Origin: a virus
DNA length: 64,000 nucleotides
Reading direction: 5' to 3' (one strand)
IMG/VR virus record: IMGVR_UViG_3300032116_000062
Location: 1-64,000 of that record
In this document: positions 1 to 64,000 of the stretch, one piece after another
Numbering within the stretch: the first letter of the stretch is position 1
How the letters are laid out: each line of letters starts with the position of its first letter
Translations under genes and position numbers: made by a program
The notes under the pieces: model-generated
The model's input: only the letters and a program-made list of their open reading frames with translations
The model's database searches: none
Told to the model about the DNA's origin: nothing

Positions 1-18
1 AAAGTTTAATATAATGTT

Positions 19-582
19 ATGAAAAGAGTAGAATTGAATGGAACATACGGATACGAAAATTTTATATCAGATGAAGAACAAAACTTTTTATTAAATTGGG
101 TTTCAAAAAATGAAAGTTTATTTCATATTAACCAAACAGGAAGTGATACCGTAAATGCTCCATATGGATCTAGAAAAATGTGTATCTTATCTAATTTTAA
201 AAATGCACCTATTGAATTGGTAACCAATATAAAAAATAGAATAATAGATATTGAAAATATCGGTGAATGGATTGAAGAACCATATTTTAAAGATGCTATT
301 GGAATAAATGGGGAAGGTGGAGCAATACATACACATTCTGATCCAAATATAGATGGATATACTCACACTCGATACAATGTAATATTATCATATCCAATTG
401 AGGGTGGCCACTCCATATACGATGGCCGGATAAATATTTTAAAAGAAAAAATGGTATGGAAATGCGTTGCTGGCAAAGTAAAGCATGGTAGTACAAATGT
501 AGTGGGGCCAAAACCAAGAATAACATTAACTTTAGGATTTCAGATTAAAGATAAAGCAAAGCAAAAGAAAAGTTTAATATGA
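19..582 (+). CDS. 2-oxoglutarate/Fe(II) dioxygenase-like protein
   Basis: 187 residues. The C-terminal half carries a double-stranded beta-helix metal site: H106-x-D108 in the GGAIHTHSD stretch, a distal H156 (KHGST) and R167, which would bind the 2-oxoglutarate carboxylate. This spacing fits the prolyl-4-hydroxylase-like superfamily, whose members hydroxylate proteins, nucleic-acid bases or small molecules. The substrate cannot be read from the sequence. The ATG follows an A/T-rich leader without a Shine-Dalgarno. The stop overlaps the next start by four bases (ATGA), implying translational coupling. A second, divergent protein of this type lies at 6306-6848. Confidence 0.7.
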   Translation: MKRVELNGTYGYENFISDEEQNFLLNWVSKNESLFHINQTGSDTVNAPYGSRKMCILSNFKNAPIELVTNIKNRIIDIENIGEWIEEPYFKDAIGINGEGGAIHTHSDPNIDGYTHTRYNVILSYPIEGGHSIYDGRINILKEKMVWKCVAGKVKHGSTNVVGPKPRITLTLGFQIKDKAKQKKSLI

Positions 583-1028
583 AACGGTATGAACTGAACC
601 ATACGGAGATTATTAAAGAGCCTGAATTGTATTTTATCCATATATACAACAAAGTTTGGATGGAATCGTATAAAGATACTATTCAACTTTTAATTCATTA
701 TTTTAATGATGAATATACGTGGGATGGAATGTTCACATTGAATGATGTTGAGAATCGTATAAAAGAAGGACATAATTTATTTATACTATATGTTGATAAA
801 CGAGCAATCGGATATGTTTGGTTCAGAGAAATAGATAAAAATACATGCTTTGGATACAATCTATATGTAACTAAAAAAATTGATAGACCCAAATGGGCCG
901 CAAAGTGGTTTTATAATAAAGTATCTGAAATAATGCTAAAAAATTATAAAAAGATAAAAGTCGAAATAGAAGATTGGAATGGTGTGGTTATTGATATGGT
1001 AAAACGTATTGGATATAAAGAAATTTAA
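579..1028 (+). CDS. GNAT-like N-acetyltransferase (putative)
   Basis: 149 residues. The middle and C-terminal part follow the GNAT pattern. A strand with AIGYVWF (about 71-77) is followed by a second strand (CFGYNLYV), a helix (WAAKWFYNKVSEIM), and a last strand ending in a V-K-R-I-G-Y segment typical of GNAT C-termini. The acetyl-CoA loop (Q/RxxGxG/A) is not clear, so the call rests on fold pattern and size. It is coupled to the upstream oxygenase-like gene by ATGA and may belong to a small modification cassette with the sulfotransferase downstream. Confidence 0.45.
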   Translation: MKRYELNHTEIIKEPELYFIHIYNKVWMESYKDTIQLLIHYFNDEYTWDGMFTLNDVENRIKEGHNLFILYVDKRAIGYVWFREIDKNTCFGYNLYVTKKIDRPKWAAKWFYNKVSEIMLKNYKKIKVEIEDWNGVVIDMVKRIGYKEI

Positions 1029-1038
1029 ATTAAAAAAT

Positions 1039-1356
1039 ATGATTATAGTTCCTGAAACACCGATAACAGAAGCAAGTTTTGAAAAATGGAAGTCACACAA
1101 AATAGAAGTTACAGATGAAGAAGATAGTTACTTCTATTATATCATTCCACTAATAGATGTGGGTGAAGAAGAAATTATGGATATAGAGTCCGTTCCTGCA
1201 CTATTTAGTTCTGAATCAGATGAATTTGAAGATGAAAATGGTAATCGTATATTTACAATGCGTTTATTTGATGATGATTTACCTGAATTAACCACAGAAG
1301 AGGAAGTTGAAATTCTTTATAATATACTTACTAAAAAAGATTTAATATCCAAATAG
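1039..1356 (+). CDS. Acidic hypothetical protein
   Basis: 105 residues from the ATG at 1039. A longer reading from a TTG at 1009 would overlap the previous gene and add a lysine-rich tail unlike the rest, so the ATG is preferred. The protein is strongly acidic (runs such as DEEDSYFYY, SESDEFEDENG, TTEEEVEI) with no membrane segment or recognised motif. It lies between a GNAT-like and a sulfotransferase-like gene. No function can be assigned. Confidence 0.6.
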   Translation: MIIVPETPITEASFEKWKSHKIEVTDEEDSYFYYIIPLIDVGEEEIMDIESVPALFSSESDEFEDENGNRIFTMRLFDDDLPELTTEEEVEILYNILTKKDLISK

Positions 1357-1358
1357 TA

Positions 1359-1985
1359 ATGAGAGTATTGATTATTGCACAACCAAGAACAGGAAGTACT
1401 ATATTTTCAAAATGGTTAAGTAAAGAACTATCTTTATTGTGGTTAGATGAACCGTTCAATAGACAACTAGGAATATGTATAGAACAGTTTTTTAATTCGG
1501 ATAATATACTTGCAAAAGTAATTTTTGAAGAAAAAAAAGGTGAGTGGTTTTATGACAAGAGAATTAAAAAAAATGATGATATATTATCATTAAATTGGGA
1601 TTATATATTTGTATTGACGAGATTAAATACAAAAGATCAGGCGATAAGTAAAATTTGGGCTAATGAAAATCAATGCTGGTCTGAAACAAAATATAAAATT
1701 GATGAGGAGTGGACAAATAGACGTGATAGAATAATAGAAAAACAAATAATAAAATTTGAAGAAGATAAAAAAATTATTGATTCCATAAATGCATACAAAC
1801 TAACATATGAAGAAATATATGAATCAAAATCTATTATAAATGATATAAAAAATATTTTTAATATAGATAGTTTTGAACATTTAGATGATTTATCAAAGGA
1901 AAATAGATATAGGAAATTCAATGATTATAATGGAGAAGATTTATTTGATAATTTCAAAAAAAAATCTTATATTAGAGTATTATAA
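1359..1985 (+). CDS. Sulfotransferase-like protein (Stf0/LPS sulfotransferase type)
   Basis: 208 residues. The N-terminus has the 5'-phosphosulfate-binding loop QPRTGST (residues 8-14) after a hydrophobic strand (VLIIA), as in PAPS-dependent sulfotransferases. Around residues 87-96 the segment TRLNTKDQAIS matches the 3'-phosphate-binding R...QA(I/V)S motif of Stf0-like enzymes. The likely role is transfer of sulfate from PAPS to a carbohydrate or lipid. The protein is slightly short for the family. It starts two bases after the upstream stop. In a genome with a large glycan locus, a sugar acceptor is plausible but inferred. Confidence 0.65.
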   Translation: MRVLIIAQPRTGSTIFSKWLSKELSLLWLDEPFNRQLGICIEQFFNSDNILAKVIFEEKKGEWFYDKRIKKNDDILSLNWDYIFVLTRLNTKDQAISKIWANENQCWSETKYKIDEEWTNRRDRIIEKQIIKFEEDKKIIDSINAYKLTYEEIYESKSIINDIKNIFNIDSFEHLDDLSKENRYRKFNDYNGEDLFDNFKKKSYIRVL

Positions 1986-2001
1986 AGTTAAACTCTAAAG
2001 A

Positions 2002-2646
2002 ATGAAACAAAAAACAGAAGCCGAATTACAGGCAAATTACGAAAAATTTATTGCAGTATTAAAAAAGTATTTTACAGGTAAAAGACTTGAAAAACTACTT
2101 CATATGTACTCCGAAAAAGAATTAGGAATAAACCTAACCTTATCACCGGCTTCCGGTGCGGTTCAATACCACAATGCGTATATTGGGGGTTATATTGACC
2201 ACATTTTCAATGTAACAAAAAATGCTTTGAGAATGAAAGAAATGTTTATATCGGCGGGTGGTAACATAGATTTTACAGATGAAGAATTGGTATTTGCCTG
2301 TTTGCATCATGATTTGGGAAAATTGGGGGTTGCAGGTGAGATGCATTACCTACCAAACGATTCAGATTGGGAAATTAAAAAAGGCCATGTATTCAAGAGA
2401 AATGATAAAATTTCCTATATGACTCTTACTGATAGAACATTTTTTACTTTGAATGAATATGGGATATCTTACAATGAAAAAGAATATTTTGCTATAAAAC
2501 TAACCGATGGTATGTATGATGAGGATAATCAGAAATACCTAAAAGGACATGATATTAAAAAGCAATTGAGATACAAACTGCAATTCATTATGCATTGGGC
2601 AGACCACATGTCTACTATAATTGAAAGACAAGATGTCAAAATGTAA
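2002..2646 (+). CDS. HD-domain phosphohydrolase
   Basis: 214 residues. The HD signature is spread over GGYIDHIFN, CLHHDLGK (H102-H103-D104) and a late HWADHMS, which together supply the four metal ligands of the superfamily. Members are metal-dependent phosphohydrolases acting on nucleotides or cyclic nucleotides. The protein lacks GGDEF, RelA or nuclease partner domains, so the substrate is open. Removal of nucleotide alarm signals or dNTP control are both plausible for a phage. It ends just before an inverted repeat and a promoter-like element. Confidence 0.75.
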   Translation: MKQKTEAELQANYEKFIAVLKKYFTGKRLEKLLHMYSEKELGINLTLSPASGAVQYHNAYIGGYIDHIFNVTKNALRMKEMFISAGGNIDFTDEELVFACLHHDLGKLGVAGEMHYLPNDSDWEIKKGHVFKRNDKISYMTLTDRTFFTLNEYGISYNEKEYFAIKLTDGMYDEDNQKYLKGHDIKKQLRYKLQFIMHWADHMSTIIERQDVKM

Positions 2647-2660
2647 TGACATTATTACAT
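2641..2660. other. Inverted repeat beside a promoter
   Basis: ATGTAAT, six bases, ATTACAT: a perfect 7-base inverted repeat overlapping the stop of the HD gene and ending five bases before the TTTG of the putative hsp20 promoter. There is no following T-run, so an operator-like site is more likely than a terminator. AT-rich sequence makes chance formation possible. Confidence 0.3.
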
Positions 2661-2664
2661 AAAA

Positions 2665-2697
2665 TTTGAATTGGTATAATAATTGAACATAATGTGT
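2665..2697 (+). promoter_or_regulatory. Host-like promoter for hsp20
   Basis: TTTG at 2665-2668, then 21 bases, then TAATGTGT from 2690. This resembles the Bacteroidetes pattern of a -33 TTTG and a -7 TAnnTTTG. It is the weakest match of the five such elements in the window. It would give a leader of roughly 25-30 bases before the hsp20 ATG at 2726. Confidence 0.4.
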
Positions 2698-2725
2698 ATA
2701 TTATTTAACCAAAAAATTAAAAACT

Positions 2726-3112
2726 ATGTATTACACACATTTTGACAAAATTTTAGACACACTATTTGATGACCAAATTGTTTGGAAAAATCACTCAACA
2801 ACATTTGTTCCATCCAAATTTGCAGTAGATGTTATTGATGATAGAGCACATATTGCACTATCTGTATTGGGTCATAATCCCGAAAACATTGATATCAACT
2901 GCTATGAAGATAGAATTGAAGTAAAGGCAAAAAAGAGTGAAGAAAAGTTACCTTTTAACCAATTAGTAGCCAATATCGATGAGAGAATTACTTTAGGTAA
3001 AGATTTAGATGGTAGAAATGCCAAAGCGGAAATTAAAAACGGTATTTTAACAATCGTTGTAGAAAGAAAAGAAGAATCTAAACCTAAAAAAATAAATTTG
3101 AAGGTATCTTAA
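2726..3112 (+). CDS. hsp20: Small heat-shock protein (Hsp20/alpha-crystallin)
   Basis: 128 residues. The alpha-crystallin domain spans about 30-115: FAVDVIDDRAHIALSVLGHNPENIDI at the start, IEVKAKK, then DLDGRNAKAEIKNGILTIVVERKE with the G-x-L box (GIL), followed by a short tail (PKKINLKV). The N-terminal arm is short. Family members are ATP-independent holdases that keep unfolding proteins soluble, and T4-like phages of photosynthetic and marine hosts often carry one. It appears to have its own host-like promoter. Its stop overlaps the stop of a convergent - strand gene (shared TTAA). Confidence 0.9.
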   Translation: MYYTHFDKILDTLFDDQIVWKNHSTTFVPSKFAVDVIDDRAHIALSVLGHNPENIDINCYEDRIEVKAKKSEEKLPFNQLVANIDERITLGKDLDGRNAKAEIKNGILTIVVERKEESKPKKINLKVS

Positions 3113-3300
3113 TTACGACTTCTTCGATATTTAAGTATTATTTTTAAAATTGTTATGAAAAGAACAATACCTACTGCAATTTTAGCAATTGGATCTTTTG
3201 ATATAGTATGCAATAGAGGTATTAATTTTTGTATAGATTCTATATAATAATCTATATCTAAAAGTTCATCCATATTAATGGATTGTAGTATGGTTTTCAT
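3109..3300 (-). CDS. Small single-pass membrane protein
   Basis: 63 residues on the - strand. A polar N-terminal half is followed by one hydrophobic helix (about 37-57, AKIAVGIVLFITILKIIL) and a basic tail (KYRRSRN), giving an N-out or cytoplasmic-tail single-pass topology. It is judged real because ATATTTATA lies three bases before its ATG, read on the - strand, exactly as before the + strand gene at 3431. Function unknown. A holin, spanin or superinfection-exclusion role is possible, but nothing specific supports one. Confidence 0.55.
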   Translation of the reverse strand: MKTILQSINMDELLDIDYYIESIQKLIPLLHTISKDPIAKIAVGIVLFITILKIILKYRRSRN

Positions 3301-3303
3301 AAG

Positions 3304-3312
3304 TATAAATAT
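3304..3312 (-). promoter_or_regulatory. ATATTTATA motif (late-type), - strand
   Basis: Read on the - strand this is ATATTTATA, ending three bases before the ATG at 3300 (motif, CTT, ATG). It mirrors the motif at 3419-3427 that serves the divergent gene. Confidence 0.55.
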
Positions 3313-3331
3313 TTAAATACACAGTTTAAAA

Positions 3332-3363
3332 GTTGGAAAAATCGGTTATTTTTCGTATAATTG
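3332..3363 (+). promoter_or_regulatory. Host-like promoter directly before a terminator
   Basis: GTTG (3332-3335), 20 bases, then TATAATTG (3356-3363). The downstream half (GGTTATTTTTCGTATAATTG) closely resembles the uvdE promoter (GATTATTTTTCTTATATTAG). It is followed within five bases by an intrinsic terminator, so any transcript would be only about 30 bases. Confidence 0.4.
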
Positions 3364-3367
3364 AAGA

Positions 3368-3400
3368 GGTAAGAATTTTTCTTACCTTTTTCTTTTTTTT
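3368..3400 (+). terminator. Intrinsic terminator
   Basis: GGTAAGAA (3368-3375), loop TTT, TTCTTACC (3379-3386): a perfect 8-bp stem followed by a T-rich tract with a single C (3387-3400). It would stop rightward transcription before the gene at 3431, and it insulates that gene's own ATATTTATA element at 3419. Confidence 0.8.
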
Positions 3401-3418
3401 TAAAAACATAAAAATAAA

Positions 3419-3427
3419 ATATTTATA
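3419..3427 (+). promoter_or_regulatory. ATATTTATA motif (late-type)
   Basis: Exact ATATTTATA, followed by CCT and the ATG at 3431. It lies just after the terminator at 3368-3400, consistent with a fresh transcription start for the genes at 3431 and 3612. Confidence 0.6.
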
Positions 3428-3430
3428 CCT

Positions 3431-3607
3431 ATGATATACAACGAAAAAATACAAACTTTGTTAGAAGCACTCGATGGCAAATTGAGAATAATTCAAAATG
3501 TTGCCGCTGGTGCTCAACAACTAACTCCATCGGAAGTTAATACTACAATTGAGGATGCACGAAAAATAGTAGAACGTGTATCGGAGTTAGTTTCGATTAA
3601 TAGATAA
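3431..3607 (+). CDS. Small hypothetical protein
   Basis: 58 residues: starts MIYNEKIQTLLEAL and ends VERVSELVSINR. It is predicted to be helical, with two amphipathic segments, no cysteine and no membrane segment. It starts three bases after ATATTTATA and ends four bases before the membrane/EF-hand gene at 3612, so the two are probably co-transcribed. No family recognised; a small structural or assembly protein is possible. Confidence 0.6.
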   Translation: MIYNEKIQTLLEALDGKLRIIQNVAAGAQQLTPSEVNTTIEDARKIVERVSELVSINR

Positions 3608-3611
3608 TACT

Positions 3612-4766
3612 ATGAATTGGCTTAAGATTTTAGTCGGATTTTCCGCACTAATTATTGCAGGATGTGCGGCTTATTTTTCAGTAACAGGATTAGGTGTACT
3701 ATTCGCTGGAGCATCAGTTTCTGTTATGATAATGGCCTCTGCGTTGGAACTTGCAAAATTAGTTGCAGCTACTTATTTGAAACAAAAATGGGATGAAATT
3801 AGTGGATTTAACAAATGGTATATTACCATTTCGGTTGGAATTCTTATGCTAATCACATCTGCAGGTATTTTTGGTTATTTATCAAATGCGTTTCAGGCAC
3901 AATCTCTAAAATTACAAGTAGTAGATAGAGAAATTGCCGTACATGAAACAAAAATTACCGCAAATGAACAAAGGATTATACAATTTACCGAACAAATATC
4001 AGTTTTACAGCAAAATTCGGGTAAATTATTAGATAACGGCAAAGTAAACTCTCGTCTTATCCGTTCGGTTGATAACAGAGATAAAGAAATCTCAAAAATT
4101 AATGATAAAATCTCTAAATTACAAGAAGAAAATTCATTAGAAACAGAAAAAATCAATGAAATTAAGTTAAAAAATTTAGATTTAGAAAAAGAAGTTGGTG
4201 GGTTTCGTTTTGTAGCGGAAGCATTTGGGATGGAATTAAAAAATGTAGTAAAATTCTTCATATTTTTAATTGTAATTGTATTTGACCCACTTGCCGTTGC
4301 GTTAATTATCGCTTTCAACGGATTACTTTCTGATGGGAAAAGACGAAGAAGGGAGATTTTAACAGAAATGATGGAAAATGACGAAAAATTGGGGTTATAT
4401 GAAATCTATGGTGATAAAAAAGAAGATATAGTGGAAAATATTTCACAAAATACAGAAGATAGTGGAAAAAATTCTACAAAAGAAGAAGAAACGCAATCTA
4501 TATTGGAAAATAATTTAAGAATACCAATAGATTTGGATGGTGACGGAAACGTAGATGGATATGATACTGATGGTGATGGGTTGATTGATGAATTTACTCC
4601 AAAAACTGCTGCCAGAGCAAGAGAGATTAAGAATAAGTTACCATACTATGCAAGACCGGGATTTGATTGGTCCGATAAAACACAATGGATAAATGACCAA
4701 AACGCAGTTAATTACTGGCTAAAATATAAAAAGTCCCAAGAGGATGATTTAGTTAAAATTTACTAA
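3612..4766 (+). CDS. Multi-pass membrane, coiled-coil protein with EF-hand-like Ca2+ loops
   Basis: 384 residues. Three hydrophobic helices (about 7-33, 34-56, 69-91) are followed by a long coiled coil (about 100-195, rich in E/K/I/L heptads). A fourth membrane helix (about 212-239, FFIFLIVIVF...) and a basic stop (KRRRR) come next, then an acidic linker. At about 308-329 there are two consecutive calcium-loop motifs (DLDGDGNVDGY and DTDGDGLIDEF) of the EF-hand/dockerin/thrombospondin type-3 kind. A tryptophan-rich tail closes the protein. Function unknown. The architecture suggests a membrane anchor or sensor in the infected cell rather than a virion part. Confidence 0.7.
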   Translation: MNWLKILVGFSALIIAGCAAYFSVTGLGVLFAGASVSVMIMASALELAKLVAATYLKQKWDEISGFNKWYITISVGILMLITSAGIFGYLSNAFQAQSLKLQVVDREIAVHETKITANEQRIIQFTEQISVLQQNSGKLLDNGKVNSRLIRSVDNRDKEISKINDKISKLQEENSLETEKINEIKLKNLDLEKEVGGFRFVAEAFGMELKNVVKFFIFLIVIVFDPLAVALIIAFNGLLSDGKRRRREILTEMMENDEKLGLYEIYGDKKEDIVENISQNTEDSGKNSTKEEETQSILENNLRIPIDLDGDGNVDGYDTDGDGLIDEFTPKTAARAREIKNKLPYYARPGFDWSDKTQWINDQNAVNYWLKYKKSQEDDLVKIY

Positions 4767-4768
4767 AA

Positions 4769-4800
4769 TTTGGTATTTTAGATTATTTTTCTTATATTAG
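4769..4800 (+). promoter_or_regulatory. Host-like promoter of uvdE
   Basis: TTTG at 4769-4772, exactly 20 bases, then TATATTAG at 4793-4800. The ATG of uvdE is at 4806, only five bases past the -7 element, so the transcript would be leaderless or nearly so. Confidence 0.6.
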
Positions 4801-4805
4801 TACCT

Positions 4806-5747
4806 ATGAATATAGGATATGCATGTATTAATATGACAATGGGTAAGCACGTAACAACAAATCGTGCAATGGTTAAAAAAACCTTCAATACCAAAGGATT
4901 GGATTATGTTTCCGAACTTGCACTTAAAAATTCGGCAGACATTATTAAGATTTTAGAATGGAATAGATTAAATGGTATCTATTTCTTCCGATTATCTTCT
5001 GCAATCATTCCGTGGGGTGACCATATTGATTTAACCCAACTTAAAGATTACAAACAAATTAAGAGAGAACTCAAAAAAGCAGGTGATTTTGCTAAATTTC
5101 ACAATATGCGTATTAATTCGCATCCTGGTCCTTTTTGTGTACTTACTTCACCAAATGAAACCGTTGTAAACAATACAATAGCAGATTTGGAACTACATGG
5201 TAAGATATTTGATATGATGGGGTTATCTAAAACACCATACAATAACATTAATATTCATTGTAATGGGGTTTATGGAGATAAAAAGAGTGCAATGGATAGA
5301 TTCATCACCAACTTCAATAAGTGTTCTAATTCGGTTAAAACGAGGCTTACAATTGAGAATGATGATAAAGGTTCTATGTACTCCGTTAAGGATTTGATGT
5401 ACATTTACGAAAGAACAGGTATCCCCATTGTATTCGATTACCATCATCATCAGTTTTGTACAGGTGACCTTTCAGAAGAACAGGCATTAAAGTTAGCAGC
5501 AACAACCTGGCCTGAAGGAATCACGCAGGAAGTACATTATTCAGAATCAAAAGCTTTGCATGAGAATGATAGCAAACAAAAACCACAAGCACACTCCGAT
5601 TATATTAATGTTCTCCCCAATACATACGGATTAGATTTGGATATTATGGTTGAAGCAAAAGCAAAAGAATTAGCAATACTACCATTCATAGGTAAACAAA
5701 ATATGTGTGAATATAGTGGATTAAAATCAGTAGAATCATACGTTTAA
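4806..5747 (+). CDS. uvdE: UV damage endonuclease (UvdE/UvsE family)
   Basis: 313 residues, the usual bacterial length. The start MNIGYACINMTM matches the family's GYAC-N opening. TIM-barrel metal-site segments follow: RLSSAIIPWG, RINSHPGPFCVL, NINIHCNGVYGDK, RLTIENDDKGSMY, VFDYHHHQFC and EVHYSES with the later AHSDY. The enzyme nicks DNA 5' to pyrimidine dimers and other photolesions, starting alternative excision repair. In a phage it would repair sunlight damage. It is led by its own host-like promoter and is not coupled to neighbours. Confidence 0.93.
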   Translation: MNIGYACINMTMGKHVTTNRAMVKKTFNTKGLDYVSELALKNSADIIKILEWNRLNGIYFFRLSSAIIPWGDHIDLTQLKDYKQIKRELKKAGDFAKFHNMRINSHPGPFCVLTSPNETVVNNTIADLELHGKIFDMMGLSKTPYNNINIHCNGVYGDKKSAMDRFITNFNKCSNSVKTRLTIENDDKGSMYSVKDLMYIYERTGIPIVFDYHHHQFCTGDLSEEQALKLAATTWPEGITQEVHYSESKALHENDSKQKPQAHSDYINVLPNTYGLDLDIMVEAKAKELAILPFIGKQNMCEYSGLKSVESYV

Positions 5748-5764
5748 TTATTTAAAATTTATAT

Positions 5765-5938
5765 ATGAAAAATTATTTTGATTATTGGTATAAAAGAACC
5801 ATAAAAGATGGGTTGAAAGCAATCAAATTAGTAATAGGGTTGGGATTAGCAGTATCTTTTGGGTATTCCGTTAATTTGCCAATTGGTATTATGTTTTTTG
5901 GATGGGTATTGATTGAATCTCTTATAGAAAAAAATTAA
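5765..5938 (+). CDS. Small membrane protein
   Basis: 57 residues from the ATG at 5765. The N-terminus is polar and basic (MKNYFDYWYKRTIKDG), followed by two hydrophobic stretches (about 20-34 and 39-52) separated by a short turn (SVNLP), so probably a two-pass hairpin. It lies between uvdE and the nucleotidyltransferase, and its stop is two bases before the next ATG. No family recognised. Confidence 0.6.
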   Translation: MKNYFDYWYKRTIKDGLKAIKLVIGLGLAVSFGYSVNLPIGIMFFGWVLIESLIEKN

Positions 5939-5940
5939 TT

Positions 5941-6309
5941 ATGAAAAAATACGCATTATATATTGGAAGATGGCAGAATTGGCACAAAGGACATGAGTGG
6001 TTAATCCGCCAACAAATGGATAAAGGAAAGAATGTTTGGGTTGCAATTAGAGATGTGCAGGTGGATGAAAATAATCCAAAATCTGCTCAAGAAGTTTTAA
6101 TTATGTTACAAAATGAACCATTCTTTCAGAGTAATTGGGACAAACTATTTGTATCAATCATTCCTGATGTTGAAAGTGTAAACTATGGTAGAGGTGTAGG
6201 TTATGATGTTATCTATCACGAACCACCAACTGAAATTGCTGAAATAAGTGGAACTAAAATTAGAAAGGGAGTTATAGATAATAACGGAAATAGTATAGAT
6301 GTTTTATGA
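5941..6309 (+). CDS. Small cytidylyltransferase/NMN adenylyltransferase-like protein
   Basis: 122 residues. The nucleotidyltransferase superfamily signature is clear: GRWQNWHKGH (H15-x-x-H18) near the N-terminus and ISGTKIR at about 102-108 (ISxTxxR). The stretch RDVQVDENNPKSA resembles NMN adenylyltransferases of the NadM/NadR type. It is shorter than NadM (about 170 residues) because the C-terminal helices are missing. It may make NAD+ from NMN and ATP, or activate another small phosphate. Its stop overlaps the next ATG by four bases. Confidence 0.7.
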   Translation: MKKYALYIGRWQNWHKGHEWLIRQQMDKGKNVWVAIRDVQVDENNPKSAQEVLIMLQNEPFFQSNWDKLFVSIIPDVESVNYGRGVGYDVIYHEPPTEIAEISGTKIRKGVIDNNGNSIDVL

Positions 6310-6848
6310 TTATAGTAGAAGAAAATTTTAATTTACTAGATTCGATTGAAAAAGATTCTATAAAAGAAAAATGTGATAATTTTATGATATCACAATCTCC
6401 AAATATGAATGGAGAAATGAAAAACTACTACAATAGGTTTACATTGAATCCGAATGCCAACGATTTAAAATCTATAAGTCAAAAAATATTATCCTATACA
6501 AAGGAAAAAATAAGATTATATTCATCCGATATGAGAGGGTGTGATATTCAAAATACAAAATCTATTTCTATAAATAGAATAGATACTACATCAAATACCA
6601 ATGATGGGTATCATTATGATGATTCAGATGTAACGTTTATTTTGTATTTAAATGATGAATTTGAAGGCGGTGAGTTTGAATATATTGATAACAAAAATAG
6701 TGTAAAAAAAATAAAACCTAAAAAAAATATGATTATCATTTCCAACGATAAAGTAAGTCATAGAGTTCTTCCCGTAGTAAGTGGTATTAGGTATAGTTTA
6801 ATTTATTTTTTTGATATTATAAAGAAAAAAGACAAAACACTAATATAA
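6306..6848 (+). CDS. 2-oxoglutarate/Fe(II) oxygenase (prolyl-4-hydroxylase-like)
   Basis: 180 residues. The metal triad is H103-x-D105 (GYHYDDSDVTFILYLND), a distal H152 (KVSHRVLPV) and R162 (GIRYSLIYFF). The FEGGEFEY segment between them is typical of phage and cyanophage P4H-like proteins. Members hydroxylate protein side chains using 2-oxoglutarate and O2. The substrate is unknown. It overlaps both neighbours by one to four bases in an operon running to the late sigma gene. Confidence 0.82.
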   Translation: MIIVEENFNLLDSIEKDSIKEKCDNFMISQSPNMNGEMKNYYNRFTLNPNANDLKSISQKILSYTKEKIRLYSSDMRGCDIQNTKSISINRIDTTSNTNDGYHYDDSDVTFILYLNDEFEGGEFEYIDNKNSVKKIKPKKNMIIISNDKVSHRVLPVVSGIRYSLIYFFDIIKKKDKTLI

Positions 6849-7060
6849 TGCCTTTAGTTAAAAGACATATAGCAAAAAGTATAAGTTATAGGTTTATAGG
6901 AACTATAACTACAATTATTCTTACCACAGTTGCCGGCCTTCCAATAAAGTGGGCAGGAATGGTGGGATTGGGAGAGTTAGTAATCAAACCAATAATATAC
7001 TTTCTACATGAGAGGATTTGGTATAAATTTATAAAATACGGATTAAAAAAAGAAAAATGA
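6848..7060 (+). CDS. DUF2061 membrane protein
   Basis: 70 residues. It matches the DUF2061 pattern: K-S-I-S-Y-R-x-I-G-T near the start, a hydrophobic helix (TITTIILTTVAGLPI), then GELVIKPIIYFLHERIWYK with the characteristic E-x-x-x-K-P...YxxHERxW end. These small two-helix membrane proteins are common in marine bacteria and phages, but their function is not established. It overlaps the previous stop by one base and the next ATG by four. Confidence 0.85.
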   Translation: MPLVKRHIAKSISYRFIGTITTIILTTVAGLPIKWAGMVGLGELVIKPIIYFLHERIWYKFIKYGLKKEK

Positions 7061-7692
7061 AATTAGTAACTGAAAAAAACAAAAACGGATTTGAAACAAA
7101 TGAATTCAGGGAGTACTTAAAAACTCCATGTCCAAAAACAGAAATGACACAAGATGAAGTTGATATGCTTCGGGATACATTATCAATGGGATTATCAACT
7201 TACCCAGGTTTAGGGATATCCGCAACTCAATTGGGTATTAAAAAAAGAGCATGCCTAATAAGATTTGGTGATGAAGAATTATTTTTAGTAAACCCAATAA
7301 TAAAAGAAAAATCTAAAGAAGGGTTTCTTTTTTATGAAGGATGTTTATCAATACCAAGAACAATTGAAAAACCAATTCGTACAATAAGAGCTTGTAAAGT
7401 AGTTATTGATACTGATAATCTTGGAGAATTGACATTTGAAATAAATCCAGATGGTGATAAGGCAGGTGAACAAATTTCAAAAGAAACAATGATGACTGTT
7501 ATTGTTCAGCATGAAATTGATCATTTGGATGGATTTACAATTAGAGATAGGGTTTATAGTACCACATTGGTTAAATCAGAAAACTATGGTAGAAACGATA
7601 GAGTTGTAATGAAATCCCCCGATGGTGATATGGTTGAAGTTAAGTATAAAAAGGCAAATGATTATTTTTTAAAGGGGTATGAAATAGTTTAA
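7057..7692 (+). CDS. def: Peptide deformylase
   Basis: 211 residues. All three family motifs are present: GLGISATQLG (about 51-60), EGCLS (94-98, metal-binding Cys96) and HEIDHLDG (152-159, metal ligands H152 and H156, catalytic E153). The enzyme removes the N-formyl group from nascent proteins using Fe2+. The N-terminal extension of about 30 residues and the insert between motifs 2 and 3 (DNLGELTFEINPDGDKAGEQ) are longer than in minimal cyanophage versions. A phage copy may support massive late translation. Confidence 0.93.
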   Translation: MKLVTEKNKNGFETNEFREYLKTPCPKTEMTQDEVDMLRDTLSMGLSTYPGLGISATQLGIKKRACLIRFGDEELFLVNPIIKEKSKEGFLFYEGCLSIPRTIEKPIRTIRACKVVIDTDNLGELTFEINPDGDKAGEQISKETMMTVIVQHEIDHLDGFTIRDRVYSTTLVKSENYGRNDRVVMKSPDGDMVEVKYKKANDYFLKGYEIV

Positions 7693-7694
7693 TT

Positions 7695-7955
7695 ATGGAA
7701 ATTATAATAATATTTTTATTTGTAGTTTTAGTAGTTGCCGGATGGGCAGTTATTAACTTATTAAGAAAGTTAGAAAAATACGAAGATGAATTTGAGGATT
7801 ATCAAAAATTTATCGAAACAGAAACTCAAAAAAATGAAGCATTACTGGAGGCATTAAGGCAAATAGATCAACGCCAAATGTTTGAGAAGGATGATGATGT
7901 TGGTTCTATATTTTATCAAATAAAAGAAACTATTGAAAGATTCAAAAAACGTTAA
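7695..7955 (+). CDS. Membrane-anchored coiled-coil protein
   Basis: 86 residues. An N-terminal hydrophobic helix (about 2-24) is followed directly by a charged, helical, coiled-coil region up to the basic C-terminus (ERFKKR). There is no signal-peptidase site, so it is probably an inner-membrane anchor with a cytoplasmic helix. Function unknown. It sits two bases downstream of the deformylase and two bases upstream of the late sigma gene. Confidence 0.6.
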   Translation: MEIIIIFLFVVLVVAGWAVINLLRKLEKYEDEFEDYQKFIETETQKNEALLEALRQIDQRQMFEKDDDVGSIFYQIKETIERFKKR

Positions 7956-7957
7956 AA

Positions 7958-8647
7958 ATGCCCAGAAAACCAAAAAATAAACAATACTTTACAAAAGATA
8001 CGGAAGATGCTATAATTGAGTATAATCTAACCGAAGATAAACTTATAAAAGATAAAATATATAGAGAAAGAATTAAATCTGCATTTGATAAACTCGCAGA
8101 GATAGTATATAACAAATGGAAATTTACCTACTTTGATGATGATCCACAAGATGTAATGAGTGAGGTTGTTACATTTATGATTGAAAAAATTCATATGTAT
8201 AAAGCCGGTAAAGGTAAAGCATTCTCATATTTTACAATCGTTGCAAGAAACTATCTTATCCTAAATAATAATGCAAATTATAAAAGATACAAAGATACAG
8301 ATGTAATTTCTAATATGCCAGAAAATTGGGATAAAGAAAATAATTTTAGAGAAGAAGTTCGGAACGATGAATATAGAGTTTTTAATAATCTAATGTTGGA
8401 GTATTGGGATAAACATTTAGAAAACTATTTTCCAAAAAAGAGAGATATGCAAATAGCAGATGCAGTACTGGAATTATTCAGACGTGCAGAGTACATAGAA
8501 AACTTTAATAAAAAATCATTATACCTTCTGATACGAGAAATGACAGGTCATCCAACTCATTATATTACAAAAGTTGTAAATAAAATGAAAGAAAAACAAA
8601 TGGATTTATATAATGAATTTGATATAACAGGAGATATAAAAATTTAA
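7958..8647 (+). CDS. gp55: Late-transcription sigma factor, T4 gp55-like
   Basis: 229 residues. It resembles T4-type gp55 sigma factors. The region DPQDVMSEVVTFMIEKIHMYKAGKGKAFSYFTIVARNYLI (split over residues 67-105) is a sigma region-2-like core that would contact RNA polymerase and the -10 element. The C-terminal part has a helical region ending in VVNKMKEKQMDLYNEF. Such factors direct host polymerase to late promoters (TATAAATA in T4). An ATATTTATA motif occurs before structural genes in this same window, which supports the call. Confidence 0.78.
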   Translation: MPRKPKNKQYFTKDTEDAIIEYNLTEDKLIKDKIYRERIKSAFDKLAEIVYNKWKFTYFDDDPQDVMSEVVTFMIEKIHMYKAGKGKAFSYFTIVARNYLILNNNANYKRYKDTDVISNMPENWDKENNFREEVRNDEYRVFNNLMLEYWDKHLENYFPKKRDMQIADAVLELFRRAEYIENFNKKSLYLLIREMTGHPTHYITKVVNKMKEKQMDLYNEFDITGDIKI

Positions 8648-8649
8648 TT

Positions 8650-10353
8650 ATGATACAATTAGGATTATCAGGATTCTACCACGATTCCGCCGCAGCATTG
8701 GTTATAGATGGAAAAGTAATAGCAGCAATAGAAGAAGAGAAACTATCGGGTATAAAGCACGATAGTTCTTTTCCGTTTAAAGCAATTCAATGGGTTTTGG
8801 AATATGCGCAAGTTACAATTGATGAAGTTGATATGGTTTGTTGGTATGAGGTTCCTGAAATAAAATTTAATCGAGTATATAAATCTTTATTTGGTGATTG
8901 GAAGGATTTTTTATTAGGAAAAGGTAGAAGAAATCGATTTATCAAAAGATGGAATTCAAATGAAGGTAATATAAAGGGTATATTGAATTCTATTGGTTAT
9001 GAGGGCGTTGTTGTTTATACAAAGCACCATCTATCTCATTTGGCTTTTTCTTATTACACATCCCCATTTAATGATGCTATAGGGTTATCCGTTGATGCGG
9101 TGGGTGAAGATGAAACTCTTTTAGCCTGTTATATTAGAGATAATAATTTTCATAAAATTACAAATTTAAAATTTCCAAATTCATTAGGATTGGTATATTC
9201 CGCATTAACCGCATATTTAGGATTCAAACCAAATGAAGGTGAATATAAAGTTATGGGATTGGCTCCATACGGAGATAAAAAGAAATACGAATATGTATTT
9301 GATAAAATAACATTTTATGATAGAGTGTTAGATTTAATAAACATAAATCAAAAATATTTTACATATCAAACATCAGAAGTCGATATGTTTAATTCTAAAC
9401 TTATAGAATTAATTGGATTTCTTCCCAGATTTAAAGATGAACCGATAGAACAGCATCATAAGGATTTGGCAGCTGCACTTCAGAGTTGGTACGAATCTCA
9501 ATTTTATTTTATATTAAATAGAGTAAATAGTAATTGGAATAGTGATAATTTAGTGTTGGCTGGTGGTTGTGCATATAATGGTACGGCTAATGGTAAAATA
9601 AAACACCACACTACTTTCAAAAATGTTTGGATTCCATTCGCACCATCCGATGCCGGATCTGCAATAGGATCGTGTTTATATCATTGGCATATAACATTGG
9701 GCAATCCAAAAGTAGTTGGGGGAGATAATCAAACACCATTTACAGGTCCGGAATATACGGAAGAAGAAATATTAAACGCACTCGGAAAGGTTTCGGATTT
9801 AAATATAATAATCATGAAGGATGAATCGGAGTTACGTTCATCTGTTGCAAAGTTAATAAAAGATGGTAATATCATTGGGTGGTTTAGAGGTAGGACTGAA
9901 TTTGGTGCGAGGGCATTGGGAAATCGTTCTATTTTAGGAAATCCACATCTTCCAGATATTAGAGATAGAATTAATAAGGTTGTCAAAAAGAGAGAAATGT
10001 TTAGACCATTTGCACCATCGGTAACACATGAGGATTATAAAAAATATTTCAAATCCGAAGAGGATGTTCCATATATGAATCAAGTTGTGCAAGTTATTTC
10101 ACAAACACCGATTCCATCGGTAACACACGTTGATAATTCGGCAAGAATACAGACGGTCAAAAGAGAGCAGAATCCACTATATTATGATTTATTAAAAGAA
10201 TTTGAAAAGATAACAGGAACACCAATCCTATTAAACACATCATTTAATTTAAAGGATTATACTATGGTAAATTCTCCTGAACAAGCCATATGGACATTTA
10301 AAAATTCTGATATGGATTATTTGGTATTGGGTAACTTTTTGATTAGTAAATAA
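8650..10353 (+). CDS. Carbamoyltransferase (NodU/CmcH family)
   Basis: 567 residues, full length. The N-terminal ASKHA-type domain opens with GLSGFYHDSAAALV and has the HHLSH motif (H126-H130), then LAGGCAYNGTANGKI and APSDAGSAIGS. The C-terminal domain starts around GWFRGRTEFGARALGNRSIL and continues with MFRPFAPSV. The family transfers carbamoyl from carbamoyl phosphate (via carbamoyl-AMP) to sugar hydroxyls or antibiotics. Phage versions are known, but their substrates are mostly unproven. With the glycan locus in the same genome, a sugar is the likely acceptor (inference). Confidence 0.93.
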   Translation: MIQLGLSGFYHDSAAALVIDGKVIAAIEEEKLSGIKHDSSFPFKAIQWVLEYAQVTIDEVDMVCWYEVPEIKFNRVYKSLFGDWKDFLLGKGRRNRFIKRWNSNEGNIKGILNSIGYEGVVVYTKHHLSHLAFSYYTSPFNDAIGLSVDAVGEDETLLACYIRDNNFHKITNLKFPNSLGLVYSALTAYLGFKPNEGEYKVMGLAPYGDKKKYEYVFDKITFYDRVLDLININQKYFTYQTSEVDMFNSKLIELIGFLPRFKDEPIEQHHKDLAAALQSWYESQFYFILNRVNSNWNSDNLVLAGGCAYNGTANGKIKHHTTFKNVWIPFAPSDAGSAIGSCLYHWHITLGNPKVVGGDNQTPFTGPEYTEEEILNALGKVSDLNIIIMKDESELRSSVAKLIKDGNIIGWFRGRTEFGARALGNRSILGNPHLPDIRDRINKVVKKREMFRPFAPSVTHEDYKKYFKSEEDVPYMNQVVQVISQTPIPSVTHVDNSARIQTVKREQNPLYYDLLKEFEKITGTPILLNTSFNLKDYTMVNSPEQAIWTFKNSDMDYLVLGNFLISK

Positions 10354-10360
10354 TTATTAG

Positions 10361-10368
10361 TATAAATA
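10361..10368 (+). promoter_or_regulatory. TATAAATA late-promoter box
   Basis: The exact T4 late box in T4 orientation, nine bases before the ATG at 10378 that opens the baseplate operon. All other motif copies in the window are in the reverse-complement orientation (ATATTTATA). Confidence 0.6.
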
Positions 10369-10377
10369 ATAAATTTT

Positions 10378-10782
10378 ATGAGTACTGAATTTCAGTTATT
10401 TGATGGTAAAAATTTATCCTCTTTATTCAGAGATATATACGAAAACCAACAGAATAAAAAGAAAAATATTTCCGATTTGATTGAATCACTTCGTAAATTA
10501 ATTAAGAACGTTGGTGAAGCAACTGTCATTGCTCCTATAATAAAAGACCTTATCGAAGTATCGGTTAAGAACGATGAACACTTAATTAAGATGGCTACTA
10601 TTGCTCAAAGACTTGCTGCAGCAGAGGCTAAGGGAATTGGTGAAGATGGTTGGTTGAGTGAAAATGAAAAAGCACAATTGTTAAACGATTTGGAAGATAG
10701 TGTAAATGAATTGGAGAAATCAACAAAAGAAAAGTTGACAGATATTGAAATAGAGATAGAAGAAATAAAAACAAAATCATAA
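10378..10782 (+). CDS. Hypothetical protein at the head of the baseplate operon
   Basis: 134 residues, almost entirely helical and charged, with coiled-coil character at both ends (NQQNKKKNISDLIESLRKLI; LNDLEDSVNELEKSTKEKL). No catalytic motif, cysteine or membrane segment. It is the first gene after the TATAAATA box and overlaps the hub/spike gene by one base, so a tail-assembly or baseplate-associated role is likely from position alone. Confidence 0.65.
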   Translation: MSTEFQLFDGKNLSSLFRDIYENQQNKKKNISDLIESLRKLIKNVGEATVIAPIIKDLIEVSVKNDEHLIKMATIAQRLAAAEAKGIGEDGWLSENEKAQLLNDLEDSVNELEKSTKEKLTDIEIEIEEIKTKS

Positions 10783-11996
10783 TGGAAGCATTTTTAGCAA
10801 CGGTTAAAAAAGTATATTTAACTGAAGATGATTTTAAAGAATTGGATACTGAAAACGATTTTGTTAAGTATTACAATAATAATAAAAACTTTTTCGGCAA
10901 AGATGCTAGATTTTTGGGTGCAATTGAATTTGCAAGGGATATTCCGTATAAAATAGAAAACTATGCATTTCCATTTGATAAAAATAATATGACCTTCCCG
11001 ATTGTGGGTGAAACCGTTTTTATATTAGTAAATAATAGGGAATATTATTGGATGCCATTTGCAAATGTTCAATATCCAAATTATAGAGAAGATTATAAAA
11101 TTTCCGAAGCTTCAAAAGAAAAGAGTATAGAAAATTTAGATAATTCATCAAAAAATCAACAATACAAAGAAAATAAATCAACAGGAACACCAAACAATAA
11201 ACCAAATCTGACGGAATCAAAAAAGAAAAGTTATGAAGTAAAAGAAAAAGTAAAATTCTTAAAACCAAAAGAGGGAGATACGATTATAAGTGGTAGAGTT
11301 GGAAATACCATTAGATTTTCAGAGTTTTTTTTAACTTCGGATGGCAAAACATCTTCACCATCAATAATAATACGAAATAAACAAAACCCAGAATTTGATA
11401 ATAAGAAAATTGGTGAATTAGTAGAAGAAGATATTAATAAAGATGGTACATCCGTTTATATAACATCCGGTAAGGTGAAAATACCATTCAAAGAAACTAT
11501 TAAAAAACAAAAAGTAGGTTTTAAAAATTATCCAAATTCAAAAGATTTTGAAGGTGATCAATTGTTTGTAAACTCTGATAGGGTATTAATATCAGCAAAA
11601 GCCTATGAATGTATTATATACGGAAAGACGAATACAGGAATAATAACGGATGGAAACTTTTCTGTTGATGCAGAAAAGGAAGTGTATATTCACTCTAATA
11701 ATAAAATAACAATACATTCGGCTGGAAATAATCAAATATTTTTAAATTCAGAGAATGGCAAAATATATTTAGGAAAAAATAAAGGAGAAGGAAATGAAGG
11801 TGCGGATGTTCAGAAGATGGTATTGGGTGGTGAACTTGTAGCAATAATGAAAGAATTAATTGATGCAATAAATCAACAACAATATTTAACTCCATCAGGA
11901 CCATCTGCAACAGGTCCTGTTAATAGAGCAACGTTTACATCTATAAAAAATAAATTAAACAAACTCTTATCGAGTACAAACTTTGTATCTAAATAA
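10782..11996 (+). CDS. gp5: Baseplate hub/spike protein (gp5/VgrG-like)
   Basis: 404 residues. The N-terminal part (FLATVKKVY..., GETVFILVNNREYYWMPF) looks like an OB-fold. A charged linker (about 115-160) follows, then a second OB-like segment with GRVGNTIRFSEF and the C-terminal beta-helix rich in short repeats (VYIHSNNKITIHSAG, QIFLNSENGKIYLG). This is the layout of T4 gp5 C-terminal needles and VgrG spikes. No lysozyme catalytic segment is visible, unlike T4 gp5. It is one-base coupled to both neighbours. Confidence 0.75.
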   Translation: MEAFLATVKKVYLTEDDFKELDTENDFVKYYNNNKNFFGKDARFLGAIEFARDIPYKIENYAFPFDKNNMTFPIVGETVFILVNNREYYWMPFANVQYPNYREDYKISEASKEKSIENLDNSSKNQQYKENKSTGTPNNKPNLTESKKKSYEVKEKVKFLKPKEGDTIISGRVGNTIRFSEFFLTSDGKTSSPSIIIRNKQNPEFDNKKIGELVEEDINKDGTSVYITSGKVKIPFKETIKKQKVGFKNYPNSKDFEGDQLFVNSDRVLISAKAYECIIYGKTNTGIITDGNFSVDAEKEVYIHSNNKITIHSAGNNQIFLNSENGKIYLGKNKGEGNEGADVQKMVLGGELVAIMKELIDAINQQQYLTPSGPSATGPVNRATFTSIKNKLNKLLSSTNFVSK

Positions 11997-12544
11997 TGTC
12001 ATGGAGTGCATTTAAATCTACTTTACTACCGGCCATGCAATCTAATTTGTTTGGTAATAATATTGATGGATTTGCCAAAACATTTACCACATCATACGAT
12101 ATTGCAATAAAAGGTGGAAAGGAAACCATAAATCCTATACCATTATTAAAAGGTAATACATCTGCTATGGAGGCACAATTGGCTTCCCTTTTGAGACAAA
12201 CTCAAATGTCAAAATCAACAACATTATTGGATATAATCGGACCGGCAATAATATCATATTGGGCAGGCGGTACAATGGCACCTATACCACCATTAATACC
12301 TGCGCCCGGAGCGATTGCAAATATAGTATTGACTCAGGGAACGGTACTTAATCCTGGTACATGGAGTCCGATACCCGTTCCACCCAATAATGACTCTTCT
12401 GTATTTTTAAATGCGTTTATAACAGCTGCAAAGATACATTTATCAACTGTTAGTGGTTTATATGTTGTGTTAGCACAATACCCACCACCTGCACCCCCTG
12501 CCCCAGGGGTTTTGCCATGGACGGGGTATATTGTACCTGATTAA
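11996..12544 (+). CDS. Proline-rich baseplate-associated protein
   Basis: 182 residues. A helical N-terminal half (MSWSAFKSTLLPAMQSNLFG...; MEAQLASLLRQTQMSKS) precedes a proline- and glycine-rich half (PIPPLIPAPGA, PIPVPP, YPPPAPPAPG). No enzyme motif. It is coupled to the spike gene by an ATG within the previous stop region (TAATG) and precedes a late motif. A structural or chaperone role in spike assembly is inferred from position. Confidence 0.6.
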   Translation: MSWSAFKSTLLPAMQSNLFGNNIDGFAKTFTTSYDIAIKGGKETINPIPLLKGNTSAMEAQLASLLRQTQMSKSTTLLDIIGPAIISYWAGGTMAPIPPLIPAPGAIANIVLTQGTVLNPGTWSPIPVPPNNDSSVFLNAFITAAKIHLSTVSGLYVVLAQYPPPAPPAPGVLPWTGYIVPD

Positions 12545-12557
12545 ATTTTAACTTTCA

Positions 12558-12566
12558 ATATTTATA
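12558..12566 (+). promoter_or_regulatory. ATATTTATA motif (late-type)
   Basis: Exact ATATTTATA in the 36-base gap between two baseplate genes, 14 bases before the ATG at 12581. Confidence 0.6.
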
Positions 12567-12580
12567 TAAAAACAATTATT

Positions 12581-13090
12581 ATGGATTCAAAATTATTAGT
12601 CGGATTGATTAAAGAAGTTGTTCAACGTGAAGTTAAGCAACAGGTCAAAGAAGAACTGGCGAAGTTAATTAAATCCGGTGCGGTTACATTAAACAAAGAA
12701 AGAAAGCAGCCATCATTAATGGAAATGACGGAAGTTAATAAAACTGCACCGATTAAAACACAGACAGTTACTACGCAAATAAAAAGACCTCAACAAACAA
12801 AGGAATTTACAAAAAATCCTATTTTGAATGAGGTTTTAAATATGACACAACCATTCACTGCACAACAAAGAGCAGAAGGTTCTATGCCAGGAGTTAGTGG
12901 TGGTAGTAGTGTTTTAGATATGATACAGCCACAAATGAGTGTAGAGGAAGATTGGCAAACTATGGATTTTAGAGATATAAACGTACCATCGGATACTCCA
13001 AGCTTTGAAACAACAGGCGATGGACTCCAAGATGCAACAATTAAAGCATTGACAAGAGATTATTCTGAATTAGTAAAGAGATTTAAATAA
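12581..13090 (+). CDS. Hypothetical baseplate/tail protein
   Basis: 169 residues. The N-terminal helix is amphipathic (LIKEVVQREVKQQVKEELAKLI). A basic linker and a low-complexity, probably extended middle follow, with a short helix at the C-terminus (LQDATIKALTRDYSELVKRF). No known domain. It has its own ATATTTATA element and overlaps gp25 by one base, so it is a late structural or assembly gene. Possible tape-measure chaperone or wedge accessory; undecided. Confidence 0.6.
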   Translation: MDSKLLVGLIKEVVQREVKQQVKEELAKLIKSGAVTLNKERKQPSLMEMTEVNKTAPIKTQTVTTQIKRPQQTKEFTKNPILNEVLNMTQPFTAQQRAEGSMPGVSGGSSVLDMIQPQMSVEEDWQTMDFRDINVPSDTPSFETTGDGLQDATIKALTRDYSELVKRFK

Positions 13091-13527
13091 TGGCAATAGA
13101 ATTAGGTAAAGTAAATGTAAGCGATTTAACCGAAAATGGTTATAAAAAAATCGGAATTGGAATAAATACAACACCAAATACCGATGGTATATTCGCAACA
13201 AATTACACTACTTTATCACAAGCGAAGGATAATATTAAAAATTTATTATTAACGCAAAAGGGTGAACGTTTAATGCAGCCTGATTTTGGTTGTGATATAT
13301 GGAGAGTGATATTTGAACAATCGGTAGATGGTGAAATCGATATTGCTATAGAAAATTCAATTATAGATGCTGTAAATACATGGTTACCATATTTAAATAT
13401 AAATCAAATTATAATTGATAGTGATGATGATAGTAAAGATAGTAATAGAATTGGTTTAGAAATCAATTTTTCATTAACATCAAATCCAAATTTGAAAGAT
13501 TCGGTAAAAATTGTATTAAATAATTAA
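13090..13527 (+). CDS. gp25: Baseplate wedge protein, gp25-like (GPW/gp25 family)
   Basis: 145 residues. The gp25 core is visible: AKDNIKNLLLTQKGERLMQPDFGCDIWRVIFEQ (split across about 48-80) has the conserved KGER-x-x-x-P-x-F-G pattern. A helix around INSIIDAVNTWLPYL-like sequence and a final beta hairpin follow. gp25 is the conserved initiator of the wedge and sheath in contractile tails and type VI systems. It is directly followed by gp6, the usual order. Confidence 0.92.
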   Translation: MAIELGKVNVSDLTENGYKKIGIGINTTPNTDGIFATNYTTLSQAKDNIKNLLLTQKGERLMQPDFGCDIWRVIFEQSVDGEIDIAIENSIIDAVNTWLPYLNINQIIIDSDDDSKDSNRIGLEINFSLTSNPNLKDSVKIVLNN

Positions 13528-13530
13528 TAA

Positions 13531-15555
13531 ATGGCAATTAAAAGTGTAAAAAAATCTTGGGGAGCAAATAAAGACATAAATTATGTCGGAAAGGATTTTG
13601 AATCGTTAAAACAAAATTTAATAGATTATACAAAAACCTATTTCCCAAATACATATTCGGATTTTAATGAAGCATCTCCGGGTATGGTTTTCATAGAACA
13701 GGCTGCAGCAATAGGTGATGTATTATCTTTTTATCAAGATACACAACTAAAAGAATCAATGCTTGCATATGCAACGGAGCGTAAAAATGTTATGGCATTG
13801 GCACAGGCAATGGGGTACAAACCAAAAGTAACAACACCTGCAGTTACGACTCTAACGGTCTACCAATTAGTTCCATCAAAGGGTGCACCAAATTATGAAC
13901 CCGATGAATCTTTTTATTTTAAAATTAGTGAGGGGATGCAAGTTGCATCAACCACAAATTCAAACGTAGTATTTAGAACAAACGATGTTGTAGATTTTGC
14001 AAATGAAACTAATAGAGAAATATCCGTTCACGAAAGAGATGGTACAACAGGATCTCCGACTTTTTATTTGATAACAAAAAAAGTAAAGGCCATTTCTGCT
14101 AGAGAAATTTCAACTACAATAAACGTTCCAGCTGGTGATTTAGATTATCCATCGGTAAATATATCGGATAATAATATAATTGAGATAGTATCAATAACCG
14201 ATGAAAATAACAACAAATATTATGAAGTACCTTATTTGGCACAAGAAAGTATTTTTGTTGAAAAACCAAATACGGATGTAAATAGTAGTTTGTATGAGTA
14301 TTCAAATGTTGTTCCTTATGTTTTAGAAGTTCAGAAAGTACCAAGAAGATTTTCGGTATTAATAAATTCGGATAACACAACTACTATACAATTTGGAAGT
14401 GGTGATGTTAACATGAATGATGAAATTATATTACCTAATTCAAAAAATTTAGGTTTAGGTTTGGCAAATTCAATAAAGAGAGTTAATGTTGCAATAGATC
14501 CTTCTAATTTTTTAAAAACAAATACATTTGGAATAGCCCCTGCAGGGAAAACTTTGACTGTTAAATATTTAGTTGGAGGTGGGGTAGAATCAAACGTAAA
14601 TCAGGGTGATTTAACAACTATAAATAGAATAGAGTTTGATGAAGATTTATTATCTATAAGTGAATCGAATTTACCATTGTATCAGACAATGAAAAATTCA
14701 ATTGCAATTGAAAATGAAGAGTCGGCAACTGGTGGTAGAGGATCAGAATCGATTGAAGAGATTAGGCAAAATGCACTTGCTACGTTTGGTTCTCAAAACA
14801 GAGCTGTTACTCGAGAAGATTATGTTGTTAGAGCTTTATCTATGCCAGAACGATACGGTAGTGTTGCAAAAGTTTATGTAAGTCCTGATGGTGAAATCGA
14901 TAATAATTCGCCTGCATCTATACTGGCATCTCCAAAAAATATAGCAGAATTTGTTGGTGTTGTTGAGGGATTAAAAGATAAATCTACAAATGAAATACAA
15001 AAAGAATTGGTTAAATATCTTTCACAAAAAAAGAAATCAATTTCAGAAGTAAATAATCCATTTGCTATAAACATGTATGTTTTGGGATTTGATTCTAATA
15101 AAAAATTAACAAACTTAAATCAGGCAGTAAAGGAAAACTTAAAAACATATATTGGAGAATATAGAATGTTGACAGATGCGGTAAATATAATTGATGGATT
15201 TGTGGTCAATATTGGTTGTGATTTTGAAATAATAACTTATTCTGAATATAATAAAACAGAAGTGTTAACAAAGTGTATTACAGAATTGCAAGATTATTTT
15301 AATATAGATAACTGGACATTTAATAAACCAATAAACATTTCGGAAATAGAGTTAATTATTGCAAATGTTGAGGGTGTTATGAGTGTACCTTCTGTTAAAA
15401 TATATAATTTATGTGCAAGTGATAATGGAAATTATTCACCGAATAGGTACAATATAGCAGAAGCAACGCAGGGAAAGATTGTATATCCATCTTTAGATCC
15501 TTGTGTATTTGAAGTTAAATATCCTAATAAAGATATAAAAGGGAGGGCCTTATAA
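13531..15555 (+). CDS. gp6: Baseplate wedge protein, gp6-like (BaseplateJ)
   Basis: 674 residues, close to T4 gp6. The N-terminus has the family pattern: NYVGKDFESLKQNLIDYTKTYFPNTYSDFNEASPGMVFIEQAAAIGDVLSFYQD (residues about 16-70). The stretch ERKNVMALAQAMGYKP follows, then ATFGSQNRAVTREDYVVRALSMPERYG around 410-440, typical of J/gp6 proteins. The C-terminal part is beta-rich. Six dimers form the ring of the baseplate in T4. It lies between gp25 and a row of wedge/tail genes, overlapping the next by one base. Confidence 0.93.
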   Translation: MAIKSVKKSWGANKDINYVGKDFESLKQNLIDYTKTYFPNTYSDFNEASPGMVFIEQAAAIGDVLSFYQDTQLKESMLAYATERKNVMALAQAMGYKPKVTTPAVTTLTVYQLVPSKGAPNYEPDESFYFKISEGMQVASTTNSNVVFRTNDVVDFANETNREISVHERDGTTGSPTFYLITKKVKAISAREISTTINVPAGDLDYPSVNISDNNIIEIVSITDENNNKYYEVPYLAQESIFVEKPNTDVNSSLYEYSNVVPYVLEVQKVPRRFSVLINSDNTTTIQFGSGDVNMNDEIILPNSKNLGLGLANSIKRVNVAIDPSNFLKTNTFGIAPAGKTLTVKYLVGGGVESNVNQGDLTTINRIEFDEDLLSISESNLPLYQTMKNSIAIENEESATGGRGSESIEEIRQNALATFGSQNRAVTREDYVVRALSMPERYGSVAKVYVSPDGEIDNNSPASILASPKNIAEFVGVVEGLKDKSTNEIQKELVKYLSQKKKSISEVNNPFAINMYVLGFDSNKKLTNLNQAVKENLKTYIGEYRMLTDAVNIIDGFVVNIGCDFEIITYSEYNKTEVLTKCITELQDYFNIDNWTFNKPINISEIELIIANVEGVMSVPSVKIYNLCASDNGNYSPNRYNIAEATQGKIVYPSLDPCVFEVKYPNKDIKGRAL

Positions 15556-16649
15556 TGCATAAACTATTTTCATCATCATACGATGCCAGTATCTACCTTC
15601 AACAACCTGATCAAAACACAGGCAGGGATGAATTATTAGAAGTTGGAAAGTTATACTATTCATCGGTAAAAGATATTGCAAGAAGTTTAGTAAAATTTAA
15701 TATCAATCCTATTTCCAGTTCTTTGCATGATAATAATGTAACAGGGAGTTGGAAATGCTTTTTAAATTTAAAAACCGTTGCCGCTGAAGAAATTCCATTG
15801 GAGTATACATTATATGCAAATGCAGTTTCTCAAAGTTGGACAATGGGAACAGGAACCAAATTTGATAACGTAACAACCGATGGTATAAGTTGGAAATATC
15901 GAAATGGATTGGATAAGTGGCAAGATAATACAATAGGTGGTACTGCTACTTATATTGCCGGAACTACCGGATCTGCAAATGCAGAGGGTGGAACGTGGTA
16001 TACAGCATCGGAAGCTTCTCAATCTTTTAATTACGAATCATCCGATTTAAGAATGGATGTAACAGGTATAGTTAATCTCTGGATTAGTGGTACATTACCT
16101 AACAATGGTTTTATTATACACCATAGTTTGGATAATGAGTATAATAATTCTTTGGATTATGGTATGATAAAATTTTTCTCTAAAGAAACAAGTACAATAT
16201 ACGAACCGAAATTAGAACTAGTTTGGAACGATGTATCCTATGTAACAACCGGTCTTTCAAAAGTAACAGGAAGTTTATACGATAATGATTATAAAGTTGT
16301 TTTGACAAATTTCAAAACAAAATATCCAAAAGATAGTGTTGTTAAAGTTAGATTGAAAGGTAGAGATATGTATCCCTTAAAATCATTTGGATCATCATTT
16401 GCATATGATCAGGTAAAGCATTTACCAACAGGATCAACTTACTATCAATTGGAAGATTATATAACAAAAGAAGTAATAGTTCCATTCGGTGAATATTCAA
16501 AAGTTAGTTGTGATACATCTGGAAATTATTTTAAAATGGATTTATCAACACTACCAATATCGCGAAATTATTTAGTAAAAATAAAAGTTGTAGAAGATGG
16601 AATATCTACAATAATTGATGATAAATTTATGTTTGAAATTGTAGAATAA
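15555..16649 (+). CDS. Tail/baseplate structural protein (DNRLRE-like beta domain)
   Basis: 364 residues, mostly beta. The first 230 residues resemble DNRLRE-type domains: SSYDASIYLQQP, IARSLVKFNI, alternating strands with WKCFLNLKTV and YTLYANAVSQSWTMGTG, and MDVTGIVNLWISG near 170-185. This is followed by an FKTKYPKDSVVKVRLKGRD segment and an Ig-like C-terminus. No catalytic residues apparent. It sits between gp6 and other baseplate genes, so it is a wedge or fibre-attachment component (inference). Confidence 0.6.
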   Translation: MHKLFSSSYDASIYLQQPDQNTGRDELLEVGKLYYSSVKDIARSLVKFNINPISSSLHDNNVTGSWKCFLNLKTVAAEEIPLEYTLYANAVSQSWTMGTGTKFDNVTTDGISWKYRNGLDKWQDNTIGGTATYIAGTTGSANAEGGTWYTASEASQSFNYESSDLRMDVTGIVNLWISGTLPNNGFIIHHSLDNEYNNSLDYGMIKFFSKETSTIYEPKLELVWNDVSYVTTGLSKVTGSLYDNDYKVVLTNFKTKYPKDSVVKVRLKGRDMYPLKSFGSSFAYDQVKHLPTGSTYYQLEDYITKEVIVPFGEYSKVSCDTSGNYFKMDLSTLPISRNYLVKIKVVEDGISTIIDDKFMFEIVE

Positions 16650-17818
16650 TGGCAGGAGAATTAACATCATTAGAAGCAATTGCTCAAAAACTAGAAGAAA
16701 AAAGAAAGCAAGATTTAGAAAATATTCTTGCAAGAGATGGTTCTGCTGCTTCTGTAAAAAACGAATATAATGTTACCAATGTTACGGAAGAAAATGTTGC
16801 ATCTTCTTTATTATTTAAATCTTTGGTAAAACCCAAATATGATAATGAAGAACTACTAAAAGCAGTTGATACCGAAGTCAAAGAATTAAAACCAAATATT
16901 CCAGTACCTAAAAAGGACTTAATTCCAAAACCACTATATGATGAACAATTAGTAATAAATGATGATTTAACGAAACAATTAAAAACAGCAACCGATCTAG
17001 TAGAAAAGTTACAGTCTGATATAGCAAATGTTAAATCTCAATTAGAAACTGAAATAAATAATAGATTATCGATAGAGCAATCTAACGATACTTTAGTAAA
17101 TCAATTGGATACATTGAGTAAAACGATTGATGATTTTGCTATTCAAATATCAACTGCGTTACAAAAATCAATAGAAGAATCAATTTTAAGAACATCCTTA
17201 CAAGCGCAAAATACAGGATTCAAAGCCCAAATAAAAGCATTAATTAAACAGATTGATACTCTCAATTCTATAATAGAAGGATTGCAAGCACAACTTGGAG
17301 CAGTACAACAACAGCAGGCAATTGTACAAGGAACACAAGCCGAAGCATTGGCTGCAGGTGCAGATGTTATCAACGATGTAGTAGTATCTAAATTAAAAAC
17401 AAAATCAAATCCAAATAGACCAGAAATTTTTGCTGTATTGAAGTCTGGTGGTGGTCATAAATGGATAAACGGACAAACGCTTATACTAACTAACAATGAT
17501 AAGAATCCTGTAGATGTAAATATAGTTGTAAATTTTAAAGGCGGCGTTCCTGCGTGGTTTAATTTTAATGAAAGTTCTTTTAGTTTACCGGCAAATGGTG
17601 GTACAAAAGAAATTGAATTAAGGGTCAATGAAGGTGCTGCGGCGGGATATGATTCCAAACCAAAGAGTGGTCCTTTTGGCGGCCATACCGGTTCCAGAGA
17701 CTATAATGGTAATGATTTAAAAGTTACTATAAAAAGAGTAGACGGAACAGAAAAATCAAAGTTTTATAAATTGGGAATGATAAAAGCACATCCAAAATCA
17801 TATCCAGAATATAACTAA
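16649..17818 (+). CDS. Coiled-coil tail protein with C-terminal beta domain
   Basis: 389 residues. Residues about 105-240 form a long coiled coil (LVEKLQSDIANVKSQLETEIN..., IDTLNSIIEGLQAQLGAVQQQQ). The last 130 residues form a compact beta domain containing KWINGQTLILTNNDKNPVDVNI and SLPANGGTKEIELRV, like an Ig or fibronectin-type fold. The architecture suits a trimeric baseplate rod or short fibre. No sequence family recognised. One-base overlap with the gene before. Confidence 0.6.
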   Translation: MAGELTSLEAIAQKLEEKRKQDLENILARDGSAASVKNEYNVTNVTEENVASSLLFKSLVKPKYDNEELLKAVDTEVKELKPNIPVPKKDLIPKPLYDEQLVINDDLTKQLKTATDLVEKLQSDIANVKSQLETEINNRLSIEQSNDTLVNQLDTLSKTIDDFAIQISTALQKSIEESILRTSLQAQNTGFKAQIKALIKQIDTLNSIIEGLQAQLGAVQQQQAIVQGTQAEALAAGADVINDVVVSKLKTKSNPNRPEIFAVLKSGGGHKWINGQTLILTNNDKNPVDVNIVVNFKGGVPAWFNFNESSFSLPANGGTKEIELRVNEGAAAGYDSKPKSGPFGGHTGSRDYNGNDLKVTIKRVDGTEKSKFYKLGMIKAHPKSYPEYN

Positions 17819-17823
17819 AAATT

Positions 17824-19125
17824 ATGGGAATTAAAAAATACACAAACTTTGAAAGTATAAATCTTAAATCAGAAAACGAAGGAAAATTTCTGAATAAGGA
17901 AGATATTTTTATAGTTACAAAAAATGAAATCGAAGGAACTCAATTTGGTGAGTGTAAGTACGATGTTATGGAAGTTGCGGTTTATGATATAAATAATAAC
18001 TTACTTCCCCATGCATCCGGTAAAACGGTTGCGTACATAAAAAAGGGTGATATTAAAAATTATTTATATAATATAACAAATAAAACAGGCCTCAATGAAA
18101 TTGCAATTAATATAGAAAAATTATTAAAAGATATCGGATTTACAAATGGTATACTAAAAGTCAATATAAATTTTGTAAGAAACTCCGTTGGATCCGATGA
18201 TATATTAAATAGAGTTTGGATACAAGAAATATCACCCTCCAGAGAAGAAATCAGAATTATTCCATTAAAAACAAATAATGATAAAATATCCGAATTAAAT
18301 AAAAAAGAATTTTCAAATTTAAATAATTTAAACAAAGATTTTTCTTACTATAAGAAAACACTTTTAGATACACTAAATTCTTTTGAAAATAATTTCTTAA
18401 CAAAAGTGGATGATTATTTGGAATCGAAGTATGGCAAAGATTTTTTTAATATTCTTAAGAAAGATTTTGGATTAAGTAGATTTGATAATTTCAGAAAAAA
18501 AATATTTGATGATTTTAAAATATCCGTTAATTACTACCTTACAAATAAAAACTATAATATAAATCAACCCAATTTTGGAACACCATCCGAATTAAGATTC
18601 GAAGATTGTGAGAGATATAGTTTTTCAGATATACTAAAAGGTGTTGAGGATTCTTTATATAATTGTATAGAATTTAATTCTTCATTCTTGAAAAGAAGAA
18701 GTGTAAAAATAGAACCTATACCTGAAGAATTTAAGGTTGTGGAGTTAGAGAAGCAAATACAAAATTTAACAGATTCCTTTCCAACTCCGGTTGTAGAAAA
18801 AGTTAATATTTATAAACCATCGGAGGTTAATTTTAAATTTGATGATACAATACCAAAAAATTCACAAGATTTAATAATACTAGATCCAGACCCAATAAAT
18901 CCAAGATTGACTCCACCAACCGAAGATATTATCGCACCGCCACCGATGGCAGGGGATGAACCGGTGATACAGGATCCTGTACCGACTGTTGATCCAACTC
19001 CGATTATAGGCGGAGGTGGTGGACCGACCGGCGGCGGAGGTGGTGGAGGAATGGTTAGAGATGAATCAGGAGGAACAACAGGAGATTGGAATACGATTAA
19101 CCAACCAAAATTATTTATAGAATAA
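17824..19125 (+). CDS. Tail/baseplate protein with Pro/Gly-rich tail
   Basis: 433 residues. The first 140 residues are beta-rich (DIFIVTKNEIEGTQFGECKYDVMEVAVYD). A helical, lysine-rich region (about 155-300) follows. The last 80 residues are low complexity: proline stretches (DPDPINPRLTPP, APPPMAG) and two glycine runs (GGGGGPTGGGGGGG). The next gene has a similar poly-Gly run near its N-terminus. Function unknown; structural by position. Confidence 0.6.
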   Translation: MGIKKYTNFESINLKSENEGKFLNKEDIFIVTKNEIEGTQFGECKYDVMEVAVYDINNNLLPHASGKTVAYIKKGDIKNYLYNITNKTGLNEIAINIEKLLKDIGFTNGILKVNINFVRNSVGSDDILNRVWIQEISPSREEIRIIPLKTNNDKISELNKKEFSNLNNLNKDFSYYKKTLLDTLNSFENNFLTKVDDYLESKYGKDFFNILKKDFGLSRFDNFRKKIFDDFKISVNYYLTNKNYNINQPNFGTPSELRFEDCERYSFSDILKGVEDSLYNCIEFNSSFLKRRSVKIEPIPEEFKVVELEKQIQNLTDSFPTPVVEKVNIYKPSEVNFKFDDTIPKNSQDLIILDPDPINPRLTPPTEDIIAPPPMAGDEPVIQDPVPTVDPTPIIGGGGGPTGGGGGGGMVRDESGGTTGDWNTINQPKLFIE

Positions 19126-19126
19126 A

Positions 19127-19135
19127 ATATTTATA
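19127..19135 (+). promoter_or_regulatory. ATATTTATA motif (late-type)
   Basis: Exact ATATTTATA starting two bases after the previous stop codon and ending eight bases before the ATG of the 1,804-residue gene. Confidence 0.6.
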
Positions 19136-19143
19136 TAAAAAGA

Positions 19144-22100
19144 ATGGGATTAGAATCACCTACTGAAAATCTTTTTGGCGGAGATGTTACTACGAATAAC
19201 CAATCACCTTTGGATGGTACGTCAGGAACTACATCAGGAATACGAGATACCGTACTTACCGGAAATACTACTTTGTTAACTTCCGGTGGAGGTGGAGGAG
19301 GTGGCGGTGTTTGGGTCCCACCATCTGGAAACGATGGAGTATTGAATATAATTTTACAGTCAACAGAAGCAGCACGATTTTTGGAAACAGGAGTCGGAGT
19401 TGGAATTGGAACATCGGTAAAATTAACATATTCACCATCTTTGACATTTGGTAACTCAAAAACATATACCGCCGAAATAGAAGGTAAACGAACGTTAAAT
19501 TATTTTATAGTTTCTGTAAAATCCACACAAAATATTACAGGAGCATATTTAAGTTCTGATCAACTATTTGTAGAAGAATATATTTACGATTCTACAAATT
19601 CGAATTATGTATTAACAAATGTAAGAGAGTTACAAAGTACATCGGGTACAATTGATTTACAATTTATATTTGAATCAAAGGTTAGACCTACACTTATATT
19701 GAATCCAGAACCAGATCCTCCTATATCGACTCCTGCAGATGATATTTCTGTTGGATATGAGATAGCTTTTGCTACAAATTTAAGTTCAGAACTAGGGGAT
19801 TCAATTTCTTTAAAATACAAATTAGCAACAAGTACAAATGATATAGTTGATGAGGGAGTTATATTATTATCTGAAGGATCTACAGATGGGAAGCAAATAA
19901 AAAAATCCATATTAGATAGTGGATACGTTATTTTTGAAATAGATGGAATGTTACCAAAAGGTGTATCTTATTCTTCCGTTTATTGGGCGAATAAAACTAC
20001 TGCCGAATCGAACATTAATGATTTTTCAAAATGGAATAGTACCAATCAATCCTTTAAGATATCATCTAAAGAATTATTAAATGGTGTTGTTGTATTTGCT
20101 GAATTAGAAAAGTTAATACCGAGCGAAAAACCAAAAATATCCGTTGTAAAGGATAGATACGATATAGATGTAAAAGAATCTGATGTAGAAAAGGAAGTAT
20201 TTGTGGAGTTTTCGACAGAAAATGCAGATTATGTAAATGCTTATATTTCTACGGATAAATTTATTAAAGTAGATGCTAAATCGGGGATTGCAAATCTATT
20301 TTTTGTTAAGGATTTTTTAAAAGTATATGGACTTAAAAAAGTAATTTTAGTAGCTGAAAGTGAAAAATACGGAACAGGAGATAAAGTAGAAGTTTTATTA
20401 AATTTCATTGCAATAAATGATTTCCCGTCTGTAACTCAAATAGTTTTTCCGAATGAAATAGATATACCAAGTTTTTCTGATTACAATATTAGTTATGATG
20501 TAACATATAATACATTTGCTACTACTCATATCAATGTTGAACTATTACAAAAAGATAACACAAAAATTTTAGTATTTAAAAATTTAGCACCAAATAACTC
20601 ATTTAAAATAAATTTGAGAGATTTGGCTAAATCTTTTCCTAATTGGAATGGAAGTGATAATATTACACTTATCATAACACCAATAAACAATTCTGGTTCA
20701 AAAGAATTAATAGGTAACACATATGAAATAAAAACAAAATTATTACAACCATCAATAAAATTAGATGAAGATTCGATTAGAAAATCTATTTTTGATGCAT
20801 TTGTAGATACTATAGCTTTTTCAGAACCACAAAAAGAAAGTAAGTATTTAACACATCTTGCAAACTTTGGTAATGATGAACAAATACTGATTTCTTCTTG
20901 GGAACAGGATAATTGGACTTTATCTGATAAAACGGAAGATGAATTTGGAAATATAACAATTACAAATGAGGTAAAATCTATAATACTAAAATTATATAAC
21001 CCACTACCTGCAAATGTTGTGGATAATTCTACTTTTTGGATTACCAAACTTATGGCTAATCCATTGATAGAAACTGTTATATTAAATGAACAGGATGAAT
21101 TAAGTTGTCCTCCACTAAAAGGCCCTAATTTTAATATAGATATAGATTATATAAAGGGTAAATCAACTAATTACGAATCACTTGATAATTTAATATTAAG
21201 TGCATCTGTTTCTAGCTCATCGGAACTAATACAAAGTTATTTGAGTTCTTCTGTTTTCGATACATCAAATTTAAACGTTGAATATGTAAGTGGATCTGAT
21301 ATAAATGCTGGATCCATACTTTGGGAAAATTTTGTACACTTTAGTTCAGCAAAAGAGCGTGTCATAAACTTTAGATATAAAGTAGAATTGATAGAAGCAT
21401 ATGAATCGGCTATATCATCATCTTATCACGGAGGAGGAGCACATACGACCACTCTATCTGCAATTCAAGAAAGAGAAAAGAATTTAGATAAAAAAAGAAA
21501 AGTTATTCAAGGATTCGATGGATTTGAATCTTTTTTGTATGAATCTTCATCCTTCGGATGGCCATATAATGGTTCTGACAGAAGATTAAGTAATGATACA
21601 ATAGTAGATGTTTGGTATGATACTATAATAGAATTGGCCAATGATTATGATTCTATGAATTATAATTGTGTATTAAATAATGTACCTGCATACATTTCCG
21701 ATTATGAGGAAAATGAAAGTTATTTACTATTTTTATCAATGATAGGACATCATTTTGATAATATATACTTTTATACAAAAGCAATAGAAAGAAGTAGGGG
21801 ATTGGGTTATAAATCCACAAATGGTATATCGGATAAGTTACTATATGATACATTAAAATCGTTTAATTGGAATGCATTAACTTTGGATAGTAGTGCACAA
21901 CTTTGGAAATTAGTATTTGGAATGGATTCCGATGGTAATACCAAAGAAAGTACATCCGTAAAACAAAGAACCCACAAAGTATGGAGAAGAATAATAAATA
22001 ATTTACCATATTTGTTAAAGCATAAAGGAACAAAACGTGGAATTTATGCATTAATGGCGTGTTATGGAATACCTGCATCAAATTTATCAATTATAGAATT

Positions 22101-24558
22101 TGGTGGACCAGAGGTATCCGATGTTGAAAGCACAAAATCAAAATTTGAATTTGATAACATATCAAATACACTTATTTTTAACGATGGTGCGTATATAGAA
22201 ATGCCATGGAAGAATACAGATAAAGGTAGGAAGCCGGATACCATTGAAATGTTTATCAAACCGGCATATTCGGGAGAATGGACAGTTCTTACTGGAAGTG
22301 CAGATTGGAATTTATCATTGAGTGGTTCTGTAGATAGTTCATACGGAAAAGTAATATTTGATTACGGAACAGGAACTCTTCAAACGGATACTCTACCAAT
22401 ATTCAATGGTTCGTTCTTTGGTATATGTTTAAGTAGACAGGATGGTTCGCCTGATACGTTTAGATTAAATGTAAGGCAATCTAATAGAGAAAGCGTTGTG
22501 TTTGAGGATAGTAAAACGACTACTGCAGCTTCTCACAACTACGATTCCGATGGTATTTTACGAATAGGTAATAATCAAAGTTATAGTGGAAGTATAGATG
22601 AGTTTCGTTTATGGAGTGAAGTATTAAATCAAGATGTGTTCAACCAACACGTTTTCTTTCCAGAGATGACAAATGGTAATAGTATATCGGCATCTACATC
22701 TGATTTGTATTTCCGTTTAGATTTTGAATATCCAAAAAATTTAGCACAAACATCATCTTTAATAAATGTTGATACCAATGTTTATTATCCAATAATTCAA
22801 TTAAATCCTTCAAGTTCTTTACAAATTACAAGAAATATATTGGAAGAAACTGGTTCAATTGGAAATAATGTTATACTATCGGAAAACCCATATACAATAT
22901 ATTCCGCATCTGCGCATAATTTTACATCTATCACATCATATCCGTATAATTTTGAAACAATAGAAAGAACCAATGTATTAGAAATACCAAACATAGGTTC
23001 ATCAAGATATTCTACAAACAAAGTAAGATTTGAAGAGCAGTATACGTTGGATGGGCAAAAGATAAGTGGAAGTGTTGGAGTTGATTTATCTATAAAAAAT
23101 AGATCAACGAAAAAATCATTTGATCAGGCTCCAGTAGATTCTAATAGAGTTGGATTATTCTTTTCTCCTACAAAGGAATTAAATATTGATATTGCCAAAT
23201 CAATTGGTGGGTTTAATTTAGATAATTACATAGGTAACCCAGCAGATAGGTATAAATCAAATTATAAATCGTTAGATGAATTAAGAAAATATTACTTCAA
23301 AAGATTTGATAACAGAGATGTATACGAATACATTAACTTAATTAAGTTATATGAAAAGTCGATGTTTGAAGATATTAAAAAAATGCTACCTGCAAGGGTT
23401 AAGGCAACAACTGGTCTATTAATCGAACCGCATTTTTTAGAAAGAAGTAAAATACAACAAAATAAACCAACAGGTTCAAATGATTATCAGGAATCCGAAT
23501 TAGATACAACCGAAACTAGATTAGTATTAGCGGAAACTGCAGATTTAAATACTAACATAGATACTGCAGATGAATATGATTTATTCGGTGAAGATAATCA
23601 ATATGAGACAACGGTAACTGATACTAAAATAGAAGCATTAAATGCGGATGAGTATCAAGAAGATGGTATAATAAATTTAGATGATACAAACTTACTTACA
23701 GGTGAAAATGAGTATTATGAAACCAATATAGATGCTAAATCGGATGAGGCCACATTACAAATCGAATCTGAAAACCAATCTTTTTCAATGTTTGGACAGG
23801 ATGCATCTAATGATTTGGGATTTGGGATATATTCGATGCATGGACATTCTATAAGGTCTTACTATGATAGTAATGGAATACTACGAACCGAAAGGGTAAT
23901 TGTTTATTATTTAACGGAAGAAAAAACAAAAACATATACTACATTTAAAGAGTTTATTGATGGCGTTGGTGACCCAAGAGCTGGATATAATGTTACAACC
24001 ATACCATATTCCGAAACAACGTTGAATATAAAACCATTAACACCGATTACGGTTGGTGATTTAATAACTATACCAAGAATTGATTTGGAATTAGATGAGA
24101 TTGAATTTTTAGATTCGGATATGGTATTATGGACTGCCGATTTATTATTACTCAATTTAACTACAGATGAGTTAGAATTTAGATATCCACAATCTACCGG
24201 TACAATATATAAAGCAACTTTGACCGGATTGGATAATCAAAATGGTGCACAGGCAGAGGGTTACAATTTAGATTTTATCACTACACCGGGTACAACCGTA
24301 ACATATGGTGGGTTTCCTGTAGTTGGTGGTAGAATAACAAGCGTAGTTCCCGTTGATGGATATACACAATACCATTATAAACGTGTTGGGGATTTAACTA
24401 GGGGGTTAAAAAATTCATACTACAATGGATCTAAAAACACAGCAGCGACCACTTTAGATGGATCACCTCCTGTTGAGATATTTGTTACTAATCCAAATAC
24501 GTTAAGAGTAAATAAAGCCGGAAGGGATGCAAATGAACCTATTTTGGAAGTTGAGTAA
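19144..24558 (+). CDS. Giant baseplate/tail protein with LamG domain
   Basis: 1,804 residues. The N-terminus has a glycine run (about 50-57). Repeated beta (Ig-like) modules fill about 80-560. A mixed region with PYLLKHKGTKRGIYALMACYGIP lies near 960-980. A LamG/concanavalin-like domain spans about 1000-1190 (YIEMPWKN, TIEMFIKPAYSGEWTVL, GSIDEFRLWSEVL). A conserved-looking PARVKATTGLLIEPHFLERS stretch lies near 1414-1433, and the C-terminus is acidic and repetitive. Size and position suggest a wedge protein in the place of T4 gp7 or gp10, but direct similarity cannot be claimed. The LamG fold may bind host glycans. Confidence 0.7.
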   Translation: MGLESPTENLFGGDVTTNNQSPLDGTSGTTSGIRDTVLTGNTTLLTSGGGGGGGGVWVPPSGNDGVLNIILQSTEAARFLETGVGVGIGTSVKLTYSPSLTFGNSKTYTAEIEGKRTLNYFIVSVKSTQNITGAYLSSDQLFVEEYIYDSTNSNYVLTNVRELQSTSGTIDLQFIFESKVRPTLILNPEPDPPISTPADDISVGYEIAFATNLSSELGDSISLKYKLATSTNDIVDEGVILLSEGSTDGKQIKKSILDSGYVIFEIDGMLPKGVSYSSVYWANKTTAESNINDFSKWNSTNQSFKISSKELLNGVVVFAELEKLIPSEKPKISVVKDRYDIDVKESDVEKEVFVEFSTENADYVNAYISTDKFIKVDAKSGIANLFFVKDFLKVYGLKKVILVAESEKYGTGDKVEVLLNFIAINDFPSVTQIVFPNEIDIPSFSDYNISYDVTYNTFATTHINVELLQKDNTKILVFKNLAPNNSFKINLRDLAKSFPNWNGSDNITLIITPINNSGSKELIGNTYEIKTKLLQPSIKLDEDSIRKSIFDAFVDTIAFSEPQKESKYLTHLANFGNDEQILISSWEQDNWTLSDKTEDEFGNITITNEVKSIILKLYNPLPANVVDNSTFWITKLMANPLIETVILNEQDELSCPPLKGPNFNIDIDYIKGKSTNYESLDNLILSASVSSSSELIQSYLSSSVFDTSNLNVEYVSGSDINAGSILWENFVHFSSAKERVINFRYKVELIEAYESAISSSYHGGGAHTTTLSAIQEREKNLDKKRKVIQGFDGFESFLYESSSFGWPYNGSDRRLSNDTIVDVWYDTIIELANDYDSMNYNCVLNNVPAYISDYEENESYLLFLSMIGHHFDNIYFYTKAIERSRGLGYKSTNGISDKLLYDTLKSFNWNALTLDSSAQLWKLVFGMDSDGNTKESTSVKQRTHKVWRRIINNLPYLLKHKGTKRGIYALMACYGIPASNLSIIEFGGPEVSDVESTKSKFEFDNISNTLIFNDGAYIEMPWKNTDKGRKPDTIEMFIKPAYSGEWTVLTGSADWNLSLSGSVDSSYGKVIFDYGTGTLQTDTLPIFNGSFFGICLSRQDGSPDTFRLNVRQSNRESVVFEDSKTTTAASHNYDSDGILRIGNNQSYSGSIDEFRLWSEVLNQDVFNQHVFFPEMTNGNSISASTSDLYFRLDFEYPKNLAQTSSLINVDTNVYYPIIQLNPSSSLQITRNILEETGSIGNNVILSENPYTIYSASAHNFTSITSYPYNFETIERTNVLEIPNIGSSRYSTNKVRFEEQYTLDGQKISGSVGVDLSIKNRSTKKSFDQAPVDSNRVGLFFSPTKELNIDIAKSIGGFNLDNYIGNPADRYKSNYKSLDELRKYYFKRFDNRDVYEYINLIKLYEKSMFEDIKKMLPARVKATTGLLIEPHFLERSKIQQNKPTGSNDYQESELDTTETRLVLAETADLNTNIDTADEYDLFGEDNQYETTVTDTKIEALNADEYQEDGIINLDDTNLLTGENEYYETNIDAKSDEATLQIESENQSFSMFGQDASNDLGFGIYSMHGHSIRSYYDSNGILRTERVIVYYLTEEKTKTYTTFKEFIDGVGDPRAGYNVTTIPYSETTLNIKPLTPITVGDLITIPRIDLELDEIEFLDSDMVLWTADLLLLNLTTDELEFRYPQSTGTIYKATLTGLDNQNGAQAEGYNLDFITTPGTTVTYGGFPVVGGRITSVVPVDGYTQYHYKRVGDLTRGLKNSYYNGSKNTAATTLDGSPPVEIFVTNPNTLRVNKAGRDANEPILEVE

Positions 24559-24575
24559 TAATTTTTATAAAAACT

Positions 24576-24583
24576 ATATTTAT
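24576..24583 (+). promoter_or_regulatory. ATATTTAT(T) motif (late-type variant)
   Basis: TATATTTATT in the 47-base gap before the ATG at 24606; one mismatch to ATATTTATA at the last base. Confidence 0.45.
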
Positions 24584-24605
24584 TAACAAACGATAATTAT
24601 ATAAT

Positions 24606-25229
24606 ATGGGATATTTAAGTAATACAGAATTGACAGTAGATGCAATTCTTACTAAAAAGGGTAGAGAAAAACTTGCAGCAGGTTTGGGATTAAACATTAC
24701 TCAATTTGCATTGGCAGATGATGAGATTGATTATTCTCTATATGAACCGGCACACCCATTGGGGTCTGCATATTATGATGCGGCAATTAAAAATATGCCA
24801 GTATTAGAGGCTTCACCCGATGAGACGCAAGTTATGAGATATAAGTTAGTAACACTTCCAAAAAACACAACAAGAATTCCTGTTGTTGAATTTGGTGTTC
24901 CTAATATATCCGTTAATCAAAGAAGTGGTGAAGTGGCATTATCGCCTACAACATCGCCTGCAGGAAATAGAACTTTGGGTTATACCATTGTTTTAGCAAA
25001 TAAAGCTGCCGGAGATATAGTTGGTGAAGGAGTAACATCTGAAGTTGGTTCTGTACCTGTGTTTATTGGTGATGATGTATCAGCAACAGCTGCAATTGCA
25101 AAGGGATTAACATTTAAATTTATACCAAACCCATCATTAACAGCAACTACAAAAACTACTATAACCGTTTATGGTAATGAGACGGGTGGTTCACAAACAA
25201 TTCCAGTAACCGTAACATACGTTCAATAA
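24606..25229 (+). CDS. Conserved phage structural protein
   Basis: 207 residues. The N-terminus (MGYLSNTELTVDAILTKKGREKLA, ITQFALADDEIDYSLY) is a pattern recalled from structural proteins of marine T4-like and related phages, but with no assigned role. The C-terminal 100 residues are beta-rich with T/V strands, compatible with an Ig-like module (TTKTTITVYGNETGG). It carries its own late-type motif and lies eight bases before the next structural gene. Tail or decoration protein by inference. Confidence 0.65.
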   Translation: MGYLSNTELTVDAILTKKGREKLAAGLGLNITQFALADDEIDYSLYEPAHPLGSAYYDAAIKNMPVLEASPDETQVMRYKLVTLPKNTTRIPVVEFGVPNISVNQRSGEVALSPTTSPAGNRTLGYTIVLANKAAGDIVGEGVTSEVGSVPVFIGDDVSATAAIAKGLTFKFIPNPSLTATTKTTITVYGNETGGSQTIPVTVTYVQ

Positions 25230-25237
25230 TATAAACT

Positions 25238-26494
25238 ATGGCAATAATTAGAGACAATAGAGGAGCCCTTTTAGCAAGTAATTTAGCACAATACTTGTCA
25301 GCAGTATCAAATACTTCAGGAACTCCAATTGATACAAATGAACTAGTAAACATTGTAAATCAATTTTTAGGACAAGGAGAGCAAATAAGTGCAGAATTTA
25401 CTACCATAACAAATGGTATTTATAAAAAATTCGGACCTGTAGATAAAGTTACAAATAGAACAGAGATAGTTACATCTGGAATATGGAGTGATGATACCGG
25501 CTCTTTAACAGCATTTTATACATCATCGGAACAAATACAAGATGTTAGTGGAAAGTACTATATAGATGTATATTCAACTGCAAACACAGGATCTTCTGAA
25601 GTTCAGTTCTCAATAGCATATGGTGATATTAGTGGTTGGGGTGCACCCACGTTGGAGCAAGATGATAAATCATTTTTATCTACAAAAGCGGTATATTCAC
25701 AATTGAGAAATGTACTACTTGGAACAGGGGATGATAAGTTTAGTGTATATGGTGGAAGTGTTGCAGGTGCTACCGATTTGGATGCGTTCTATGCAATCAA
25801 TATAAATAGATCTAGGTACAAAGAGAGATTGGATCCAGGAAATATATCAATAACATTAACGGGTGCAAGTAAAACTGTAACATTGATAGATGATAGTGGC
25901 GGAACCGATGAAAATGTATCAACATCAGGAAGAGTATACAATATGGTTAGTGGTTCTTTAAACATTGGAAGTGCATTAACCGCATCGATAAACACATACA
26001 CTTGCTCTGCGGCAAATGGTAATCAGGGTTGGGGATTATTTTATCCTGATATGGGTATTATTTTGTTAAATCCTACAGCATTAAAAGATGTAGATTCTAA
26101 ATTAGCAAGAGCAAATGCATCGCATGTTGGAGTTTATCATAATAATTCATTGAGTGGATCTACATATACAAACAATTCAGGTTCAATGGCATTACTTAAT
26201 GTACTCAAAGCGGGAGCTGATTTTCAAGCCCGTAGAACTGAAAATGTATCAACATCTCATTACTTTGTTAGAGCTAATAACAGAGAGTTTAACTTCTCAA
26301 ATAACCCAACATTTGTAACAGGCTCAACGGGTCAATTTGTTCAATCTACATTTGAAAAAAATCCTAGAGTATATGTAACAACGGTTGGTTTATACGATGA
26401 TGCTAATGAATTATTGGCAGTAGCAAAAGTATCAAAACCAATTGAAAAATCTTTTGATAAAGAAGTTGCAATTAAAGTTAAATTAGATTTCTAA
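25238..26494 (+). CDS. Structural protein, paralogue of 26590-27588
   Basis: 418 residues, beta-rich, with many S/T/G/N. The N-terminal 50 residues are helical (LASNLAQYLSAVSN...ELVNIVNQFLG). The C-terminal 40 residues (VTTVGLYDDANELLAVAKVSKPIE...VKLDF) match the C-terminus of the next gene product (ITSIGLYDDDCDLIAIAKLPKPIK...VRFDT). The SQLRNVLLGTGDDKF segment is also typical of phage structural proteins. Terminated by a strong hairpin at 26539, which suggests high, separate expression. Confidence 0.7.
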   Translation: MAIIRDNRGALLASNLAQYLSAVSNTSGTPIDTNELVNIVNQFLGQGEQISAEFTTITNGIYKKFGPVDKVTNRTEIVTSGIWSDDTGSLTAFYTSSEQIQDVSGKYYIDVYSTANTGSSEVQFSIAYGDISGWGAPTLEQDDKSFLSTKAVYSQLRNVLLGTGDDKFSVYGGSVAGATDLDAFYAININRSRYKERLDPGNISITLTGASKTVTLIDDSGGTDENVSTSGRVYNMVSGSLNIGSALTASINTYTCSAANGNQGWGLFYPDMGIILLNPTALKDVDSKLARANASHVGVYHNNSLSGSTYTNNSGSMALLNVLKAGADFQARRTENVSTSHYFVRANNREFNFSNNPTFVTGSTGQFVQSTFEKNPRVYVTTVGLYDDANELLAVAKVSKPIEKSFDKEVAIKVKLDF

Positions 26495-26538
26495 AAGGAG
26501 AATAATTAATATATCGGTTGAAAAATACCAAACAATAG

Positions 26539-26568
26539 ACCCAACCTAACAGGATTGGGTTTTTGTTT
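26539..26568 (+). terminator. Intrinsic terminator
   Basis: ACCCAACCT, loop AAC, AGGATTGGGT: nine base pairs with one bulged A, followed by TTTTGTTT. It lies 45 bases after the stop at 26494 and seven bases before the next ATATTTATA motif, so it separates two late transcription units. Confidence 0.85.
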
Positions 26569-26574
26569 ATTAAG

Positions 26575-26583
26575 ATATTTATA
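26575..26583 (+). promoter_or_regulatory. ATATTTATA motif (late-type)
   Basis: Exact ATATTTATA immediately after the terminator, six bases before the ATG at 26590. Terminator plus motif make a clean unit boundary. Confidence 0.65.
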
Positions 26584-26589
26584 TGTGAT

Positions 26590-27588
26590 ATGTTAAAAAG
26601 AATACCAAAATCAGATATTAGTATTAGGCCATTCAAAGTTTACAAAGAATGGTCTTTTGATGAAACAACCGCATCGGGTTCATCCGTTTTTATTTATAGT
26701 GCAAGTGTTGGCAATGTAGTTAATGATTATGAAATCGCAAGTGTTACAAATCCAAATACAAATCAAACAATATCATACTATCCACATTCCGTTTATGGTC
26801 AATTAAGAGCACAATTTTATAACGGGAACGAAGATAATCCTTTTTTGAGATTTGGTAATAAAACAAACGAATATAATACTGATGCATCGAACAAAGAAAG
26901 ATTTTTAGGAAATGATGCAAAGGTTATATCCGTTCCTCAAATTTTAATGGGAGAGGGTATAAAAAAAGGATCGGTATCGTTGGTAAATGGTAGTACAACG
27001 TATTTGGATGATAAATACAGCAATTTAATTCAAAGTGGTAGTACACATAGAATTGGTAATGTATTTTATAGCCAAGGATTAATTGTACTAACAAGTGGAT
27101 CAAATTCAATGCTTACATCCAGTTGGGAACTATCTTATAAATCAACTGAAACTATATATGAGCATGAGTATTTATTGATTGTAAATGAAAGTGAGTTCAA
27201 TATTTCCACAAACCCATCCGCATATATAGTTGTTGGAAAAGAAACGGAAAGTTTTACGGATTCTGATGGGAAAACATTCACAGTTGTAACTAATCCTGGA
27301 GTAAAATACATAAGAAAAAAGAGTGTATTAGAAAATGGCCAAATTTTGGATTATAGATACACAGGATCAATTTCATCATCCGTAAGTAATATGTGGATAT
27401 CCGGGGGGTTTGAACACTATGATTTGAGTTCTTCGGTTGATTTAACGGGATCATTTCTTACTCCATTTATAACATCAATTGGATTGTATGATGATGATTG
27501 TGATTTGATTGCAATTGCAAAACTTCCAAAACCTATAAAATCCGAACCCGAATTTCCGATGAATTTTATTGTAAGGTTTGATACGTGA
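26590..27588 (+). CDS. Structural protein, paralogue of 25238-26494
   Basis: 332 residues from the ATG at 26590. An in-frame TTG at 26563 would lie inside the terminator T-tract and upstream of the motif, so it is rejected. The protein is beta-rich (ISIRPFKVYKEWSFDE..., LQNLTSGSNSML-like strands). The C-terminal 40 residues match those of the upstream gene, including G-L-Y-D-D-x-x-x-L-x-A-x-A-K. The shared end is probably a common docking or trimerisation domain. Confidence 0.7.
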   Translation: MLKRIPKSDISIRPFKVYKEWSFDETTASGSSVFIYSASVGNVVNDYEIASVTNPNTNQTISYYPHSVYGQLRAQFYNGNEDNPFLRFGNKTNEYNTDASNKERFLGNDAKVISVPQILMGEGIKKGSVSLVNGSTTYLDDKYSNLIQSGSTHRIGNVFYSQGLIVLTSGSNSMLTSSWELSYKSTETIYEHEYLLIVNESEFNISTNPSAYIVVGKETESFTDSDGKTFTVVTNPGVKYIRKKSVLENGQILDYRYTGSISSSVSNMWISGGFEHYDLSSSVDLTGSFLTPFITSIGLYDDDCDLIAIAKLPKPIKSEPEFPMNFIVRFDT

Positions 27589-27611
27589 TTGGGGTTTTAT
27601 TAAATAATCAT

Positions 27612-27619
27612 ATATTTAT
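27612..27619 (+). promoter_or_regulatory. ATATTTAT(T) motif (late-type variant)
   Basis: TATATTTATTATA in the gap 27589-27636, 17 bases before the ATG at 27637; one mismatch from ATATTTATA. Confidence 0.45.
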
Positions 27620-27636
27620 TATAAAAAAAGAAACTT

Positions 27637-27846
27637 ATGGCAACAATTTTAGACTTATACGCAGCACAACAATCTGCGCTTGGTGTGGATAAAATTTCAT
27701 ACGATGCAGGGGTTGCTGCAAAAACTCCGTATACTACCAATGATTTAAAAAAAGCAGATGAGCAAGTTTTATCAGCGGCAAAATTAAAAATAGGTAGAGG
27801 TGGTGAACTTAACGCTAAAAAATATAGCGATAATCCACCAAAATAA
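27637..27846 (+). CDS. Small hypothetical virion-associated protein
   Basis: 69 residues, alanine- and lysine-rich (MATILDLYAAQQSALG..., KADEQVLSAAKLKIGRGGELNAKKYSDNPPK). No domain recognised. It follows a late-type motif and precedes the endonuclease gene by nine bases. A small virion or DNA-associated protein is possible; unproven. Confidence 0.6.
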   Translation: MATILDLYAAQQSALGVDKISYDAGVAAKTPYTTNDLKKADEQVLSAAKLKIGRGGELNAKKYSDNPPK

Positions 27847-27855
27847 TTTATTTTA

Positions 27856-28272
27856 ATGGCAAAAAAAGTTACAAAAAAGAACAACTCTAAATGGGTTGCG
27901 AAGAAATATGGATTTAAGTCAGGTCTTGAAGAAAACGTTTCCAATCAAATTTCAAATAGGGGATTATCTGTCGAATATGAGTCCGAAGAAGTTCCTTATA
28001 TTATACCTGCTAGCGAACATACTTACCATCCTGATTTTAAGTTACCGAATGGTATCAGGGTAGAAACAAAAGGTAGATTTGTTCTTGCAGACAGGAAAAA
28101 ACATTTATTAGTAAAACAACAACATCCAGAGTTGGATATTCGTTTTGTTTTTACAAATTCCAAAAATAAAATAAACAAAAAATCCAAAACCACATATGCG
28201 ATGTGGTGTGAAAAGCATGGATTTAAGTACGCAGATAAAGAAATACCAGAAGAATGGTTTTTAGAACCATAA
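27856..28272 (+). CDS. Endonuclease I, Holliday-junction resolvase (T7 gp3-like)
   Basis: 138 residues, close to T7 gp3 (149). The PD-(D/E)xK active site has the same spacing as T7: E25 (SGLEE), D60 (HPDF), E70 and K72 (ETKG), against E20, D55, E65 and K67. The C-terminal part KKHLLVKQQHPELDIRFVFTNSKNKI and YAMWCEKHGFKYA is also typical. The enzyme cleaves four-way junctions and branched DNA before packaging. A T7-type resolvase in a T4-type genome replaces the T4 gp49 type. Confidence 0.9.
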   Translation: MAKKVTKKNNSKWVAKKYGFKSGLEENVSNQISNRGLSVEYESEEVPYIIPASEHTYHPDFKLPNGIRVETKGRFVLADRKKHLLVKQQHPELDIRFVFTNSKNKINKKSKTTYAMWCEKHGFKYADKEIPEEWFLEP

Positions 28273-28275
28273 AAA

Positions 28276-28307
28276 TTTGGTAATATCAAATATTTGTCGT
28301 ATGTTTG
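28276..28307 (+). promoter_or_regulatory. Host-like promoter of the primase operon
   Basis: TTTG at 28276-28279, exactly 20 bases, TATGTTTG at 28300-28307: a full match to TAnnTTTG. The GTG start codon at 28312 is only four bases further, implying a leaderless or near-leaderless message. Confidence 0.65.
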
Positions 28308-28311
28308 TTAG

Positions 28312-29253
28312 GTGTTGAAGCAGACTGATAAAAATATCGTAGTATCCACGTTGTCTAATACGTTGGGTAGTTATTCCGTATTAAAGGGTAACGAATTAGC
28401 ATTTTATTGTCCGTTTTGTAATCACCATAAACAAAAGTTGCAGGTAAACACCGAAACGCAGAAGTGGCATTGTTGGACTTGTAATAGTGGTGGTAAGAAA
28501 TTGACATCCCTACTTCGTAAACTTGATGTGGACAGGAAAACTATATCCATAATTAGAGAAATATACGGAGATAGTAATTGGACACCACAGCAAGAAGATG
28601 CCGATACAAAAGTATTCATTTCCCTTCCAAAAGAATTTATTAGTTTAGCAGAAGAACCCAAAGGATTTAATCCTGAATATAAAAATGCTATGTATTATCT
28701 CACTCAAAGAGGTATTACTATAAAAGATATAATCAAATACAATATCGGTTATTGTAAAGAGGGATTATATGCACAGAGAGTAATTATTCCTTCATATAAT
28801 TCCGATGGGTCACTTAATTATTTTATTTCTAGGTCTTACTACCCAGAAAACAAAATGAAATATAAAAACCCACCAATCAGCAAAAATGTTATATGTTTTG
28901 AATCGCAGGTAAATTGGAAAGAACCAATTATACTTTGTGAGGGTGTATTTGATGCAATCACAATCAAAAGAAATGCTATCCCACTTTTAGGTAAGTTTCC
29001 ATCTAAACAATTAGTTGAGAAAATCTTTATGAGTGGAGTAAACAATATTATTATTTCATTGGATAACGATGCAATGAATGAAGCATTGAAAGCAGCAGAA
29101 TATTTCCGTAAGAATGGAATAAATGTAAAGATGATGTATCTAAAAGATAAAGATGCTGCCGATATGGGATATGAAAAATTTTATGAAGAATTAAATAAAA
29201 CAACAGAATTTAATAGTGAGGAATTACTATTGGCAAAAATAAATCAATTATGA
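28312..29253 (+). CDS. gp61: DNA primase (T4 gp61-like, zinc finger plus Toprim)
   Basis: 313 residues from the GTG at 28312 (a TTG follows at 28315; no ATG lies nearby). The zinc-binding domain has C33-x2-C36 and C54-x2-C57 (FYCPFCNHH, HCWTCNSGG). The Toprim domain has ILCEGVFDAI near 207-216 (metal-binding Glu) and SLDNDA near 248-253. The enzyme makes RNA primers on the lagging strand. It overlaps the Mre11-Rad50 fusion by four bases and follows a strong host-like promoter, fitting early/middle expression. Confidence 0.9.
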   Translation: MLKQTDKNIVVSTLSNTLGSYSVLKGNELAFYCPFCNHHKQKLQVNTETQKWHCWTCNSGGKKLTSLLRKLDVDRKTISIIREIYGDSNWTPQQEDADTKVFISLPKEFISLAEEPKGFNPEYKNAMYYLTQRGITIKDIIKYNIGYCKEGLYAQRVIIPSYNSDGSLNYFISRSYYPENKMKYKNPPISKNVICFESQVNWKEPIILCEGVFDAITIKRNAIPLLGKFPSKQLVEKIFMSGVNNIIISLDNDAMNEALKAAEYFRKNGINVKMMYLKDKDAADMGYEKFYEELNKTTEFNSEELLLAKINQL

Positions 29254-32200
29254 AATTAAAAAGAATTTACCACATTGCCGATGTACATATTCGTAATGTC
29301 AAAAGACACAAAGAGTATAGACAAGTATTTGAAAAGATGTTTGAAGAAATCCGTAAAAGAGGAACGGAAGATTCAATAATTTATTTAGCAGGCGATATTG
29401 CACATGCTAAATTGGAAATGTCTCCTGAATTATTAAAGGAGATTAGTTGGTTATTTACCGAATGTTCTAAATTATGTGAAACTATTCTTATTACGGGTAA
29501 CCACGATTGTAATATGAACAATTTGGATAGATTGGATGTTCTTACACCAATTGTAGAAGCATTGGATTTACCAAACTTTCATTATTTGAGAGATACACAG
29601 GTCTATTCTATTGGTGGAGTTGATTTTTCCGTATTCTCTATCTTTGATAATAAAGATAATTGGATTACCGCAGATAAAATGTTTGGTAATAAAAAGATTG
29701 CATTATTTCACGGACCAGTTGATAACTCAATGACAGATGTGGGGTATGTTGTAAGTAGTAGACACTTTACAACGGATATATTTGATGGGTTTGATTTGGC
29801 TTTATTAGGTGATATTCACAAAAGACAAGAAATGATTAGTCCGAAAGGATGTAAGGTTGTATATGCCGGTTCGTTGGTTCAACAAAACTTTGGTGAGACA
29901 TTAGATAAGCACGGATTCCTTGTTTGGGATTTAGATACTATGACATACGAAGCAGTGGATATTCCAAATGATTACGGATACTACACTTTGGATGTTGATA
30001 ACGGATTTGTGCCGGTTGTAAACGATATGCCGAAGCATGCCCGATTGAGAGTTCGTTTATCTAACACAGATACTGCAGATACGAAGAAAGTTCTAACGCA
30101 AATAAAGATGCTGTATGGTATTGAGGATTTAACACTAATTAGAACGGATTCTCTTTCTAAAGTAAAGACGGGAAATAGGCAAGGTAAATTGGAGTTTGAA
30201 GATATTACGGATGTAAATCACCAAAACTCACTAATACAAGATTATGTGAAACGAATGATGCCATTTGTGACTAATTCGGACTTAGCAGAATTGGAAACAA
30301 TAAACAGAGATATAAATAGTAGGATAGTATTGGATGATGTGGCAAAAAATATACAATGGAAACCTATTAAGTTTACATTCAGTAATATGTTTTCATATGG
30401 TGAAGATAATGTTATCAACTTTAATAAACTAAATGGATTGATGGGATTATTCGCACCAAATGCATCAGGTAAATCATCACTATTTGATTCAATCTCTTTC
30501 TGTCTTTACGATAAGAGTAGTAGAGCATTCAAAGCGGCAAATATAATGAACAATCGTAAATCCGATTTTTATTGCCAATTGGATTTTGAAGTAGAGGGTG
30601 TAGAGTATCATATCCGCAGAGAAGCCCGTACAATTAATAAGGGAAAGAACGTAAAAGTGGATGTTCAATTCTGGAGAGTAGTTGATGGTATTGCAGAATC
30701 TTTAAATGGAACAGAGAGGCGAGATACCAACGCAATCATTGAGCAATATGTGGGAACATACGAAGATTTTGTTCTTACTGCATTGAGTTTACAAGGTAAT
30801 AATGCTCTATTCATTGATAAATCCCAAAGTGAGAGAAAGGATTTGTTAGCACAATTTATGGGATTGAATATCTTTGACAAGTTGTATGATACAGCAGTTG
30901 AAGATATTAGAGAAGTAAGTGTACTTATCAAAAATTTTAAGAAAACCGACTTTACGACGGAACTGGCCGAAAAGGGTAAACTCATTAAACAAAAGAAAGA
31001 TGAATTAAAAGATTTACAATCGAAATTAGATACGGAAACAAAAACTAAATTAGGTATTGAAAATACTATATTAGATTTAACAAGAAAACTCACTCCGATA
31101 GATTCTAATTTGGACTTACCAACATTAGAAGAAAAAAGAAAATCAATTTCAAAACAAATTACCGATTTAGAAAAGGAGTATGATACAAAAGAAACGAAAA
31201 TAGAAGAATATAAACAACTAATTTCAGAATTATCCCAATCAATAGATATGATGGGTGATATGGAAGTATCGCACACTGCGTATACCGAAAAATTGAATGA
31301 GTATAAAGTTGAAAAACAAAAGCTAGAGTTATTAGAAGTTAAATTAAATGCAAACAAAGATAAACTTTCACATTTAGAAAAACACGAATACGATCCTAAT
31401 TGTAAGTTTTGTATGAATAATGTGTTTGTAAAGGATGCGTTAAAAACCAAAGAGGAATTAGAACAGCAACAAACGGAATATGATGAATTAGAAACAAATG
31501 TTAATGTTATTAATGGTGTTATTAATGATTTTGGTAATATAGAAGAAAATTACAAAGGATATATTGAAATAAAAAACAAATATTCAAAAGGAAAAGTAAT
31601 ATTAGAAAAAGCGGAAGCTGAATTGAAGGGGTTGGAAACAAAAGAAGAATTATTACAAACTCAATTAGATAAAGTAGAAGAAGATATTGACAAGTACTAT
31701 GAAAACGAAGATACAATTGAAAGTAATAAGGATTTGGAATTGGAGATAAAAGAACAGGAATCACTAAAGAGGAAAATTGAAGGGGTAATACGAGATTTCA
31801 ATAAAGTAATAACCGACACAAATGGTTCTATTGCGCAATTACAATCGTTTATAGACAACATCAAAGGTAAGATGGATGAAGTTAAGGACTTGGAAGAAAA
31901 GAACCGCCTATACACCTATTATTTGGATGCTGTGAAGCGTGATGGAGTTCCATACGAACTTATTTCAAAGGCACTTCCTGTAATACAGAATGAAGTAAAT
32001 AATATTTTAGGACAAGTGGTAGATTTTGGTGTTGTAATGGAAGTGGATGGCAAAAATATCAATGCAAAAATTGTGTATGAGGATCAGGAGTGGGCATTAG
32101 AAATGTGTAGTGGTATGGAGAAGTTTATTAGTGGTCTGGCAATTAGAGTTGCGCTGATAAACATATGTGGTTTACCTCGTCCAAACTTCTTGGTAATCGA

Positions 32201-32378
32201 TGAAGGATTTGGGACATTAGATAGTGATAATCTTTCATCCCTATTTGGTATGATGCAATATCTTAAAACTCAATTTGATTTTATATGGGTAATTTCCCAT
32301 TTAGATGCTATGAGAGATATAGTCGATGGACTTATAGAAATAAAAAAAGAAAATGGATTTAGTAAGATTGATTTTTAA
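29250..32378 (+). CDS. gp47/gp46: Fused Mre11-Rad50 recombination nuclease (gp47-gp46 fusion)
   Basis: 1,042 residues. Residues 1-340 form a calcineurin-type phosphodiesterase (Mre11/SbcD/gp47): D11-x-H13, GD49, GNH (84-85)D, FH154G and LGDIH near 189. Residues about 370-1042 are Rad50/SbcC/gp46: Walker A NASGKSS near 405, long coiled coils around a C-x-x-C zinc hook (718/721), signature CSGMEK near 953, Walker B FLVIDEG near 981 and H-loop SHLD. T4 makes two proteins; here one uninterrupted frame encodes both. It processes DNA ends for recombination-dependent replication. Confidence 0.95.
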   Translation: MKLKRIYHIADVHIRNVKRHKEYRQVFEKMFEEIRKRGTEDSIIYLAGDIAHAKLEMSPELLKEISWLFTECSKLCETILITGNHDCNMNNLDRLDVLTPIVEALDLPNFHYLRDTQVYSIGGVDFSVFSIFDNKDNWITADKMFGNKKIALFHGPVDNSMTDVGYVVSSRHFTTDIFDGFDLALLGDIHKRQEMISPKGCKVVYAGSLVQQNFGETLDKHGFLVWDLDTMTYEAVDIPNDYGYYTLDVDNGFVPVVNDMPKHARLRVRLSNTDTADTKKVLTQIKMLYGIEDLTLIRTDSLSKVKTGNRQGKLEFEDITDVNHQNSLIQDYVKRMMPFVTNSDLAELETINRDINSRIVLDDVAKNIQWKPIKFTFSNMFSYGEDNVINFNKLNGLMGLFAPNASGKSSLFDSISFCLYDKSSRAFKAANIMNNRKSDFYCQLDFEVEGVEYHIRREARTINKGKNVKVDVQFWRVVDGIAESLNGTERRDTNAIIEQYVGTYEDFVLTALSLQGNNALFIDKSQSERKDLLAQFMGLNIFDKLYDTAVEDIREVSVLIKNFKKTDFTTELAEKGKLIKQKKDELKDLQSKLDTETKTKLGIENTILDLTRKLTPIDSNLDLPTLEEKRKSISKQITDLEKEYDTKETKIEEYKQLISELSQSIDMMGDMEVSHTAYTEKLNEYKVEKQKLELLEVKLNANKDKLSHLEKHEYDPNCKFCMNNVFVKDALKTKEELEQQQTEYDELETNVNVINGVINDFGNIEENYKGYIEIKNKYSKGKVILEKAEAELKGLETKEELLQTQLDKVEEDIDKYYENEDTIESNKDLELEIKEQESLKRKIEGVIRDFNKVITDTNGSIAQLQSFIDNIKGKMDEVKDLEEKNRLYTYYLDAVKRDGVPYELISKALPVIQNEVNNILGQVVDFGVVMEVDGKNINAKIVYEDQEWALEMCSGMEKFISGLAIRVALINICGLPRPNFLVIDEGFGTLDSDNLSSLFGMMQYLKTQFDFIWVISHLDAMRDIVDGLIEIKKENGFSKIDF

Positions 32379-32544
32379 CACTAACTTTATCGGCCTTCAA
32401 CACACTTGATGGAGTTTTTGTAACACCTATGTGTTTTTTAATCAGATTCTCTACTAAACTTCCCATTTTAAACCCATGTTCTTCACAATAATTTTTGAGA
32501 AGTTCGTGGGTTTCTTTTTTTATCTGTAACATTGCGTATTTCAT
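32359..32544 (-). CDS. Small ribbon-helix-helix-like DNA-binding protein
   Basis: 61 residues on the - strand. The first 40 residues have the MetJ/Arc-like pattern: a short strand (YAMLQIKKET), helix (HELLKNYCEEHG) and second helix (MGSLVENLIKKHI), followed by a basic tail. Likely a dimeric repressor. It converges on the Rad50 fusion, with the two 3' ends overlapping by 20 bases. A variant late-type motif lies upstream on its own strand. It may regulate the divergent fibre gene whose start is 88 bases away (inference). Confidence 0.65.
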   Translation of the reverse strand: MKYAMLQIKKETHELLKNYCEEHGFKMGSLVENLIKKHIGVTKTPSSVLKADKVSVKNQSY

Positions 32545-32582
32545 AACCTTTAGTTTTCTTTAGTATTTATTAGTTTTCTATA

Positions 32583-32591
32583 CATAAATAT
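32583..32591 (-). promoter_or_regulatory. ATATTTATG motif (late-type variant), - strand
   Basis: On the - strand ATATTTATG, 38 bases before the ATG at 32544. It stands back to back with the + strand motif at 32611, repeating the divergent arrangement at 3304/3419. Confidence 0.35.
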
Positions 32592-32610
32592 ATAACATTT
32601 AAATAAATGA

Positions 32611-32619
32611 ATATTTATA
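32611..32619 (+). promoter_or_regulatory. ATATTTATA motif (late-type) of the fibre gene
   Basis: Exact ATATTTATA, 12 bases before the ATG of the 1,910-residue fibre gene at 32632. Confidence 0.65.
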
Positions 32620-32631
32620 GAAAACGCAAAA

Positions 32632-35600
32632 ATGGCGATTCTTAAAAAAACATTATTTCCTGAAGATTTAGAAAAGTATAAAGTATTAATAGAGGATACG
32701 GATCCTGATAGTAGATATTTTAGAATAAGTGAACTGGATGATACATTTACAGGAGGAAAAAATGCGTTTTTAATACAGGGTTCTGAAGAGTTAGTTGCTG
32801 ATACGATTGTAAAAATTGAAATAAAAGATTCTTTAGGAAATATAATTTATCACGAACCAGGAGAAGGTATACCAGAATACTATGAGGGGGTTTCAAAAGT
32901 TGTAGCAGTTTATATATACCCAGATACGTTATTCGGTCCATGTACTATAACAATACTTGGAGAACTTAAAGAATATGAAACTATAAATGGTTTAAAAGTT
33001 CCTGTTCCATTTGAATGGCAAAATAAGTATAATGTTAGGTGGCAAAAAACTGTGAATGTAAATCCACTTTTATCAAATACTACAAAAGTTAGATTTTATC
33101 GTAGGCCAAAGGTTGATATAACTGAATCAATACTTCCGATTTATAACAGAAGTGTTGATAGAAAAACAATATCAGGATCAGTTGATGGAATTGCAATCAG
33201 TCCAATTGAAGGTGAAGATTATAAAAGTTTTAAAGGAATATTACAATATAATTTAGAGATAACAAATAATGCAAATTTATCTCAATCAATGGAAGGTGAA
33301 ATAATAACCATAAATGGGTTATCAAAAGAATATTCACCAACTATAACAGATATTACTACTAATAAAAAATGTTTAGTAAATATCCCATATTATATAACTT
33401 CTTCTTTCTATCCAAACTATGAAAGTGTAACATCATTTGCATCGGCATCTTACACAATGTCGTATGATGAACAGATACTTTTTACAAATTCAAATGTTAG
33501 TTCATCTTTTGCAAGGATTAAGATAACAGATTTAGAAACATTTGCCGGCGATGCAAGTAGAATAAAAATTTATGCAAAAAGCCGTAACTCTTTGGGAGAT
33601 TACGAATTGTTGGAAGATATTCAATTAGAAAGTAATGAATTATTAATTACCGATGAATTTAATAATGAATTAAATGTAAGAACAGGAATTTTTTCGCAAC
33701 AAATTTTAGACAACTTTTGGGTTACGCAATCATTAGAATCGGTAGTTAATTTATCATTGGATAATGAATTGTTATTTCAATCTGCAAAATTAGAAAGAAG
33801 TTCACCAATATCATCATCGACTGGATTATTTAAATTTTATTCATCGCAATCATTAGATTTTACAAAATTTACCGAATATCAATTGGATTTTACACCATTG
33901 TTAAGTTCATCTGATGGTTTGGCTAAAATAGAAATATATGCTAGTGGTTCTGCATTCGTTGATACCGATGTTGCGACAGATAATGGTAAATTATTAGGAA
34001 GTATAGAAACAACAAAAAATTTTACAAGATTTGATAAACAACAAATTAATTTTAATCCTGATTCCAACGGAACCGGAAATTTAGTTTTTTTAGTAAAAAA
34101 TGGAGATTGGCAAATATCGAATATTGCATTGAGGGCGGCCGAAGAATCTTCTTTTTCACCAAATGAAGTTACTTTAATAGCAAATGTACCTACAAGAATT
34201 AATAATGAAACGTTTGATTTTAGAGTAGAAATATATGATATTAATAATAATTACATTCCTGTAAAAATTGAAAAATCGTATACTTTTACCGGTGGAAACG
34301 ATTTATTAATCAATAGGAATTTGGAAGTAAACGTATCAAATAATTCATTTAATTTTAATACAGCATCCGCATTCCCATCTACTATCTTAATAGATTATTT
34401 TAAAACAGCTTTAACAGGTGCAGTATCATTTTACTCATCTGCGGTAGATACAACAGGTGCAGAAATTACAATTGGTGATTTAAATCCATCTACAAATTAT
34501 CCTGGATTTTTAATAGATGTGGATTCCGATACTAAACAACTTACTTTAGAAAATTTTACAGCATCTTTAGCATCAAAAACGGTTGGTGCAATATATTACA
34601 CAGCAAGTTGTGAAAATATAAATAGATATTTTACCATATTCAGAATAGATCAGGGTGCACCATCTTATTTATTTTACGCAACTGCTGATAAAAATAATTT
34701 TACATTTAATCCAGACTACTATTATAAATCTGTTGTTGATAACGATTATATTGATATTAGATTGGTGCAGCAAAACTTACCTGCAATTTTACCGCCAAAT
34801 AGTTTAAGTATATATTCGGCATCCTTATCAGGTCCAATTGTTGGTGGTGGTAAATATACCGCACCTTTACATTATGTTGGTGGTATAGGAAATGCATCTA
34901 TATATCGACTATATGTCACATCATCTGCACATCAATCATACCCTACGGGCGATGGTTATTATTTTGATCTTGGACAATCTACATATGATTTCGAATTAGT
35001 GACATCCGATGGAACGTTTACATCATCTGTGACGGTCGATGCGATTGAGAGAGGTGCAACTGCACCTATTATAAATATTTCAAATGAGAATGTATCTTTA
35101 CCTGCAACATCTACCGGAGTTATAGCTCCTGCCGCATATTCGGCCACAACGGGATCTATATCTGTAAAAGTTGTTGATAGAACTATAAATTACGCATCAC
35201 CGATAACAAATGATGCATTCAGTGCTTCAGTAAAACAATCATCAGGTGTAAGTGGTGCTAATATAAATTCAAATGCACAATATTCTATAACTCAACTGAA
35301 TTCCGATAGTGGTAGTATTACATTAGAAATTGAATATAAAAATAGTAGAGGTAGTAGTAGTTTATTTGAAAAAGAAATAAACTATATAAAAAATAAAAAT
35401 GCAGTACCAAACGTAATGATTGTTGCAACACCACAAGCACAGGCGGTACTTGCTGATCAATATGGTACACAGGCGGGTACATTATCAAATGTTACAATTG
35501 ATGCTTTGGAAGGAAATACGAGTAGATTTACATCAATGGTTATTGCATCTACTTCAGGATTTTCAACTCCACCAACCGTTAGTGGTCAAACTTTAACAAT

Positions 35601-38364
35601 GACTTCCGCTATAATGAATGCAGCTGAGGCCTCTGTTGAACTGACTGTTACACATACGGATAGTGAAGGAACTGTGGGGCAGACAAAGACTATAATAGTT
35701 AGAGCCACAAAAGTCAATACAGGTGCAAACGGATCAAATGGTTCAAATGGTTCACCGGGTGCAAATGCGGTAAGCATACAAATAAATCCACCAACACAAA
35801 CTATAACAAAATCAAATACAGGAACATATTCAGCGGTATCTCCTTTTACGGTTTTAGTAACAGAAACGGGCTCACTTTTAACATACGTTAGTGGTAATCC
35901 AACTTTAAATAATGGTGAATTTAAAATAACAAACGTATATAGTGGAAGTGGTATAACAAATGGTAATCCGGCAACATCAAATACAATAACACCAATATCA
36001 CCAACAAGCGTTGCACCATATAATACAACATTTGGTGTAACATATAAAAATTCAATTGGTATAGAATCCGTTACCATCCCATTTTCTCATAGTGTTATTA
36101 CAGTTTTAGATGGACAAACAGGACCAGGAGTCGTATTTACTGGAGTTTGGGAATCGGGCAGAGCATATCAATTTAGTTCAGGTGCCGGTACGGGCAGGAG
36201 AGATGTGGTATTATGGAGTACATCGGGTACCGCACCATACGATACATATTATGCTGCCATTAGACAGCACGTATCTGCGGGTGGTAATGTGGCTGATGGT
36301 GCTCCGCATCAAGGAAATCAAACTGGTTGGGAAAGTTTAGGCACACAAGATTTCTTTGTGGCTGCGAAAATAGGTTTGTTTGAAGAATCGTATGTACAAA
36401 ATACTTTAAACGTTGGTACTAATAATAATGGTGGAGTATCAACTGCGAATATTACATTGGCAGGTGGTACGCAATATCCATATATTTCATTGGGACAGAC
36501 TGTGCAAGGAGTTTATAATGCCGATGGAATTTATATAGGTAATGATAGTGGTAACTATAGAATGTCATTAAAGGGTGCGAATGGTGCATTGGCTTGGGAT
36601 GGTTCAAATTTAAATGTAAGTGGTGCAGTAAAAGCAACAAGTGGTGATTTTGAAGGATATATGACAGTTGCCGGCGGTAGTATGAAAATAGGAAAGGATG
36701 TCCAAAGTACAAACGATGGAATATACATTAATCCAAACAACTATTGGTATTCTAATGGTAATTTTAAAGCAGGTGGTGATGCGGGATATATGAGTTTTGA
36801 TGGAACTACCTTATTTGTATCCGGAGCAATATCATCATCCGAAGGTAGTTTGGGTGGTTGGAAGTTAACGGATTCTGCAATATATAGAGGAACAATCGGT
36901 TCTGATGATTCATTTACAAGTAATGGTGGTGATATAACATTGGGTAGTGGTTGGATATCGGCAAAGGAGTTTAGAGTTAATTCTGCAGGTAATGCGTTCT
37001 TTAGTGGAAGTATCACAGGTGGTAGTATTAATATAGGAAATGGTAAATTTATTGTGACAACTGCTGGAACTGCCACTCTTTCTGGATCAATTCATACTAC
37101 CGGCGGAACAATTGGTGGTTGGGTCGTTGATGGTGCGGTGTTGAGAGATGTTAATAGTAGAATACTTTTAAATCCCGGAACACCGTCAATTGATATTTAC
37201 GATACATCTAATGTCAAAAGATTGACTATGAAGTATGGTTTATTGACATCTGTAAACTCATCTGCAACAATTACAATAGATCCACCATCACATTCCCCAT
37301 CTTATGAAAGAATATTTAGTGGAGATGGTGAAAGAAGAAGTGGAACTTATAATTCTTTTTATGCATCCGAAGCGGGTACATATACAGGAACATATACTTA
37401 TGTAGCGGTTAATAGTGTTGCTACCACAGGACCAGCGTGGAGTGGATATTTTTCCGTATACAGATATGTGTTGATAACGGATAGTAATGATATTCCTATT
37501 GCAACTATTTCTGCAGGCGGTGATTCTGCATTTAGTAATAATGAAACTTTAAATCTTGTTGGAGGTTCTTACACATTTTATTTGACCATACCGGCGGCCG
37601 GCACATATAGAGTATATTCTGTATTAGAATATATCGCATATCCAAGTAGTTATGGATCCGGTGTATATGTGGATATAAATGCAAATAGTTGGAATGATTC
37701 ATCTTTTAATGGAAATATACAGCTTAATATAGCGGAAATTTCGGATGATGGATTTCAGGTAATTTCATCTGCAAATAGTTATTGTATAATAAAAAGAGGT
37801 GGAGTATATGCTATAGAAGCAAAAGGTGGGTTACTTATAGAAGGTAATGGAGCCGAATTATATATGGCCGGCAAAGTTCATCCATTGGTGGGTAATACAC
37901 ATGATTTAGGATCAACTGGTAATAGATGGAAAACGGTTTGGACTAATAACGCATTAAATACTACATCTGATGAACGATTTAAAAATTCAATTGAAGATAC
38001 TGATTTGGGTTTAGAATTTATCAATAATTTAAGACCAGTAAAATATAAAAATAATGCGGCTACTACTCCAAGATATCATTATGGATTGATTGCACAGGAA
38101 ATAATATCCACATTAAATGATTTTGGAAAAACAACTGATGATGTTGGATTTATTGCAAGTGCATCGGTTAACTACACCGTAGCAGAAATAGAAGAACTAA
38201 AAACCAAACCGCATTGGAGTTCAATTGAAACAGAAATAAGTGCATCCATACGACAAGAATTGGGATTATCATATACCGAACTATTATCTCCTATGATTAA
38301 AGCAATACAACAATTATCTGATAGAGTTTTGGAATTAGAAGCAAAAATAAGTGGTTCTATATGA
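32632..38364 (+). CDS. Long tail fibre with C-terminal S74 chaperone-protease
   Basis: 1,910 residues. The first 1,100 residues are Ig-like and beta-rich. A short collagen-like stretch (five G-x-y triplets, GANGSNGSNGSPGAN) lies around 1,030-1,045. About 1,160-1,260 resembles a carbohydrate-binding module (FTGVWESGRAYQF, VVLWSTSG, GWESLGTQ). Beta-solenoid-like repeats (ISGAI/SGS/GGW) follow. The C-terminus is a peptidase S74 intramolecular chaperone: TSDERFK with the S1779/K1784 dyad at the same five-residue spacing as endosialidases, then LRPVKYK and YGLIAQE. The chaperone trimerises the fibre and cuts itself off. It is preceded by a late motif and overlaps the first glycosyltransferase (ATGA). 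Confidence 0.9.
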   Translation: MAILKKTLFPEDLEKYKVLIEDTDPDSRYFRISELDDTFTGGKNAFLIQGSEELVADTIVKIEIKDSLGNIIYHEPGEGIPEYYEGVSKVVAVYIYPDTLFGPCTITILGELKEYETINGLKVPVPFEWQNKYNVRWQKTVNVNPLLSNTTKVRFYRRPKVDITESILPIYNRSVDRKTISGSVDGIAISPIEGEDYKSFKGILQYNLEITNNANLSQSMEGEIITINGLSKEYSPTITDITTNKKCLVNIPYYITSSFYPNYESVTSFASASYTMSYDEQILFTNSNVSSSFARIKITDLETFAGDASRIKIYAKSRNSLGDYELLEDIQLESNELLITDEFNNELNVRTGIFSQQILDNFWVTQSLESVVNLSLDNELLFQSAKLERSSPISSSTGLFKFYSSQSLDFTKFTEYQLDFTPLLSSSDGLAKIEIYASGSAFVDTDVATDNGKLLGSIETTKNFTRFDKQQINFNPDSNGTGNLVFLVKNGDWQISNIALRAAEESSFSPNEVTLIANVPTRINNETFDFRVEIYDINNNYIPVKIEKSYTFTGGNDLLINRNLEVNVSNNSFNFNTASAFPSTILIDYFKTALTGAVSFYSSAVDTTGAEITIGDLNPSTNYPGFLIDVDSDTKQLTLENFTASLASKTVGAIYYTASCENINRYFTIFRIDQGAPSYLFYATADKNNFTFNPDYYYKSVVDNDYIDIRLVQQNLPAILPPNSLSIYSASLSGPIVGGGKYTAPLHYVGGIGNASIYRLYVTSSAHQSYPTGDGYYFDLGQSTYDFELVTSDGTFTSSVTVDAIERGATAPIINISNENVSLPATSTGVIAPAAYSATTGSISVKVVDRTINYASPITNDAFSASVKQSSGVSGANINSNAQYSITQLNSDSGSITLEIEYKNSRGSSSLFEKEINYIKNKNAVPNVMIVATPQAQAVLADQYGTQAGTLSNVTIDALEGNTSRFTSMVIASTSGFSTPPTVSGQTLTMTSAIMNAAEASVELTVTHTDSEGTVGQTKTIIVRATKVNTGANGSNGSNGSPGANAVSIQINPPTQTITKSNTGTYSAVSPFTVLVTETGSLLTYVSGNPTLNNGEFKITNVYSGSGITNGNPATSNTITPISPTSVAPYNTTFGVTYKNSIGIESVTIPFSHSVITVLDGQTGPGVVFTGVWESGRAYQFSSGAGTGRRDVVLWSTSGTAPYDTYYAAIRQHVSAGGNVADGAPHQGNQTGWESLGTQDFFVAAKIGLFEESYVQNTLNVGTNNNGGVSTANITLAGGTQYPYISLGQTVQGVYNADGIYIGNDSGNYRMSLKGANGALAWDGSNLNVSGAVKATSGDFEGYMTVAGGSMKIGKDVQSTNDGIYINPNNYWYSNGNFKAGGDAGYMSFDGTTLFVSGAISSSEGSLGGWKLTDSAIYRGTIGSDDSFTSNGGDITLGSGWISAKEFRVNSAGNAFFSGSITGGSINIGNGKFIVTTAGTATLSGSIHTTGGTIGGWVVDGAVLRDVNSRILLNPGTPSIDIYDTSNVKRLTMKYGLLTSVNSSATITIDPPSHSPSYERIFSGDGERRSGTYNSFYASEAGTYTGTYTYVAVNSVATTGPAWSGYFSVYRYVLITDSNDIPIATISAGGDSAFSNNETLNLVGGSYTFYLTIPAAGTYRVYSVLEYIAYPSSYGSGVYVDINANSWNDSSFNGNIQLNIAEISDDGFQVISSANSYCIIKRGGVYAIEAKGGLLIEGNGAELYMAGKVHPLVGNTHDLGSTGNRWKTVWTNNALNTTSDERFKNSIEDTDLGLEFINNLRPVKYKNNAATTPRYHYGLIAQEIISTLNDFGKTTDDVGFIASASVNYTVAEIEELKTKPHWSSIETEISASIRQELGLSYTELLSPMIKAIQQLSDRVLELEAKISGSI

Positions 38365-39347
38365 TAGTTTTTATTACAACAGGTTACGGAAAAAATGTTA
38401 TAGGTGGTTCGGATATTTGGTGTAATAATTTTATCGAAAATGTTATTCCATTATTAAAGTCCGAATATAAAATAATAGTAGATAATAGGCCTTTACAAAA
38501 AGATGAAAATATTATATACACATGGCAAAATGATGAAGAAGTTGATTCTATTTTAGAAAAATGTGAAAAAATAATATTTCTACACCATTCATATAAAGAA
38601 AACCCTATAATTAAAAAGTGGTTACATAAAACGTATCTTACATTTGTTCATGCTTTTATTCCAGATATGGTAGGTTTAAAGGATGAATACGAAAACCTAA
38701 TGACCCGATTAGATTGGCATTGGCAGAAGGATATTTTAGATAACTCTGAAAATATAGTTTGGATTGGTTATGAAAATGATACTATTCACACATATTATCC
38801 ACAAACAAAAACTGTTACAAATTATTATGAATGGAAAAATAAAAAACCATTTACAGAAATAGTTAATAACAGAATAGGTTATGCGGCAAGATGTGAAACA
38901 CGAAAGAATGCGGATTATTTGGATTCATTACCTGCATATGTTTTTTCAAATGAATATGATTATAAACGAATGTTGGAAGCATCAAAAATAAATTCAGAAT
39001 TTCATATATTTCAAAAATTTGATTATAAATTTCATCAAACATTTTTTAATAAAAATTTTCAAATATTCCACGCAGCGTATACAAAAGAACCGTTTGGTTA
39101 TGCAATATTTGATGCAATAGATAATGGTAAATTACCTATAATAGATTCTCATTGGATGAAAGGAATTAAGTACAGATATAGAGCAATGAATAAACAACAA
39201 TTTCACTACCAATGGTTACGGATATTGGAAGATGGTTTTGAAAAAAATAAAAAACAATTTGATAGATTGAAAGCAGGACTTGAAAAATACACAGATAAAC
39301 AAAAATGGGTTTCAGAAATATGCAGTTACTTAACGAAATACTTATAA
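38361..39347 (+). CDS. Glycosyltransferase, GT-B (GT4-like)
   Basis: 328 residues. The GT-B opening is VFITTGYGKNVIGGSDIW (GGS turn). The C-terminal donor site reads AYTKEPFGYAIFDAIDNGKLPII, where E-P-F-G-x-x-x-x-D-A replaces the usual E-x-F-G-x-x-x-x-E-A. It probably transfers a sugar from a nucleotide donor. It overlaps the fibre stop by four bases, so fibre and transferase are translationally coupled. This makes the fibre a candidate acceptor. Confidence 0.75.
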   Translation: MIVFITTGYGKNVIGGSDIWCNNFIENVIPLLKSEYKIIVDNRPLQKDENIIYTWQNDEEVDSILEKCEKIIFLHHSYKENPIIKKWLHKTYLTFVHAFIPDMVGLKDEYENLMTRLDWHWQKDILDNSENIVWIGYENDTIHTYYPQTKTVTNYYEWKNKKPFTEIVNNRIGYAARCETRKNADYLDSLPAYVFSNEYDYKRMLEASKINSEFHIFQKFDYKFHQTFFNKNFQIFHAAYTKEPFGYAIFDAIDNGKLPIIDSHWMKGIKYRYRAMNKQQFHYQWLRILEDGFEKNKKQFDRLKAGLEKYTDKQKWVSEICSYLTKYL

Positions 39348-40096
39348 AAGAATATTTAACTAACAATCCCATACCGGATGAATCGGGAGTAGTTAAGTAT
39401 GAGCCTGTAAAATATAGATGGTCACATGGCGCAACCGATACTCATTTGGGTGATGGTTTATTAGTATATTCTTTGATAATGATGAACCGTGCAAAAGTAT
39501 GTGTCTGTATTGGTAGTGGTGGTGGGTTTATTCCACGTATAATGACGCAGGCGAGAATGGATTTGTGGGAACAAAAAATATTTGATGGAAATCCTGCAAA
39601 AGAATGGGGTGATATAGGAACAACGATTATAATTGATGCGGCAAATGGAGTTGGTGGGTTTACTGATTGGGTGGATGAAAATAGTTTTTTGAGAAATCAC
39701 TACTCACCGCAAGTTATTTTAAATACATCTGAAAGAGCTTACTATGATTATTTTGTAAGGCAAGATATAAAAATAGATTATTTACATATAGATGGTGATC
39801 ATTCCTATGAAGGAGTTAAAAAAGATTTTGAACTATACTCAACAATTATGTCAGAGAACGGAATCATTACTATACATGATACGGATCAAAAATACCATGA
39901 TACATTCTTAATCCCCAATAATCAGTTAGATCATTTTGATTCTTTTGATGGGCCCGCAAAATTTATAAATGAATTAGAAAATAATACTGAATGGAATTTG
40001 GTAAATTTAAAAAATTTCATTATGTTTGATTCAAAAAGACCGACAACTACTGGTATAGCTATAGTTACAAAAAAGAATAATAAAAAAAGTGAATAA
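39305..40096 (+). CDS. Class I SAM-dependent methyltransferase
   Basis: 263 residues from the ATG at 39305; an internal ATG at 39320 is equally possible because the first residues overlap the previous gene. Motif I is VCVCIGSGGGFIPRIM. The typical Methyltransf_24 segment IDYLHIDGDHSYEGVKKDFELY is followed by NGIITIHDTD. Relatives act on sugars or polyketides (TylF-like), so O-methylation of a sugar is plausible here. Coupled to the glycosyltransferase upstream. Confidence 0.8.
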   Translation: MGFRNMQLLNEILIKEYLTNNPIPDESGVVKYEPVKYRWSHGATDTHLGDGLLVYSLIMMNRAKVCVCIGSGGGFIPRIMTQARMDLWEQKIFDGNPAKEWGDIGTTIIIDAANGVGGFTDWVDENSFLRNHYSPQVILNTSERAYYDYFVRQDIKIDYLHIDGDHSYEGVKKDFELYSTIMSENGIITIHDTDQKYHDTFLIPNNQLDHFDSFDGPAKFINELENNTEWNLVNLKNFIMFDSKRPTTTGIAIVTKKNNKKSE

Positions 40097-40946
40097 AAAA
40101 ACAATAAGATTAGTAACTATCACAGGATCTAGAACAAACACTCTACGACATATGCTGCAGCACTATAATGCTTTGGTAGATGAAATTTTTGTTGTAGTTT
40201 ATGAATGGGAAGGATTTAGTACCTATGAATCAGTTTTAGAAATAGTAAATGAATTTCCAAAAGCTAAAATTATTAAAAAAGTTACAAAAGAAAAATATAA
40301 TTGGGAATACGTTACAGAACTATATAATGAAATAAAAAACTTATATCCAAAAGATTGGTGGATAGTATCTGATGATGATGAATTTCATATTTACTCAAAT
40401 AATTTAGATGAAATAATATCAGATTGTGAAGAATTTGGTTGGGATATGGTCCGTGGTGGTTTTATAGATAGAATCGGTATAGATGGTGAATTTGTAGAAA
40501 TACAAAAAAATAAAAATATATTTAAGCAATTCCCAATGGGTGGATTTTTTAGATACCCTATGAGTGGTGCATGTCCAAATAAAGTATGTATTATGAAAGG
40601 GTATATACAATTAACACCCGGTCAACACTACGCAATTATAAACGGACAAACTACTTGGAGATGGCAAGGGTGGAATCATCCGTTAATAGCTCCTGTGGAT
40701 AGATACAACGTACAGGTACATCATTTTAAATGGGATAGTACGTGCTCTGATAGAATAAGAGATGTAGCATCTATAAATAAGGATTATGCGTATTCAGAGG
40801 AATATAGAAAAATGTATAAAGAATTAGCAAAATCCAGATTTGTTATAGATATAAATAACGAAGATTATATGTTTGAAAATATTGGTGATAGTATAAGTGG
40901 ATATTCAAAATGGAATAAACTTTTAAATAAAATATTATCAATATAA
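40089..40946 (+). CDS. Glycosyltransferase, GT-A (GT2-like)
   Basis: 285 residues from the GTG at 40089, overlapping the previous stop by eight bases. It opens with RLVTITGSRTNTLRHMLQHYNALVDEIFVVVYEW (split over 6-40), as in Glyco_tranf_2_4-like proteins. The metal-binding motif is WWIVSDDDEFHIY. A downstream GWDMVRGGFIDRIG and a conserved-looking VHHFKWD are also typical. It probably adds a hexose from a nucleotide sugar. The transcription unit appears to end after this gene, since a new promoter follows. Confidence 0.75.
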   Translation: MNKKTIRLVTITGSRTNTLRHMLQHYNALVDEIFVVVYEWEGFSTYESVLEIVNEFPKAKIIKKVTKEKYNWEYVTELYNEIKNLYPKDWWIVSDDDEFHIYSNNLDEIISDCEEFGWDMVRGGFIDRIGIDGEFVEIQKNKNIFKQFPMGGFFRYPMSGACPNKVCIMKGYIQLTPGQHYAIINGQTTWRWQGWNHPLIAPVDRYNVQVHHFKWDSTCSDRIRDVASINKDYAYSEEYRKMYKELAKSRFVIDINNEDYMFENIGDSISGYSKWNKLLNKILSI

Positions 40947-40947
40947 A

Positions 40948-40979
40948 TTTGGAAAATTATAAAAATAGTTGTATATTAA
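40948..40979 (+). promoter_or_regulatory. Host-like promoter of the second glycan unit
   Basis: TTTG at 40948-40951, exactly 20 bases, TATATTAA at 40972-40979, then a 23-base A-rich leader to the ATG at 41003. It would drive the long run of co-directional genes from 41003 onward. Confidence 0.6.
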
Positions 40980-41002
40980 CACATCAAAATTAAATTAAAG
41001 TT

Positions 41003-41212
41003 ATGGCAGTCACTAAAAAAAATGAAGAAAGAGATCAAGAAATTTTACTCCTTGAAACCAGAAAAGTAAAGGCTTTAGAAAAAATAGCCAATTCATTGGA
41101 TGCGTTGACGATTTGGTTTGAAGAAATCGAAAAAGATGAATGGAGTGAAAGACTTCAATGGTATCTTTATGAATGGCATTCTAAAAAAATTGCAGGAGAT
41201 AAAGAAAAATAA
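41003..41212 (+). CDS. Small charged hypothetical protein
   Basis: 69 residues, helical and charged: ETRKVKALEKIANSLDALTIWFEEIEKDEWSERLQWYLYEW (split), ending in lysines. It is led by a host-like promoter and overlaps the GT7-like gene by one base. No family recognised. First gene of the unit, so it may be an early regulator or accessory factor. Confidence 0.65.
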   Translation: MAVTKKNEERDQEILLLETRKVKALEKIANSLDALTIWFEEIEKDEWSERLQWYLYEWHSKKIAGDKEK

Positions 41213-42642
41213 TGCAAAAACAAAAATTAGGAATAATTGTTCCCTATCGTAATAGGGGTGAACACTTGTCTCAATTTTTGTTGACGATAAAAAAATATTT
41301 ATCGAACACCGATATAAAGTATGAACTAATAATAGTAGAACAAGCGGATGATAAACCTTTTAATAGAGGAAAACTACTAAATATAGGTGTAAAAAAAGCA
41401 ATTGAATTTGGATGCAAGTATGTAGCTCTACATGATGTGGATATGTTGCCCATTGATGTAGATTATTCTTATGTCCATAGACCTACACATTTAGCTACAA
41501 AATTTATTTCTGATAATACTGAAAAAAATATAGTATTTGATGAGTACTTTGGTGGTGTAACTTTATTCCCTATAAATGAGTATTTAAAAATAAATGGATA
41601 CTCTAATGAGTATTGGGGATGGGGGTATGAAGATGATGATTTGCTTTTTAGATGTAAAGAAAATTCTTTAGAATTAGATACAAAATATTATCCTGTAAAA
41701 ACACGTAATACGGCTGGATTATATTTTAACGGAAAAGATAGTTATATAACATGTCCAAAACCATTTGGATTGGATAACTATACAGTATTCGCATCCTTCG
41801 AACCTGATGAAATAAAGTGTGATGAAAATTATGAGTTTGATGAATATGTGGTATTTTCTATACCAGGATATGATACAACGATAACATATAATTCATTTAA
41901 AAGATATAAATTTGAAACTTGGTCAAAATCAAAAAATGTATTTAGTTTAAAATCTAGCATTGCACCAAAATTAAGAACAGTCATAGCGGTCACAGTAAAC
42001 CAATACGATAGGATAATAAAACTATACCAAGATGGTGTATTGGTCGATTCCCTAGAAATAGATTCAAAGGAAAGATTAATGCCTTACTTTAATCAGGAGT
42101 TTTTTTATATAGGAAAAACCACTACATCCGAATTTAATAGTAGACGACCATTCAAAGGAACAATAGATTACTTTGCAATATTTAATCACAGTTTAGAAGA
42201 AGCGCAGATAAAAGAAATATCAAATAATAGATATATGGGCCTGACTGATAACTATGGTGATTATATTACTTCACATTGTTTGGAAGTTTGTTATGACATG
42301 AAGATAAGTAAAAAAGATAAATTGATAGATTTATCTTCAAATAATAATGATGCTATTATAAATAATTGTGAAAGAGTTCCTGTTGTTGATATTGATATGA
42401 TAACGGAAATAAAGATTCCTTGGAGAAAAGCCGGAACTTTTAAATTATTACCACATAAGGAAAATGGATTTTTTGAAAACAAATGGACATTTACCGAAAC
42501 AAGAAAAAATCAAATAAAATTTTATAACGATGTGTTGGGAGGAAAAACAAACTGGAGAAGAGATGGAATGGATACATTGAATTATAAAGAAATAAGTTAT
42601 ACAGACATGAAAGATTACCACTATTTATCAGTATCATTATGA
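41212..42642 (+). CDS. GT7 (beta-4-galactosyltransferase)-like enzyme with inserted LamG domain
   Basis: 476 residues. GT7 motifs in order: VPYRNR (10-15), FNRGKLLN (50-57), HDVDMLP (74-80, DxD metal site), YFGG near 113, and WGWGYEDDD (135-143). A LamG/concanavalin-like domain of about 240 residues follows (TAGLYFNGKDSYITC, FEPDE, KLYQDGVLVDSL, GTIDYFAIFNHSL). After it comes what looks like the GT7 C-terminal segment (RKNQIKFYNDVLGG, RRDGMDTLNYKE). The lectin fold is thus inserted inside the catalytic domain. Expected to transfer Gal or GalNAc-like sugars. A tandem paralogue follows with a four-base overlap. Confidence 0.8.
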   Translation: MQKQKLGIIVPYRNRGEHLSQFLLTIKKYLSNTDIKYELIIVEQADDKPFNRGKLLNIGVKKAIEFGCKYVALHDVDMLPIDVDYSYVHRPTHLATKFISDNTEKNIVFDEYFGGVTLFPINEYLKINGYSNEYWGWGYEDDDLLFRCKENSLELDTKYYPVKTRNTAGLYFNGKDSYITCPKPFGLDNYTVFASFEPDEIKCDENYEFDEYVVFSIPGYDTTITYNSFKRYKFETWSKSKNVFSLKSSIAPKLRTVIAVTVNQYDRIIKLYQDGVLVDSLEIDSKERLMPYFNQEFFYIGKTTTSEFNSRRPFKGTIDYFAIFNHSLEEAQIKEISNNRYMGLTDNYGDYITSHCLEVCYDMKISKKDKLIDLSSNNNDAIINNCERVPVVDIDMITEIKIPWRKAGTFKLLPHKENGFFENKWTFTETRKNQIKFYNDVLGGKTNWRRDGMDTLNYKEISYTDMKDYHYLSVSL

Positions 42643-44102
42643 AATTAGGAGTTTGCGTACCATATAGAAACCGAGAAGCACATTTAAGAAGATTTGTTCC
42701 AAAAGTTACAGAATTTTTAAACAATGCTGGAATAGAACACACCATCTATCTGGCTCATCAATGTGATGATGAGTTGTTTAATAGAGGGTTAATGAAAAAC
42801 ATTGCAGCAAAGCATGCATTTGATGATGGATGTGATTATATTGTATGGCATGATATTGATATGATACCTGAAGATGATAGTTGTGATTACTCTTTTCCAA
42901 AAGATAATCCTGTTCATATTGCTGTCAACATATCCCAATCTGATTATATGTTAAAGTATGAGGAATACTTTGGTGGAGCCGTTTTATTTACAAAAGAACA
43001 GGTACAAAAAACAAATGGGTATTCAAATGATTATTGGGATTGGGGAATGGAGGATGATGACTTATTTTGGAGATGCGTTAAAGAAGATATGGTAGATAGA
43101 ACAAAACTTGATTATAATATTAAAAAAATGGTCGGGGTATTTGATGGCAAGGCATCATATATGGAGATACCAAACAGATTCGGACATATTTTGAATAATT
43201 CACATACGGTTTCTATTTTAGTAAAAGCAGATCAGCAAATTGAAAAAGTCCCAATATGGTTGATTGGTGATAATGATAGAAAGTTTGTTGAATATCCTAT
43301 ATTAAGAAAGCCGGGTTATGATTGGGGAATATCATTTAATAATAGTAGAGCGTATACTGCAATGTTATGGAATAGTAATAAAGAAAGTATATACCAATGG
43401 TTTAAAAGATATGAAAATGAGTGGACTTGGGTAACTATGGTAGTGGATACGATAGATAAAAAAATGCACCTATATTTGAACGGAAGAGAAAGTTCTGCAC
43501 GAAACGGAACAGGAACAGAATCGCCGGTAACATATACAGGATCGTTAAAAAGATATGGTTCAGAACCATTTTATATTGGGCATACTCCAAGTATAAGTTC
43601 AAACGAACCAAACGCATTTTTTAAAGGACAAATATCTGATATAAAAATTTGGGATAGAGTACTATCCGAAACAGAAGTCAGAAATTTACACAAAGAATAT
43701 CCAAAAGATAGTTTGTTAGTTCATTATGATTTTCAAAATATAGATAGAGTTAGTAGAAAACTCGTCGATAATATTAGTGGATTTCATGCTGATTTTTCCA
43801 GAATTTCATTCAAAACAGAAGATATAACAATACCATATGTTGCGTTACCATATAGAAAAAATGGTAGATTTTTTTGTTTGCCACATAAAACGGAAGGATT
43901 GATTAATGAGGGTGGAATGGAAAAGTGGGCAAAAGGTGAAACTACTGCAAGAAATGAACGCAGATATGTTTTAGAAATGCAACAAGGTAAAATAGATTAT
44001 AAAAACGATGGTATTTCTAATGTTGATGAAAAATATGAATTAATTGGAGTTGATACAATATACGATGTACATAAAATGATAAATGTTAAATGTATAAAAT
44101 AA
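42639..44102 (+). CDS. GT7-like enzyme with inserted LamG domain (paralogue)
   Basis: 487 residues, same architecture as the upstream gene: VPYRNR (7-12), FNRGLMKN (47-54), HDIDMIP, YFGGAVLF, YWDWGMEDDD. A LamG-like domain follows (GVFDGKASYMEIP, MHLYLNGRES, FKGQISDIKIWDRVL, LLVHYDF), then a GT7-like tail (NERRYVLEMQQG, YKNDGISNVD). WDWG replaces the usual WGWG. The two copies are clearly diverged, suggesting different donor or acceptor use rather than a recent duplication. Confidence 0.8.
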   Translation: MKLGVCVPYRNREAHLRRFVPKVTEFLNNAGIEHTIYLAHQCDDELFNRGLMKNIAAKHAFDDGCDYIVWHDIDMIPEDDSCDYSFPKDNPVHIAVNISQSDYMLKYEEYFGGAVLFTKEQVQKTNGYSNDYWDWGMEDDDLFWRCVKEDMVDRTKLDYNIKKMVGVFDGKASYMEIPNRFGHILNNSHTVSILVKADQQIEKVPIWLIGDNDRKFVEYPILRKPGYDWGISFNNSRAYTAMLWNSNKESIYQWFKRYENEWTWVTMVVDTIDKKMHLYLNGRESSARNGTGTESPVTYTGSLKRYGSEPFYIGHTPSISSNEPNAFFKGQISDIKIWDRVLSETEVRNLHKEYPKDSLLVHYDFQNIDRVSRKLVDNISGFHADFSRISFKTEDITIPYVALPYRKNGRFFCLPHKTEGLINEGGMEKWAKGETTARNERRYVLEMQQGKIDYKNDGISNVDEKYELIGVDTIYDVHKMINVKCIK

Positions 44103-44106
44103 AAAT

Positions 44107-45525
44107 ATGGCAGAAAGTAAAATAATAAAAGGTGAAAATCCACTATATGTTCAAGTAAAAAATGAATTAGATTCTGTGGGAAAGGGAATGTGTTTAGCAA
44201 AATGGACACAAGTAACAATGCAACTACAAAGTGGCCACAACCACTCATGCCATCACCCAACCACACACAAAATTTCAGAAGTAGAGATAGCACGAAACCC
44301 ATCAGCATTACATAATACTAGATTTAAAAAACTAAAAAGAAAAGAGATGTTAAGTGGCCAAAGACCGGCCGAATGTGAATATTGTTGGAACGTGGAAGAT
44401 AATTCTGATAGATTTTCTGATAGAGTTTTTAAATCATCAGAGAGTTGGAGTTGGGAGCACAAAGAAGAAATTTTCAATTCTGATTGGAGAGATGATTATA
44501 ATCCAAAGTATGTAGAAGTTGCATTTAGTAATACTTGCAATTTTAAGTGTTCTTATTGTGGCCCTTCTTTTAGTACCACTTGGATGGAAGAAATAGAGCA
44601 ATATGGTGGATATCCTACATCTGATAATTTTAATGATATAACATGGATGGTTAGAGAAAATAAAATGCCAATACCACAAAGGGAACATAATCCATACGTT
44701 GAAGCATTTTGGAAATGGTGGCCGGAACTATATCACAATCTACATACATTCAGAATAACAGGCGGAGAACCTTTATTATCTAAAGATACTTGGAGAGTAT
44801 TAGATTATATTATTAGTGAAAAAAATCCAAATAAAAATCTTAAGTTAGCAATCAATTCGAATTTGGGAGTACCGGATGCTCTGATTGATAAACTAATTGA
44901 AAAAATTAAAAAAATAGAAGATGAAGGTAGAGTTAAAGAATTGATTTTATTTACATCTGCCGACACGTGGGGAGAGCAGGCAGAGTACATAAGAACGGGA
45001 TTGGAGTTCAATCGTTTTTGGGATAACATTAATAAAATATTATTGAATTGCCCAAAGATAGTTATAACATTTATGGTAACATACAATGCCTTATCTGTAT
45101 TTAAATACGATAAACTAATAAAAGAAATTTACAAATTAAAAGAAACCTACGCAAGTCCTTATCGGTATTGGAACTCTGCAACGTTTTTAGATTCATCATA
45201 TTTGAGATATCCGATGCATCAGACCGTGCAAGTATTACCACATCAATTTGCAGAAAATATAATGAATCAAGCAAAACTTGCAACATTCTTTTCTACACCA
45301 TCTTTCAATTCAACGCAAATTGGTTATAGTGATGTAGAAGTTCAAAAAATAAAAAGAATTTATGATTGGATGTTAGCACCGCAAGATGCTGAACAGCAAA
45401 TGAAAAATAGACATAACTTTTATAAATATTTTAGTGAACATGATAGGCGTAGAGGAACCGACTTTTGCAAAACATTTCCTGAATTAGAAGAATTTTATAA
45501 TTTCTGTTCAACAATTACAATATGA
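44107..45525 (+). CDS. Radical SAM protein (twitch-type)
   Basis: 472 residues. The 4Fe-4S/SAM motif is C144-x3-C148-x2-C151 (NTCNFKCSYCG), with ITGGEPLL near 216-223. An N-terminal cysteine/histidine-rich region (HNHSCHHPTTHK; ECEYCWNVEDN) may bind a second cluster. The family resembles phage-encoded twitch-domain radical SAM proteins of unknown substrate. Within this operon, dehydrogenation, epimerisation or methylation of a sugar or peptide is possible. It overlaps the next gene by four bases. Confidence 0.82.
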   Translation: MAESKIIKGENPLYVQVKNELDSVGKGMCLAKWTQVTMQLQSGHNHSCHHPTTHKISEVEIARNPSALHNTRFKKLKRKEMLSGQRPAECEYCWNVEDNSDRFSDRVFKSSESWSWEHKEEIFNSDWRDDYNPKYVEVAFSNTCNFKCSYCGPSFSTTWMEEIEQYGGYPTSDNFNDITWMVRENKMPIPQREHNPYVEAFWKWWPELYHNLHTFRITGGEPLLSKDTWRVLDYIISEKNPNKNLKLAINSNLGVPDALIDKLIEKIKKIEDEGRVKELILFTSADTWGEQAEYIRTGLEFNRFWDNINKILLNCPKIVITFMVTYNALSVFKYDKLIKEIYKLKETYASPYRYWNSATFLDSSYLRYPMHQTVQVLPHQFAENIMNQAKLATFFSTPSFNSTQIGYSDVEVQKIKRIYDWMLAPQDAEQQMKNRHNFYKYFSEHDRRRGTDFCKTFPELEEFYNFCSTITI

Positions 45526-46271
45526 GCATAAACATCAATACAAATAATTTATATTTGATATTACCATCAAATGTATCATTTAAAGAATCTAATATATCAG
45601 ATTCTATGCAAGGTGATTTTACTTTATTCGCTAGAGTAAAATTGGATAAAGAAAAAATAACAGAAAAAGAAGCATTTATCATATCAAGAAGTGGAATGCA
45701 TTCTGGTATATCGGTATTTAAAAATGAAATAGGAAAGGTATTTTTACAATACACATATTGGTTTGAAAACCCGGAAGATAAAACAAATTCTATAAAACAA
45801 ATCCACATAGAATTACAAGATTCTATGTTTGAAGATTTTATAGATGTTTATATGACAAATAGTGATGATAAATCAAAGATAACCTGTCATTTAAACGATG
45901 AAATAGTTGGAAGTATGATTTATGCTGGATTAGATAAAGTAAATTATACAGATTCCCCATATTGGTTTGGGTGTGGTAGTATGTTTACCGAAGAAGATGC
46001 GAGAAGCATAGGTGATTTTGAATATCATATTGTATTTTCGGTAAGTAAAAAACTTACAATGTTACAAATAAAAGATTTAGTAGAAAATTATGATAAAAAA
46101 TATACTAAAATTATTTTTGAAACATATAAAGTGTTTAACTCCGATTTATCTTTTGCAAAAGATTTTGCATTTTTTTGTGATTTCGATGTAACAAATAGAT
46201 ACAAAGTTTGGAATTATGCATTCAACGGAAACTACCCACAAATTTATATAGAAGGCAACGTATATTATTAA
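45522..46271 (+). CDS. Free-standing LamG/concanavalin-like protein
   Basis: 249 residues, beta-rich. The middle region follows the LamG layout: MQGDFTLFARVKLD, IISRSGMHSGISVFKN, a strand with ITCHLNDEIVGSM, YWFGCGSMFTEED, then FEYHIVFSVSKKLT. It has no catalytic motif. It resembles the lectin-like insert of the GT7 proteins upstream more than the baseplate LamG. Possible carbohydrate-binding partner of the glycosyltransferases. Confidence 0.55.
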   Translation: MSININTNNLYLILPSNVSFKESNISDSMQGDFTLFARVKLDKEKITEKEAFIISRSGMHSGISVFKNEIGKVFLQYTYWFENPEDKTNSIKQIHIELQDSMFEDFIDVYMTNSDDKSKITCHLNDEIVGSMIYAGLDKVNYTDSPYWFGCGSMFTEEDARSIGDFEYHIVFSVSKKLTMLQIKDLVENYDKKYTKIIFETYKVFNSDLSFAKDFAFFCDFDVTNRYKVWNYAFNGNYPQIYIEGNVYY

Positions 46272-46272
46272 T

Positions 46273-47214
46273 ATGAAAATAGCAGTATGTTTTAGTGGCC
46301 AATGGAGAACTGGCAATTATTGTTATGATAATCTAAAAAGGTTTTTCGGATTATTATATCCTTATTGTGATTTTTTTATACACACATGGGATATAAATAA
46401 ACAAAAGTGTTATAATCTATCAAACGTATTTTCAAAAGAAACAAAATTAACGGATGATGATATAAATGAACTAAAAAGTAAATATAATCCGAAAAAAATT
46501 ATTATAGAAGATTACAATCATATTCATAATACGTTACAAACGTATGAAAAAACGGCATATAAAGATGTTAAAGTTTTTGATATAATTCAACCTCTTTGGT
46601 ACTCTTTTTATAAAAGTGTAGAACTAAAAAAAGAATATGAAAAGGAAAATAAATTTGAATATGATTATGTAATCAAATTAAGACCTGATATAATATTCAA
46701 ACCAAATAGAAGATTAGTACAGGATATTGAGTTATATTTTGATGAAATAAATTCTGGAGAATTTTATATAGAAAATTTAATGAGAGAGTGGACGGTTGAT
46801 AATACAACAATTGATGATGTTTATTTTTTATCAAAATCAAAGCAAATGAATATTGCGGCCGAATATCATAATCATTGGTTAGAATGGGGTATCTTATCTG
46901 ATACATTTTATGGATTTTTAAGGCATGCACATTTAAATAATTTAAAAATAAGTAATTATAAAAAAAGATATTTAGGTGGGGATCCTTTTTATTCTGTTAT
47001 GAGACCGGAATGTTTAAAATACGGAACTACGACTGAAGAAGAATTTGATAATGTTGTAGTTTGCGAAAATTACTATTATGGTGACCCAAATTCAAATTCA
47101 AAATCGCCGAAAGGGTTTTATATACATTTGTTAAAAAATCTATGCAATATAGATGATACTACCGAATATTATGTTGATGAGTTGGATATAAACCAAAATA
47201 AAAAAATTATTTAA
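46273..47214 (+). CDS. SGQxRT-family protein, copy 1 (glycosyltransferase-like)
   Basis: 313 residues. It opens with KIAVCFSGQWRT (2-13), then YCDFFIHTWD (about 36-45), then PLWYSFYKSVELKKEYE and FEYDYVIKLRPDIIF (about 110-145). The same four elements recur in three other genes here (47217, 48022, 54427). The pattern (short Rossmann start, D-x-V-I-K-x-R-x-D) suggests a GT-A-like transferase, the last motif acting as an acidic metal site. No named family can be assigned with certainty. Confidence 0.6.
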   Translation: MKIAVCFSGQWRTGNYCYDNLKRFFGLLYPYCDFFIHTWDINKQKCYNLSNVFSKETKLTDDDINELKSKYNPKKIIIEDYNHIHNTLQTYEKTAYKDVKVFDIIQPLWYSFYKSVELKKEYEKENKFEYDYVIKLRPDIIFKPNRRLVQDIELYFDEINSGEFYIENLMREWTVDNTTIDDVYFLSKSKQMNIAAEYHNHWLEWGILSDTFYGFLRHAHLNNLKISNYKKRYLGGDPFYSVMRPECLKYGTTTEEEFDNVVVCENYYYGDPNSNSKSPKGFYIHLLKNLCNIDDTTEYYVDELDINQNKKII

Positions 47215-47216
47215 TT

Positions 47217-48020
47217 ATGAAAATTGCAGTTTGTTTAAGTGGGCAATTAAGAACTTGGAAAGATGCATATAAAACTTGGGGAACATTTTTTGATGAACTA
47301 AAAAAGTCATCAGAACTACAAGGCGAAGAATTAGAAGTAGATTATTTTGTGCATACTTGGAGTTTTAATAGTACACCATTCGCAGTCTGGACAAAAAAAC
47401 AATGGGATGCCGGAAAATATCATACCGGATTTGTTCAACCACCAACCGAAGGTGTAACTAATGATGAACTTAATGAATTTTTAGAAACGATAAAACCGAA
47501 GCAGCATATTATTGAAAATGTGTGGAAAAGTTCAACTAGAAAAGAAAATTTAGATGATAGGATTCAATGGAGATTAAATGACCCTACAAAATGGGCAACT
47601 ATTAGTTGGGCAGGTTCCCAATTATATGGAATCATGCGTGCCGCAGAGATGAAACGAAATTATGAATTAGGAAATGGATTTGAATATGATATGGTTATTA
47701 GAATGAGAATGGATTTGAGTTTTGATTATCTAAATCGTATGATATTTGTCAATGATTTTCAAAAACCAAAAGAAAAGACACTATATTCCGTACATAGTTT
47801 TAATACAGAATATTTTCCGCATGATGCGGTTGGTGATATATTCTTTTATGCAGATAGTTTTACATATGATATTATAGCAAATGTTTATAATTATCTACCA
47901 CAAATATCGCCAGATATATTTCCTCCTGATATAAAAGTAGAATCTATACTAGCATATGTAATACGAATGTTTGATATTAAAAATATAAGATTAAAAATTG
48001 ATCCAGATATAATAAGATAA
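47217..48020 (+). CDS. SGQxRT-family protein, copy 2
   Basis: 267 residues. Family elements: KIAVCLSGQLRTW, VDYFVHTWSF, LYGIMRAAEMKRNYE and FEYDMVIRMRMDLSF. The later PHDAVGDIFFYADSFTYDII stretch matches copy 3 (CFDDVFFYADSPTMDII), so copies 2 and 3 are closest. It is separated from copy 1 by two bases and from copy 3 by one base. Confidence 0.6.
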   Translation: MKIAVCLSGQLRTWKDAYKTWGTFFDELKKSSELQGEELEVDYFVHTWSFNSTPFAVWTKKQWDAGKYHTGFVQPPTEGVTNDELNEFLETIKPKQHIIENVWKSSTRKENLDDRIQWRLNDPTKWATISWAGSQLYGIMRAAEMKRNYELGNGFEYDMVIRMRMDLSFDYLNRMIFVNDFQKPKEKTLYSVHSFNTEYFPHDAVGDIFFYADSFTYDIIANVYNYLPQISPDIFPPDIKVESILAYVIRMFDIKNIRLKIDPDIIR

Positions 48021-48021
48021 T

Positions 48022-48918
48022 ATGGGAAAGATAACAACATATAATATAGCAGTCTGCTTAAGTGGACAATCTCGTACTTGGAGAACCGCCAAAGAAAATA
48101 TACTTAACTATTTTGATGTAAAAATTAATACGCATAAAAATTGTAAAGTAAATGTCGATTATTTTATTCATACGTGGGATACCAATAGTTATAGAGATAA
48201 GACTCAACCACGTTGGCAAAATACGGATTATAAGATAGATAATCCAAATGAAGTAGAAGAAATAAAACTTGCTTTTAATCCAAAAATGATGGAATATGAA
48301 TCGTTCAATCCAAATATATGGAATGAAGCTTGGGAGGGTATGTTTTATAGTTTTATGAAAAGTATAGAACTAAAAAAGAGATACGAACTATCAACGGATA
48401 TACACTACGATATGGTTATCAAAACCAGATTTGATATTAACTTTTTACAAGAAGGAGTAAATAAATATGGATTACCTATAAACAAATTTTATGTACATCC
48501 GTTACAACCATTTACAGCGTATGCATCATCACCAACACCTACAAGATTTCCAAATGAATTTAATCAAGTTTGTTTTGATGATGTTTTTTTCTACGCAGAT
48601 TCACCAACCATGGATATCATTGCACACATATATCGGTGGTATAAAAAGTTGATGCAAAAAGGAAGATTACAAAAAGTTACAGGCGAATTTGTTGATTTTC
48701 CTGAATTTTATTATGGACCTGGAACACTATTACAAAAATATATTACTAACTGGAATATACAACCATATGCAGAACATGCCAACCCGTATTATGTTGTAAG
48801 AAAGGAAGCAGAAGATAAAGGATTGCATAGTATTGATAATTGGAAAGAAATATATGATATATCCAGAGATTGGTATGAGAATGGATATTTTGAAAAATCA
48901 AAAGCAGATATACATTGA
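48022..48918 (+). CDS. SGQxRT-family protein, copy 3
   Basis: 298 residues. Elements: NIAVCLSGQSRTWR, VDYFIHTWDT, MFYSFMKSIELKKRYE and HYDMVIKTRFDINF, then DDVFFYADSPTMDIIAHIY. The C-terminal half is longer than in copy 2, with a GPGTLLQKYI segment. Last member of the tandem run of three; a 53-base gap follows without a clear promoter. Confidence 0.6.
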   Translation: MGKITTYNIAVCLSGQSRTWRTAKENILNYFDVKINTHKNCKVNVDYFIHTWDTNSYRDKTQPRWQNTDYKIDNPNEVEEIKLAFNPKMMEYESFNPNIWNEAWEGMFYSFMKSIELKKRYELSTDIHYDMVIKTRFDINFLQEGVNKYGLPINKFYVHPLQPFTAYASSPTPTRFPNEFNQVCFDDVFFYADSPTMDIIAHIYRWYKKLMQKGRLQKVTGEFVDFPEFYYGPGTLLQKYITNWNIQPYAEHANPYYVVRKEAEDKGLHSIDNWKEIYDISRDWYENGYFEKSKADIH

Positions 48919-48971
48919 TTATGAATAAATTAATTGTTTTGCACAAGAAATTTTAGAAAAAATAAATAACT

Positions 48972-49856
48972 ATGGATAAAAATTTAAAAATAATTTGTAA
49001 TGGTGATAGCTGGGTATTTGGTTCCGAAATAGCGGACCCACAAATTAGTATGAGATATGATGGTGAGGTTCATCCTGGTAAATACGATTGGATGGAAGAA
49101 AATGATGGGTATAGAATACCAAAGATATTTCCAACACATTTGTCCGAATTGATGAACGCAGAAGTTACAAATTTATCTTGGCCTGCAGATGATAATGGAA
49201 CTATAACACACAGAACTATTGCATATATCACATCAAATTATATAGATAAAGAATTACCAACGGATGATTTGTTTGTAATTGTAGGCTGGTCATCTCCCGA
49301 AAGAAATTTTTTTTGGTATAAGGATGAATCTAAAAAGTTTTCGTCCAGATTTAGATTGTGGCCTCAAGTACAGCATTTCGATGCACCACCACAAGAAGAA
49401 TTTTGGAAGTTATATGTTCAATATTTATGGAATGCTGAAGAATATTTACCAAGATATGTTATGAATGTATTACAACTTGAAAACTTTTTTAAAGCACATA
49501 ACATAAAATGGTTAATGTTTAATGCATTTTATCAAACTCCTGGAAAAAATCCTATGGATTGGGAAGATTTGAATGTGAGAGATGAATTGCAAAAATTAAA
49601 TTTACACGGAACACCGTATACCATATCAGATAAAAAGGAAAGAGGCGTATATCAGTACAATTACGTTCCGATATGGGATACGATAGACCCTATAAGATTT
49701 TATAAAAAGGATCAACCAAACAACACATTCAAAAGTTTTATGGAAAAGAAAAATCCAAATGGAACATATTATGGATGGCATCCTTCACCGGAATCTCATA
49801 AAGTTTGGGCGGAAGAAATAGTTAGATATGTAGACCAATATAAATTGCTAAAATGA
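48972..49856 (+). CDS. SGNH/GDSL hydrolase-like protein, copy 1
   Basis: 294 residues. Block I is NGDSWVFGSE (nucleophile Ser about 14). Block II may be NLSWPADDNGT. Block V is GWHPSPESHKVWAEEI near 270-285, where H-P-S-P-x-x-H provides the His of the triad. The superfamily contains esterases and sugar O-acetylesterases, and some members transfer acyl groups. Three more SGNH-like genes follow nearby. It overlaps the next gene by four bases. Confidence 0.7.
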   Translation: MDKNLKIICNGDSWVFGSEIADPQISMRYDGEVHPGKYDWMEENDGYRIPKIFPTHLSELMNAEVTNLSWPADDNGTITHRTIAYITSNYIDKELPTDDLFVIVGWSSPERNFFWYKDESKKFSSRFRLWPQVQHFDAPPQEEFWKLYVQYLWNAEEYLPRYVMNVLQLENFFKAHNIKWLMFNAFYQTPGKNPMDWEDLNVRDELQKLNLHGTPYTISDKKERGVYQYNYVPIWDTIDPIRFYKKDQPNNTFKSFMEKKNPNGTYYGWHPSPESHKVWAEEIVRYVDQYKLLK

Positions 49857-50626
49857 AAATAAATCTAACCAACGTAACACTTGTCGTTGTAGATGACTTG
49901 AGCGATTTACCAACCGAAAATAATATAAGATATATTATATTAGATAGAGTAATAAAATATGCAAAAAAGTATATTGATTTTTTCGACGTAAAGTTTTTTT
50001 CACCACTTCATGGGTTTGAAAAAACATTTACAAATGCCGGCGATTATAGTAAATGGATTATTAAAAATTTACCATATGAGATAGAATCTGATTATTACTT
50101 AATAATACAATGGGATGGGTTTATTGTAAATCCGGATATGTGGAGGAATGAATTTTTTAATTATGATTATATTGGAGGTGGTAACACATTACAAAATGGT
50201 GGATTTTCGTTGAGAAAAACATCTACAATGAAAAAACTTTCTAATATTAAATACACAGATTATTTCGGTAATGAGGATTCTTTTTATTCTTTGTTTTTTG
50301 AGGATGTGTGTAAAAATGTACACAAAACCGATAGCAGATTTGATGAAAATTTTTATAATGAATGTTTAGAAAACGGATGGATTTATAAAGATCAACCATT
50401 TAGTGTATATGATATACACGATAAAAACTCTGATTGTAATAGATTTGTATCATTTTTTACTTTTAATCCCAAATCATTTGGTTGGCATTGGTCTGGTGAA
50501 TTGGATATATATACATCAATGTATTTTTATAAAAAAATAAAAATGTTTTCTTTGCAAGAATTGAAAATGATAGATACATATTTAAGAAAACGATCTAATA
50601 GAGGTATATCATGGGAAGAACTATAG
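49853..50626 (+). CDS. DUF5672-like glycosyltransferase
   Basis: 257 residues. The DUF5672 core is visible: SDYYLIIQWDGFIVNPDMWRNEFFNYDYIGGGN (about 79-113) and then NGGFSLRKTSTM. This family appears in capsule and LPS loci next to glycosyltransferases and has a GT-A-like fold. The Q-W-D-G motif would be the metal-binding site. Overlaps neighbours on both sides (four and 16 bases). Confidence 0.7.
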   Translation: MKINLTNVTLVVVDDLSDLPTENNIRYIILDRVIKYAKKYIDFFDVKFFSPLHGFEKTFTNAGDYSKWIIKNLPYEIESDYYLIIQWDGFIVNPDMWRNEFFNYDYIGGGNTLQNGGFSLRKTSTMKKLSNIKYTDYFGNEDSFYSLFFEDVCKNVHKTDSRFDENFYNECLENGWIYKDQPFSVYDIHDKNSDCNRFVSFFTFNPKSFGWHWSGELDIYTSMYFYKKIKMFSLQELKMIDTYLRKRSNRGISWEEL

Positions 50627-51414
50627 TTATATGCGGTGATTCATTTAGTATTGGAATTGGGTGTCATGATTTACACAATGAACCATATGGATCTAGATTA
50701 GCAACCCATCTCAATAAAGATATTATAAATCTTGCAAAGGGGTCATCTACGAATTTTTCAATATTTTTACAGGCAAAATATATTGTTGAAAATATAGAAC
50801 CAAATGATATTGAATTTGTATGTATAGCACCAACTTCATATAATAGAGTGGAGTGGTTTCCTGAAAATACAGATACATCGGATGGTGATTTGAAATTGAC
50901 ATCGGTAAACTATCACCAATATCCACCATATGGAACGGATACTTACCAATACAAATTAGATAATCCATTAGAGGGAGATAGTAGATATACGGGAGAAATG
51001 TTTACAGAAAATTACTATGGCATAGTTGATTATGTTGATAATGTATTGGCCGGAAAGAGAGAAGGTGGTAATTATTATTTAAAATTTAAAAATGAAAGAA
51101 CGGATAGATTGAAACTTTTAAGAAACTACTATGCTGATATATTTGATGATAGAATACAAAGATACTACGATATCGGTATGATAGTTATGGCTTATAATTT
51201 ATTAAAAAATAAAGGTATCAAAGTATTAGTATTAACATATGATTCCGATTTTAAAAATCACATTCCGGATGAAAGTTTAGTTAATATAGATTGGGGAATT
51301 TTATCAAAAAAATATCCAGATGATTTAAATACACTACATACATCAGCGGAGGGACATAGTGAAGTATTTGAAACTATTGTAAAAAAGATAGAAAAAAATG
51401 GATGGATTAAATAA
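50611..51414 (+). CDS. SGNH hydrolase-like protein, copy 2
   Basis: 267 residues. Block I is VICGDSFSIGIG (Ser about 11), block II LAKGSSTNFS, and block V LHTSAEGHSEVFETI near the C-terminus (final His). The start at 50611 overlaps the DUF5672 gene by 16 bases. The block order fits SGNH hydrolases closely. Substrate unknown; de-O-acetylation of glycan is a reasonable guess. Confidence 0.7.
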   Translation: MGRTIVICGDSFSIGIGCHDLHNEPYGSRLATHLNKDIINLAKGSSTNFSIFLQAKYIVENIEPNDIEFVCIAPTSYNRVEWFPENTDTSDGDLKLTSVNYHQYPPYGTDTYQYKLDNPLEGDSRYTGEMFTENYYGIVDYVDNVLAGKREGGNYYLKFKNERTDRLKLLRNYYADIFDDRIQRYYDIGMIVMAYNLLKNKGIKVLVLTYDSDFKNHIPDESLVNIDWGILSKKYPDDLNTLHTSAEGHSEVFETIVKKIEKNGWIK

Positions 51415-52192
51415 AAAAAGATTTTTTGCATTTGGGTGTAGTTACACTTCACACATATGTGGAACATGGGCAGATTACATATCTTCTAATTTTGAAGAAT
51501 ATTATAATTTTGCCAGAGGTGGTGCGTGTAATTCATATATAATGAATAAATTTATTGAGGCAGATGCTAAATATAAATTTAATCCAGAAACCGATTATGT
51601 TGTAGTAATGTTTACAAATTTTAATAGATTTTCTTATTATGATAAAGTTGGTTGGAACCTATATGGTAGTGTTTATCAAAATGATACTTATCCCGAAGAT
51701 TTTAGAAACAAAATGTGGTCTGAAGATTGGGGAATTTATAATTCTTGGGTAGCTATAAATGTTGTAAAACAATTGTTAAGATATAAAGCAATTGATAATA
51801 AATTATTATTAGCAATAGATAGTATTTACTATAAAGAATCCCCATTTGATGATACACTCACCAACGCATTATCTACAAGATTTGTAGATAATATATACAA
51901 CCTACTATCGGATTCGGAATCACTTGATAGTTGGAAATCAAAACGATATAAATTTCCTGAAGATTATGATTTGTATATACAACAGGAATATACCGATGGA
52001 CATCCAACACAGTTGATGCATTATGAGTTTATGAAAGAAAAGTTTCCACAATTTGATACCGAAGAATCAAAAAATACTTTTGAATTTTTGGAATCAATCA
52101 AAGATTTATCTTCTTGGCATAATCAACAACAATCCTACAACTTAAATTTTTATCAATTAAAAAACAAAGCATACGGTGCACCCCTATTTTAA
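51398..52192 (+). CDS. SGNH hydrolase-like protein, copy 3
   Basis: 264 residues. Block I is degenerate: FAFGCSYTSHICGTWADYI (GCS instead of GDS; the serine is kept). Block II is NFARGGACNSY. Block V is DGHPTQLMHYEFMKE, with D and H in the expected order. It overlaps copy 2 by 17 bases. Cysteine in place of aspartate after the glycine is shared with copy 4. Confidence 0.65.
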   Translation: MDGLNKKRFFAFGCSYTSHICGTWADYISSNFEEYYNFARGGACNSYIMNKFIEADAKYKFNPETDYVVVMFTNFNRFSYYDKVGWNLYGSVYQNDTYPEDFRNKMWSEDWGIYNSWVAINVVKQLLRYKAIDNKLLLAIDSIYYKESPFDDTLTNALSTRFVDNIYNLLSDSESLDSWKSKRYKFPEDYDLYIQQEYTDGHPTQLMHYEFMKEKFPQFDTEESKNTFEFLESIKDLSSWHNQQQSYNLNFYQLKNKAYGAPLF

Positions 52193-52193
52193 T

Positions 52194-53624
52194 ATGAACA
52201 AATATAAATTAAATTTTGTTTTTGATTATTTTTTTCCAAGTTTTATTTTACCAAATGCAACAATGCCGGAAATTGGTATCATAAACTATTTAGCATCAAT
52301 ACATACAAATAAATCACAAAACGCAACTTTTTTCGAACAGCAGATGCCAGTATCTGCCATCTTTGGTGATAAGTTTGGAGGAATGCCAAATTCAGGAACT
52401 GGATACTTCTATCAAGCAGGTGTATATAAATCAATGTTGGAATATTCTCAACGGCCACTATACAATAATAATAATGGACATGAAAAATTTATTTATCCCA
52501 TAAAACCAAATCCTGTATTGAGTGATTTTATTGGGGTATCTCAATCCATAGGAAGTAGAATGAGTGGAGAATTTTTCTGGAAGTACATTTCAGCACAGGC
52601 CATTGAACTGATAATGGATAGGCAGGGTATTATATTTATAGATTATTCTATGGAACCCTTCATTGATAAATATCTACACGATGCATTCCATGACTCTTTA
52701 AGAAATAGTGGAATTCCAAAAGAATCGATTATAGTGTGTGTAAATAGTTTTAATGCTAGAGAGTGCTATGAAAAATATTATACGGAAGAACAAAGAATGT
52801 ACTCTGTTAGAAATCTTCCATTTTGTTTGGACCATAGTTCTTGGTATTATAACGATGAACTGGAAAGAAATACAGGAAAGTGTATGAATGAAAGTGATTT
52901 TTTAAATACAAAAGATACTATAAGAAAAAACCATTTTTTAATGAAAATTAGAAATGGGAGAGAACATAGAATTGCATTTTTATATAAGATGGCAAGTGAG
53001 GGATTATTGGAAAATGGCGATTTTTCTTTTTTAGCACCAAATGGAACACAATATTCAAAAGATACTGTCGAATTTGTTATAGAAAGGTACGGAATAAAAA
53101 ATGTAAATTTAAAAAATATAAAAACATTACATGAAACCGCACCACATATTTTACAAAGTGAAAGAGGAATAACGTATGGAGATATCAATGCATGGACGGA
53201 TTCACATTATCAACCACATATTAATTCATATTTTGAAATATGTTTTGAAACATTTGTACATGGAGATCACAAATCTCTAACAGAAAAAGTTTTCAAACCA
53301 ATAATAAATTTTCAACCTTTCTTTTTTGTAGCTTATCCGGGTGCATTAGAACTTTTACAAAATTTAGGATTTAAAACGTTTGATGGGTTTATAGATGAAA
53401 GGTATGATAAAATTCAAAATATAAATGAAAGATTGGAAGCAATATTTTTAGAAGTAAAAAGATTATGTTCAATGAGTAAGGAAGAAATGCATGAATGGTA
53501 TTGGAAAATGGAAGATATTCTAATTCATAATCATAGAACCTTAATAAACTACCATAAAAATAAATTATTTGCAGAAGATTTGGTTAAAGAATTTTACGAT
53601 AGAACTCACAACAATCTTATTTAA
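52194..53624 (+). CDS. Glycosyltransferase-like protein (GT10-like C-terminus)
   Basis: 476 residues from the ATG at 52194, one base after the previous stop; an upstream in-frame GTG at 52176 would overlap that gene and is less likely. The C-terminal third has SLTEKVFKPIINFQPFFFVAYPGALELLQNLGFKTFDGF (split, about 360-400), the donor-site pattern of GT10-like and viral GT-B transferases (EK-x-F-KP-I...P-F). The N-terminal part is not recognised. Confidence 0.6.
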   Translation: MNKYKLNFVFDYFFPSFILPNATMPEIGIINYLASIHTNKSQNATFFEQQMPVSAIFGDKFGGMPNSGTGYFYQAGVYKSMLEYSQRPLYNNNNGHEKFIYPIKPNPVLSDFIGVSQSIGSRMSGEFFWKYISAQAIELIMDRQGIIFIDYSMEPFIDKYLHDAFHDSLRNSGIPKESIIVCVNSFNARECYEKYYTEEQRMYSVRNLPFCLDHSSWYYNDELERNTGKCMNESDFLNTKDTIRKNHFLMKIRNGREHRIAFLYKMASEGLLENGDFSFLAPNGTQYSKDTVEFVIERYGIKNVNLKNIKTLHETAPHILQSERGITYGDINAWTDSHYQPHINSYFEICFETFVHGDHKSLTEKVFKPIINFQPFFFVAYPGALELLQNLGFKTFDGFIDERYDKIQNINERLEAIFLEVKRLCSMSKEEMHEWYWKMEDILIHNHRTLINYHKNKLFAEDLVKEFYDRTHNNLI

Positions 53625-53626
53625 TT

Positions 53627-54430
53627 ATGAAAGATTTTGAATTAATATTATCAAATGAAGTTTTTGTAAATAAAAATTACATCAATAAAGAATTACTAAC
53701 AATAGCAAGCGATATAAAAGATGATGGAACAATTTTATATAAAATGAATGAACATGGGTATAGATCTAATTCATTTAAGAATAAATCAGAATTCAATATA
53801 TTGACATTAGGATGTTCGTGGACTATGGGTGTCGGAGTTAGAAATGATGCAATATGGCCAAACTTAATAGGAGAAAAGATACAAAGTAAAATACAAAAAA
53901 AGGTATCGGTTTTTAACTACGGAACGTATGGAGTATCAACGGCATTTACAGCAAAAAATTTTTATAAAATAGTATCATCAGAAATAAAACCTGATTTGGT
54001 TTTAATAATGTGGCCTGGTTTTAGCAGAAGAGATTATATAAAAGATAATGGAGTATTTAAAAAGATAGGGGGATTTCGTTTAGCACATGAACGAGATGTT
54101 ATTTGGAAAAATGAGGATGAAGATAAATTGTTTGTCGAATTGAGAAATGATTATCAAGATTTAATGGAATTTTGGGAAGCTTATAAGTTTGTAGAAACAA
54201 CTGCAAAATTGCATAATATAAATGTTATACATACGATAGCGGGTTATTATTATGATATATTTAGAGAGTTAAAATCACATCTTAAAAATACAATAGATTG
54301 GAATAACTTCTTTGAACCAACTGATTGTTATAAGAGTGATTTTGCAGCAAGAGATAATCACCACCCTGGAGAAAAATGGCATTTGGAATTTTCCGAAAAA
54401 TTTCATAACTTTATTAGTAAAACGTTATGA
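53627..54430 (+). CDS. SGNH hydrolase-like protein, copy 4
   Basis: 267 residues. A short N-terminal extension with the NEHGYRSNSFK element typical of membrane-free SGNH proteins precedes block I LTLGCSWTMGVGV (serine kept; Cys for Asp). Block II is NYGTYGVSTAF. Block V is DNHHPGEKWHLEFSEK with aspartate and histidine. Overlaps the next gene by four bases. Best preserved triad of the GCS-type pair. Confidence 0.7.
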   Translation: MKDFELILSNEVFVNKNYINKELLTIASDIKDDGTILYKMNEHGYRSNSFKNKSEFNILTLGCSWTMGVGVRNDAIWPNLIGEKIQSKIQKKVSVFNYGTYGVSTAFTAKNFYKIVSSEIKPDLVLIMWPGFSRRDYIKDNGVFKKIGGFRLAHERDVIWKNEDEDKLFVELRNDYQDLMEFWEAYKFVETTAKLHNINVIHTIAGYYYDIFRELKSHLKNTIDWNNFFEPTDCYKSDFAARDNHHPGEKWHLEFSEKFHNFISKTL

Positions 54431-55335
54431 AAATAGCCGTATGTTTTAGTGGACAAATGCGTACAGCAATTGATAATTTTGAAAATATAAAAAAATTATT
54501 AGGAGAGATGTACGAGTATTGTGATTTTTTTGTACATACGTGGAATAATTGTGAATATAAAACATTTAATGCATCTAACATCAAACGTAGACCAATCATA
54601 GAAGATAGCGAAAAAGTGTATAACATAGAAAAACTATATAAACCAAAAATATTTCACATAGAAAATATAGAACATTCCCCCGGATATCAAATTTCTAATT
54701 TATATGGAGTACCACCTCTTTGGTATTCTTTTATGAAAAGTGTAGAATACAAACAAAAATATGAAAAAGATAATGGATTTGAATATGATTGTGTATTGAA
54801 ATTAAGATTTGATTTTGCAAGTTGTAGTGAAAATTTTTTAAAAAATGAAATAGAAACAACTGTATCAGATAAATTTAAAATATTGGGGTTTGTTATGAAT
54901 GATTTATTACCAACCGACCCGGTTGCAACCGATATGTTATTTGTTGCAAAATCAAAAGAAATGAATATAGCATCAACGTATTTTTGGGAGATTGTAAAAA
55001 ATCATGATAAAAATATATTTATAAATTTTCCATTTTTTTTAATAAATAATGGAATAAAACCAATAAATACGGATTTTATAAATGAATTTTCTATATTACG
55101 TTCTGAATTTGCAAATCGTATAAAAAAGTTTGTAAATTTTGAAGAAATGTATAAAGAAATACTAAAATTTGAAGTATATTATTATGATACACCCATTGAT
55201 AAAAATACAAAATATTTTATACATTTTTTAAAAGAAAAGCTAGAAAGTAAAAATTTTTTTTTAGATGAAAACAAAACGTATTATTTAGAAGATATAGAAG
55301 ATATGTTAGGAGAGAAAATAGAAAAAATAATATAG
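54427..55335 (+). CDS. SGQxRT-family protein, copy 4
   Basis: 302 residues. KIAVCFSGQMRT, YCDFFVHTWN, PLWYSFMKSVEYKQKYE and FEYDCVLKLRFDF match copy 1 best, including the 40-residue opening and the late EVYYYDTPIDKNTKYFIHFLKEKL against copy 1's ENYYYGDP...FYIHLLKNL. It is separated from the tandem run of three by about 5.5 kb of other glycan genes. Confidence 0.6.
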   Translation: MKIAVCFSGQMRTAIDNFENIKKLLGEMYEYCDFFVHTWNNCEYKTFNASNIKRRPIIEDSEKVYNIEKLYKPKIFHIENIEHSPGYQISNLYGVPPLWYSFMKSVEYKQKYEKDNGFEYDCVLKLRFDFASCSENFLKNEIETTVSDKFKILGFVMNDLLPTDPVATDMLFVAKSKEMNIASTYFWEIVKNHDKNIFINFPFFLINNGIKPINTDFINEFSILRSEFANRIKKFVNFEEMYKEILKFEVYYYDTPIDKNTKYFIHFLKEKLESKNFFLDENKTYYLEDIEDMLGEKIEKII

Positions 55336-55357
55336 TTATATTAAATAGATAAGAAAT

Positions 55358-57277
55358 ATGAAAACAGTTATAAAACCTTGGGGAAAGGAAGAATGGTTAG
55401 AATTAAACGACCGATATTGTTACAAACGAATTTACATTAATGCCGGATATAAGACATCATATCAGTATCATAATTTTAAAAAAGAAACAAATTATATCAT
55501 TTCGGGCGAAGCAGAAGTGTGGCTTGAAAATGATGAGGGTGTTGTTGAAAAAAAATTAATGAAGGCGGGTGATTACTTTAATGTAACACCACCAAAAAAG
55601 CACAGAGTAATTGCATTAACTGATATTATTTTACAAGAAGTATCAACGCCTGAAGTTGATGATGTCATTAGAATTAATGATGAGTTTGCAAGGGGTGATG
55701 GTAAAATAGAAGGTGAACACCAAACACCCGCTGTATTAATATTGGCAGCAGGTTTGGGTACCCGTTTGGAATCTCTTACAAAAGAAATTAATAAAGCACT
55801 TTTACCAATTAACAATCGTGCAATCATTTCACATATTATTGATAAGTTTCCAAAAGATTATGAATTTGTAGTAGCAATTGGATATAAGGGTGAATTGGTT
55901 AAAGAGTATTGTAAATTAGTATTTCCCAATCATAAATTTACGTTTGTGGAAATCGATAACATTGAAGAATCAGGATCAGGCCCAGGATATTCCGCATTAA
56001 AATGTAGAGAGTATTTGCAAAGACCTTTTTATATTACCACTTGCGATTGTTTGATAGATTCTCCAATGCCACATTTGGATGGTAATTGGTTGGGAGTACA
56101 ACCAACTTCTTATCCAGAAAAATATTCAACGGTATTGGTAGATGGAGATAATATTATAAATTATTCAAACAAATCCATACATGGATATAATTTGGCATTC
56201 ATTGGGCTGGCTGGTATATGGGATTACGAAGTATTTTGGAATAAATTAGAAAGTAGAACCATCAATGGAGAGTTAGTATCGGCGTTTGAAGCACCATTAG
56301 ATTATCCTACGTTTAAAATAAAAAAATTAAAATGGTTGGATACAGGTAACATAGATGATTTAAATAAAGCAAAACAATACTTTAACGATGTACCATTATC
56401 ATTACAAAAAGATAATAACGAACTAACATACAGAGAAGGTAATTTATTTATCAAATTTACACCCGATCCAGAGGTATTAAAAAATAGAATTAAAAGAGCA
56501 ATTCTATTGAAAGAGCAAATACCTTTAAACTTTGGATCCGTTTCAAATTTCATTTATTACGATTGGGTAGATGGTGATACTTTATACGAATTGGATGATT
56601 TTAATCTATTTAAACGATTTCTAAACAAAATGGAAAATAATTTAAAAGAGATTACAGATAATTCCATTGAACATATAATAAATTTTTATATAAATAAAAC
56701 ACATAGTAGAGTACAAAAATTTGTAAATAAAAATGGACATCAATATCACACCTTACCGCATATTATAAATGGAAAAGAATATCCGGCATATGATTCTTTT
56801 TTTACAGATGTTGTAAATAATAGGTTTCATAAATTTCAAAGTAATTCTTTTTATAAAAAATTTCATGGAGACCTTCAATTTGACAATATCATTTTTTCTT
56901 CAAAAGAAAATGAATTCAAATATATTGATTGGAGAGAATCTTTTGGAGGATATACGGAGGCCGGAGATATTTACTATGATTTAGCAAAACTATATGGTGG
57001 GTGTATAATTCCGTATAATAAAATGAAAAATGAAGATAATATAAACTTTGTAGAATGTGATTGTTCTATAAGATATTCATATGATATTTCCGATAATTTG
57101 GTTTCCTTTAAAAAGGAATTTGAAAATTGGATTATCAAAATGGGATTTGATATGGATAAAGTAAAAATTATGACAGGTTTAATATTTTTAAACATGTCAC
57201 CACTACATGATGAAAAGTTTTCAAAAATGCTATGGTTCAAATCAATTGAAATTCTATATGAGTACGCAGATAAATAA
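55358..57277 (+). CDS. Triple fusion: cupin + sugar nucleotidyltransferase + kinase-like
   Basis: 639 residues. Residues 1-110 are a cupin like the C-terminal domain of mannose-6-phosphate isomerases (KPWGKEEWLE, YKTSYQYHN, NYIISGEAEVWL). Residues about 124-345 are a sugar-phosphate nucleotidyltransferase (VLILAAGLGTRL, NKALLPI, TTCDCLID). Residues about 370-639 are an aminoglycoside/choline-kinase-like domain (KFHGDLQFDNIIF near 501-513, then YIDWRES and DIYYDLAKLYGG, the metal-binding DFG equivalent being IDW). One protein could therefore phosphorylate and activate a small alcohol or sugar. Confidence 0.85.
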   Translation: MKTVIKPWGKEEWLELNDRYCYKRIYINAGYKTSYQYHNFKKETNYIISGEAEVWLENDEGVVEKKLMKAGDYFNVTPPKKHRVIALTDIILQEVSTPEVDDVIRINDEFARGDGKIEGEHQTPAVLILAAGLGTRLESLTKEINKALLPINNRAIISHIIDKFPKDYEFVVAIGYKGELVKEYCKLVFPNHKFTFVEIDNIEESGSGPGYSALKCREYLQRPFYITTCDCLIDSPMPHLDGNWLGVQPTSYPEKYSTVLVDGDNIINYSNKSIHGYNLAFIGLAGIWDYEVFWNKLESRTINGELVSAFEAPLDYPTFKIKKLKWLDTGNIDDLNKAKQYFNDVPLSLQKDNNELTYREGNLFIKFTPDPEVLKNRIKRAILLKEQIPLNFGSVSNFIYYDWVDGDTLYELDDFNLFKRFLNKMENNLKEITDNSIEHIINFYINKTHSRVQKFVNKNGHQYHTLPHIINGKEYPAYDSFFTDVVNNRFHKFQSNSFYKKFHGDLQFDNIIFSSKENEFKYIDWRESFGGYTEAGDIYYDLAKLYGGCIIPYNKMKNEDNINFVECDCSIRYSYDISDNLVSFKKEFENWIIKMGFDMDKVKIMTGLIFLNMSPLHDEKFSKMLWFKSIEILYEYADK

Positions 57278-57899
57278 AGATACAAAAATATACGGATCAT
57301 TTTCTAAAACACCCGGAAATAATGGGTGTTTGTTTTTCAATGCTGCATTTGAAAAGTATAATATAAATGCTATATATAAATCTTTTTATTCTGATAACAT
57401 AAAAGAAACCATACAATCCGTCAGACATTTGGGATTTAGTGGTTTTGCATTGAGCATGCCACATAAAGTTGATGTAATACCTTATTTGGATTATATGGAT
57501 GATATATCTAAAGAAATAGGTGCGGTTAATACTGTGATAAATGTGGAAGGTAAACTTACAGGATATAACACAGATTTTTTTGGAATTGTTGATTTTTTTT
57601 CTTATATTAACGTAGGAAAAAATGTAAATATAATTGGAAATGGTGGTTTTAGTAAAGCAATACAATGTGCTTGTAAAAATATGAATATAGAATATAAAAT
57701 ATTTGGAAGAAATGATATAGATAATATATCTTCGATACTGAATGAAACTTTTATAAACGCTACTCCAATTGAAATAAAATCAATTTATAGTAGGGTAATA
57801 GATTTAAGACCACATACACATTATGGAAAAATAGTTGCCGAAATGCAAGCAAAATATCAATTTAAAATATACACAGGAATAGAATATGGCACTACCTAA
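57258..57899 (+). CDS. Shikimate dehydrogenase-like protein (AroE family)
   Basis: 214 residues from the ATG at 57258; the longer in-frame reading from 57207 lies deep in the previous gene and is rejected. AroE pattern: SFSKTPGNNGCLFNA-like opening (KTP in place of HSxSP), GFSGFALSMPHKVDVIPYLD with the catalytic Lys (PHK), IGAVNTVIN and GYNTDFFG (catalytic Asp), then NIIGNGGFSKAI as the NAD(P) loop. About 55 residues shorter than AroE. It may oxidise a quinate-, shikimate- or inositol-like polyol. Overlaps the fusion gene by 20 bases. Confidence 0.82.
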   Translation: MSTQINKDTKIYGSFSKTPGNNGCLFFNAAFEKYNINAIYKSFYSDNIKETIQSVRHLGFSGFALSMPHKVDVIPYLDYMDDISKEIGAVNTVINVEGKLTGYNTDFFGIVDFFSYINVGKNVNIIGNGGFSKAIQCACKNMNIEYKIFGRNDIDNISSILNETFINATPIEIKSIYSRVIDLRPHTHYGKIVAEMQAKYQFKIYTGIEYGTT

Positions 57900-58854
57900 T
57901 TACTACATATGCCCAATGTCCAAAAATATAGTAGATTCTGTAATAGAAATGGAAAACTCTGCTTTTGGATTACTACCAACTCGCAGACAGATAGACTGGG
58001 ATGGTGGATATGTAAATGGTTGGAATACTAAAAGTTTTTATGAGTATGTAAAAACTAAAAATAAAAATCTTATAATAGAAAGAGATCATTCCGGCCCAAA
58101 CCAAGGAGTGAATGAGGATAGTGGGTATGTAAGTCATACTCATGATGCAAATTATTTTGATATAATACATTTAGACCCATGGAAAATTGCAAAAAATCAT
58201 ATTGATGGCATAGAAAAAACTGTTTATGCTTTAAAATACATTCATCACCTAAATCCAAATGTTAAGTTTGAAATATTGACGGAAGAGGCGATATGGAAAT
58301 TTACGGATGAAGAAATAATAGATATAATGCAATATCTACTAAATAACTTATCCAAATCGGAGTTCGATAGTATCGAATATATTGTAGTACAATCGGGAGT
58401 AGGATTGGATTTGGTTAATAGAAAAAATACAGGAAAATTTGATTTAGAAAAGTTAAAAAAACAATCCTTTTTAATAAAATCATTTGGTAAAAAAACAAAA
58501 GAACATAATGGTGATTATTTGAACCATAATGAATTGGGAATTCGATTTTCAAATGGATTGGATTGTATAAATATAGGACCTGAAATAGTGCAGTTAGAAA
58601 CTCTAACTTATTTAGAAAATATGACCGAAAAACAAATAGATGAATTTTATGAAATATGCCTAAATTCAAGAAAATGGAAAAGATGGGTCCCATCTGATTT
58701 TGATTTTTCGGATAAGAAAAAACTAATACAAGTTTGTGGGCATTATTGTTTTAATCTATACGAATTACCAAAAATAGATGATTTAATAAAAGAAAATATT
58801 AAAATAAAATTAAAAAATTTACCATCATGTCAAAAATCTTCGCGTTTGATTTAG
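57886..58854 (+). CDS. TIM-barrel protein resembling KbaZ/GatZ aldolase subunits
   Basis: 322 residues. NYYICPMSKNIVDSVIEM at the start, GLLPTRRQIDWDGGYVNGW, NLIIERDHSGPNQG (about 60-75) and FDIIHLDPWKIAK follow the KbaZ/GatZ layout (R/G-D-H-x-G-P-N, I-H-L-D). EILTEEAIW and IEYIVVQSGVG are further barrel strands. KbaZ/GatZ are the partner subunits of tagatose-bisphosphate aldolase. No class II catalytic subunit is seen here. It could be a carbohydrate aldolase or a different TIM-barrel lyase. Overlaps both neighbours. Confidence 0.55.
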   Translation: MALPNYYICPMSKNIVDSVIEMENSAFGLLPTRRQIDWDGGYVNGWNTKSFYEYVKTKNKNLIIERDHSGPNQGVNEDSGYVSHTHDANYFDIIHLDPWKIAKNHIDGIEKTVYALKYIHHLNPNVKFEILTEEAIWKFTDEEIIDIMQYLLNNLSKSEFDSIEYIVVQSGVGLDLVNRKNTGKFDLEKLKKQSFLIKSFGKKTKEHNGDYLNHNELGIRFSNGLDCINIGPEIVQLETLTYLENMTEKQIDEFYEICLNSRKWKRWVPSDFDFSDKKKLIQVCGHYCFNLYELPKIDDLIKENIKIKLKNLPSCQKSSRLI

Positions 58855-59186
58855 ATGATACTTTGTGTTATAGACCAAAGGATGTTGAACATTTGGGTGG
58901 AGATAAATACCACCATTGTAAACCAATAAAAGAAATGATAGACCTATCTAATAGTTTATATGATAAAGGTCACACTATATATATTTATACGGCTCGTGGT
59001 ATGAAAACATTTGATGGCGATGTAAAGTTAATATATGAAAAACTATATGATTTAACTTTAAAGTGTTTGGATGAGTGGGGTGTAAGACATCATGGATTAT
59101 TTATGGGTAAAATTCATTATGATTTACTTATAGATGATAAAGCAATGGATTTGGAAACAGCAAAAAAAGAATTAATAAAAATATGA
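58827..59186 (+). CDS. HAD-superfamily phosphatase (capsule-biosynthesis type)
   Basis: 119 residues. HAD motif I is FAFDLDDTLC (D8-x-D10), motif II IYIYTARG (Thr), and motif IV LLIDDKAMD, with a lysine before it (GKIHYD). The small C0-type, capless fold matches phosphatases in sugar-nucleotide clusters. It would remove phosphate from a sugar phosphate intermediate. Overlaps the previous gene by 28 bases and the next by four. Confidence 0.85.
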   Translation: MSKIFAFDLDDTLCYRPKDVEHLGGDKYHHCKPIKEMIDLSNSLYDKGHTIYIYTARGMKTFDGDVKLIYEKLYDLTLKCLDEWGVRHHGLFMGKIHYDLLIDDKAMDLETAKKELIKI

Positions 59187-60154
59187 AAGTCCTAATTACA
59201 GGAGGTGCAGGTTATCTGGGTTCTGTTATTGTCGGAAAATTATTAGAATACGGATACGATGTGGTTGTTTTGGATAAATTACTATTTAACCAAACATCAT
59301 TACTTCAATATACATCGAATCCAAATTTTAAATTTATTTATGGAGATGTTCGTAATCAAATAGAATTAGAAAGATTATGTAATGAATCTGACATAATTAT
59401 TCCATTGGCAGCAATTGTTGGATTTCCGGCATGTGCATCTGATCCTAAATTGGCAAAAGAAATTAATTACGATCAGATTGTTAATATTGTAAAATATACA
59501 ATTGGAAAAGGTAAAAAAATATTATATCCAAATACAAATAGTGGATATGGTATTGCAGAAGGTCAATCCGAGTGTACCGAAGAATCACCACTTACACCAA
59601 TATCAGTATACGGACAAACAAAATGTGATGCAGAGAATTTTTTAAGAGTATCAACGGATGCAATTATTTTTAGATTAGCAACGGTTTTTGGAGTATCACC
59701 AAGAATGAGAACGGATTTATTGGTAAATGATTTTACTTACAAAGCGATAACGGATAAGTACATAGTAGTATTCGAAAAATCATTCAAGAGAAATTTTATT
59801 CATATAGAAGATGTTGCATCTGCATTTTTATATATGATACAAAATTATGATAAATATAAATCCCAAGTTTTTAATGTAGGTTTGAGTACTGCAAATCTAT
59901 CAAAGCAGGAGTTATTAGAGAAGATTCAGGCCCATGTAAACGACTTTGCAGTATCTTATAATGATTACTACGAAGACCCGGATAAAAGAGATTATATCGT
60001 TTCTAACGCAAAAATAGAATCGACAGGTTGGAAACCAATGTGGGATTTGGATATGGGAATTAAACAATTGATTCAGGGGTATCAAATGATAGTTCCCAAA
60101 ATGGGAGCAGAATTCAGAAATGGATTCCCATTGGGTTACGCAAATAAAACATAA
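59183..60154 (+). CDS. NAD-dependent epimerase/dehydratase (SDR) 1
   Basis: 323 residues. NAD loop GGAGYLG (7-13), acidic VVVLDK after the second strand, IIPLAAIVG, NTNSGYG (serine), and the catalytic SVYGQTK (Y-x-x-x-K). C-terminal FIHIEDVASAF and VFNVGL are typical of extended SDRs acting on nucleotide sugars. Specificity (UDP, GDP, dTDP or CDP) is not readable. Followed one base later by RmlC. Confidence 0.9.
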   Translation: MKVLITGGAGYLGSVIVGKLLEYGYDVVVLDKLLFNQTSLLQYTSNPNFKFIYGDVRNQIELERLCNESDIIIPLAAIVGFPACASDPKLAKEINYDQIVNIVKYTIGKGKKILYPNTNSGYGIAEGQSECTEESPLTPISVYGQTKCDAENFLRVSTDAIIFRLATVFGVSPRMRTDLLVNDFTYKAITDKYIVVFEKSFKRNFIHIEDVASAFLYMIQNYDKYKSQVFNVGLSTANLSKQELLEKIQAHVNDFAVSYNDYYEDPDKRDYIVSNAKIESTGWKPMWDLDMGIKQLIQGYQMIVPKMGAEFRNGFPLGYANKT

Positions 60155-60155
60155 T

Positions 60156-60710
60156 ATGAGTTATAAAGACAAAAAATGGAATGATATTGAGGTATCATTC
60201 TTAAAACCATTTGCATGTGAAGTGCCTGTATTTTCACCATCCGTTTACAGAGAGTATAGAGGGGAAATATGGACAACATACCATAGTGAAATACATCCTG
60301 TTATGGATTACATACACTATGATAAGGAAGAAATCAACATTCACGGTAGATTTTCCAAATCATACAAAGGTGTGTTGCGAGGATTGCATTGGGATACAAA
60401 GACTTGGAAATTAGTACAAGCTTTAGTTGGTGATATATTTTTGGTTGTATTGGATATGAGAAAAGATTCACCTACATATGGTGATTGGAATTCATTTTTA
60501 TTAACAGAAAAAACTAGAGACCAAGTTTTAGTTCCTCCTGGATTTGCAAATGGACATTACGCATTAACCGATTGTGTATTTCATTATAACTTATTTTATA
60601 AAGGAGATTTTGTTGAAGAAAATGCACAAAATGTGGTTAAGTGGAACGATCCAGAATATCAAATCGAATGGCCAACCGATAAACCAATATTACAAAAAAG
60701 AGACAGATGA
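60156..60710 (+). CDS. rmlC: dTDP-4-dehydrorhamnose 3,5-epimerase-like (RmlC)
   Basis: 184 residues from the ATG at 60156, one base after the SDR stop; an upstream in-frame ATG at 60120 lies inside that gene and is less likely. RmlC signature: YKGVLRGLHWDTKTWKLVQALVGDIFLVVLDMR with the catalytic His (RGLHW), then VLVPPGFANGHYALTDCVFHYN with the second His/Tyr pair. The fold is a cupin. The enzyme epimerises C3/C5 of 4-keto-6-deoxy nucleotide sugars. It overlaps the E1-alpha-like gene by four bases. Confidence 0.9.
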   Translation: MSYKDKKWNDIEVSFLKPFACEVPVFSPSVYREYRGEIWTTYHSEIHPVMDYIHYDKEEINIHGRFSKSYKGVLRGLHWDTKTWKLVQALVGDIFLVVLDMRKDSPTYGDWNSFLLTEKTRDQVLVPPGFANGHYALTDCVFHYNLFYKGDFVEENAQNVVKWNDPEYQIEWPTDKPILQKRDR

Positions 60711-61336
60711 TAAAAAATTTAGAAAAATATCCAGTAGTAAGAGAATCAGAGTATACAGTCGATTCTCTTATTGATTTTGAAAATTTAATAGTAAAGCACT
60801 GGGAGACCGGAAAAATAAAAGGACCCGTACACCTATCAAACGGAAATGAAGAACCACTTATTGAAATATTTAAAAGAATAAAAAAATCGGATTGGGTTTT
60901 TAGTACTTGGCGTTCACATTATCATATACTACTGAAAGGAGTATCTCAATCGTGGATAGAAGAACAAATTGTTAAAGGAAAATCCATTACATTGTGCAAT
61001 ATTGATGAGAAGTTTTACGCATCTGCAATTGTAGGTGCAACTCTTTCAATTGCATTAGGAACGGCACTATCTATTAAAAGGTCAGGTGGTGATGATAAAG
61101 TTTGGGTATTTGTTGGAGATATGAGTTTTGAAAGCGGTATTTTTTATGAGGTTCATAAATACGCTAGAAACTTCGACCTTCCTTTGTATTTTGTAGTAGA
61201 AGATAATGGTGTTTCAACGTACACACCAACCGAAGTAACATGGAATGTAAAACGTGAAATTCCTGAAGATGTAATTTGGTATGATTATAAATCAAAATAT
61301 CCACATTATGGAAGTGGAAAATGGATAGCATTTTAA
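60707..61336 (+). CDS. Thiamine-diphosphate enzyme, E1-alpha-like (PP domain only)
   Basis: 209 residues. It follows the E1 alpha layout: GPVHLSNGNEEPLIEIF, DWVFSTWRSHYHILLKGV, SAIVGATLSIALGTAL, then the TPP motif VGDMSFESGIF (G137-D138) ending about 27 residues later in VEDNG (usual NN replaced by DN). Family proteins are about 330-360 residues; this one stops shortly after the TPP motif. The matching beta-like half is at 63250, with two SDR genes between them. Confidence 0.8.
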   Translation: MIKNLEKYPVVRESEYTVDSLIDFENLIVKHWETGKIKGPVHLSNGNEEPLIEIFKRIKKSDWVFSTWRSHYHILLKGVSQSWIEEQIVKGKSITLCNIDEKFYASAIVGATLSIALGTALSIKRSGGDDKVWVFVGDMSFESGIFYEVHKYARNFDLPLYFVVEDNGVSTYTPTEVTWNVKREIPEDVIWYDYKSKYPHYGSGKWIAF

Positions 61337-61338
61337 TT

Positions 61339-62271
61339 ATGAAAAAAGTATTAATAACAGGATGTAGTGGATTGGTAGGAATCCATTTGGTAAAAAAGTG
61401 TTTGGATAAAGGATATGCTGTTGTTGGTGTGGATATTAGATATTCCGATAGTTTACCAATTTCAGATAATTTTACCTTTTACCAACTAGATTTAACAATC
61501 GAAGATAACATAAAAAACCTTTTCTTTTTTGAAACCCCTGATGTAGTTTTTAATGCATTCGGTGTAAAAGGTTCACCAATGAGAGCAAAAAATAATCCAG
61601 TTGATTTTTTATATCCATCTTTTAAAATCAATACGGAAATTATTAACCAATGTGCTAAAAACAATATTTGGTTGGTTTTTGTTAGTTCGGTTGGAGTATA
61701 TGCACCGGCGGAAAAGTTTGAAGAAGAATCCGTTTGGAAAACATTACCATCCAATGCCGATTGGTTTCCTGCATGGAGTAAACGAATGGGTGAGTTACTT
61801 TTACAATCATACGAAGTACAAACTGGATATAATAAATGGTCTATTATAAGGCCTGCAAACATATTCGGGGAATATGATGATTTTAGTGGAAACGGAACGG
61901 TCATAGCATCTACCATAAAAAAAGTTTATGATGCAACCGATTCCATCGAAGCTTGGGGTGATGGATCACCTATTAGAGATTTTGTTTATGCCGGAGATGT
62001 CGCGGATGCGATTATAGATTTGTATCAATATCAGTATCACACTACTATAAATTTTGGATGTGGAGAAGAGATAACCATCAAAGAAATTATAGAAATGGTT
62101 GTAGAAATTAGTGGTAAAAAAATTGATATAAATTGGGATACATCTAAACCAAACGGAGATAAAAGACGACAGATGGATATAACAAAACAAACAAAATATA
62201 AGATTTTACCAAAAATGGGGATAAAAGAAGGAATTAAAAAAACATATAAATTTTATGAAAAAAACAGATAA
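61339..62271 (+). CDS. NAD-dependent epimerase/dehydratase (SDR) 2
   Basis: 310 residues from the ATG at 61339, two bases after the upstream stop; an in-frame ATG at 61321 would overlap that gene. NAD loop GCSGLVG, VVGVDIR, VFNAFG and VFVSSVGVY are normal. At the usual YxxxK position the sequence reads PAWSK (WFPAWSKRMGELL), so the catalytic Tyr is absent. Similarity to GDP-fucose-synthase-like SDRs is suggested by this WSKRMGE segment. FVYAGDVADAI follows. Overlaps SDR 3 by 17 bases. Confidence 0.85.
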   Translation: MKKVLITGCSGLVGIHLVKKCLDKGYAVVGVDIRYSDSLPISDNFTFYQLDLTIEDNIKNLFFFETPDVVFNAFGVKGSPMRAKNNPVDFLYPSFKINTEIINQCAKNNIWLVFVSSVGVYAPAEKFEEESVWKTLPSNADWFPAWSKRMGELLLQSYEVQTGYNKWSIIRPANIFGEYDDFSGNGTVIASTIKKVYDATDSIEAWGDGSPIRDFVYAGDVADAIIDLYQYQYHTTINFGCGEEITIKEIIEMVVEISGKKIDINWDTSKPNGDKRRQMDITKQTKYKILPKMGIKEGIKKTYKFYEKNR

Positions 62272-63250
62272 AATATTAGTAACGGGAGCAAGTGGATTTA
62301 TAGGATCCAGATTACTTAAATCATTAATAGAAGCAGGATATACGAATATTAGAGCAGTTACCTATAAAAGAAATTTAACTAATGATATCCCAAATATAGA
62401 AGGTAATTTTGAACATTATAAGGGAGATTTGACAGATGCTAAATTTTGTGAAATAGTATCGAAAGAGGTGGATGTTGTTTTTCATTGTGCGGCAAATACC
62501 ACAAATGCATTGGATACAAAAGTAAATCCATTATTACATGTAACTCAAAATGTAGAAATGAATGTAAATCTAATGGAACAATCTTGGAAAAATAATGTTC
62601 GTAAGTTTATGTTCATATCATCAAATACGGTTTATCCAAATATAGGTAGTGAGTATTGTACTGAAGATATGGAAGTACAAACACCGAATATATATCCGGC
62701 ATATAAAGCAGTTGGTAATATGAAACGATACGGAGAAACACTTTGTGATTTCCTATCCAATCATATTCATAATCCAATGCAATGTATCATCATCAGACCT
62801 TCCAATGCGTATGGTCCAAATGATAAATACGATTACGAAAAATGCCACGTTACTCCTGCAAACATTCGTAAGGTAGCAGATGGGTTAAATCCAATACCTG
62901 TTTGGGGTGATGGAAGTGAGATTAGAGATATTATTCATGTAGATGATATGGTAAGTGGATTTATTTGCGTAGCAGAAAACGTAGATAAATACGATGTTTA
63001 TAATGTGTGTTATGGTAGAGGATATTCGGTAAATGAAGTACTAAATACCATAAAAGAGATTGAACAAAATTCTAACCCAATCGAATATGTTAGTAATAAG
63101 GCACCAATGATACCTGTTAGACTACTTTCGAATGATAAACTTCTTAAATTGGGATGGAAACCGAAGTACGATTTAAAAACAGGATTAAAAGATGCACTAA
63201 ATTGGTATAAAGCAAACAAACATTTATTTAACCCAAATTCAAAACCATAA
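62255..63250 (+). CDS. NAD-dependent epimerase/dehydratase (SDR) 3
   Basis: 331 residues. NAD loop GASGFIG, FHCAANTTN, FISSNTVYPN. The lysine of the active site sits in AVGNMKRYGE, where the residue four before the lysine is Val instead of Tyr. IIHVDDMVSGF and VYNVCYG close the domain. As with SDR 2, the catalytic Tyr is lost or moved. The last base of its stop is the first base of the next ATG. It sits between the two halves of the TPP enzyme with SDR 2. Confidence 0.85.
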   Translation: MKKTDKILVTGASGFIGSRLLKSLIEAGYTNIRAVTYKRNLTNDIPNIEGNFEHYKGDLTDAKFCEIVSKEVDVVFHCAANTTNALDTKVNPLLHVTQNVEMNVNLMEQSWKNNVRKFMFISSNTVYPNIGSEYCTEDMEVQTPNIYPAYKAVGNMKRYGETLCDFLSNHIHNPMQCIIIRPSNAYGPNDKYDYEKCHVTPANIRKVADGLNPIPVWGDGSEIRDIIHVDDMVSGFICVAENVDKYDVYNVCYGRGYSVNEVLNTIKEIEQNSNPIEYVSNKAPMIPVRLLSNDKLLKLGWKPKYDLKTGLKDALNWYKANKHLFNPNSKP

Positions 63251-63792
63251 TGAGTAAGCCGGAATATACACCATATAAAGATGCATTATCAAATGCAATG
63301 AAATTATTAGGAGAAAAAGATGATACTATATTTATAGGACAGCAGATAGTTTATGCTGGCAATCCTATGAGTACAACGTTAGGAGATGTATCGAAGGAAA
63401 AAATGGTAGAACTACCTGTTATGGAAGAAACCCAAATGGGAATGAGTTTGGGAATAGCAATGACACAAAAAACGGTTATTACATTTTATCCTCGCTGGGA
63501 TTTTATAATATGTGCAGCAAATCAATTGATAAATCATATTGATAAATACGAATTGATGACAGGAAAAAAAGCAAATATACTTATTAGATTAGGAAAAGGT
63601 TCGGATAAACCATTAGATCCTGGACATCAGCACAAAGGAAATTATTTTGAAGAATTTAAATCTATGTGTAAAAATATAACCTTCCACAATTTAGAAAAGT
63701 GGGAAGATATAGAACCTGCATACGAACTCGCATACCAAACGGGTGGAGTACATTGTTTAGTTGAATATCCAGAATTATACTATAAAAATTAA
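63250..63792 (+). CDS. Thiamine-diphosphate enzyme, E1-beta-like (Pyr domain only)
   Basis: 180 residues. TIFIGQQIVYAGNP at about 27-40, VELPVMEETQMGMSLGIAM with the catalytic Glu that activates thiamine, TFYPRWDFIICAANQLINHIDKY, and LIRLGKGSDKPLDPGHQH are typical of the Pyr domain of E1 beta and transketolases. The C-terminal transketolase_C domain (about 130 residues) is missing. It would pair with the alpha-like subunit at 60707 to form a minimal two-chain TPP enzyme. Confidence 0.82.
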   Translation: MSKPEYTPYKDALSNAMKLLGEKDDTIFIGQQIVYAGNPMSTTLGDVSKEKMVELPVMEETQMGMSLGIAMTQKTVITFYPRWDFIICAANQLINHIDKYELMTGKKANILIRLGKGSDKPLDPGHQHKGNYFEEFKSMCKNITFHNLEKWEDIEPAYELAYQTGGVHCLVEYPELYYKN

Positions 63793-63796
63793 ATTT

Positions 63797-63922
63797 ATGA
63801 AAAATTGGCCAATCATATCTTTTTTCGTAAAAATATGGGAAGAAAGACAGAGAAAAAAAAGATTTAAAAAGAAATTGGAAGAATTAAAAAAAAGGGATCC
63901 TTTCGTTTATAAAAATTTCTAA
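63797..63922 (+). CDS. Tiny basic protein
   Basis: 41 residues. A short hydrophobic start (MKNWPIISFFVKIW) is followed by a very basic helix (EERQRKKRFKKKLEELKKR) and DPFVYKNF. It begins four bases after the E1-beta stop. No family is known; amphipathic, so possibly membrane-associated. Moderate confidence because it is so short. Confidence 0.45.
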   Translation: MKNWPIISFFVKIWEERQRKKRFKKKLEELKKRDPFVYKNF

Positions 63923-63931
63923 AATTTTAGG

Positions 63932-63940
63932 ATATTTATA
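63932..63940 (+). promoter_or_regulatory. ATATTTATA motif (late-type)
   Basis: Exact ATATTTATA, then TGT and the ATG at 63944: the same motif-three bases-ATG spacing as at 3419 and, on the - strand, 3304. Confidence 0.6.
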
Positions 63941-63943
63941 TGT

Positions 63944-64000
63944 ATGAATTTAATAAACGAAGTAGATAAGCCAGAAGTAAAGAAAACGGTAGTAGTATAC
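63944..64000 (+). CDS. Start of a gene running past the window end
   Basis: The first 19 residues (MNLINEVDKPEVKKTVVVY) are open to the end of the window. They sit directly behind a late-type motif. Too little is present to assign a function. Confidence 0.55.
   Translation, partial: MNLINEVDKPEVKKTVVVY

Follow-up and report, generated by a model that had tools for sequence, protein, structure and literature searches.

Two tandem phage GT7-type transferases with a LamG domain inserted in the catalytic domain

The window, a 64,000-nucleotide stretch of viral DNA (IMG/VR record IMGVR_UViG_3300032116_000062, positions 1 to 64,000), carries two tandem ORFs on the plus strand, P1 (41212-42642, 476 aa) and P2 (42639-44102, 487 aa), overlapping by 4 nt. 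Both match the Pfam models Glyco_transf_7N and Glyco_transf_7C (PF13733 and PF02709) and Laminin_G_3 above the curated cut-offs, while no useful family was found for them in PHROGs or NCBIfam. Each protein is made of three pieces. In P1, residues 1-157 (41212..41682) form the nucleotide/donor half of a GT7 enzyme with the DxD, the W-loop and the xED helix, residues 158-404 (41683..42423) a LamG/ConA-like sandwich (Laminin_G_3, 2.5e-11), and residues 405-476 plus the stop codon (42424..42642) a C-terminal GT7 piece containing the C-His strand, the lid and the DG(L/M) helix. The corresponding pieces of P2 are residues 1-151 (42639..43091), 152-405 (43092..43853; Laminin_G_3, 1.8e-16) and 406-487 plus stop (43854..44102). 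At 247 aa in P1 and 254 aa in P2, the inserts are close to the 240 residues or so first estimated. Their Laminin_G_3 cores cover residues 174-334 and 169-347 and score 44.4 and 61.1 bits, respectively, against a cut-off of 27.6; 62 of 65 homologues also match this model at E<=0.001. Both proteins begin at strand 1 of the GT-A fold, and we saw no N-terminal signal or anchor in the sequence. They are thus best explained as cytosolic enzymes.

We compared P1 and P2 with a profile built from 32 uninterrupted bacterial and viral GT7s. This method was adopted because a global alignment of P2 with the uninterrupted bacterial GT7 L089 misplaced the C-terminus. P1 matches the profile in two pieces, at residues 2-157 (206 bits) and 405-470 (25 bits), corresponding to model positions 4-158 and then 158-222. 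P2 does so at residues 2-151 (174 bits) and 406-469 (12 bits), at positions 7-154 and then 158-213. As the model positions are contiguous or nearly so in both proteins, the order is GT7-LamG-GT7, as anticipated by the original prediction, and almost nothing is lost at the junction. One could still argue that the LamG is only appended and that an unrelated domain forms the C-terminal segment: the GT7 Pfam models stop before this segment, and its match in P2 is weak on its own. However, almost all homologues have the junction at a single model position, the same N- plus C-terminal pattern occurs in 81/81 P2-type rows, and the best score among 4000 shuffled C-terminal halves used as decoys was 8.7 bits. 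Furthermore, the metal-ligand histidine of the segment is aligned in all 53 P1 and P2 rows, and uninterrupted relatives of 219-223 aa have the same C-terminal sequence. The appended arrangement, refuted by the two-piece profile match, was rejected and is almost certainly wrong. The segment after the LamG is the rest of the GT7 domain, so the outcome that was to overturn the original prediction, an unrelated C-terminal domain, did not materialize. These results confirm that P1 and P2 are complete GT7 enzymes with a LamG domain inserted at a single site.

The catalytic motifs are retained in the expected order. FNRG, HDVDM or HDIDM, and WGWGYEDDD or WDWGMEDDD precede the insert, in agreement with the motifs originally reported, and LPH and DG(L/M/I) follow it. 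In P1, the DxD donor/metal motif (D75-V-D77, 41434..41442) is invariant in alignment A2 and in the 29 P1 rows of alignment A1. The W(G)WGYEDDD motif (W135-D143, 41614..41640) provides the tryptophan loop and the catalytic xED; the equivalents of W314, E317 and D318 are present in 29/29 P1 rows. The C-His H415 (42454..42456), a predicted Mn2+ ligand, is nearly invariant in A2 and found in 29/29 P1 rows; it is equivalent to bovine H347 and human H343, for which the metal-ligand role was described (PMC6198961). The P2 counterparts, D72-I-D74 (42852..42860), W(D)WGMEDDD (W133-D141, 43035..43061) and H416 (43884-43886), are each conserved in 24/24 P2 rows. Altogether, equivalents of D252, D254, W314, E317, D318 and H347 are present in 53/53 rows and that of D319 in 49/53. 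The position equivalent to Y289 is a tyrosine in the P1 and P2 rows, which we take to be the Gal-type residue of B4GALT1. This tyrosine is the sole hint at galactose as the sugar transferred, and the donor would presumably be UDP-Gal. P1 and P2 are best explained as intact enzymes, predicted from their sequences to be metal-dependent inverting galactosyltransferases.

Confident AlphaFold models of both proteins (P1, pLDDT 90.8; P2, pLDDT 91.8 and pTM 0.85) bear out the predicted combination of a beta4GalT fold and a LamG sandwich, the P1 insert being modelled as a beta sandwich. Foldseek aligned the GT7 part with beta4GalT structures (4lw3, 4irp and others), the GT-A fold being completed by the C-terminal segment. 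Owing to the insert, most of these alignments are confined to the first half, but that of P1 with 4irp spans 204 columns. The LamG part retrieved ConA-like sandwiches, namely pentraxins, the PAPP-A LamG and 4dqa, with E-values of about 1e-9. In the P2 model, the last strand of the GT7 part and the first of the LamG are continuous (residues 153-169), suggesting that the two domains are rigidly connected. By residue counting, the insertion site falls at about 330-333 in human B4GalT1, where the acceptor lid has its base; the lid itself (338-365, including M340 and H343) starts just after the site. Residues 328-334 of B4GalT1, spanning this site, lie near the acceptor of the partner subunit (PMC6198961). 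In GT-A enzymes, acceptor specificity resides in the C-terminal tail HV3 (PMC7185993).

Close relatives of these proteins are encoded on at least 229 viral contigs, and P1 and P2 are in tandem in the 80 loci kept. As loci were collected via P2 and many are near-identical, the neighborhood counts given here are biased and not independent. A GT7 tree computed without the LamG is consistent with one insertion (moderate support of 84 for the single-origin branch), from which three paralogues then arose by duplication. A LamG is present in each of the 194 GT7s of the cassette loci, and the inserts track their own catalytic domains, with two changes for three classes. The LamG evolves faster than the N-terminal GT7 piece (identity of 0.56 vs 0.79 in P2 and 0.37 vs 0.59 in P1), yet it is retained, with a conserved PGYD loop. 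The paralogue P0 is degenerate: it has lost catalytic residues and kept its LamG. The insertion is not peculiar to this genome but an old and widely inherited state. A tblastn search of the INPHARED phages gave no match to P1 or P2, and thus no cultured phage in that set is known to encode a protein of this type. A viral scan with L089 alone gave no matches; using alignment A3 as query, we obtained 467 relatives, among them uninterrupted viral GT7s. GT7 is indeed best known from animals, as stated at the outset; uninterrupted members of the family are nevertheless common among bacteria and viruses, and the GT7-LamG-GT7 design is common to hundreds of uncultivated aquatic phages. Among the papers searched, nothing relevant to GT7 combined with LamG was found, which does not prove its absence elsewhere.

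The record belongs to a T4-like tailed phage, as shown by Portal_T4 (2e-69), Terminase_6N, a phrog_138 major head protein and a baseplate wedge. P1 and P2 are part of a cassette on the plus strand. Upstream are a possible GT4-like glycosyltransferase gene (38361..39347), without a Pfam family, so named from its appearance only and with a homologue in 56/80 loci, a methyltransferase gene (39305..40096; Methyltransf_24, 3e-10; 74/80 loci), and a GT2-like glycosyltransferase gene (40089..40946; Glyco_tranf_2_4, 0.0018, below the cut-off; 77/80 loci). The constant downstream partner (80/80 loci) encodes a twitch-domain radical SAM enzyme (44107..45525; NF033640, 5.4e-106, 355 bits against a cut-off of 170). 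Directly 3′ of the radical SAM gene in 94 of 108 non-edge cases, and here at 45522..46271, is a stand-alone LamG, which has no Pfam match of its own and scores 241 bits with the stand-alone-LamG profile. The same profile also matches the P1 and P2 inserts, and hhalign relates the two families with a probability of 99.7% (1.6e-25). Genes for an SDR epimerase, an RmlC-like 3,5-epimerase and an E1/TPP-type protein (59183..61336, plus strand), sugar-nucleotide genes often near the cassette, have homologues in 58, 50 and 46 of the 80 loci, respectively. Finally, a long tail-fibre-type protein with a C-terminal S74 (endosialidase) chaperone is encoded on the same strand immediately before the cassette (32632..38364; PF13884, 1.9e-10, at residues 1779-1832). 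Upstream S74 fibre genes, at a distance of 4-11 kb, occur in 26 of 29 records, against a null mean of 4.5 and a null maximum of 12. The papers searched held nothing relevant on tail-fibre glycosylation by phage enzymes or on phage twitch radical SAM proteins.

We propose that P1 and P2 act as galactosyltransferases in a phage glycan cassette, that their LamG docks the acceptor and that the virion is what they modify, a reading whose chances we judge to be about even. The cassette, usually beside a tail-fibre gene, probably builds a phage-specific sugar coat. In a common ancestor, a LamG/ConA-like domain would have been inserted at the strand-turn leading into the lid that gates the acceptor; paralogues differing in linkage or acceptor would then have arisen by duplication and divergence. 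P1 and P2 would work within a cassette that also comprises the methyltransferase, the GT2-like protein, the twitch radical SAM enzyme, the stand-alone LamG and the sugar-nucleotide enzymes. Their GT7 core would move galactose, or a related sugar, from a UDP-sugar, with the LamG keeping either the glycan under construction or the protein that carries it next to the acceptor cleft. Recognition of the acceptor glycan by the LamG is plausible given the site beside the acceptor lid and the faster evolution of this domain. LamG domains also serve protein-protein contacts, which calls for caution in reading the insert as a dock. The processive transfer once suggested found no support. The product would be a virion glycan, and the most likely target a virion protein synthesized at that stage, the neighboring S74-chaperoned fibre being the first candidate acceptor. 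Proximity to the fibre may just mark a variable module, and phage glycan genes can act on the host surface too; a virion target should be considered with this in mind. The stand-alone LamG might do the same docking job for the radical SAM enzyme. More speculatively, in a widespread phage glycan cassette one LamG subfamily could be a common docking tag, built into the galactosyltransferases and provided to the radical SAM enzyme as a separate subunit. All the enzymes would then act on one growing virion glycan, radical modification of a sugar or of the carrier protein included.

Alternatively, the LamG could be an assembly module that replaces the GT7 homodimer interface and joins P1, P2 and the radical SAM/LamG pair into a substrate-passing complex. 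The insertion point lies within the segment of about 328-334 found at the B4GalT1 dimer interface (PMC6198961), three or more adjacent cassette proteins contain related LamGs, which always have these partners, and the degenerate P0 retains its LamG as a structural partner might. In one relative (L039:4175-6919), P2 and the radical SAM enzyme form a single 914-aa frame, which may be a frameshift. Against this, the LamG changes more quickly than the catalytic domain, a pattern more in keeping with a variable ligand than with a fixed partner surface, and LamG is often a carbohydrate-binding fold. We consider an assembly role possible but doubtful. It is also unlikely that the cassette alters a host envelope glycan of the LPS/O-antigen type, for example to exclude other phages. 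The epimerases, the RmlC-like protein, the several glycosyltransferase-like genes and a Nol-like carbamoyltransferase (8650-10353) do resemble surface-polysaccharide pathways, but no flippase, polymerase or membrane-anchored transferase was recognized among the annotated genes, the S74 fibre is a conserved neighbor, and elsewhere the record holds a structural gene set of the T4 type (portal, head, terminase, baseplate). Glycosylation of hypermodified phage DNA by P1 and P2 is very improbable: the cassette sits among structural and sugar genes, no base-hydroxymethylating enzyme was recognized among the annotated genes (part of the ORFs of the record was scanned) and GT7 is not known as a DNA-modifying family. 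Phage glycosyltransferases that glycosylate DNA are nevertheless known (cited in PMC12619734). The reading of P1 and P2 as galactosyltransferases with a LamG acceptor dock would provide a natural case of gain of acceptor specificity by GT-A enzymes: an accessory recognition domain entered the core fold of a galactosyltransferase at its acceptor gate, in what seems to have been a single event, and was kept through the duplications that followed. GT7-LamG proteins, twitch radical SAM enzymes and stand-alone LamGs point to an uncharacterized phage glycan pathway near tail fibres.

Among known systems, phmmer against the PDB identified B4GALT1 and B4GALT7 (CAZy GT7) at about 1e-27 to 1e-28 over residues 1 to ~150, with 28-35% identity over about 150 residues. 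They share with P1 and P2 the GT-A fold and, in the same order, the FNR, DxD, W-loop, EDD and C-His motifs. Animal B4GALTs are Golgi type II membrane proteins without an inserted domain, whereas P1 and P2 lack a membrane anchor and have the turn that precedes the lid interrupted by a LamG of about 250 aa. The uninterrupted GT7s of bacteria and viruses (L089, L115, L165, L182, L188 and L203) share the catalytic core and the C-terminal segment with P1 and P2, and L089, of 221 aa, is about 51% identical to the N-terminal part of the cassette GT7s, but these proteins lack the LamG, and the cassette radical SAM gene was found in none of the nine records tested. In the GT27 polypeptide GalNAc-transferases, a C-terminal ricin lectin directs acceptor choice; unlike in P1 and P2, this lectin is C-terminally appended, it is an unrelated beta-trefoil, and the mechanism is retaining. 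In lactose synthase, formed by B4GALT1 and alpha-lactalbumin, an accessory protein near the acceptor site likewise changes acceptor choice (PMC6198961); alpha-lactalbumin is a separate lysozyme-like protein, unlike the inserted LamG, and the analogy is functional and unproven. LamGs of the Laminin_G_3/pentraxin type (PAPP-A, CRP, SAP, 4dqa) share the beta-sandwich at the level of the fold only (11-17% identity). In PAPP-A and pentraxin-type proteins the LamG is a terminal or tandem module, whereas in P1 and P2 it lies inside an enzyme domain.

The two tandem GT7-like proteins originally predicted at 41212–44102 are indeed encoded there, and Pfam searches identify GT7 and LamG domains in both. 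P1 (41212–42642, 476 aa) and P2 (42639–44102, 487 aa) share 4 nt in an ATGA-type overlap, and each exceeds the curated cut-offs for Glyco_transf_7N, Glyco_transf_7C, and Laminin_G_3. Their first ~150 residues match B4GALT1 and B4GALT7 in the PDB (phmmer, E ~1e-27 to 1e-28). Against a profile of 32 uninterrupted bacterial and viral GT7s, drawn from a set mostly 219–285 aa long, P1 aligns in two pieces: model positions 4–158 at residues 2–157 (206 bits) and 158–222 at residues 405–470 (25 bits). P2 does likewise, with positions 7–154 at residues 2–151 (174 bits) and 158–213 at residues 406–469 (12 bits). The pieces flank LamG and join at one model position, in the predicted order GT7-LamG-GT7. 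The C-terminal segment is not an unrelated domain leaving LamG merely appended, as its profile hits in P1 and P2 exceed the top score of 4,000 shuffled C-terminal halves used as decoys (8.7 bits). The pattern recurs in 75 of 80 P1-type rows, 81 of 81 P2-type rows, and 24 of 32 rows of P0, a third paralogue class, with the junction nearly always within model positions 153–160. The post-insert piece bears a DGL-type motif and an LPH histidine aligned with the Mn2+ ligand of B4GalT1 (bovine H347, human H343). By sequence and modeled fold, P1 and P2 qualify as GT7 members, with predicted catalytic activity.

AlphaFold2, supplied with alignments of the window's own homologues, produced confident models of both chains (pLDDT 90.8 and pTM 0.88 for P1; 91.8 and 0.85 for P2). 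Foldseek searches of the PDB ranked beta4GalT7 and beta4GalT1 first, followed by the PAPP-A LamG domain, pentraxins, and the carbohydrate-binding protein 4dqa. As a split domain would predict, most GT7 alignments are limited to its first half; that of P1 with 4irp_A extends over 204 columns. In the P2 model, a single strand (residues 153–169) continues from GT7 into LamG; secondary structure and pTM suggest a rigid join. We mapped the insertion site by counting residues in an uninterrupted bacterial GT7 of 221 aa (L089), starting at the W-loop tryptophan (human W310) and ending at the C-terminal histidine (human H343). The break falls near residues 330–333 of human B4GalT1, beside the lid (338–365), whose closure brings M340 and H343 to Mn2+; residues 328–334 lie close to the acceptor of the partner subunit in the homodimer (PMC6198961). 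By this count, the insert sits at the base of the acceptor gate. GT-A enzymes carry family-specific acceptor motifs in their C-terminal tail, HV3 (PMC7185993).

Across the 53 aligned P1 and P2 rows, the equivalents of D252, D254, Y289, W314, E317, D318, and H347 never vary, and that of D319 is kept in 49. The tyrosine at the Y289 position is the Gal-type residue of B4GALT1, and it predicts UDP-Gal as the donor. P0, absent from the window and located upstream in ~30 relatives, has lost most of these residues and kept LamG, and is possibly a pseudo-enzyme partner. In P0 genes (L003:2773–4227, L008:2815–4263, and ~30 others), FNY replaces FNR and the W314, D318/D319, and H347 equivalents are often missing.

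In a GT7 tree built with the insert removed, all LamG-bearing proteins lie on one side of a single branch (SH-aLRT 84), with the P0, P1, and P2 clades nested inside. In the LamG tree, two changes suffice for the three classes, and one branch splits inserts from stand-alone LamGs. With moderate branch support, the trees are consistent with a single insertion followed by duplication without domain swapping. LamG is retained in 194 of 194 GT7s from cassette loci; it is diverging faster than GT7N (mean identity 56% vs. 79% in P2 and 37% vs. 59% in P1).

P1 and P2 occur together in 80 of 80 related loci, several of which are near copies, so that these counts are not independent. Nearby genes encode a twitch radical SAM protein (NF033640, 355 bits; 80/80), a GT2-like protein (77/80), Methyltransf_24 (74/80), an SDR epimerase (58/80), and an RmlC-like epimerase (50/80). 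The gene directly after the radical SAM gene encodes a LamG related to the inserts (hhalign 99.7%, E 1.6e-25; 45522–46271 in the window). Each of the 94 stand-alone LamGs found sits next to a radical SAM gene, and of 108 non-edge radical SAM genes, 94 have a LamG gene directly after them, counts which describe the cassette rather than LamGs at large, the loci having been collected around P2. This pair (44107–46271) is recurrent and at times repeated (e.g., L001:7463–11484). At L039:4175–6919, a P2-type GT7-LamG and the radical SAM share one 914-aa frame, either a natural fusion or a junction frameshift. The cassette-type radical SAM is absent from nine records with an uninterrupted GT7. Of the 29 records with an S74-chaperoned fibre gene, 26 have it 4.3–10.5 kb upstream of the cassette and on its strand, vs. 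4.5 expected and 12 at most under random placement. The virus record from which the window comes (102,380 bp) has a structural set of T4-like type, comprising portal, terminase, head, and baseplate proteins.

Elsewhere in the window, 46273–48918 encodes three tandem paralogues (313, 267, and 298 aa) starting with (K)IAVC(F/L)SGQ, the first without a Pfam family and matching phrog_13607 (unknown function). The phage sugar operon includes a Shikimate-dehydrogenase substrate-binding domain (57207–57899, 1.2e-16) and two short thiamine-diphosphate-enzyme pieces, of E1/TPP and transketolase pyrimidine-binding types (60707–61336 and 63250–63792), resembling a split transketolase. Distant from the cassette, a Nol-like carbamoyltransferase (8650–10353; phrog_1601, 5.5e-120) is likely another glycan-tailoring gene.

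P1 and P2 have complete GT7 cores with invariant active sites and LamG inserted at the acceptor gate; the cassette and its fibre linkage are conserved, and the tree is consistent with a single origin. Having no signal or anchor, both proteins would act in the cytosol, using UDP-Gal as donor. LamG would dock the acceptor; that it serves as an assembly surface is a less favored, rather unlikely alternative. P1 and P2 would make successive or different linkages, and the glycan would decorate a virion protein, the fibre being the first candidate. Modification of the host envelope is somewhat less probable than an assembly role, and DNA glycosylation highly improbable. An appended LamG, refuted by the GT7-LamG-GT7 profile order, is the least credible.

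One scan found close P2 relatives on 229 IMG/VR contigs. Every one of the 80 loci retained has a P1-type gene ahead of P2 (two are clipped by contig ends), most commonly at a spacing of −4 or −1 nt. Neither P1 nor P2 has a match among 50,697 GenBank phages. Among 84,980 bacterial and archaeal species genomes, the full GT7-LamG architecture occurs in MAG contigs only (L083–L088), three of these MAGs also encoding the cassette radical SAM. The L085 contig appears bacterial; there (4941–11076), the GT7-LamG gene is followed by genes encoding GT2, ABC-transporter, and HlyD-like proteins, a set that might add sugars to a peptide or polymer destined for export. Although this is no proof of absence from print, the open-access literature searched yielded no GT7 with an inserted LamG.

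Follow-up and report, generated by a model that had tools for sequence, protein, structure and literature searches.

An E1-like thiamine diphosphate enzyme reduced to two small subunits in a conserved sugar-nucleotide gene cassette of T4-like phages

Two short genes in the window (the whole 64,000-nucleotide stretch of viral DNA analysed here) encode what are, by sequence, two domains of an E1-type enzyme, the ThDP-binding one and the pyrimidine one, and together they form a real, constrained and obligate pair. We propose, with a probability of just under one half, that the pair is an E2-independent carboligase which takes an acyl unit from a 2-oxo acid and places it on C4 of a GDP-4-keto-heptose. 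An earlier note, made from the letters of this DNA, had given the position of the halves, their sizes and the presence of two SDR genes between them exactly. The pair and its catalytic motifs are as follows:

60707-61336, + strand: E1-alpha-like half (alpha), ThDP/Mg-binding PP domain only, 209 aa; 138 loci
60911-60925, + strand: R69-x-H71-x-H73 motif of alpha, where E1 enzymes have the 'YRxH' residues; aligned with AYRAH of human E1-alpha
61115-61207, + strand: Mg/ThDP motif of alpha, G137-D138 ... E165-D166-N167, all five residues invariant in 102/102 unique homologues
63250-63792, + strand: E1-beta-like half (beta), pyrimidine domain only, without the transketolase C-terminal domain, 180 aa; 143 loci
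63424-63426, + strand: Glu59 of beta (in PVMEE), the catalytic glutamate, conserved in 109/109 unique homologues

The alpha half matches the Pfam E1_dh family (PF00676) at profile positions 5-170 of 300 (E 7e-14), and a profile search aligns it with residues 44-211 of the 365 of human PDH E1-alpha (2.3e-20). The match of beta to Transket_pyr (PF02779, E 1.3e-5) scores 25.4 bits for a cut-off of 27, but the doubt is removed by the profile search, which reaches human PDH E1-beta (residues 14-188 of 341) at 6.7e-15. In sequence both halves are far nearer to PDH E1 than to transketolase. Pfam detects no Transketolase_C domain (PF02780) in beta, in agreement with the earlier note, and both truncated subunits end just past their catalytic domains.

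A pyruvate dehydrogenase complex can be rejected: across 12 phage records, no transketolase-C, E2 catalytic, lipoyl or pyridine-nucleotide-disulphide dimerisation domain scored over its cut-off (PF00198, PF00364 and PF02852 being the E2, lipoyl and E3-type profiles), and the only trace of PF02780 was a sub-threshold match of 17.6 bits, outside the pair, in a single record. These absences, with the Pfam and profile matches, bear out the description of the pair as an E1-like ThDP enzyme of minimal size that lacks E2 and E3. The likeness to ComDE sulfopyruvate decarboxylase fared less well. In ComDE, which represents another branch of ThDP enzymes, each of the two short subunits holds a single ThDP domain; the resemblance is one of size only, as the match of beta is to the pyrimidine domain of the transketolase/E1 type. 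Membership of ComDE is rejected, beta matching Transket_pyr and giving no TPP_enzyme_N match; alpha reaches 19.7 for TPP_enzyme_C, under the cut-off of 21.9.

Both halves keep the hallmarks of E1/transketolase-type enzymes, namely the GD...N Mg/ThDP motif in alpha and the catalytic Glu in beta. R69 and H71 are found in 102/102 unique alphas and H73 in 99 of them, while His128 of beta is present in 109/109 unique homologues. Mutated TPP or Glu residues, which the earlier note would have counted against its reading, occur in no homologue. The conserved motifs and a median dN/dS of 0.11-0.12 (102 unique alphas, 109 unique betas) place the pair beyond chance. Exactly one beta accompanies alpha in 49 of 50 alpha-bearing phage contigs, the exception being a 41-kb fragment. 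Pseudogene decay is ruled out by the dN/dS of ~0.11, and a one-off gene fission by conservation of the pair across loci.

The window comes from a T4-like phage (its terminase shares 54% identity with the counterpart in Flavobacterium phage immuto, and genes resembling those for portal and capsid lie downstream), and the family of the pair is one of large uncultured phages. It also reaches beyond them: sparse cellular genomes carry the pair too, so that the earlier placement 'in a phage' is right for this DNA and too narrow for the family. In cellular MAGs alpha and beta are adjacent, and a fused single gene, which the earlier note had suggested looking for, is carried by two cyanophages and by three contigs that were binned as cellular. 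Searching 286 + 240 genomes from two phyla for further cellular members recovered only the starting genomes, and a plasmid search returned ordinary E1-alpha only. The model of one fused relative (L018; pLDDT 90, pTM 0.92) adopts a transketolase-type PP+PYR unit (Z 20.8 against transketolase PP+PYR, with 357 residues aligned at 3.9 A), a packing result for this protein alone that speaks against a pair unable to form the TPP site. Its best structural matches are transketolases. That no E1 chain figures among the best 50 matches listed does not exclude E1, because the two halves of E1 are separate chains.

A tree divides the mini-E1s into two subfamilies with full support. In the second one (fused or radical-SAM-linked), the neighbours are Zn-alcohol dehydrogenase or radical SAM genes and not SDR1/RmlC, so its role may differ. 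The cyanophage fused protein is phrog_34187, annotated as 'transketolase central region-containing protein' (S-SM2 SSM2_198, P-TIM68). Our literature search found no paper on a phage mini-E1 gene; an ocean-virus AMG survey left out contigs with sugar-gene islands (PMC11360552).

In the phages of the window's type, the pair is embedded in a cassette of conserved order, SDR1-RmlC-alpha-SDR2-SDR3-beta, whose last four genes lie on the + strand with overlapping ends. Its other members and its upstream neighbours are:

55358-57277, + strand: upstream fused protein, 639 aa, with cupin/PMI-like, sugar-1-phosphate nucleotidyltransferase-like and third domains
58827-59186, + strand: HAD-type sugar phosphatase-like gene adjoining the cassette (EcbF-BcbF 8e-8, below cut-off; phrog_1238 6.9e-24)
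59183-60154, + strand: SDR1, homologue of Cj1427-like GDP-heptose C4-dehydrogenases, 323 aa, T/Y/K active site intact; 112 loci
60120-60710, + strand: RmlC-like cupin, 196 aa, nearest to GDP-4-keto-heptose 3-/3,5-epimerases; 98 loci
61321-62271, + strand: SDR2, GDP-fucose-synthase-like fold, 316 aa, with Pro150 (61768-61770) at the catalytic Tyr position
62255-63250, + strand: SDR3, second GDP-fucose-synthase-like SDR, 331 aa, with Val153 (62711-62713) at the catalytic Tyr position

This six-gene cassette, like the fused and adjacent versions of the pair, was absent from the earlier note. SDR1 matches PDB 6vo6, whose title is generic and which we take to be the GDP-heptose C4-dehydrogenase Cj1427, at 354 bits in phmmer (5.5e-105) and 485 bits with a family profile; T118, S120, Y143 and K147 are invariant in 81/81 homologues. 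The best PDB matches of the RmlC-like protein are 7ani, 8dcl, 7m14 and 8dco (~1e-35 to 1e-36), with dTDP-sugar RmlC (~4e-24) well behind these GDP-4-keto-heptose epimerases, and its GLH and WND segments (catalytic His and Asp) align with the C. jejuni epimerase 7ani. The upstream 639-aa protein (MannoseP_isomer 2.7e-7, NTP_transferase 1e-6, HddC-like 39.5 bits) could possibly supply the NDP-sugar. NTP_transferase is found in only 3/20 related phage records; with so few recognisable sugar nucleotidyltransferases, the activated heptose would need a host source. Cellular relatives adjoin HddA-, HddC-, GmhB-, GMD- and RfbH-like genes, adding GDP-heptose synthesis. For the large domain family around the cassette, neither Pfam nor PHROG gave a match.

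SDR2 and SDR3 look like C4-reductases: hmmsearch relates them to GDP-fucose synthase (3e-44 against the E. coli enzyme for SDR2, 1.7e-41 for SDR3), both have the extended SDR fold and the NAD(P) glycine motif, and the SDR2 model (pLDDT 88) aligns to 1gfs with Z 35.8 and 1.7 A over 295 residues. Yet their Ser-Tyr-Lys triad is incomplete. At the Tyr position, all 85 SDR2 homologues have Pro, Ala or Gly and none has Tyr, with Ser122 and Lys154 kept in every one; in SDR3 the residue is Val in 87/87, as invariant as Ser122, Tyr150, Lys157, Cys197 and His198. In the alignment with GDP-fucose synthase, Val153 and Lys157 of SDR3, both invariant, stand at Tyr136 and Lys140. A YxxxK in SDR3 (YPAYK, 147-151) was rejected as active site, its Lys being present in only 39/87 homologues, while the invariant Tyr150, three residues upstream of Val153, could still take part.

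In the pathway that we propose we infer the ThDP activity, the reaction and its donor, the acceptor position, the order of steps, the product and its end use. SDR1 would oxidise GDP-D-glycero-manno-heptose at C4; Cj1427 yields free GDP-4-keto-heptose using alpha-ketoglutarate (PMC10680097). The RmlC-like epimerase would then set C3 and/or C5. The two halves would be one ThDP enzyme, an E1-type carboligase cut down to a catalytic core of PP and PYR subunits and presumably assembled as alpha2-beta2, that decarboxylates a 2-oxo acid on ThDP and offers the resulting acyl carbanion to the activated sugar's carbonyl instead of a lipoyl arm, placing the acyl unit on the C4 ketone. The adduct would be processed by SDR2 and SDR3 into a C4-branched GDP-heptose destined for a phage-directed glycan. 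The earlier note had imagined a two-carbon branch on a nucleotide sugar; the resemblance of SDR1 to Cj1427 and of the RmlC-like protein to GDP-4-keto-heptose epimerases suggests the acceptor, which is likely GDP-4-keto-heptose. With the catalytic Tyr permanently lost, SDR2 and SDR3 would perform other chemistry on the branched adduct than ketone reduction, perhaps an aldol-type or isomerase step, or an epimerisation by SDR3 with its conserved Cys-His. The complete route, in which phages build a C4-branched higher sugar on GDP-heptose with a small E1-type carboligase and a Tyr-less SDR pair in a non-reductase role, is doubtful as a whole.

Other activities would also fit part of these data. The pair might be a non-oxidative 2-oxoacid decarboxylase that only frees an aldehyde for another enzyme: its catalytic residues would be identical, E2 is absent, and members of the fused subfamily are immediately preceded by a Zn-alcohol dehydrogenase gene. 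We regard this as unlikely, for the phage cassette has no conserved aldehyde-using gene and the constant partners of the pair are enzymes of sugar nucleotides, with a 4-keto sugar as substrate. A transketolase-like transfer of a two-carbon ketol between sugar phosphates, feeding for instance a heptose precursor, is unlikely too. It agrees with the structural matches of the fused relative and with the heptose synthesis genes near the pair in cellular and cyanophage loci, but fold likeness is common to the whole superfamily and no guide to function, the sequence proximity to PDH E1 argues against it, and no sugar-phosphate ketose enzymes stand beside the phage cassette.

The fully supported separation of the subfamilies, together with SPASM/twitch-like radical SAM genes adjoining the mini-E1 in four loci (L014-L016, L006), raises the idea that the radical-SAM-linked product of the second subfamily is made or consumed by the pair, the SDR cassette being a different use of the same activity. 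This is improbable given that the window's clade has no such neighbours at the pair. Inspection by eye showed a heptose-kinase-like gene in L016 as well, so each of the two contexts may yet be a sugar pathway. The window has its own radical SAM gene (44107-45525), 15 kb from the pair. Homology to PDH E1 could finally suggest that alpha and beta serve as decoys or hijackers, attaching themselves to the pyruvate dehydrogenase or the E2 of the host. In known E1s, the E2-contacting regions are within the C-terminal parts, precisely those missing from both subunits, and the genes track the sugar cassette and not host metabolism genes, making such a role very improbable.

If the carboligase reading is true, E1 is reducible to two small catalytic domains and still a carboligase, and how an E1 enzyme decides between handing its acyl unit to a lipoyl arm and making a carbon-carbon bond could be tested directly. 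A pathway to branched nucleotide-activated heptose, perhaps lacking in the hosts, would be present in many uncultured T4-like phages, and phage glycan chemistry would be tied to that of antibiotic and O-antigen sugars with C2 branches; branch chemistry is so far known from antibiotics and bacterial surface sugars. The Tyr-less SDR pair would give a much-studied superfamily a new active site, and the enzymes could serve in the synthesis of branched higher sugars.

Compared with the E1 of pyruvate and branched-chain 2-oxoacid dehydrogenases, the mini-E1 has the same sequence superfamily, motif and domain order, but lacks ~150 C-terminal residues per subunit and the E2, lipoyl and E3-type domains. 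The phrog_34187 cyanophage proteins (38-41% identity in alpha, 29-35% in beta) also have PP and PYR domains within a phage sugar cluster, in one chain (402 aa in S-SM2), with Zn-ADH and heptose-kinase-like genes as neighbours and no SDR2/SDR3 pair seen. By analogy, two-carbon branching has a precedent in AviB1/AviB2 and Pau11/Pau12 (PMC4425429, PMC4753412). AviB1/AviB2 (avilamycin), Pau11/Pau12 (paulomycin) and EvdU5/EvdS3 (everninomicin) are likewise two-subunit PDH-E1-like ThDP proteins of sugar clusters, proposed to carry out C2 branching of C4-keto sugars with an acetyl unit (PMC4425429, PMC4753412, PMC10338323), and the window resembles AviB1/AviB2 in context, its E1-like alpha and beta standing among nucleotide-sugar genes with no E2. 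Those pairs, however, belong to actinobacterial antibiotic clusters and have hexose or pentose acceptors, sometimes after glycosyl transfer; Pau11/Pau12 measure 325/345 aa versus 209/180 here, and all three pairs are likened to the mini-E1 by description. YerE (yersiniose), as cited in PMC4753412, puts a ThDP-dependent two-carbon branch on C4 of a nucleotide 4-keto sugar, yet it is a single ThDP flavoprotein of the acetolactate-synthase type, an architecture different from that of the mini-E1. In the Campylobacter jejuni Cj1427-Cj1430-Cj1428 system, the counterpart of SDR1 is Cj1427 and that of the RmlC-like protein is of the Cj1430 type, and SDR2 and SDR3 have the fold of Cj1428/GDP-fucose synthase (PMC10680097). 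No ThDP step is described in that heptose pathway, and its C4-reductases, unlike SDR2 and SDR3, keep the Ser-Tyr-Lys triad.

The earlier note described a minimal split E1-type ThDP enzyme whose halves are separated by two SDR genes. The four open reading frames lie where it had placed them, all on the + strand and with overlapping ends, and are listed here with the two genes upstream:

59183-60154, +, SDR1
60120-60710, +, RmlC-like protein
60707-61336, +, E1-alpha-like half (alpha), PP domain
61321-62271, +, SDR2
62255-63250, +, SDR3
63250-63792, +, E1-beta-like half (beta), PYR domain

In Pfam, the match of alpha (209 aa) to E1_dh breaks off at profile position 170 of 300, and beta (180 aa) hits the transketolase pyrimidine domain with nothing C-terminal of it. 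Because beta alone scores just below the Pfam cut-off, profiles were built from relatives. Against solved structures, the alpha profile aligned with human PDH E1-alpha (2.3e-20; residues 44-211 of 365) and the beta profile with PDH E1-beta (6.7e-15; residues 14-188 of 341). Each subunit is therefore some 150 residues shorter than a normal E1 subunit, bearing out the description of a PP-only alpha and a beta devoid of its C-terminal domain. Across 12 phage records (the 102-kb record that holds the window, plus 11 from related phages), domain searches returned no E2 catalytic, lipoyl or E3-type dimerisation domain and no transketolase C-terminal domain above threshold, in agreement with the claim that neither E2 nor E3 accompanies the pair. 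The C-terminal parts of E1 subunits, absent here, include E2-contacting regions. With both these regions and the E2, lipoyl and E3 domains missing, the natural inference from sequence is that the pair (mini-E1) would carry out an E2-independent reaction, either as a ligase or as a simple decarboxylase.

Alpha and beta are a real pair. Scanning viral contigs yielded several hundred alphas, at least 276 of them confirmed, and more than 100 betas; exactly one beta was present in 49 of 50 contigs chosen for having an alpha, the sole exception being a 41-kb fragment with alpha close to its end. G137, D138, N167, R69 and H71 (window numbering) are invariant in 102 unique alphas, as are Glu59 and His128 in 109 unique betas, and median dN/dS among unique homologues is 0.11-0.12 for both halves. 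Of 89 distinct pairs, 12 have the halves next to each other and most have 1 to 9 genes in between; beta precedes alpha in five. Most pairs on cellular MAG contigs lie side by side, and the halves form a single gene in cyanophages S-SM2 and P-TIM68 and in three cell-binned contigs; this fused form is phrog_34187 in PHROGs, annotated as function unknown. One fused relative (L018, 400 aa), modelled instead of the window pair from a 40-row alignment, gave pLDDT 90.2 and pTM 0.92. The predicted model aligns over its full length with transketolase PP and PYR domains (best Z 20.8, rmsd 3.9 Å, 357 residues) and shows them packed in superfamily fashion, a fold that carries no information on the reaction.

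Neighbour clustering across loci recovered six co-travelling genes (SDR1 in 112 loci, RmlC-like in 98, alpha in 138, SDR2 and SDR3 in 129 each, beta in 143), most frequently in the window's order, so the SDR pair between the halves is a conserved part of the system. The closest match of both SDR2 and SDR3 is E. coli GDP-fucose synthase, in which Ser107, Tyr136 and Lys140 serve C4 reduction and Cys109/His179 epimerisation (PMC7949155). At the Tyr position the 85 SDR2 homologues carry Pro (70), Ala (13) or Gly (2), and SDR3 carries Val in 87/87; the catalytic Ser and Lys are invariant in both sets. SDR3 keeps a Cys-His pair (197-198), its His aligned with His179. The same Tyr-less pair accompanies mini-E1 in a Parcubacteria-binned locus (L010), while ordinary reductases of three other loci (L020, L011, L018) retain YxxxK, which argues that Tyr loss is specific to the SDR partners of mini-E1. 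In the Parcubacteria-binned locus (L010:1576-3542) the two E1 halves are adjacent, and the SDRs lie beside them and beside one GMD-like and one DegT/RfbH-like gene; the contig may be cellular, or a wrongly binned virus.

The window SDR1 matched PDB 6vo6 with 354 bits, and the SDR1 family profile matched the same entry with 485 bits, no other chain falling below 1e-30; we take 6vo6, whose entry title is generic, to be Campylobacter jejuni Cj1427. The Cj1427 structure paper is among the references of PMC7949155, and the enzyme oxidises C4 of GDP-D-glycero-manno-heptose, recycling bound NADH with alpha-ketoglutarate (PMC10680097). Nearest to the RmlC-like protein are GDP-4-keto-heptose 3- and 3,5-epimerases (about 1e-33 to 1e-36, versus 4e-24 for dTDP-sugar RmlC). 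Genes resembling HddA and HddC, the kinase and guanylyltransferase of GDP-heptose synthesis, adjoin mini-E1 in cellular relatives of the same subfamily, single loci additionally carrying a GmhB-like or GMD gene. L010-L012 encode RfbH/DegT-type proteins; a PLP-dependent C3-dehydratase operates in C. jejuni dideoxyheptose pathways (PMC10440746). Only 3 of 20 phage records hold a recognisable NTP_transferase, so most phages would depend on host GDP-heptose. Odd for a phage sugar region is a shikimate-dehydrogenase-type domain at 57207-57899 (Shikimate_dh_N, 1.2e-16), overlapping the end of a nucleotidyltransferase-like gene.

The most likely route would have SDR1, by homology, generate a C4 ketone and the RmlC-like protein adjust C3/C5. 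The E1 pair would decarboxylate a 2-oxo acid on ThDP and transfer the acyl unit to C4, an addition with precedent in the role proposed for the E1-like pairs AviB1/AviB2, Pau11/Pau12 and EvdU5/EvdS3 of antibiotic clusters and in the yersiniose enzyme YerE (PMC4425429, PMC4753412, PMC10338323). These precedents usually take pyruvate as donor; the sequence of the pair does not settle which donor would serve here. SDR2 and SDR3 would next work on the adduct, probably non-reductively; loss of the reductive Tyr would fit, since a branched C4 leaves no ketone to reduce. Glycosyltransferase-like genes upstream, such as the GT7-like 41212-42642, would probably attach the sugar to virion, DNA or host surface.

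A large, diverse phage family of ~450 aa that matches neither Pfam nor PHROGs (window 52176-53624; clusters 6, 14, 16, 31, 34 and others in L021-L180) is scattered through the cassette region, often between E1-alpha and SDR2, and possibly comprises glycosyltransferases. Some relatives (L022:5214-6989, L028:8623-10380, L030-L032) encode E1-beta and a copy of this unnamed domain (400-aa here) as one fusion protein, a hint that both act together. The window encodes a complete NodU/CmcH-type carbamoyltransferase (8650-10353; Carbam_trans_N and _C), and related genes directly follow E1-beta in several relatives (L028, L131, L140, L164). Its radical SAM protein (44107-45525, 472 aa) belongs to a family found upstream of the sugar cassette in 43 related loci. 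The 735-kb phage LR756501 (L006:8379-10597) has the order beta, radical SAM gene, alpha, flanked by two methyltransferase-like genes resembling sugar C-methyltransferases, and is another context for the same enzyme. Also present are a UV-endonuclease UvdE homologue in the window (4806-5747, 1.4e-66) and a phage protein with repeated Hint/intein-like domains (L022:9908-12241).

In the alpha tree, phage split forms (35 rows) are one clade (support 100/98) near cellular alphas of Verrucomicrobiota-, Parcubacteria- and Actinomycetota-binned contigs, and the fused and radical-SAM-linked forms are a second subfamily. Cellular carriers are rare, none beyond the starting genomes appearing among 286 and 240 sampled genomes, and some of the MAG contigs may in fact come from viruses. 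The window belongs to a T4-like phage whose terminase is closest (54%) to that of a Flavobacterium phage, which suggests, without proving, a Bacteroidota host.

What the earlier note had observed is confirmed, and its interpretation, a ligase or decarboxylase that branches a nucleotide sugar or forms a 2-keto intermediate, is supported in part. Like the antibiotic C2-branch enzymes, mini-E1 is an E1-type pair within a sugar cassette; it differs in occurring in phages, in being much smaller and in its coupling to tyrosine-less SDRs, and, unlike theirs, its cassette is apparently directed at a heptose.
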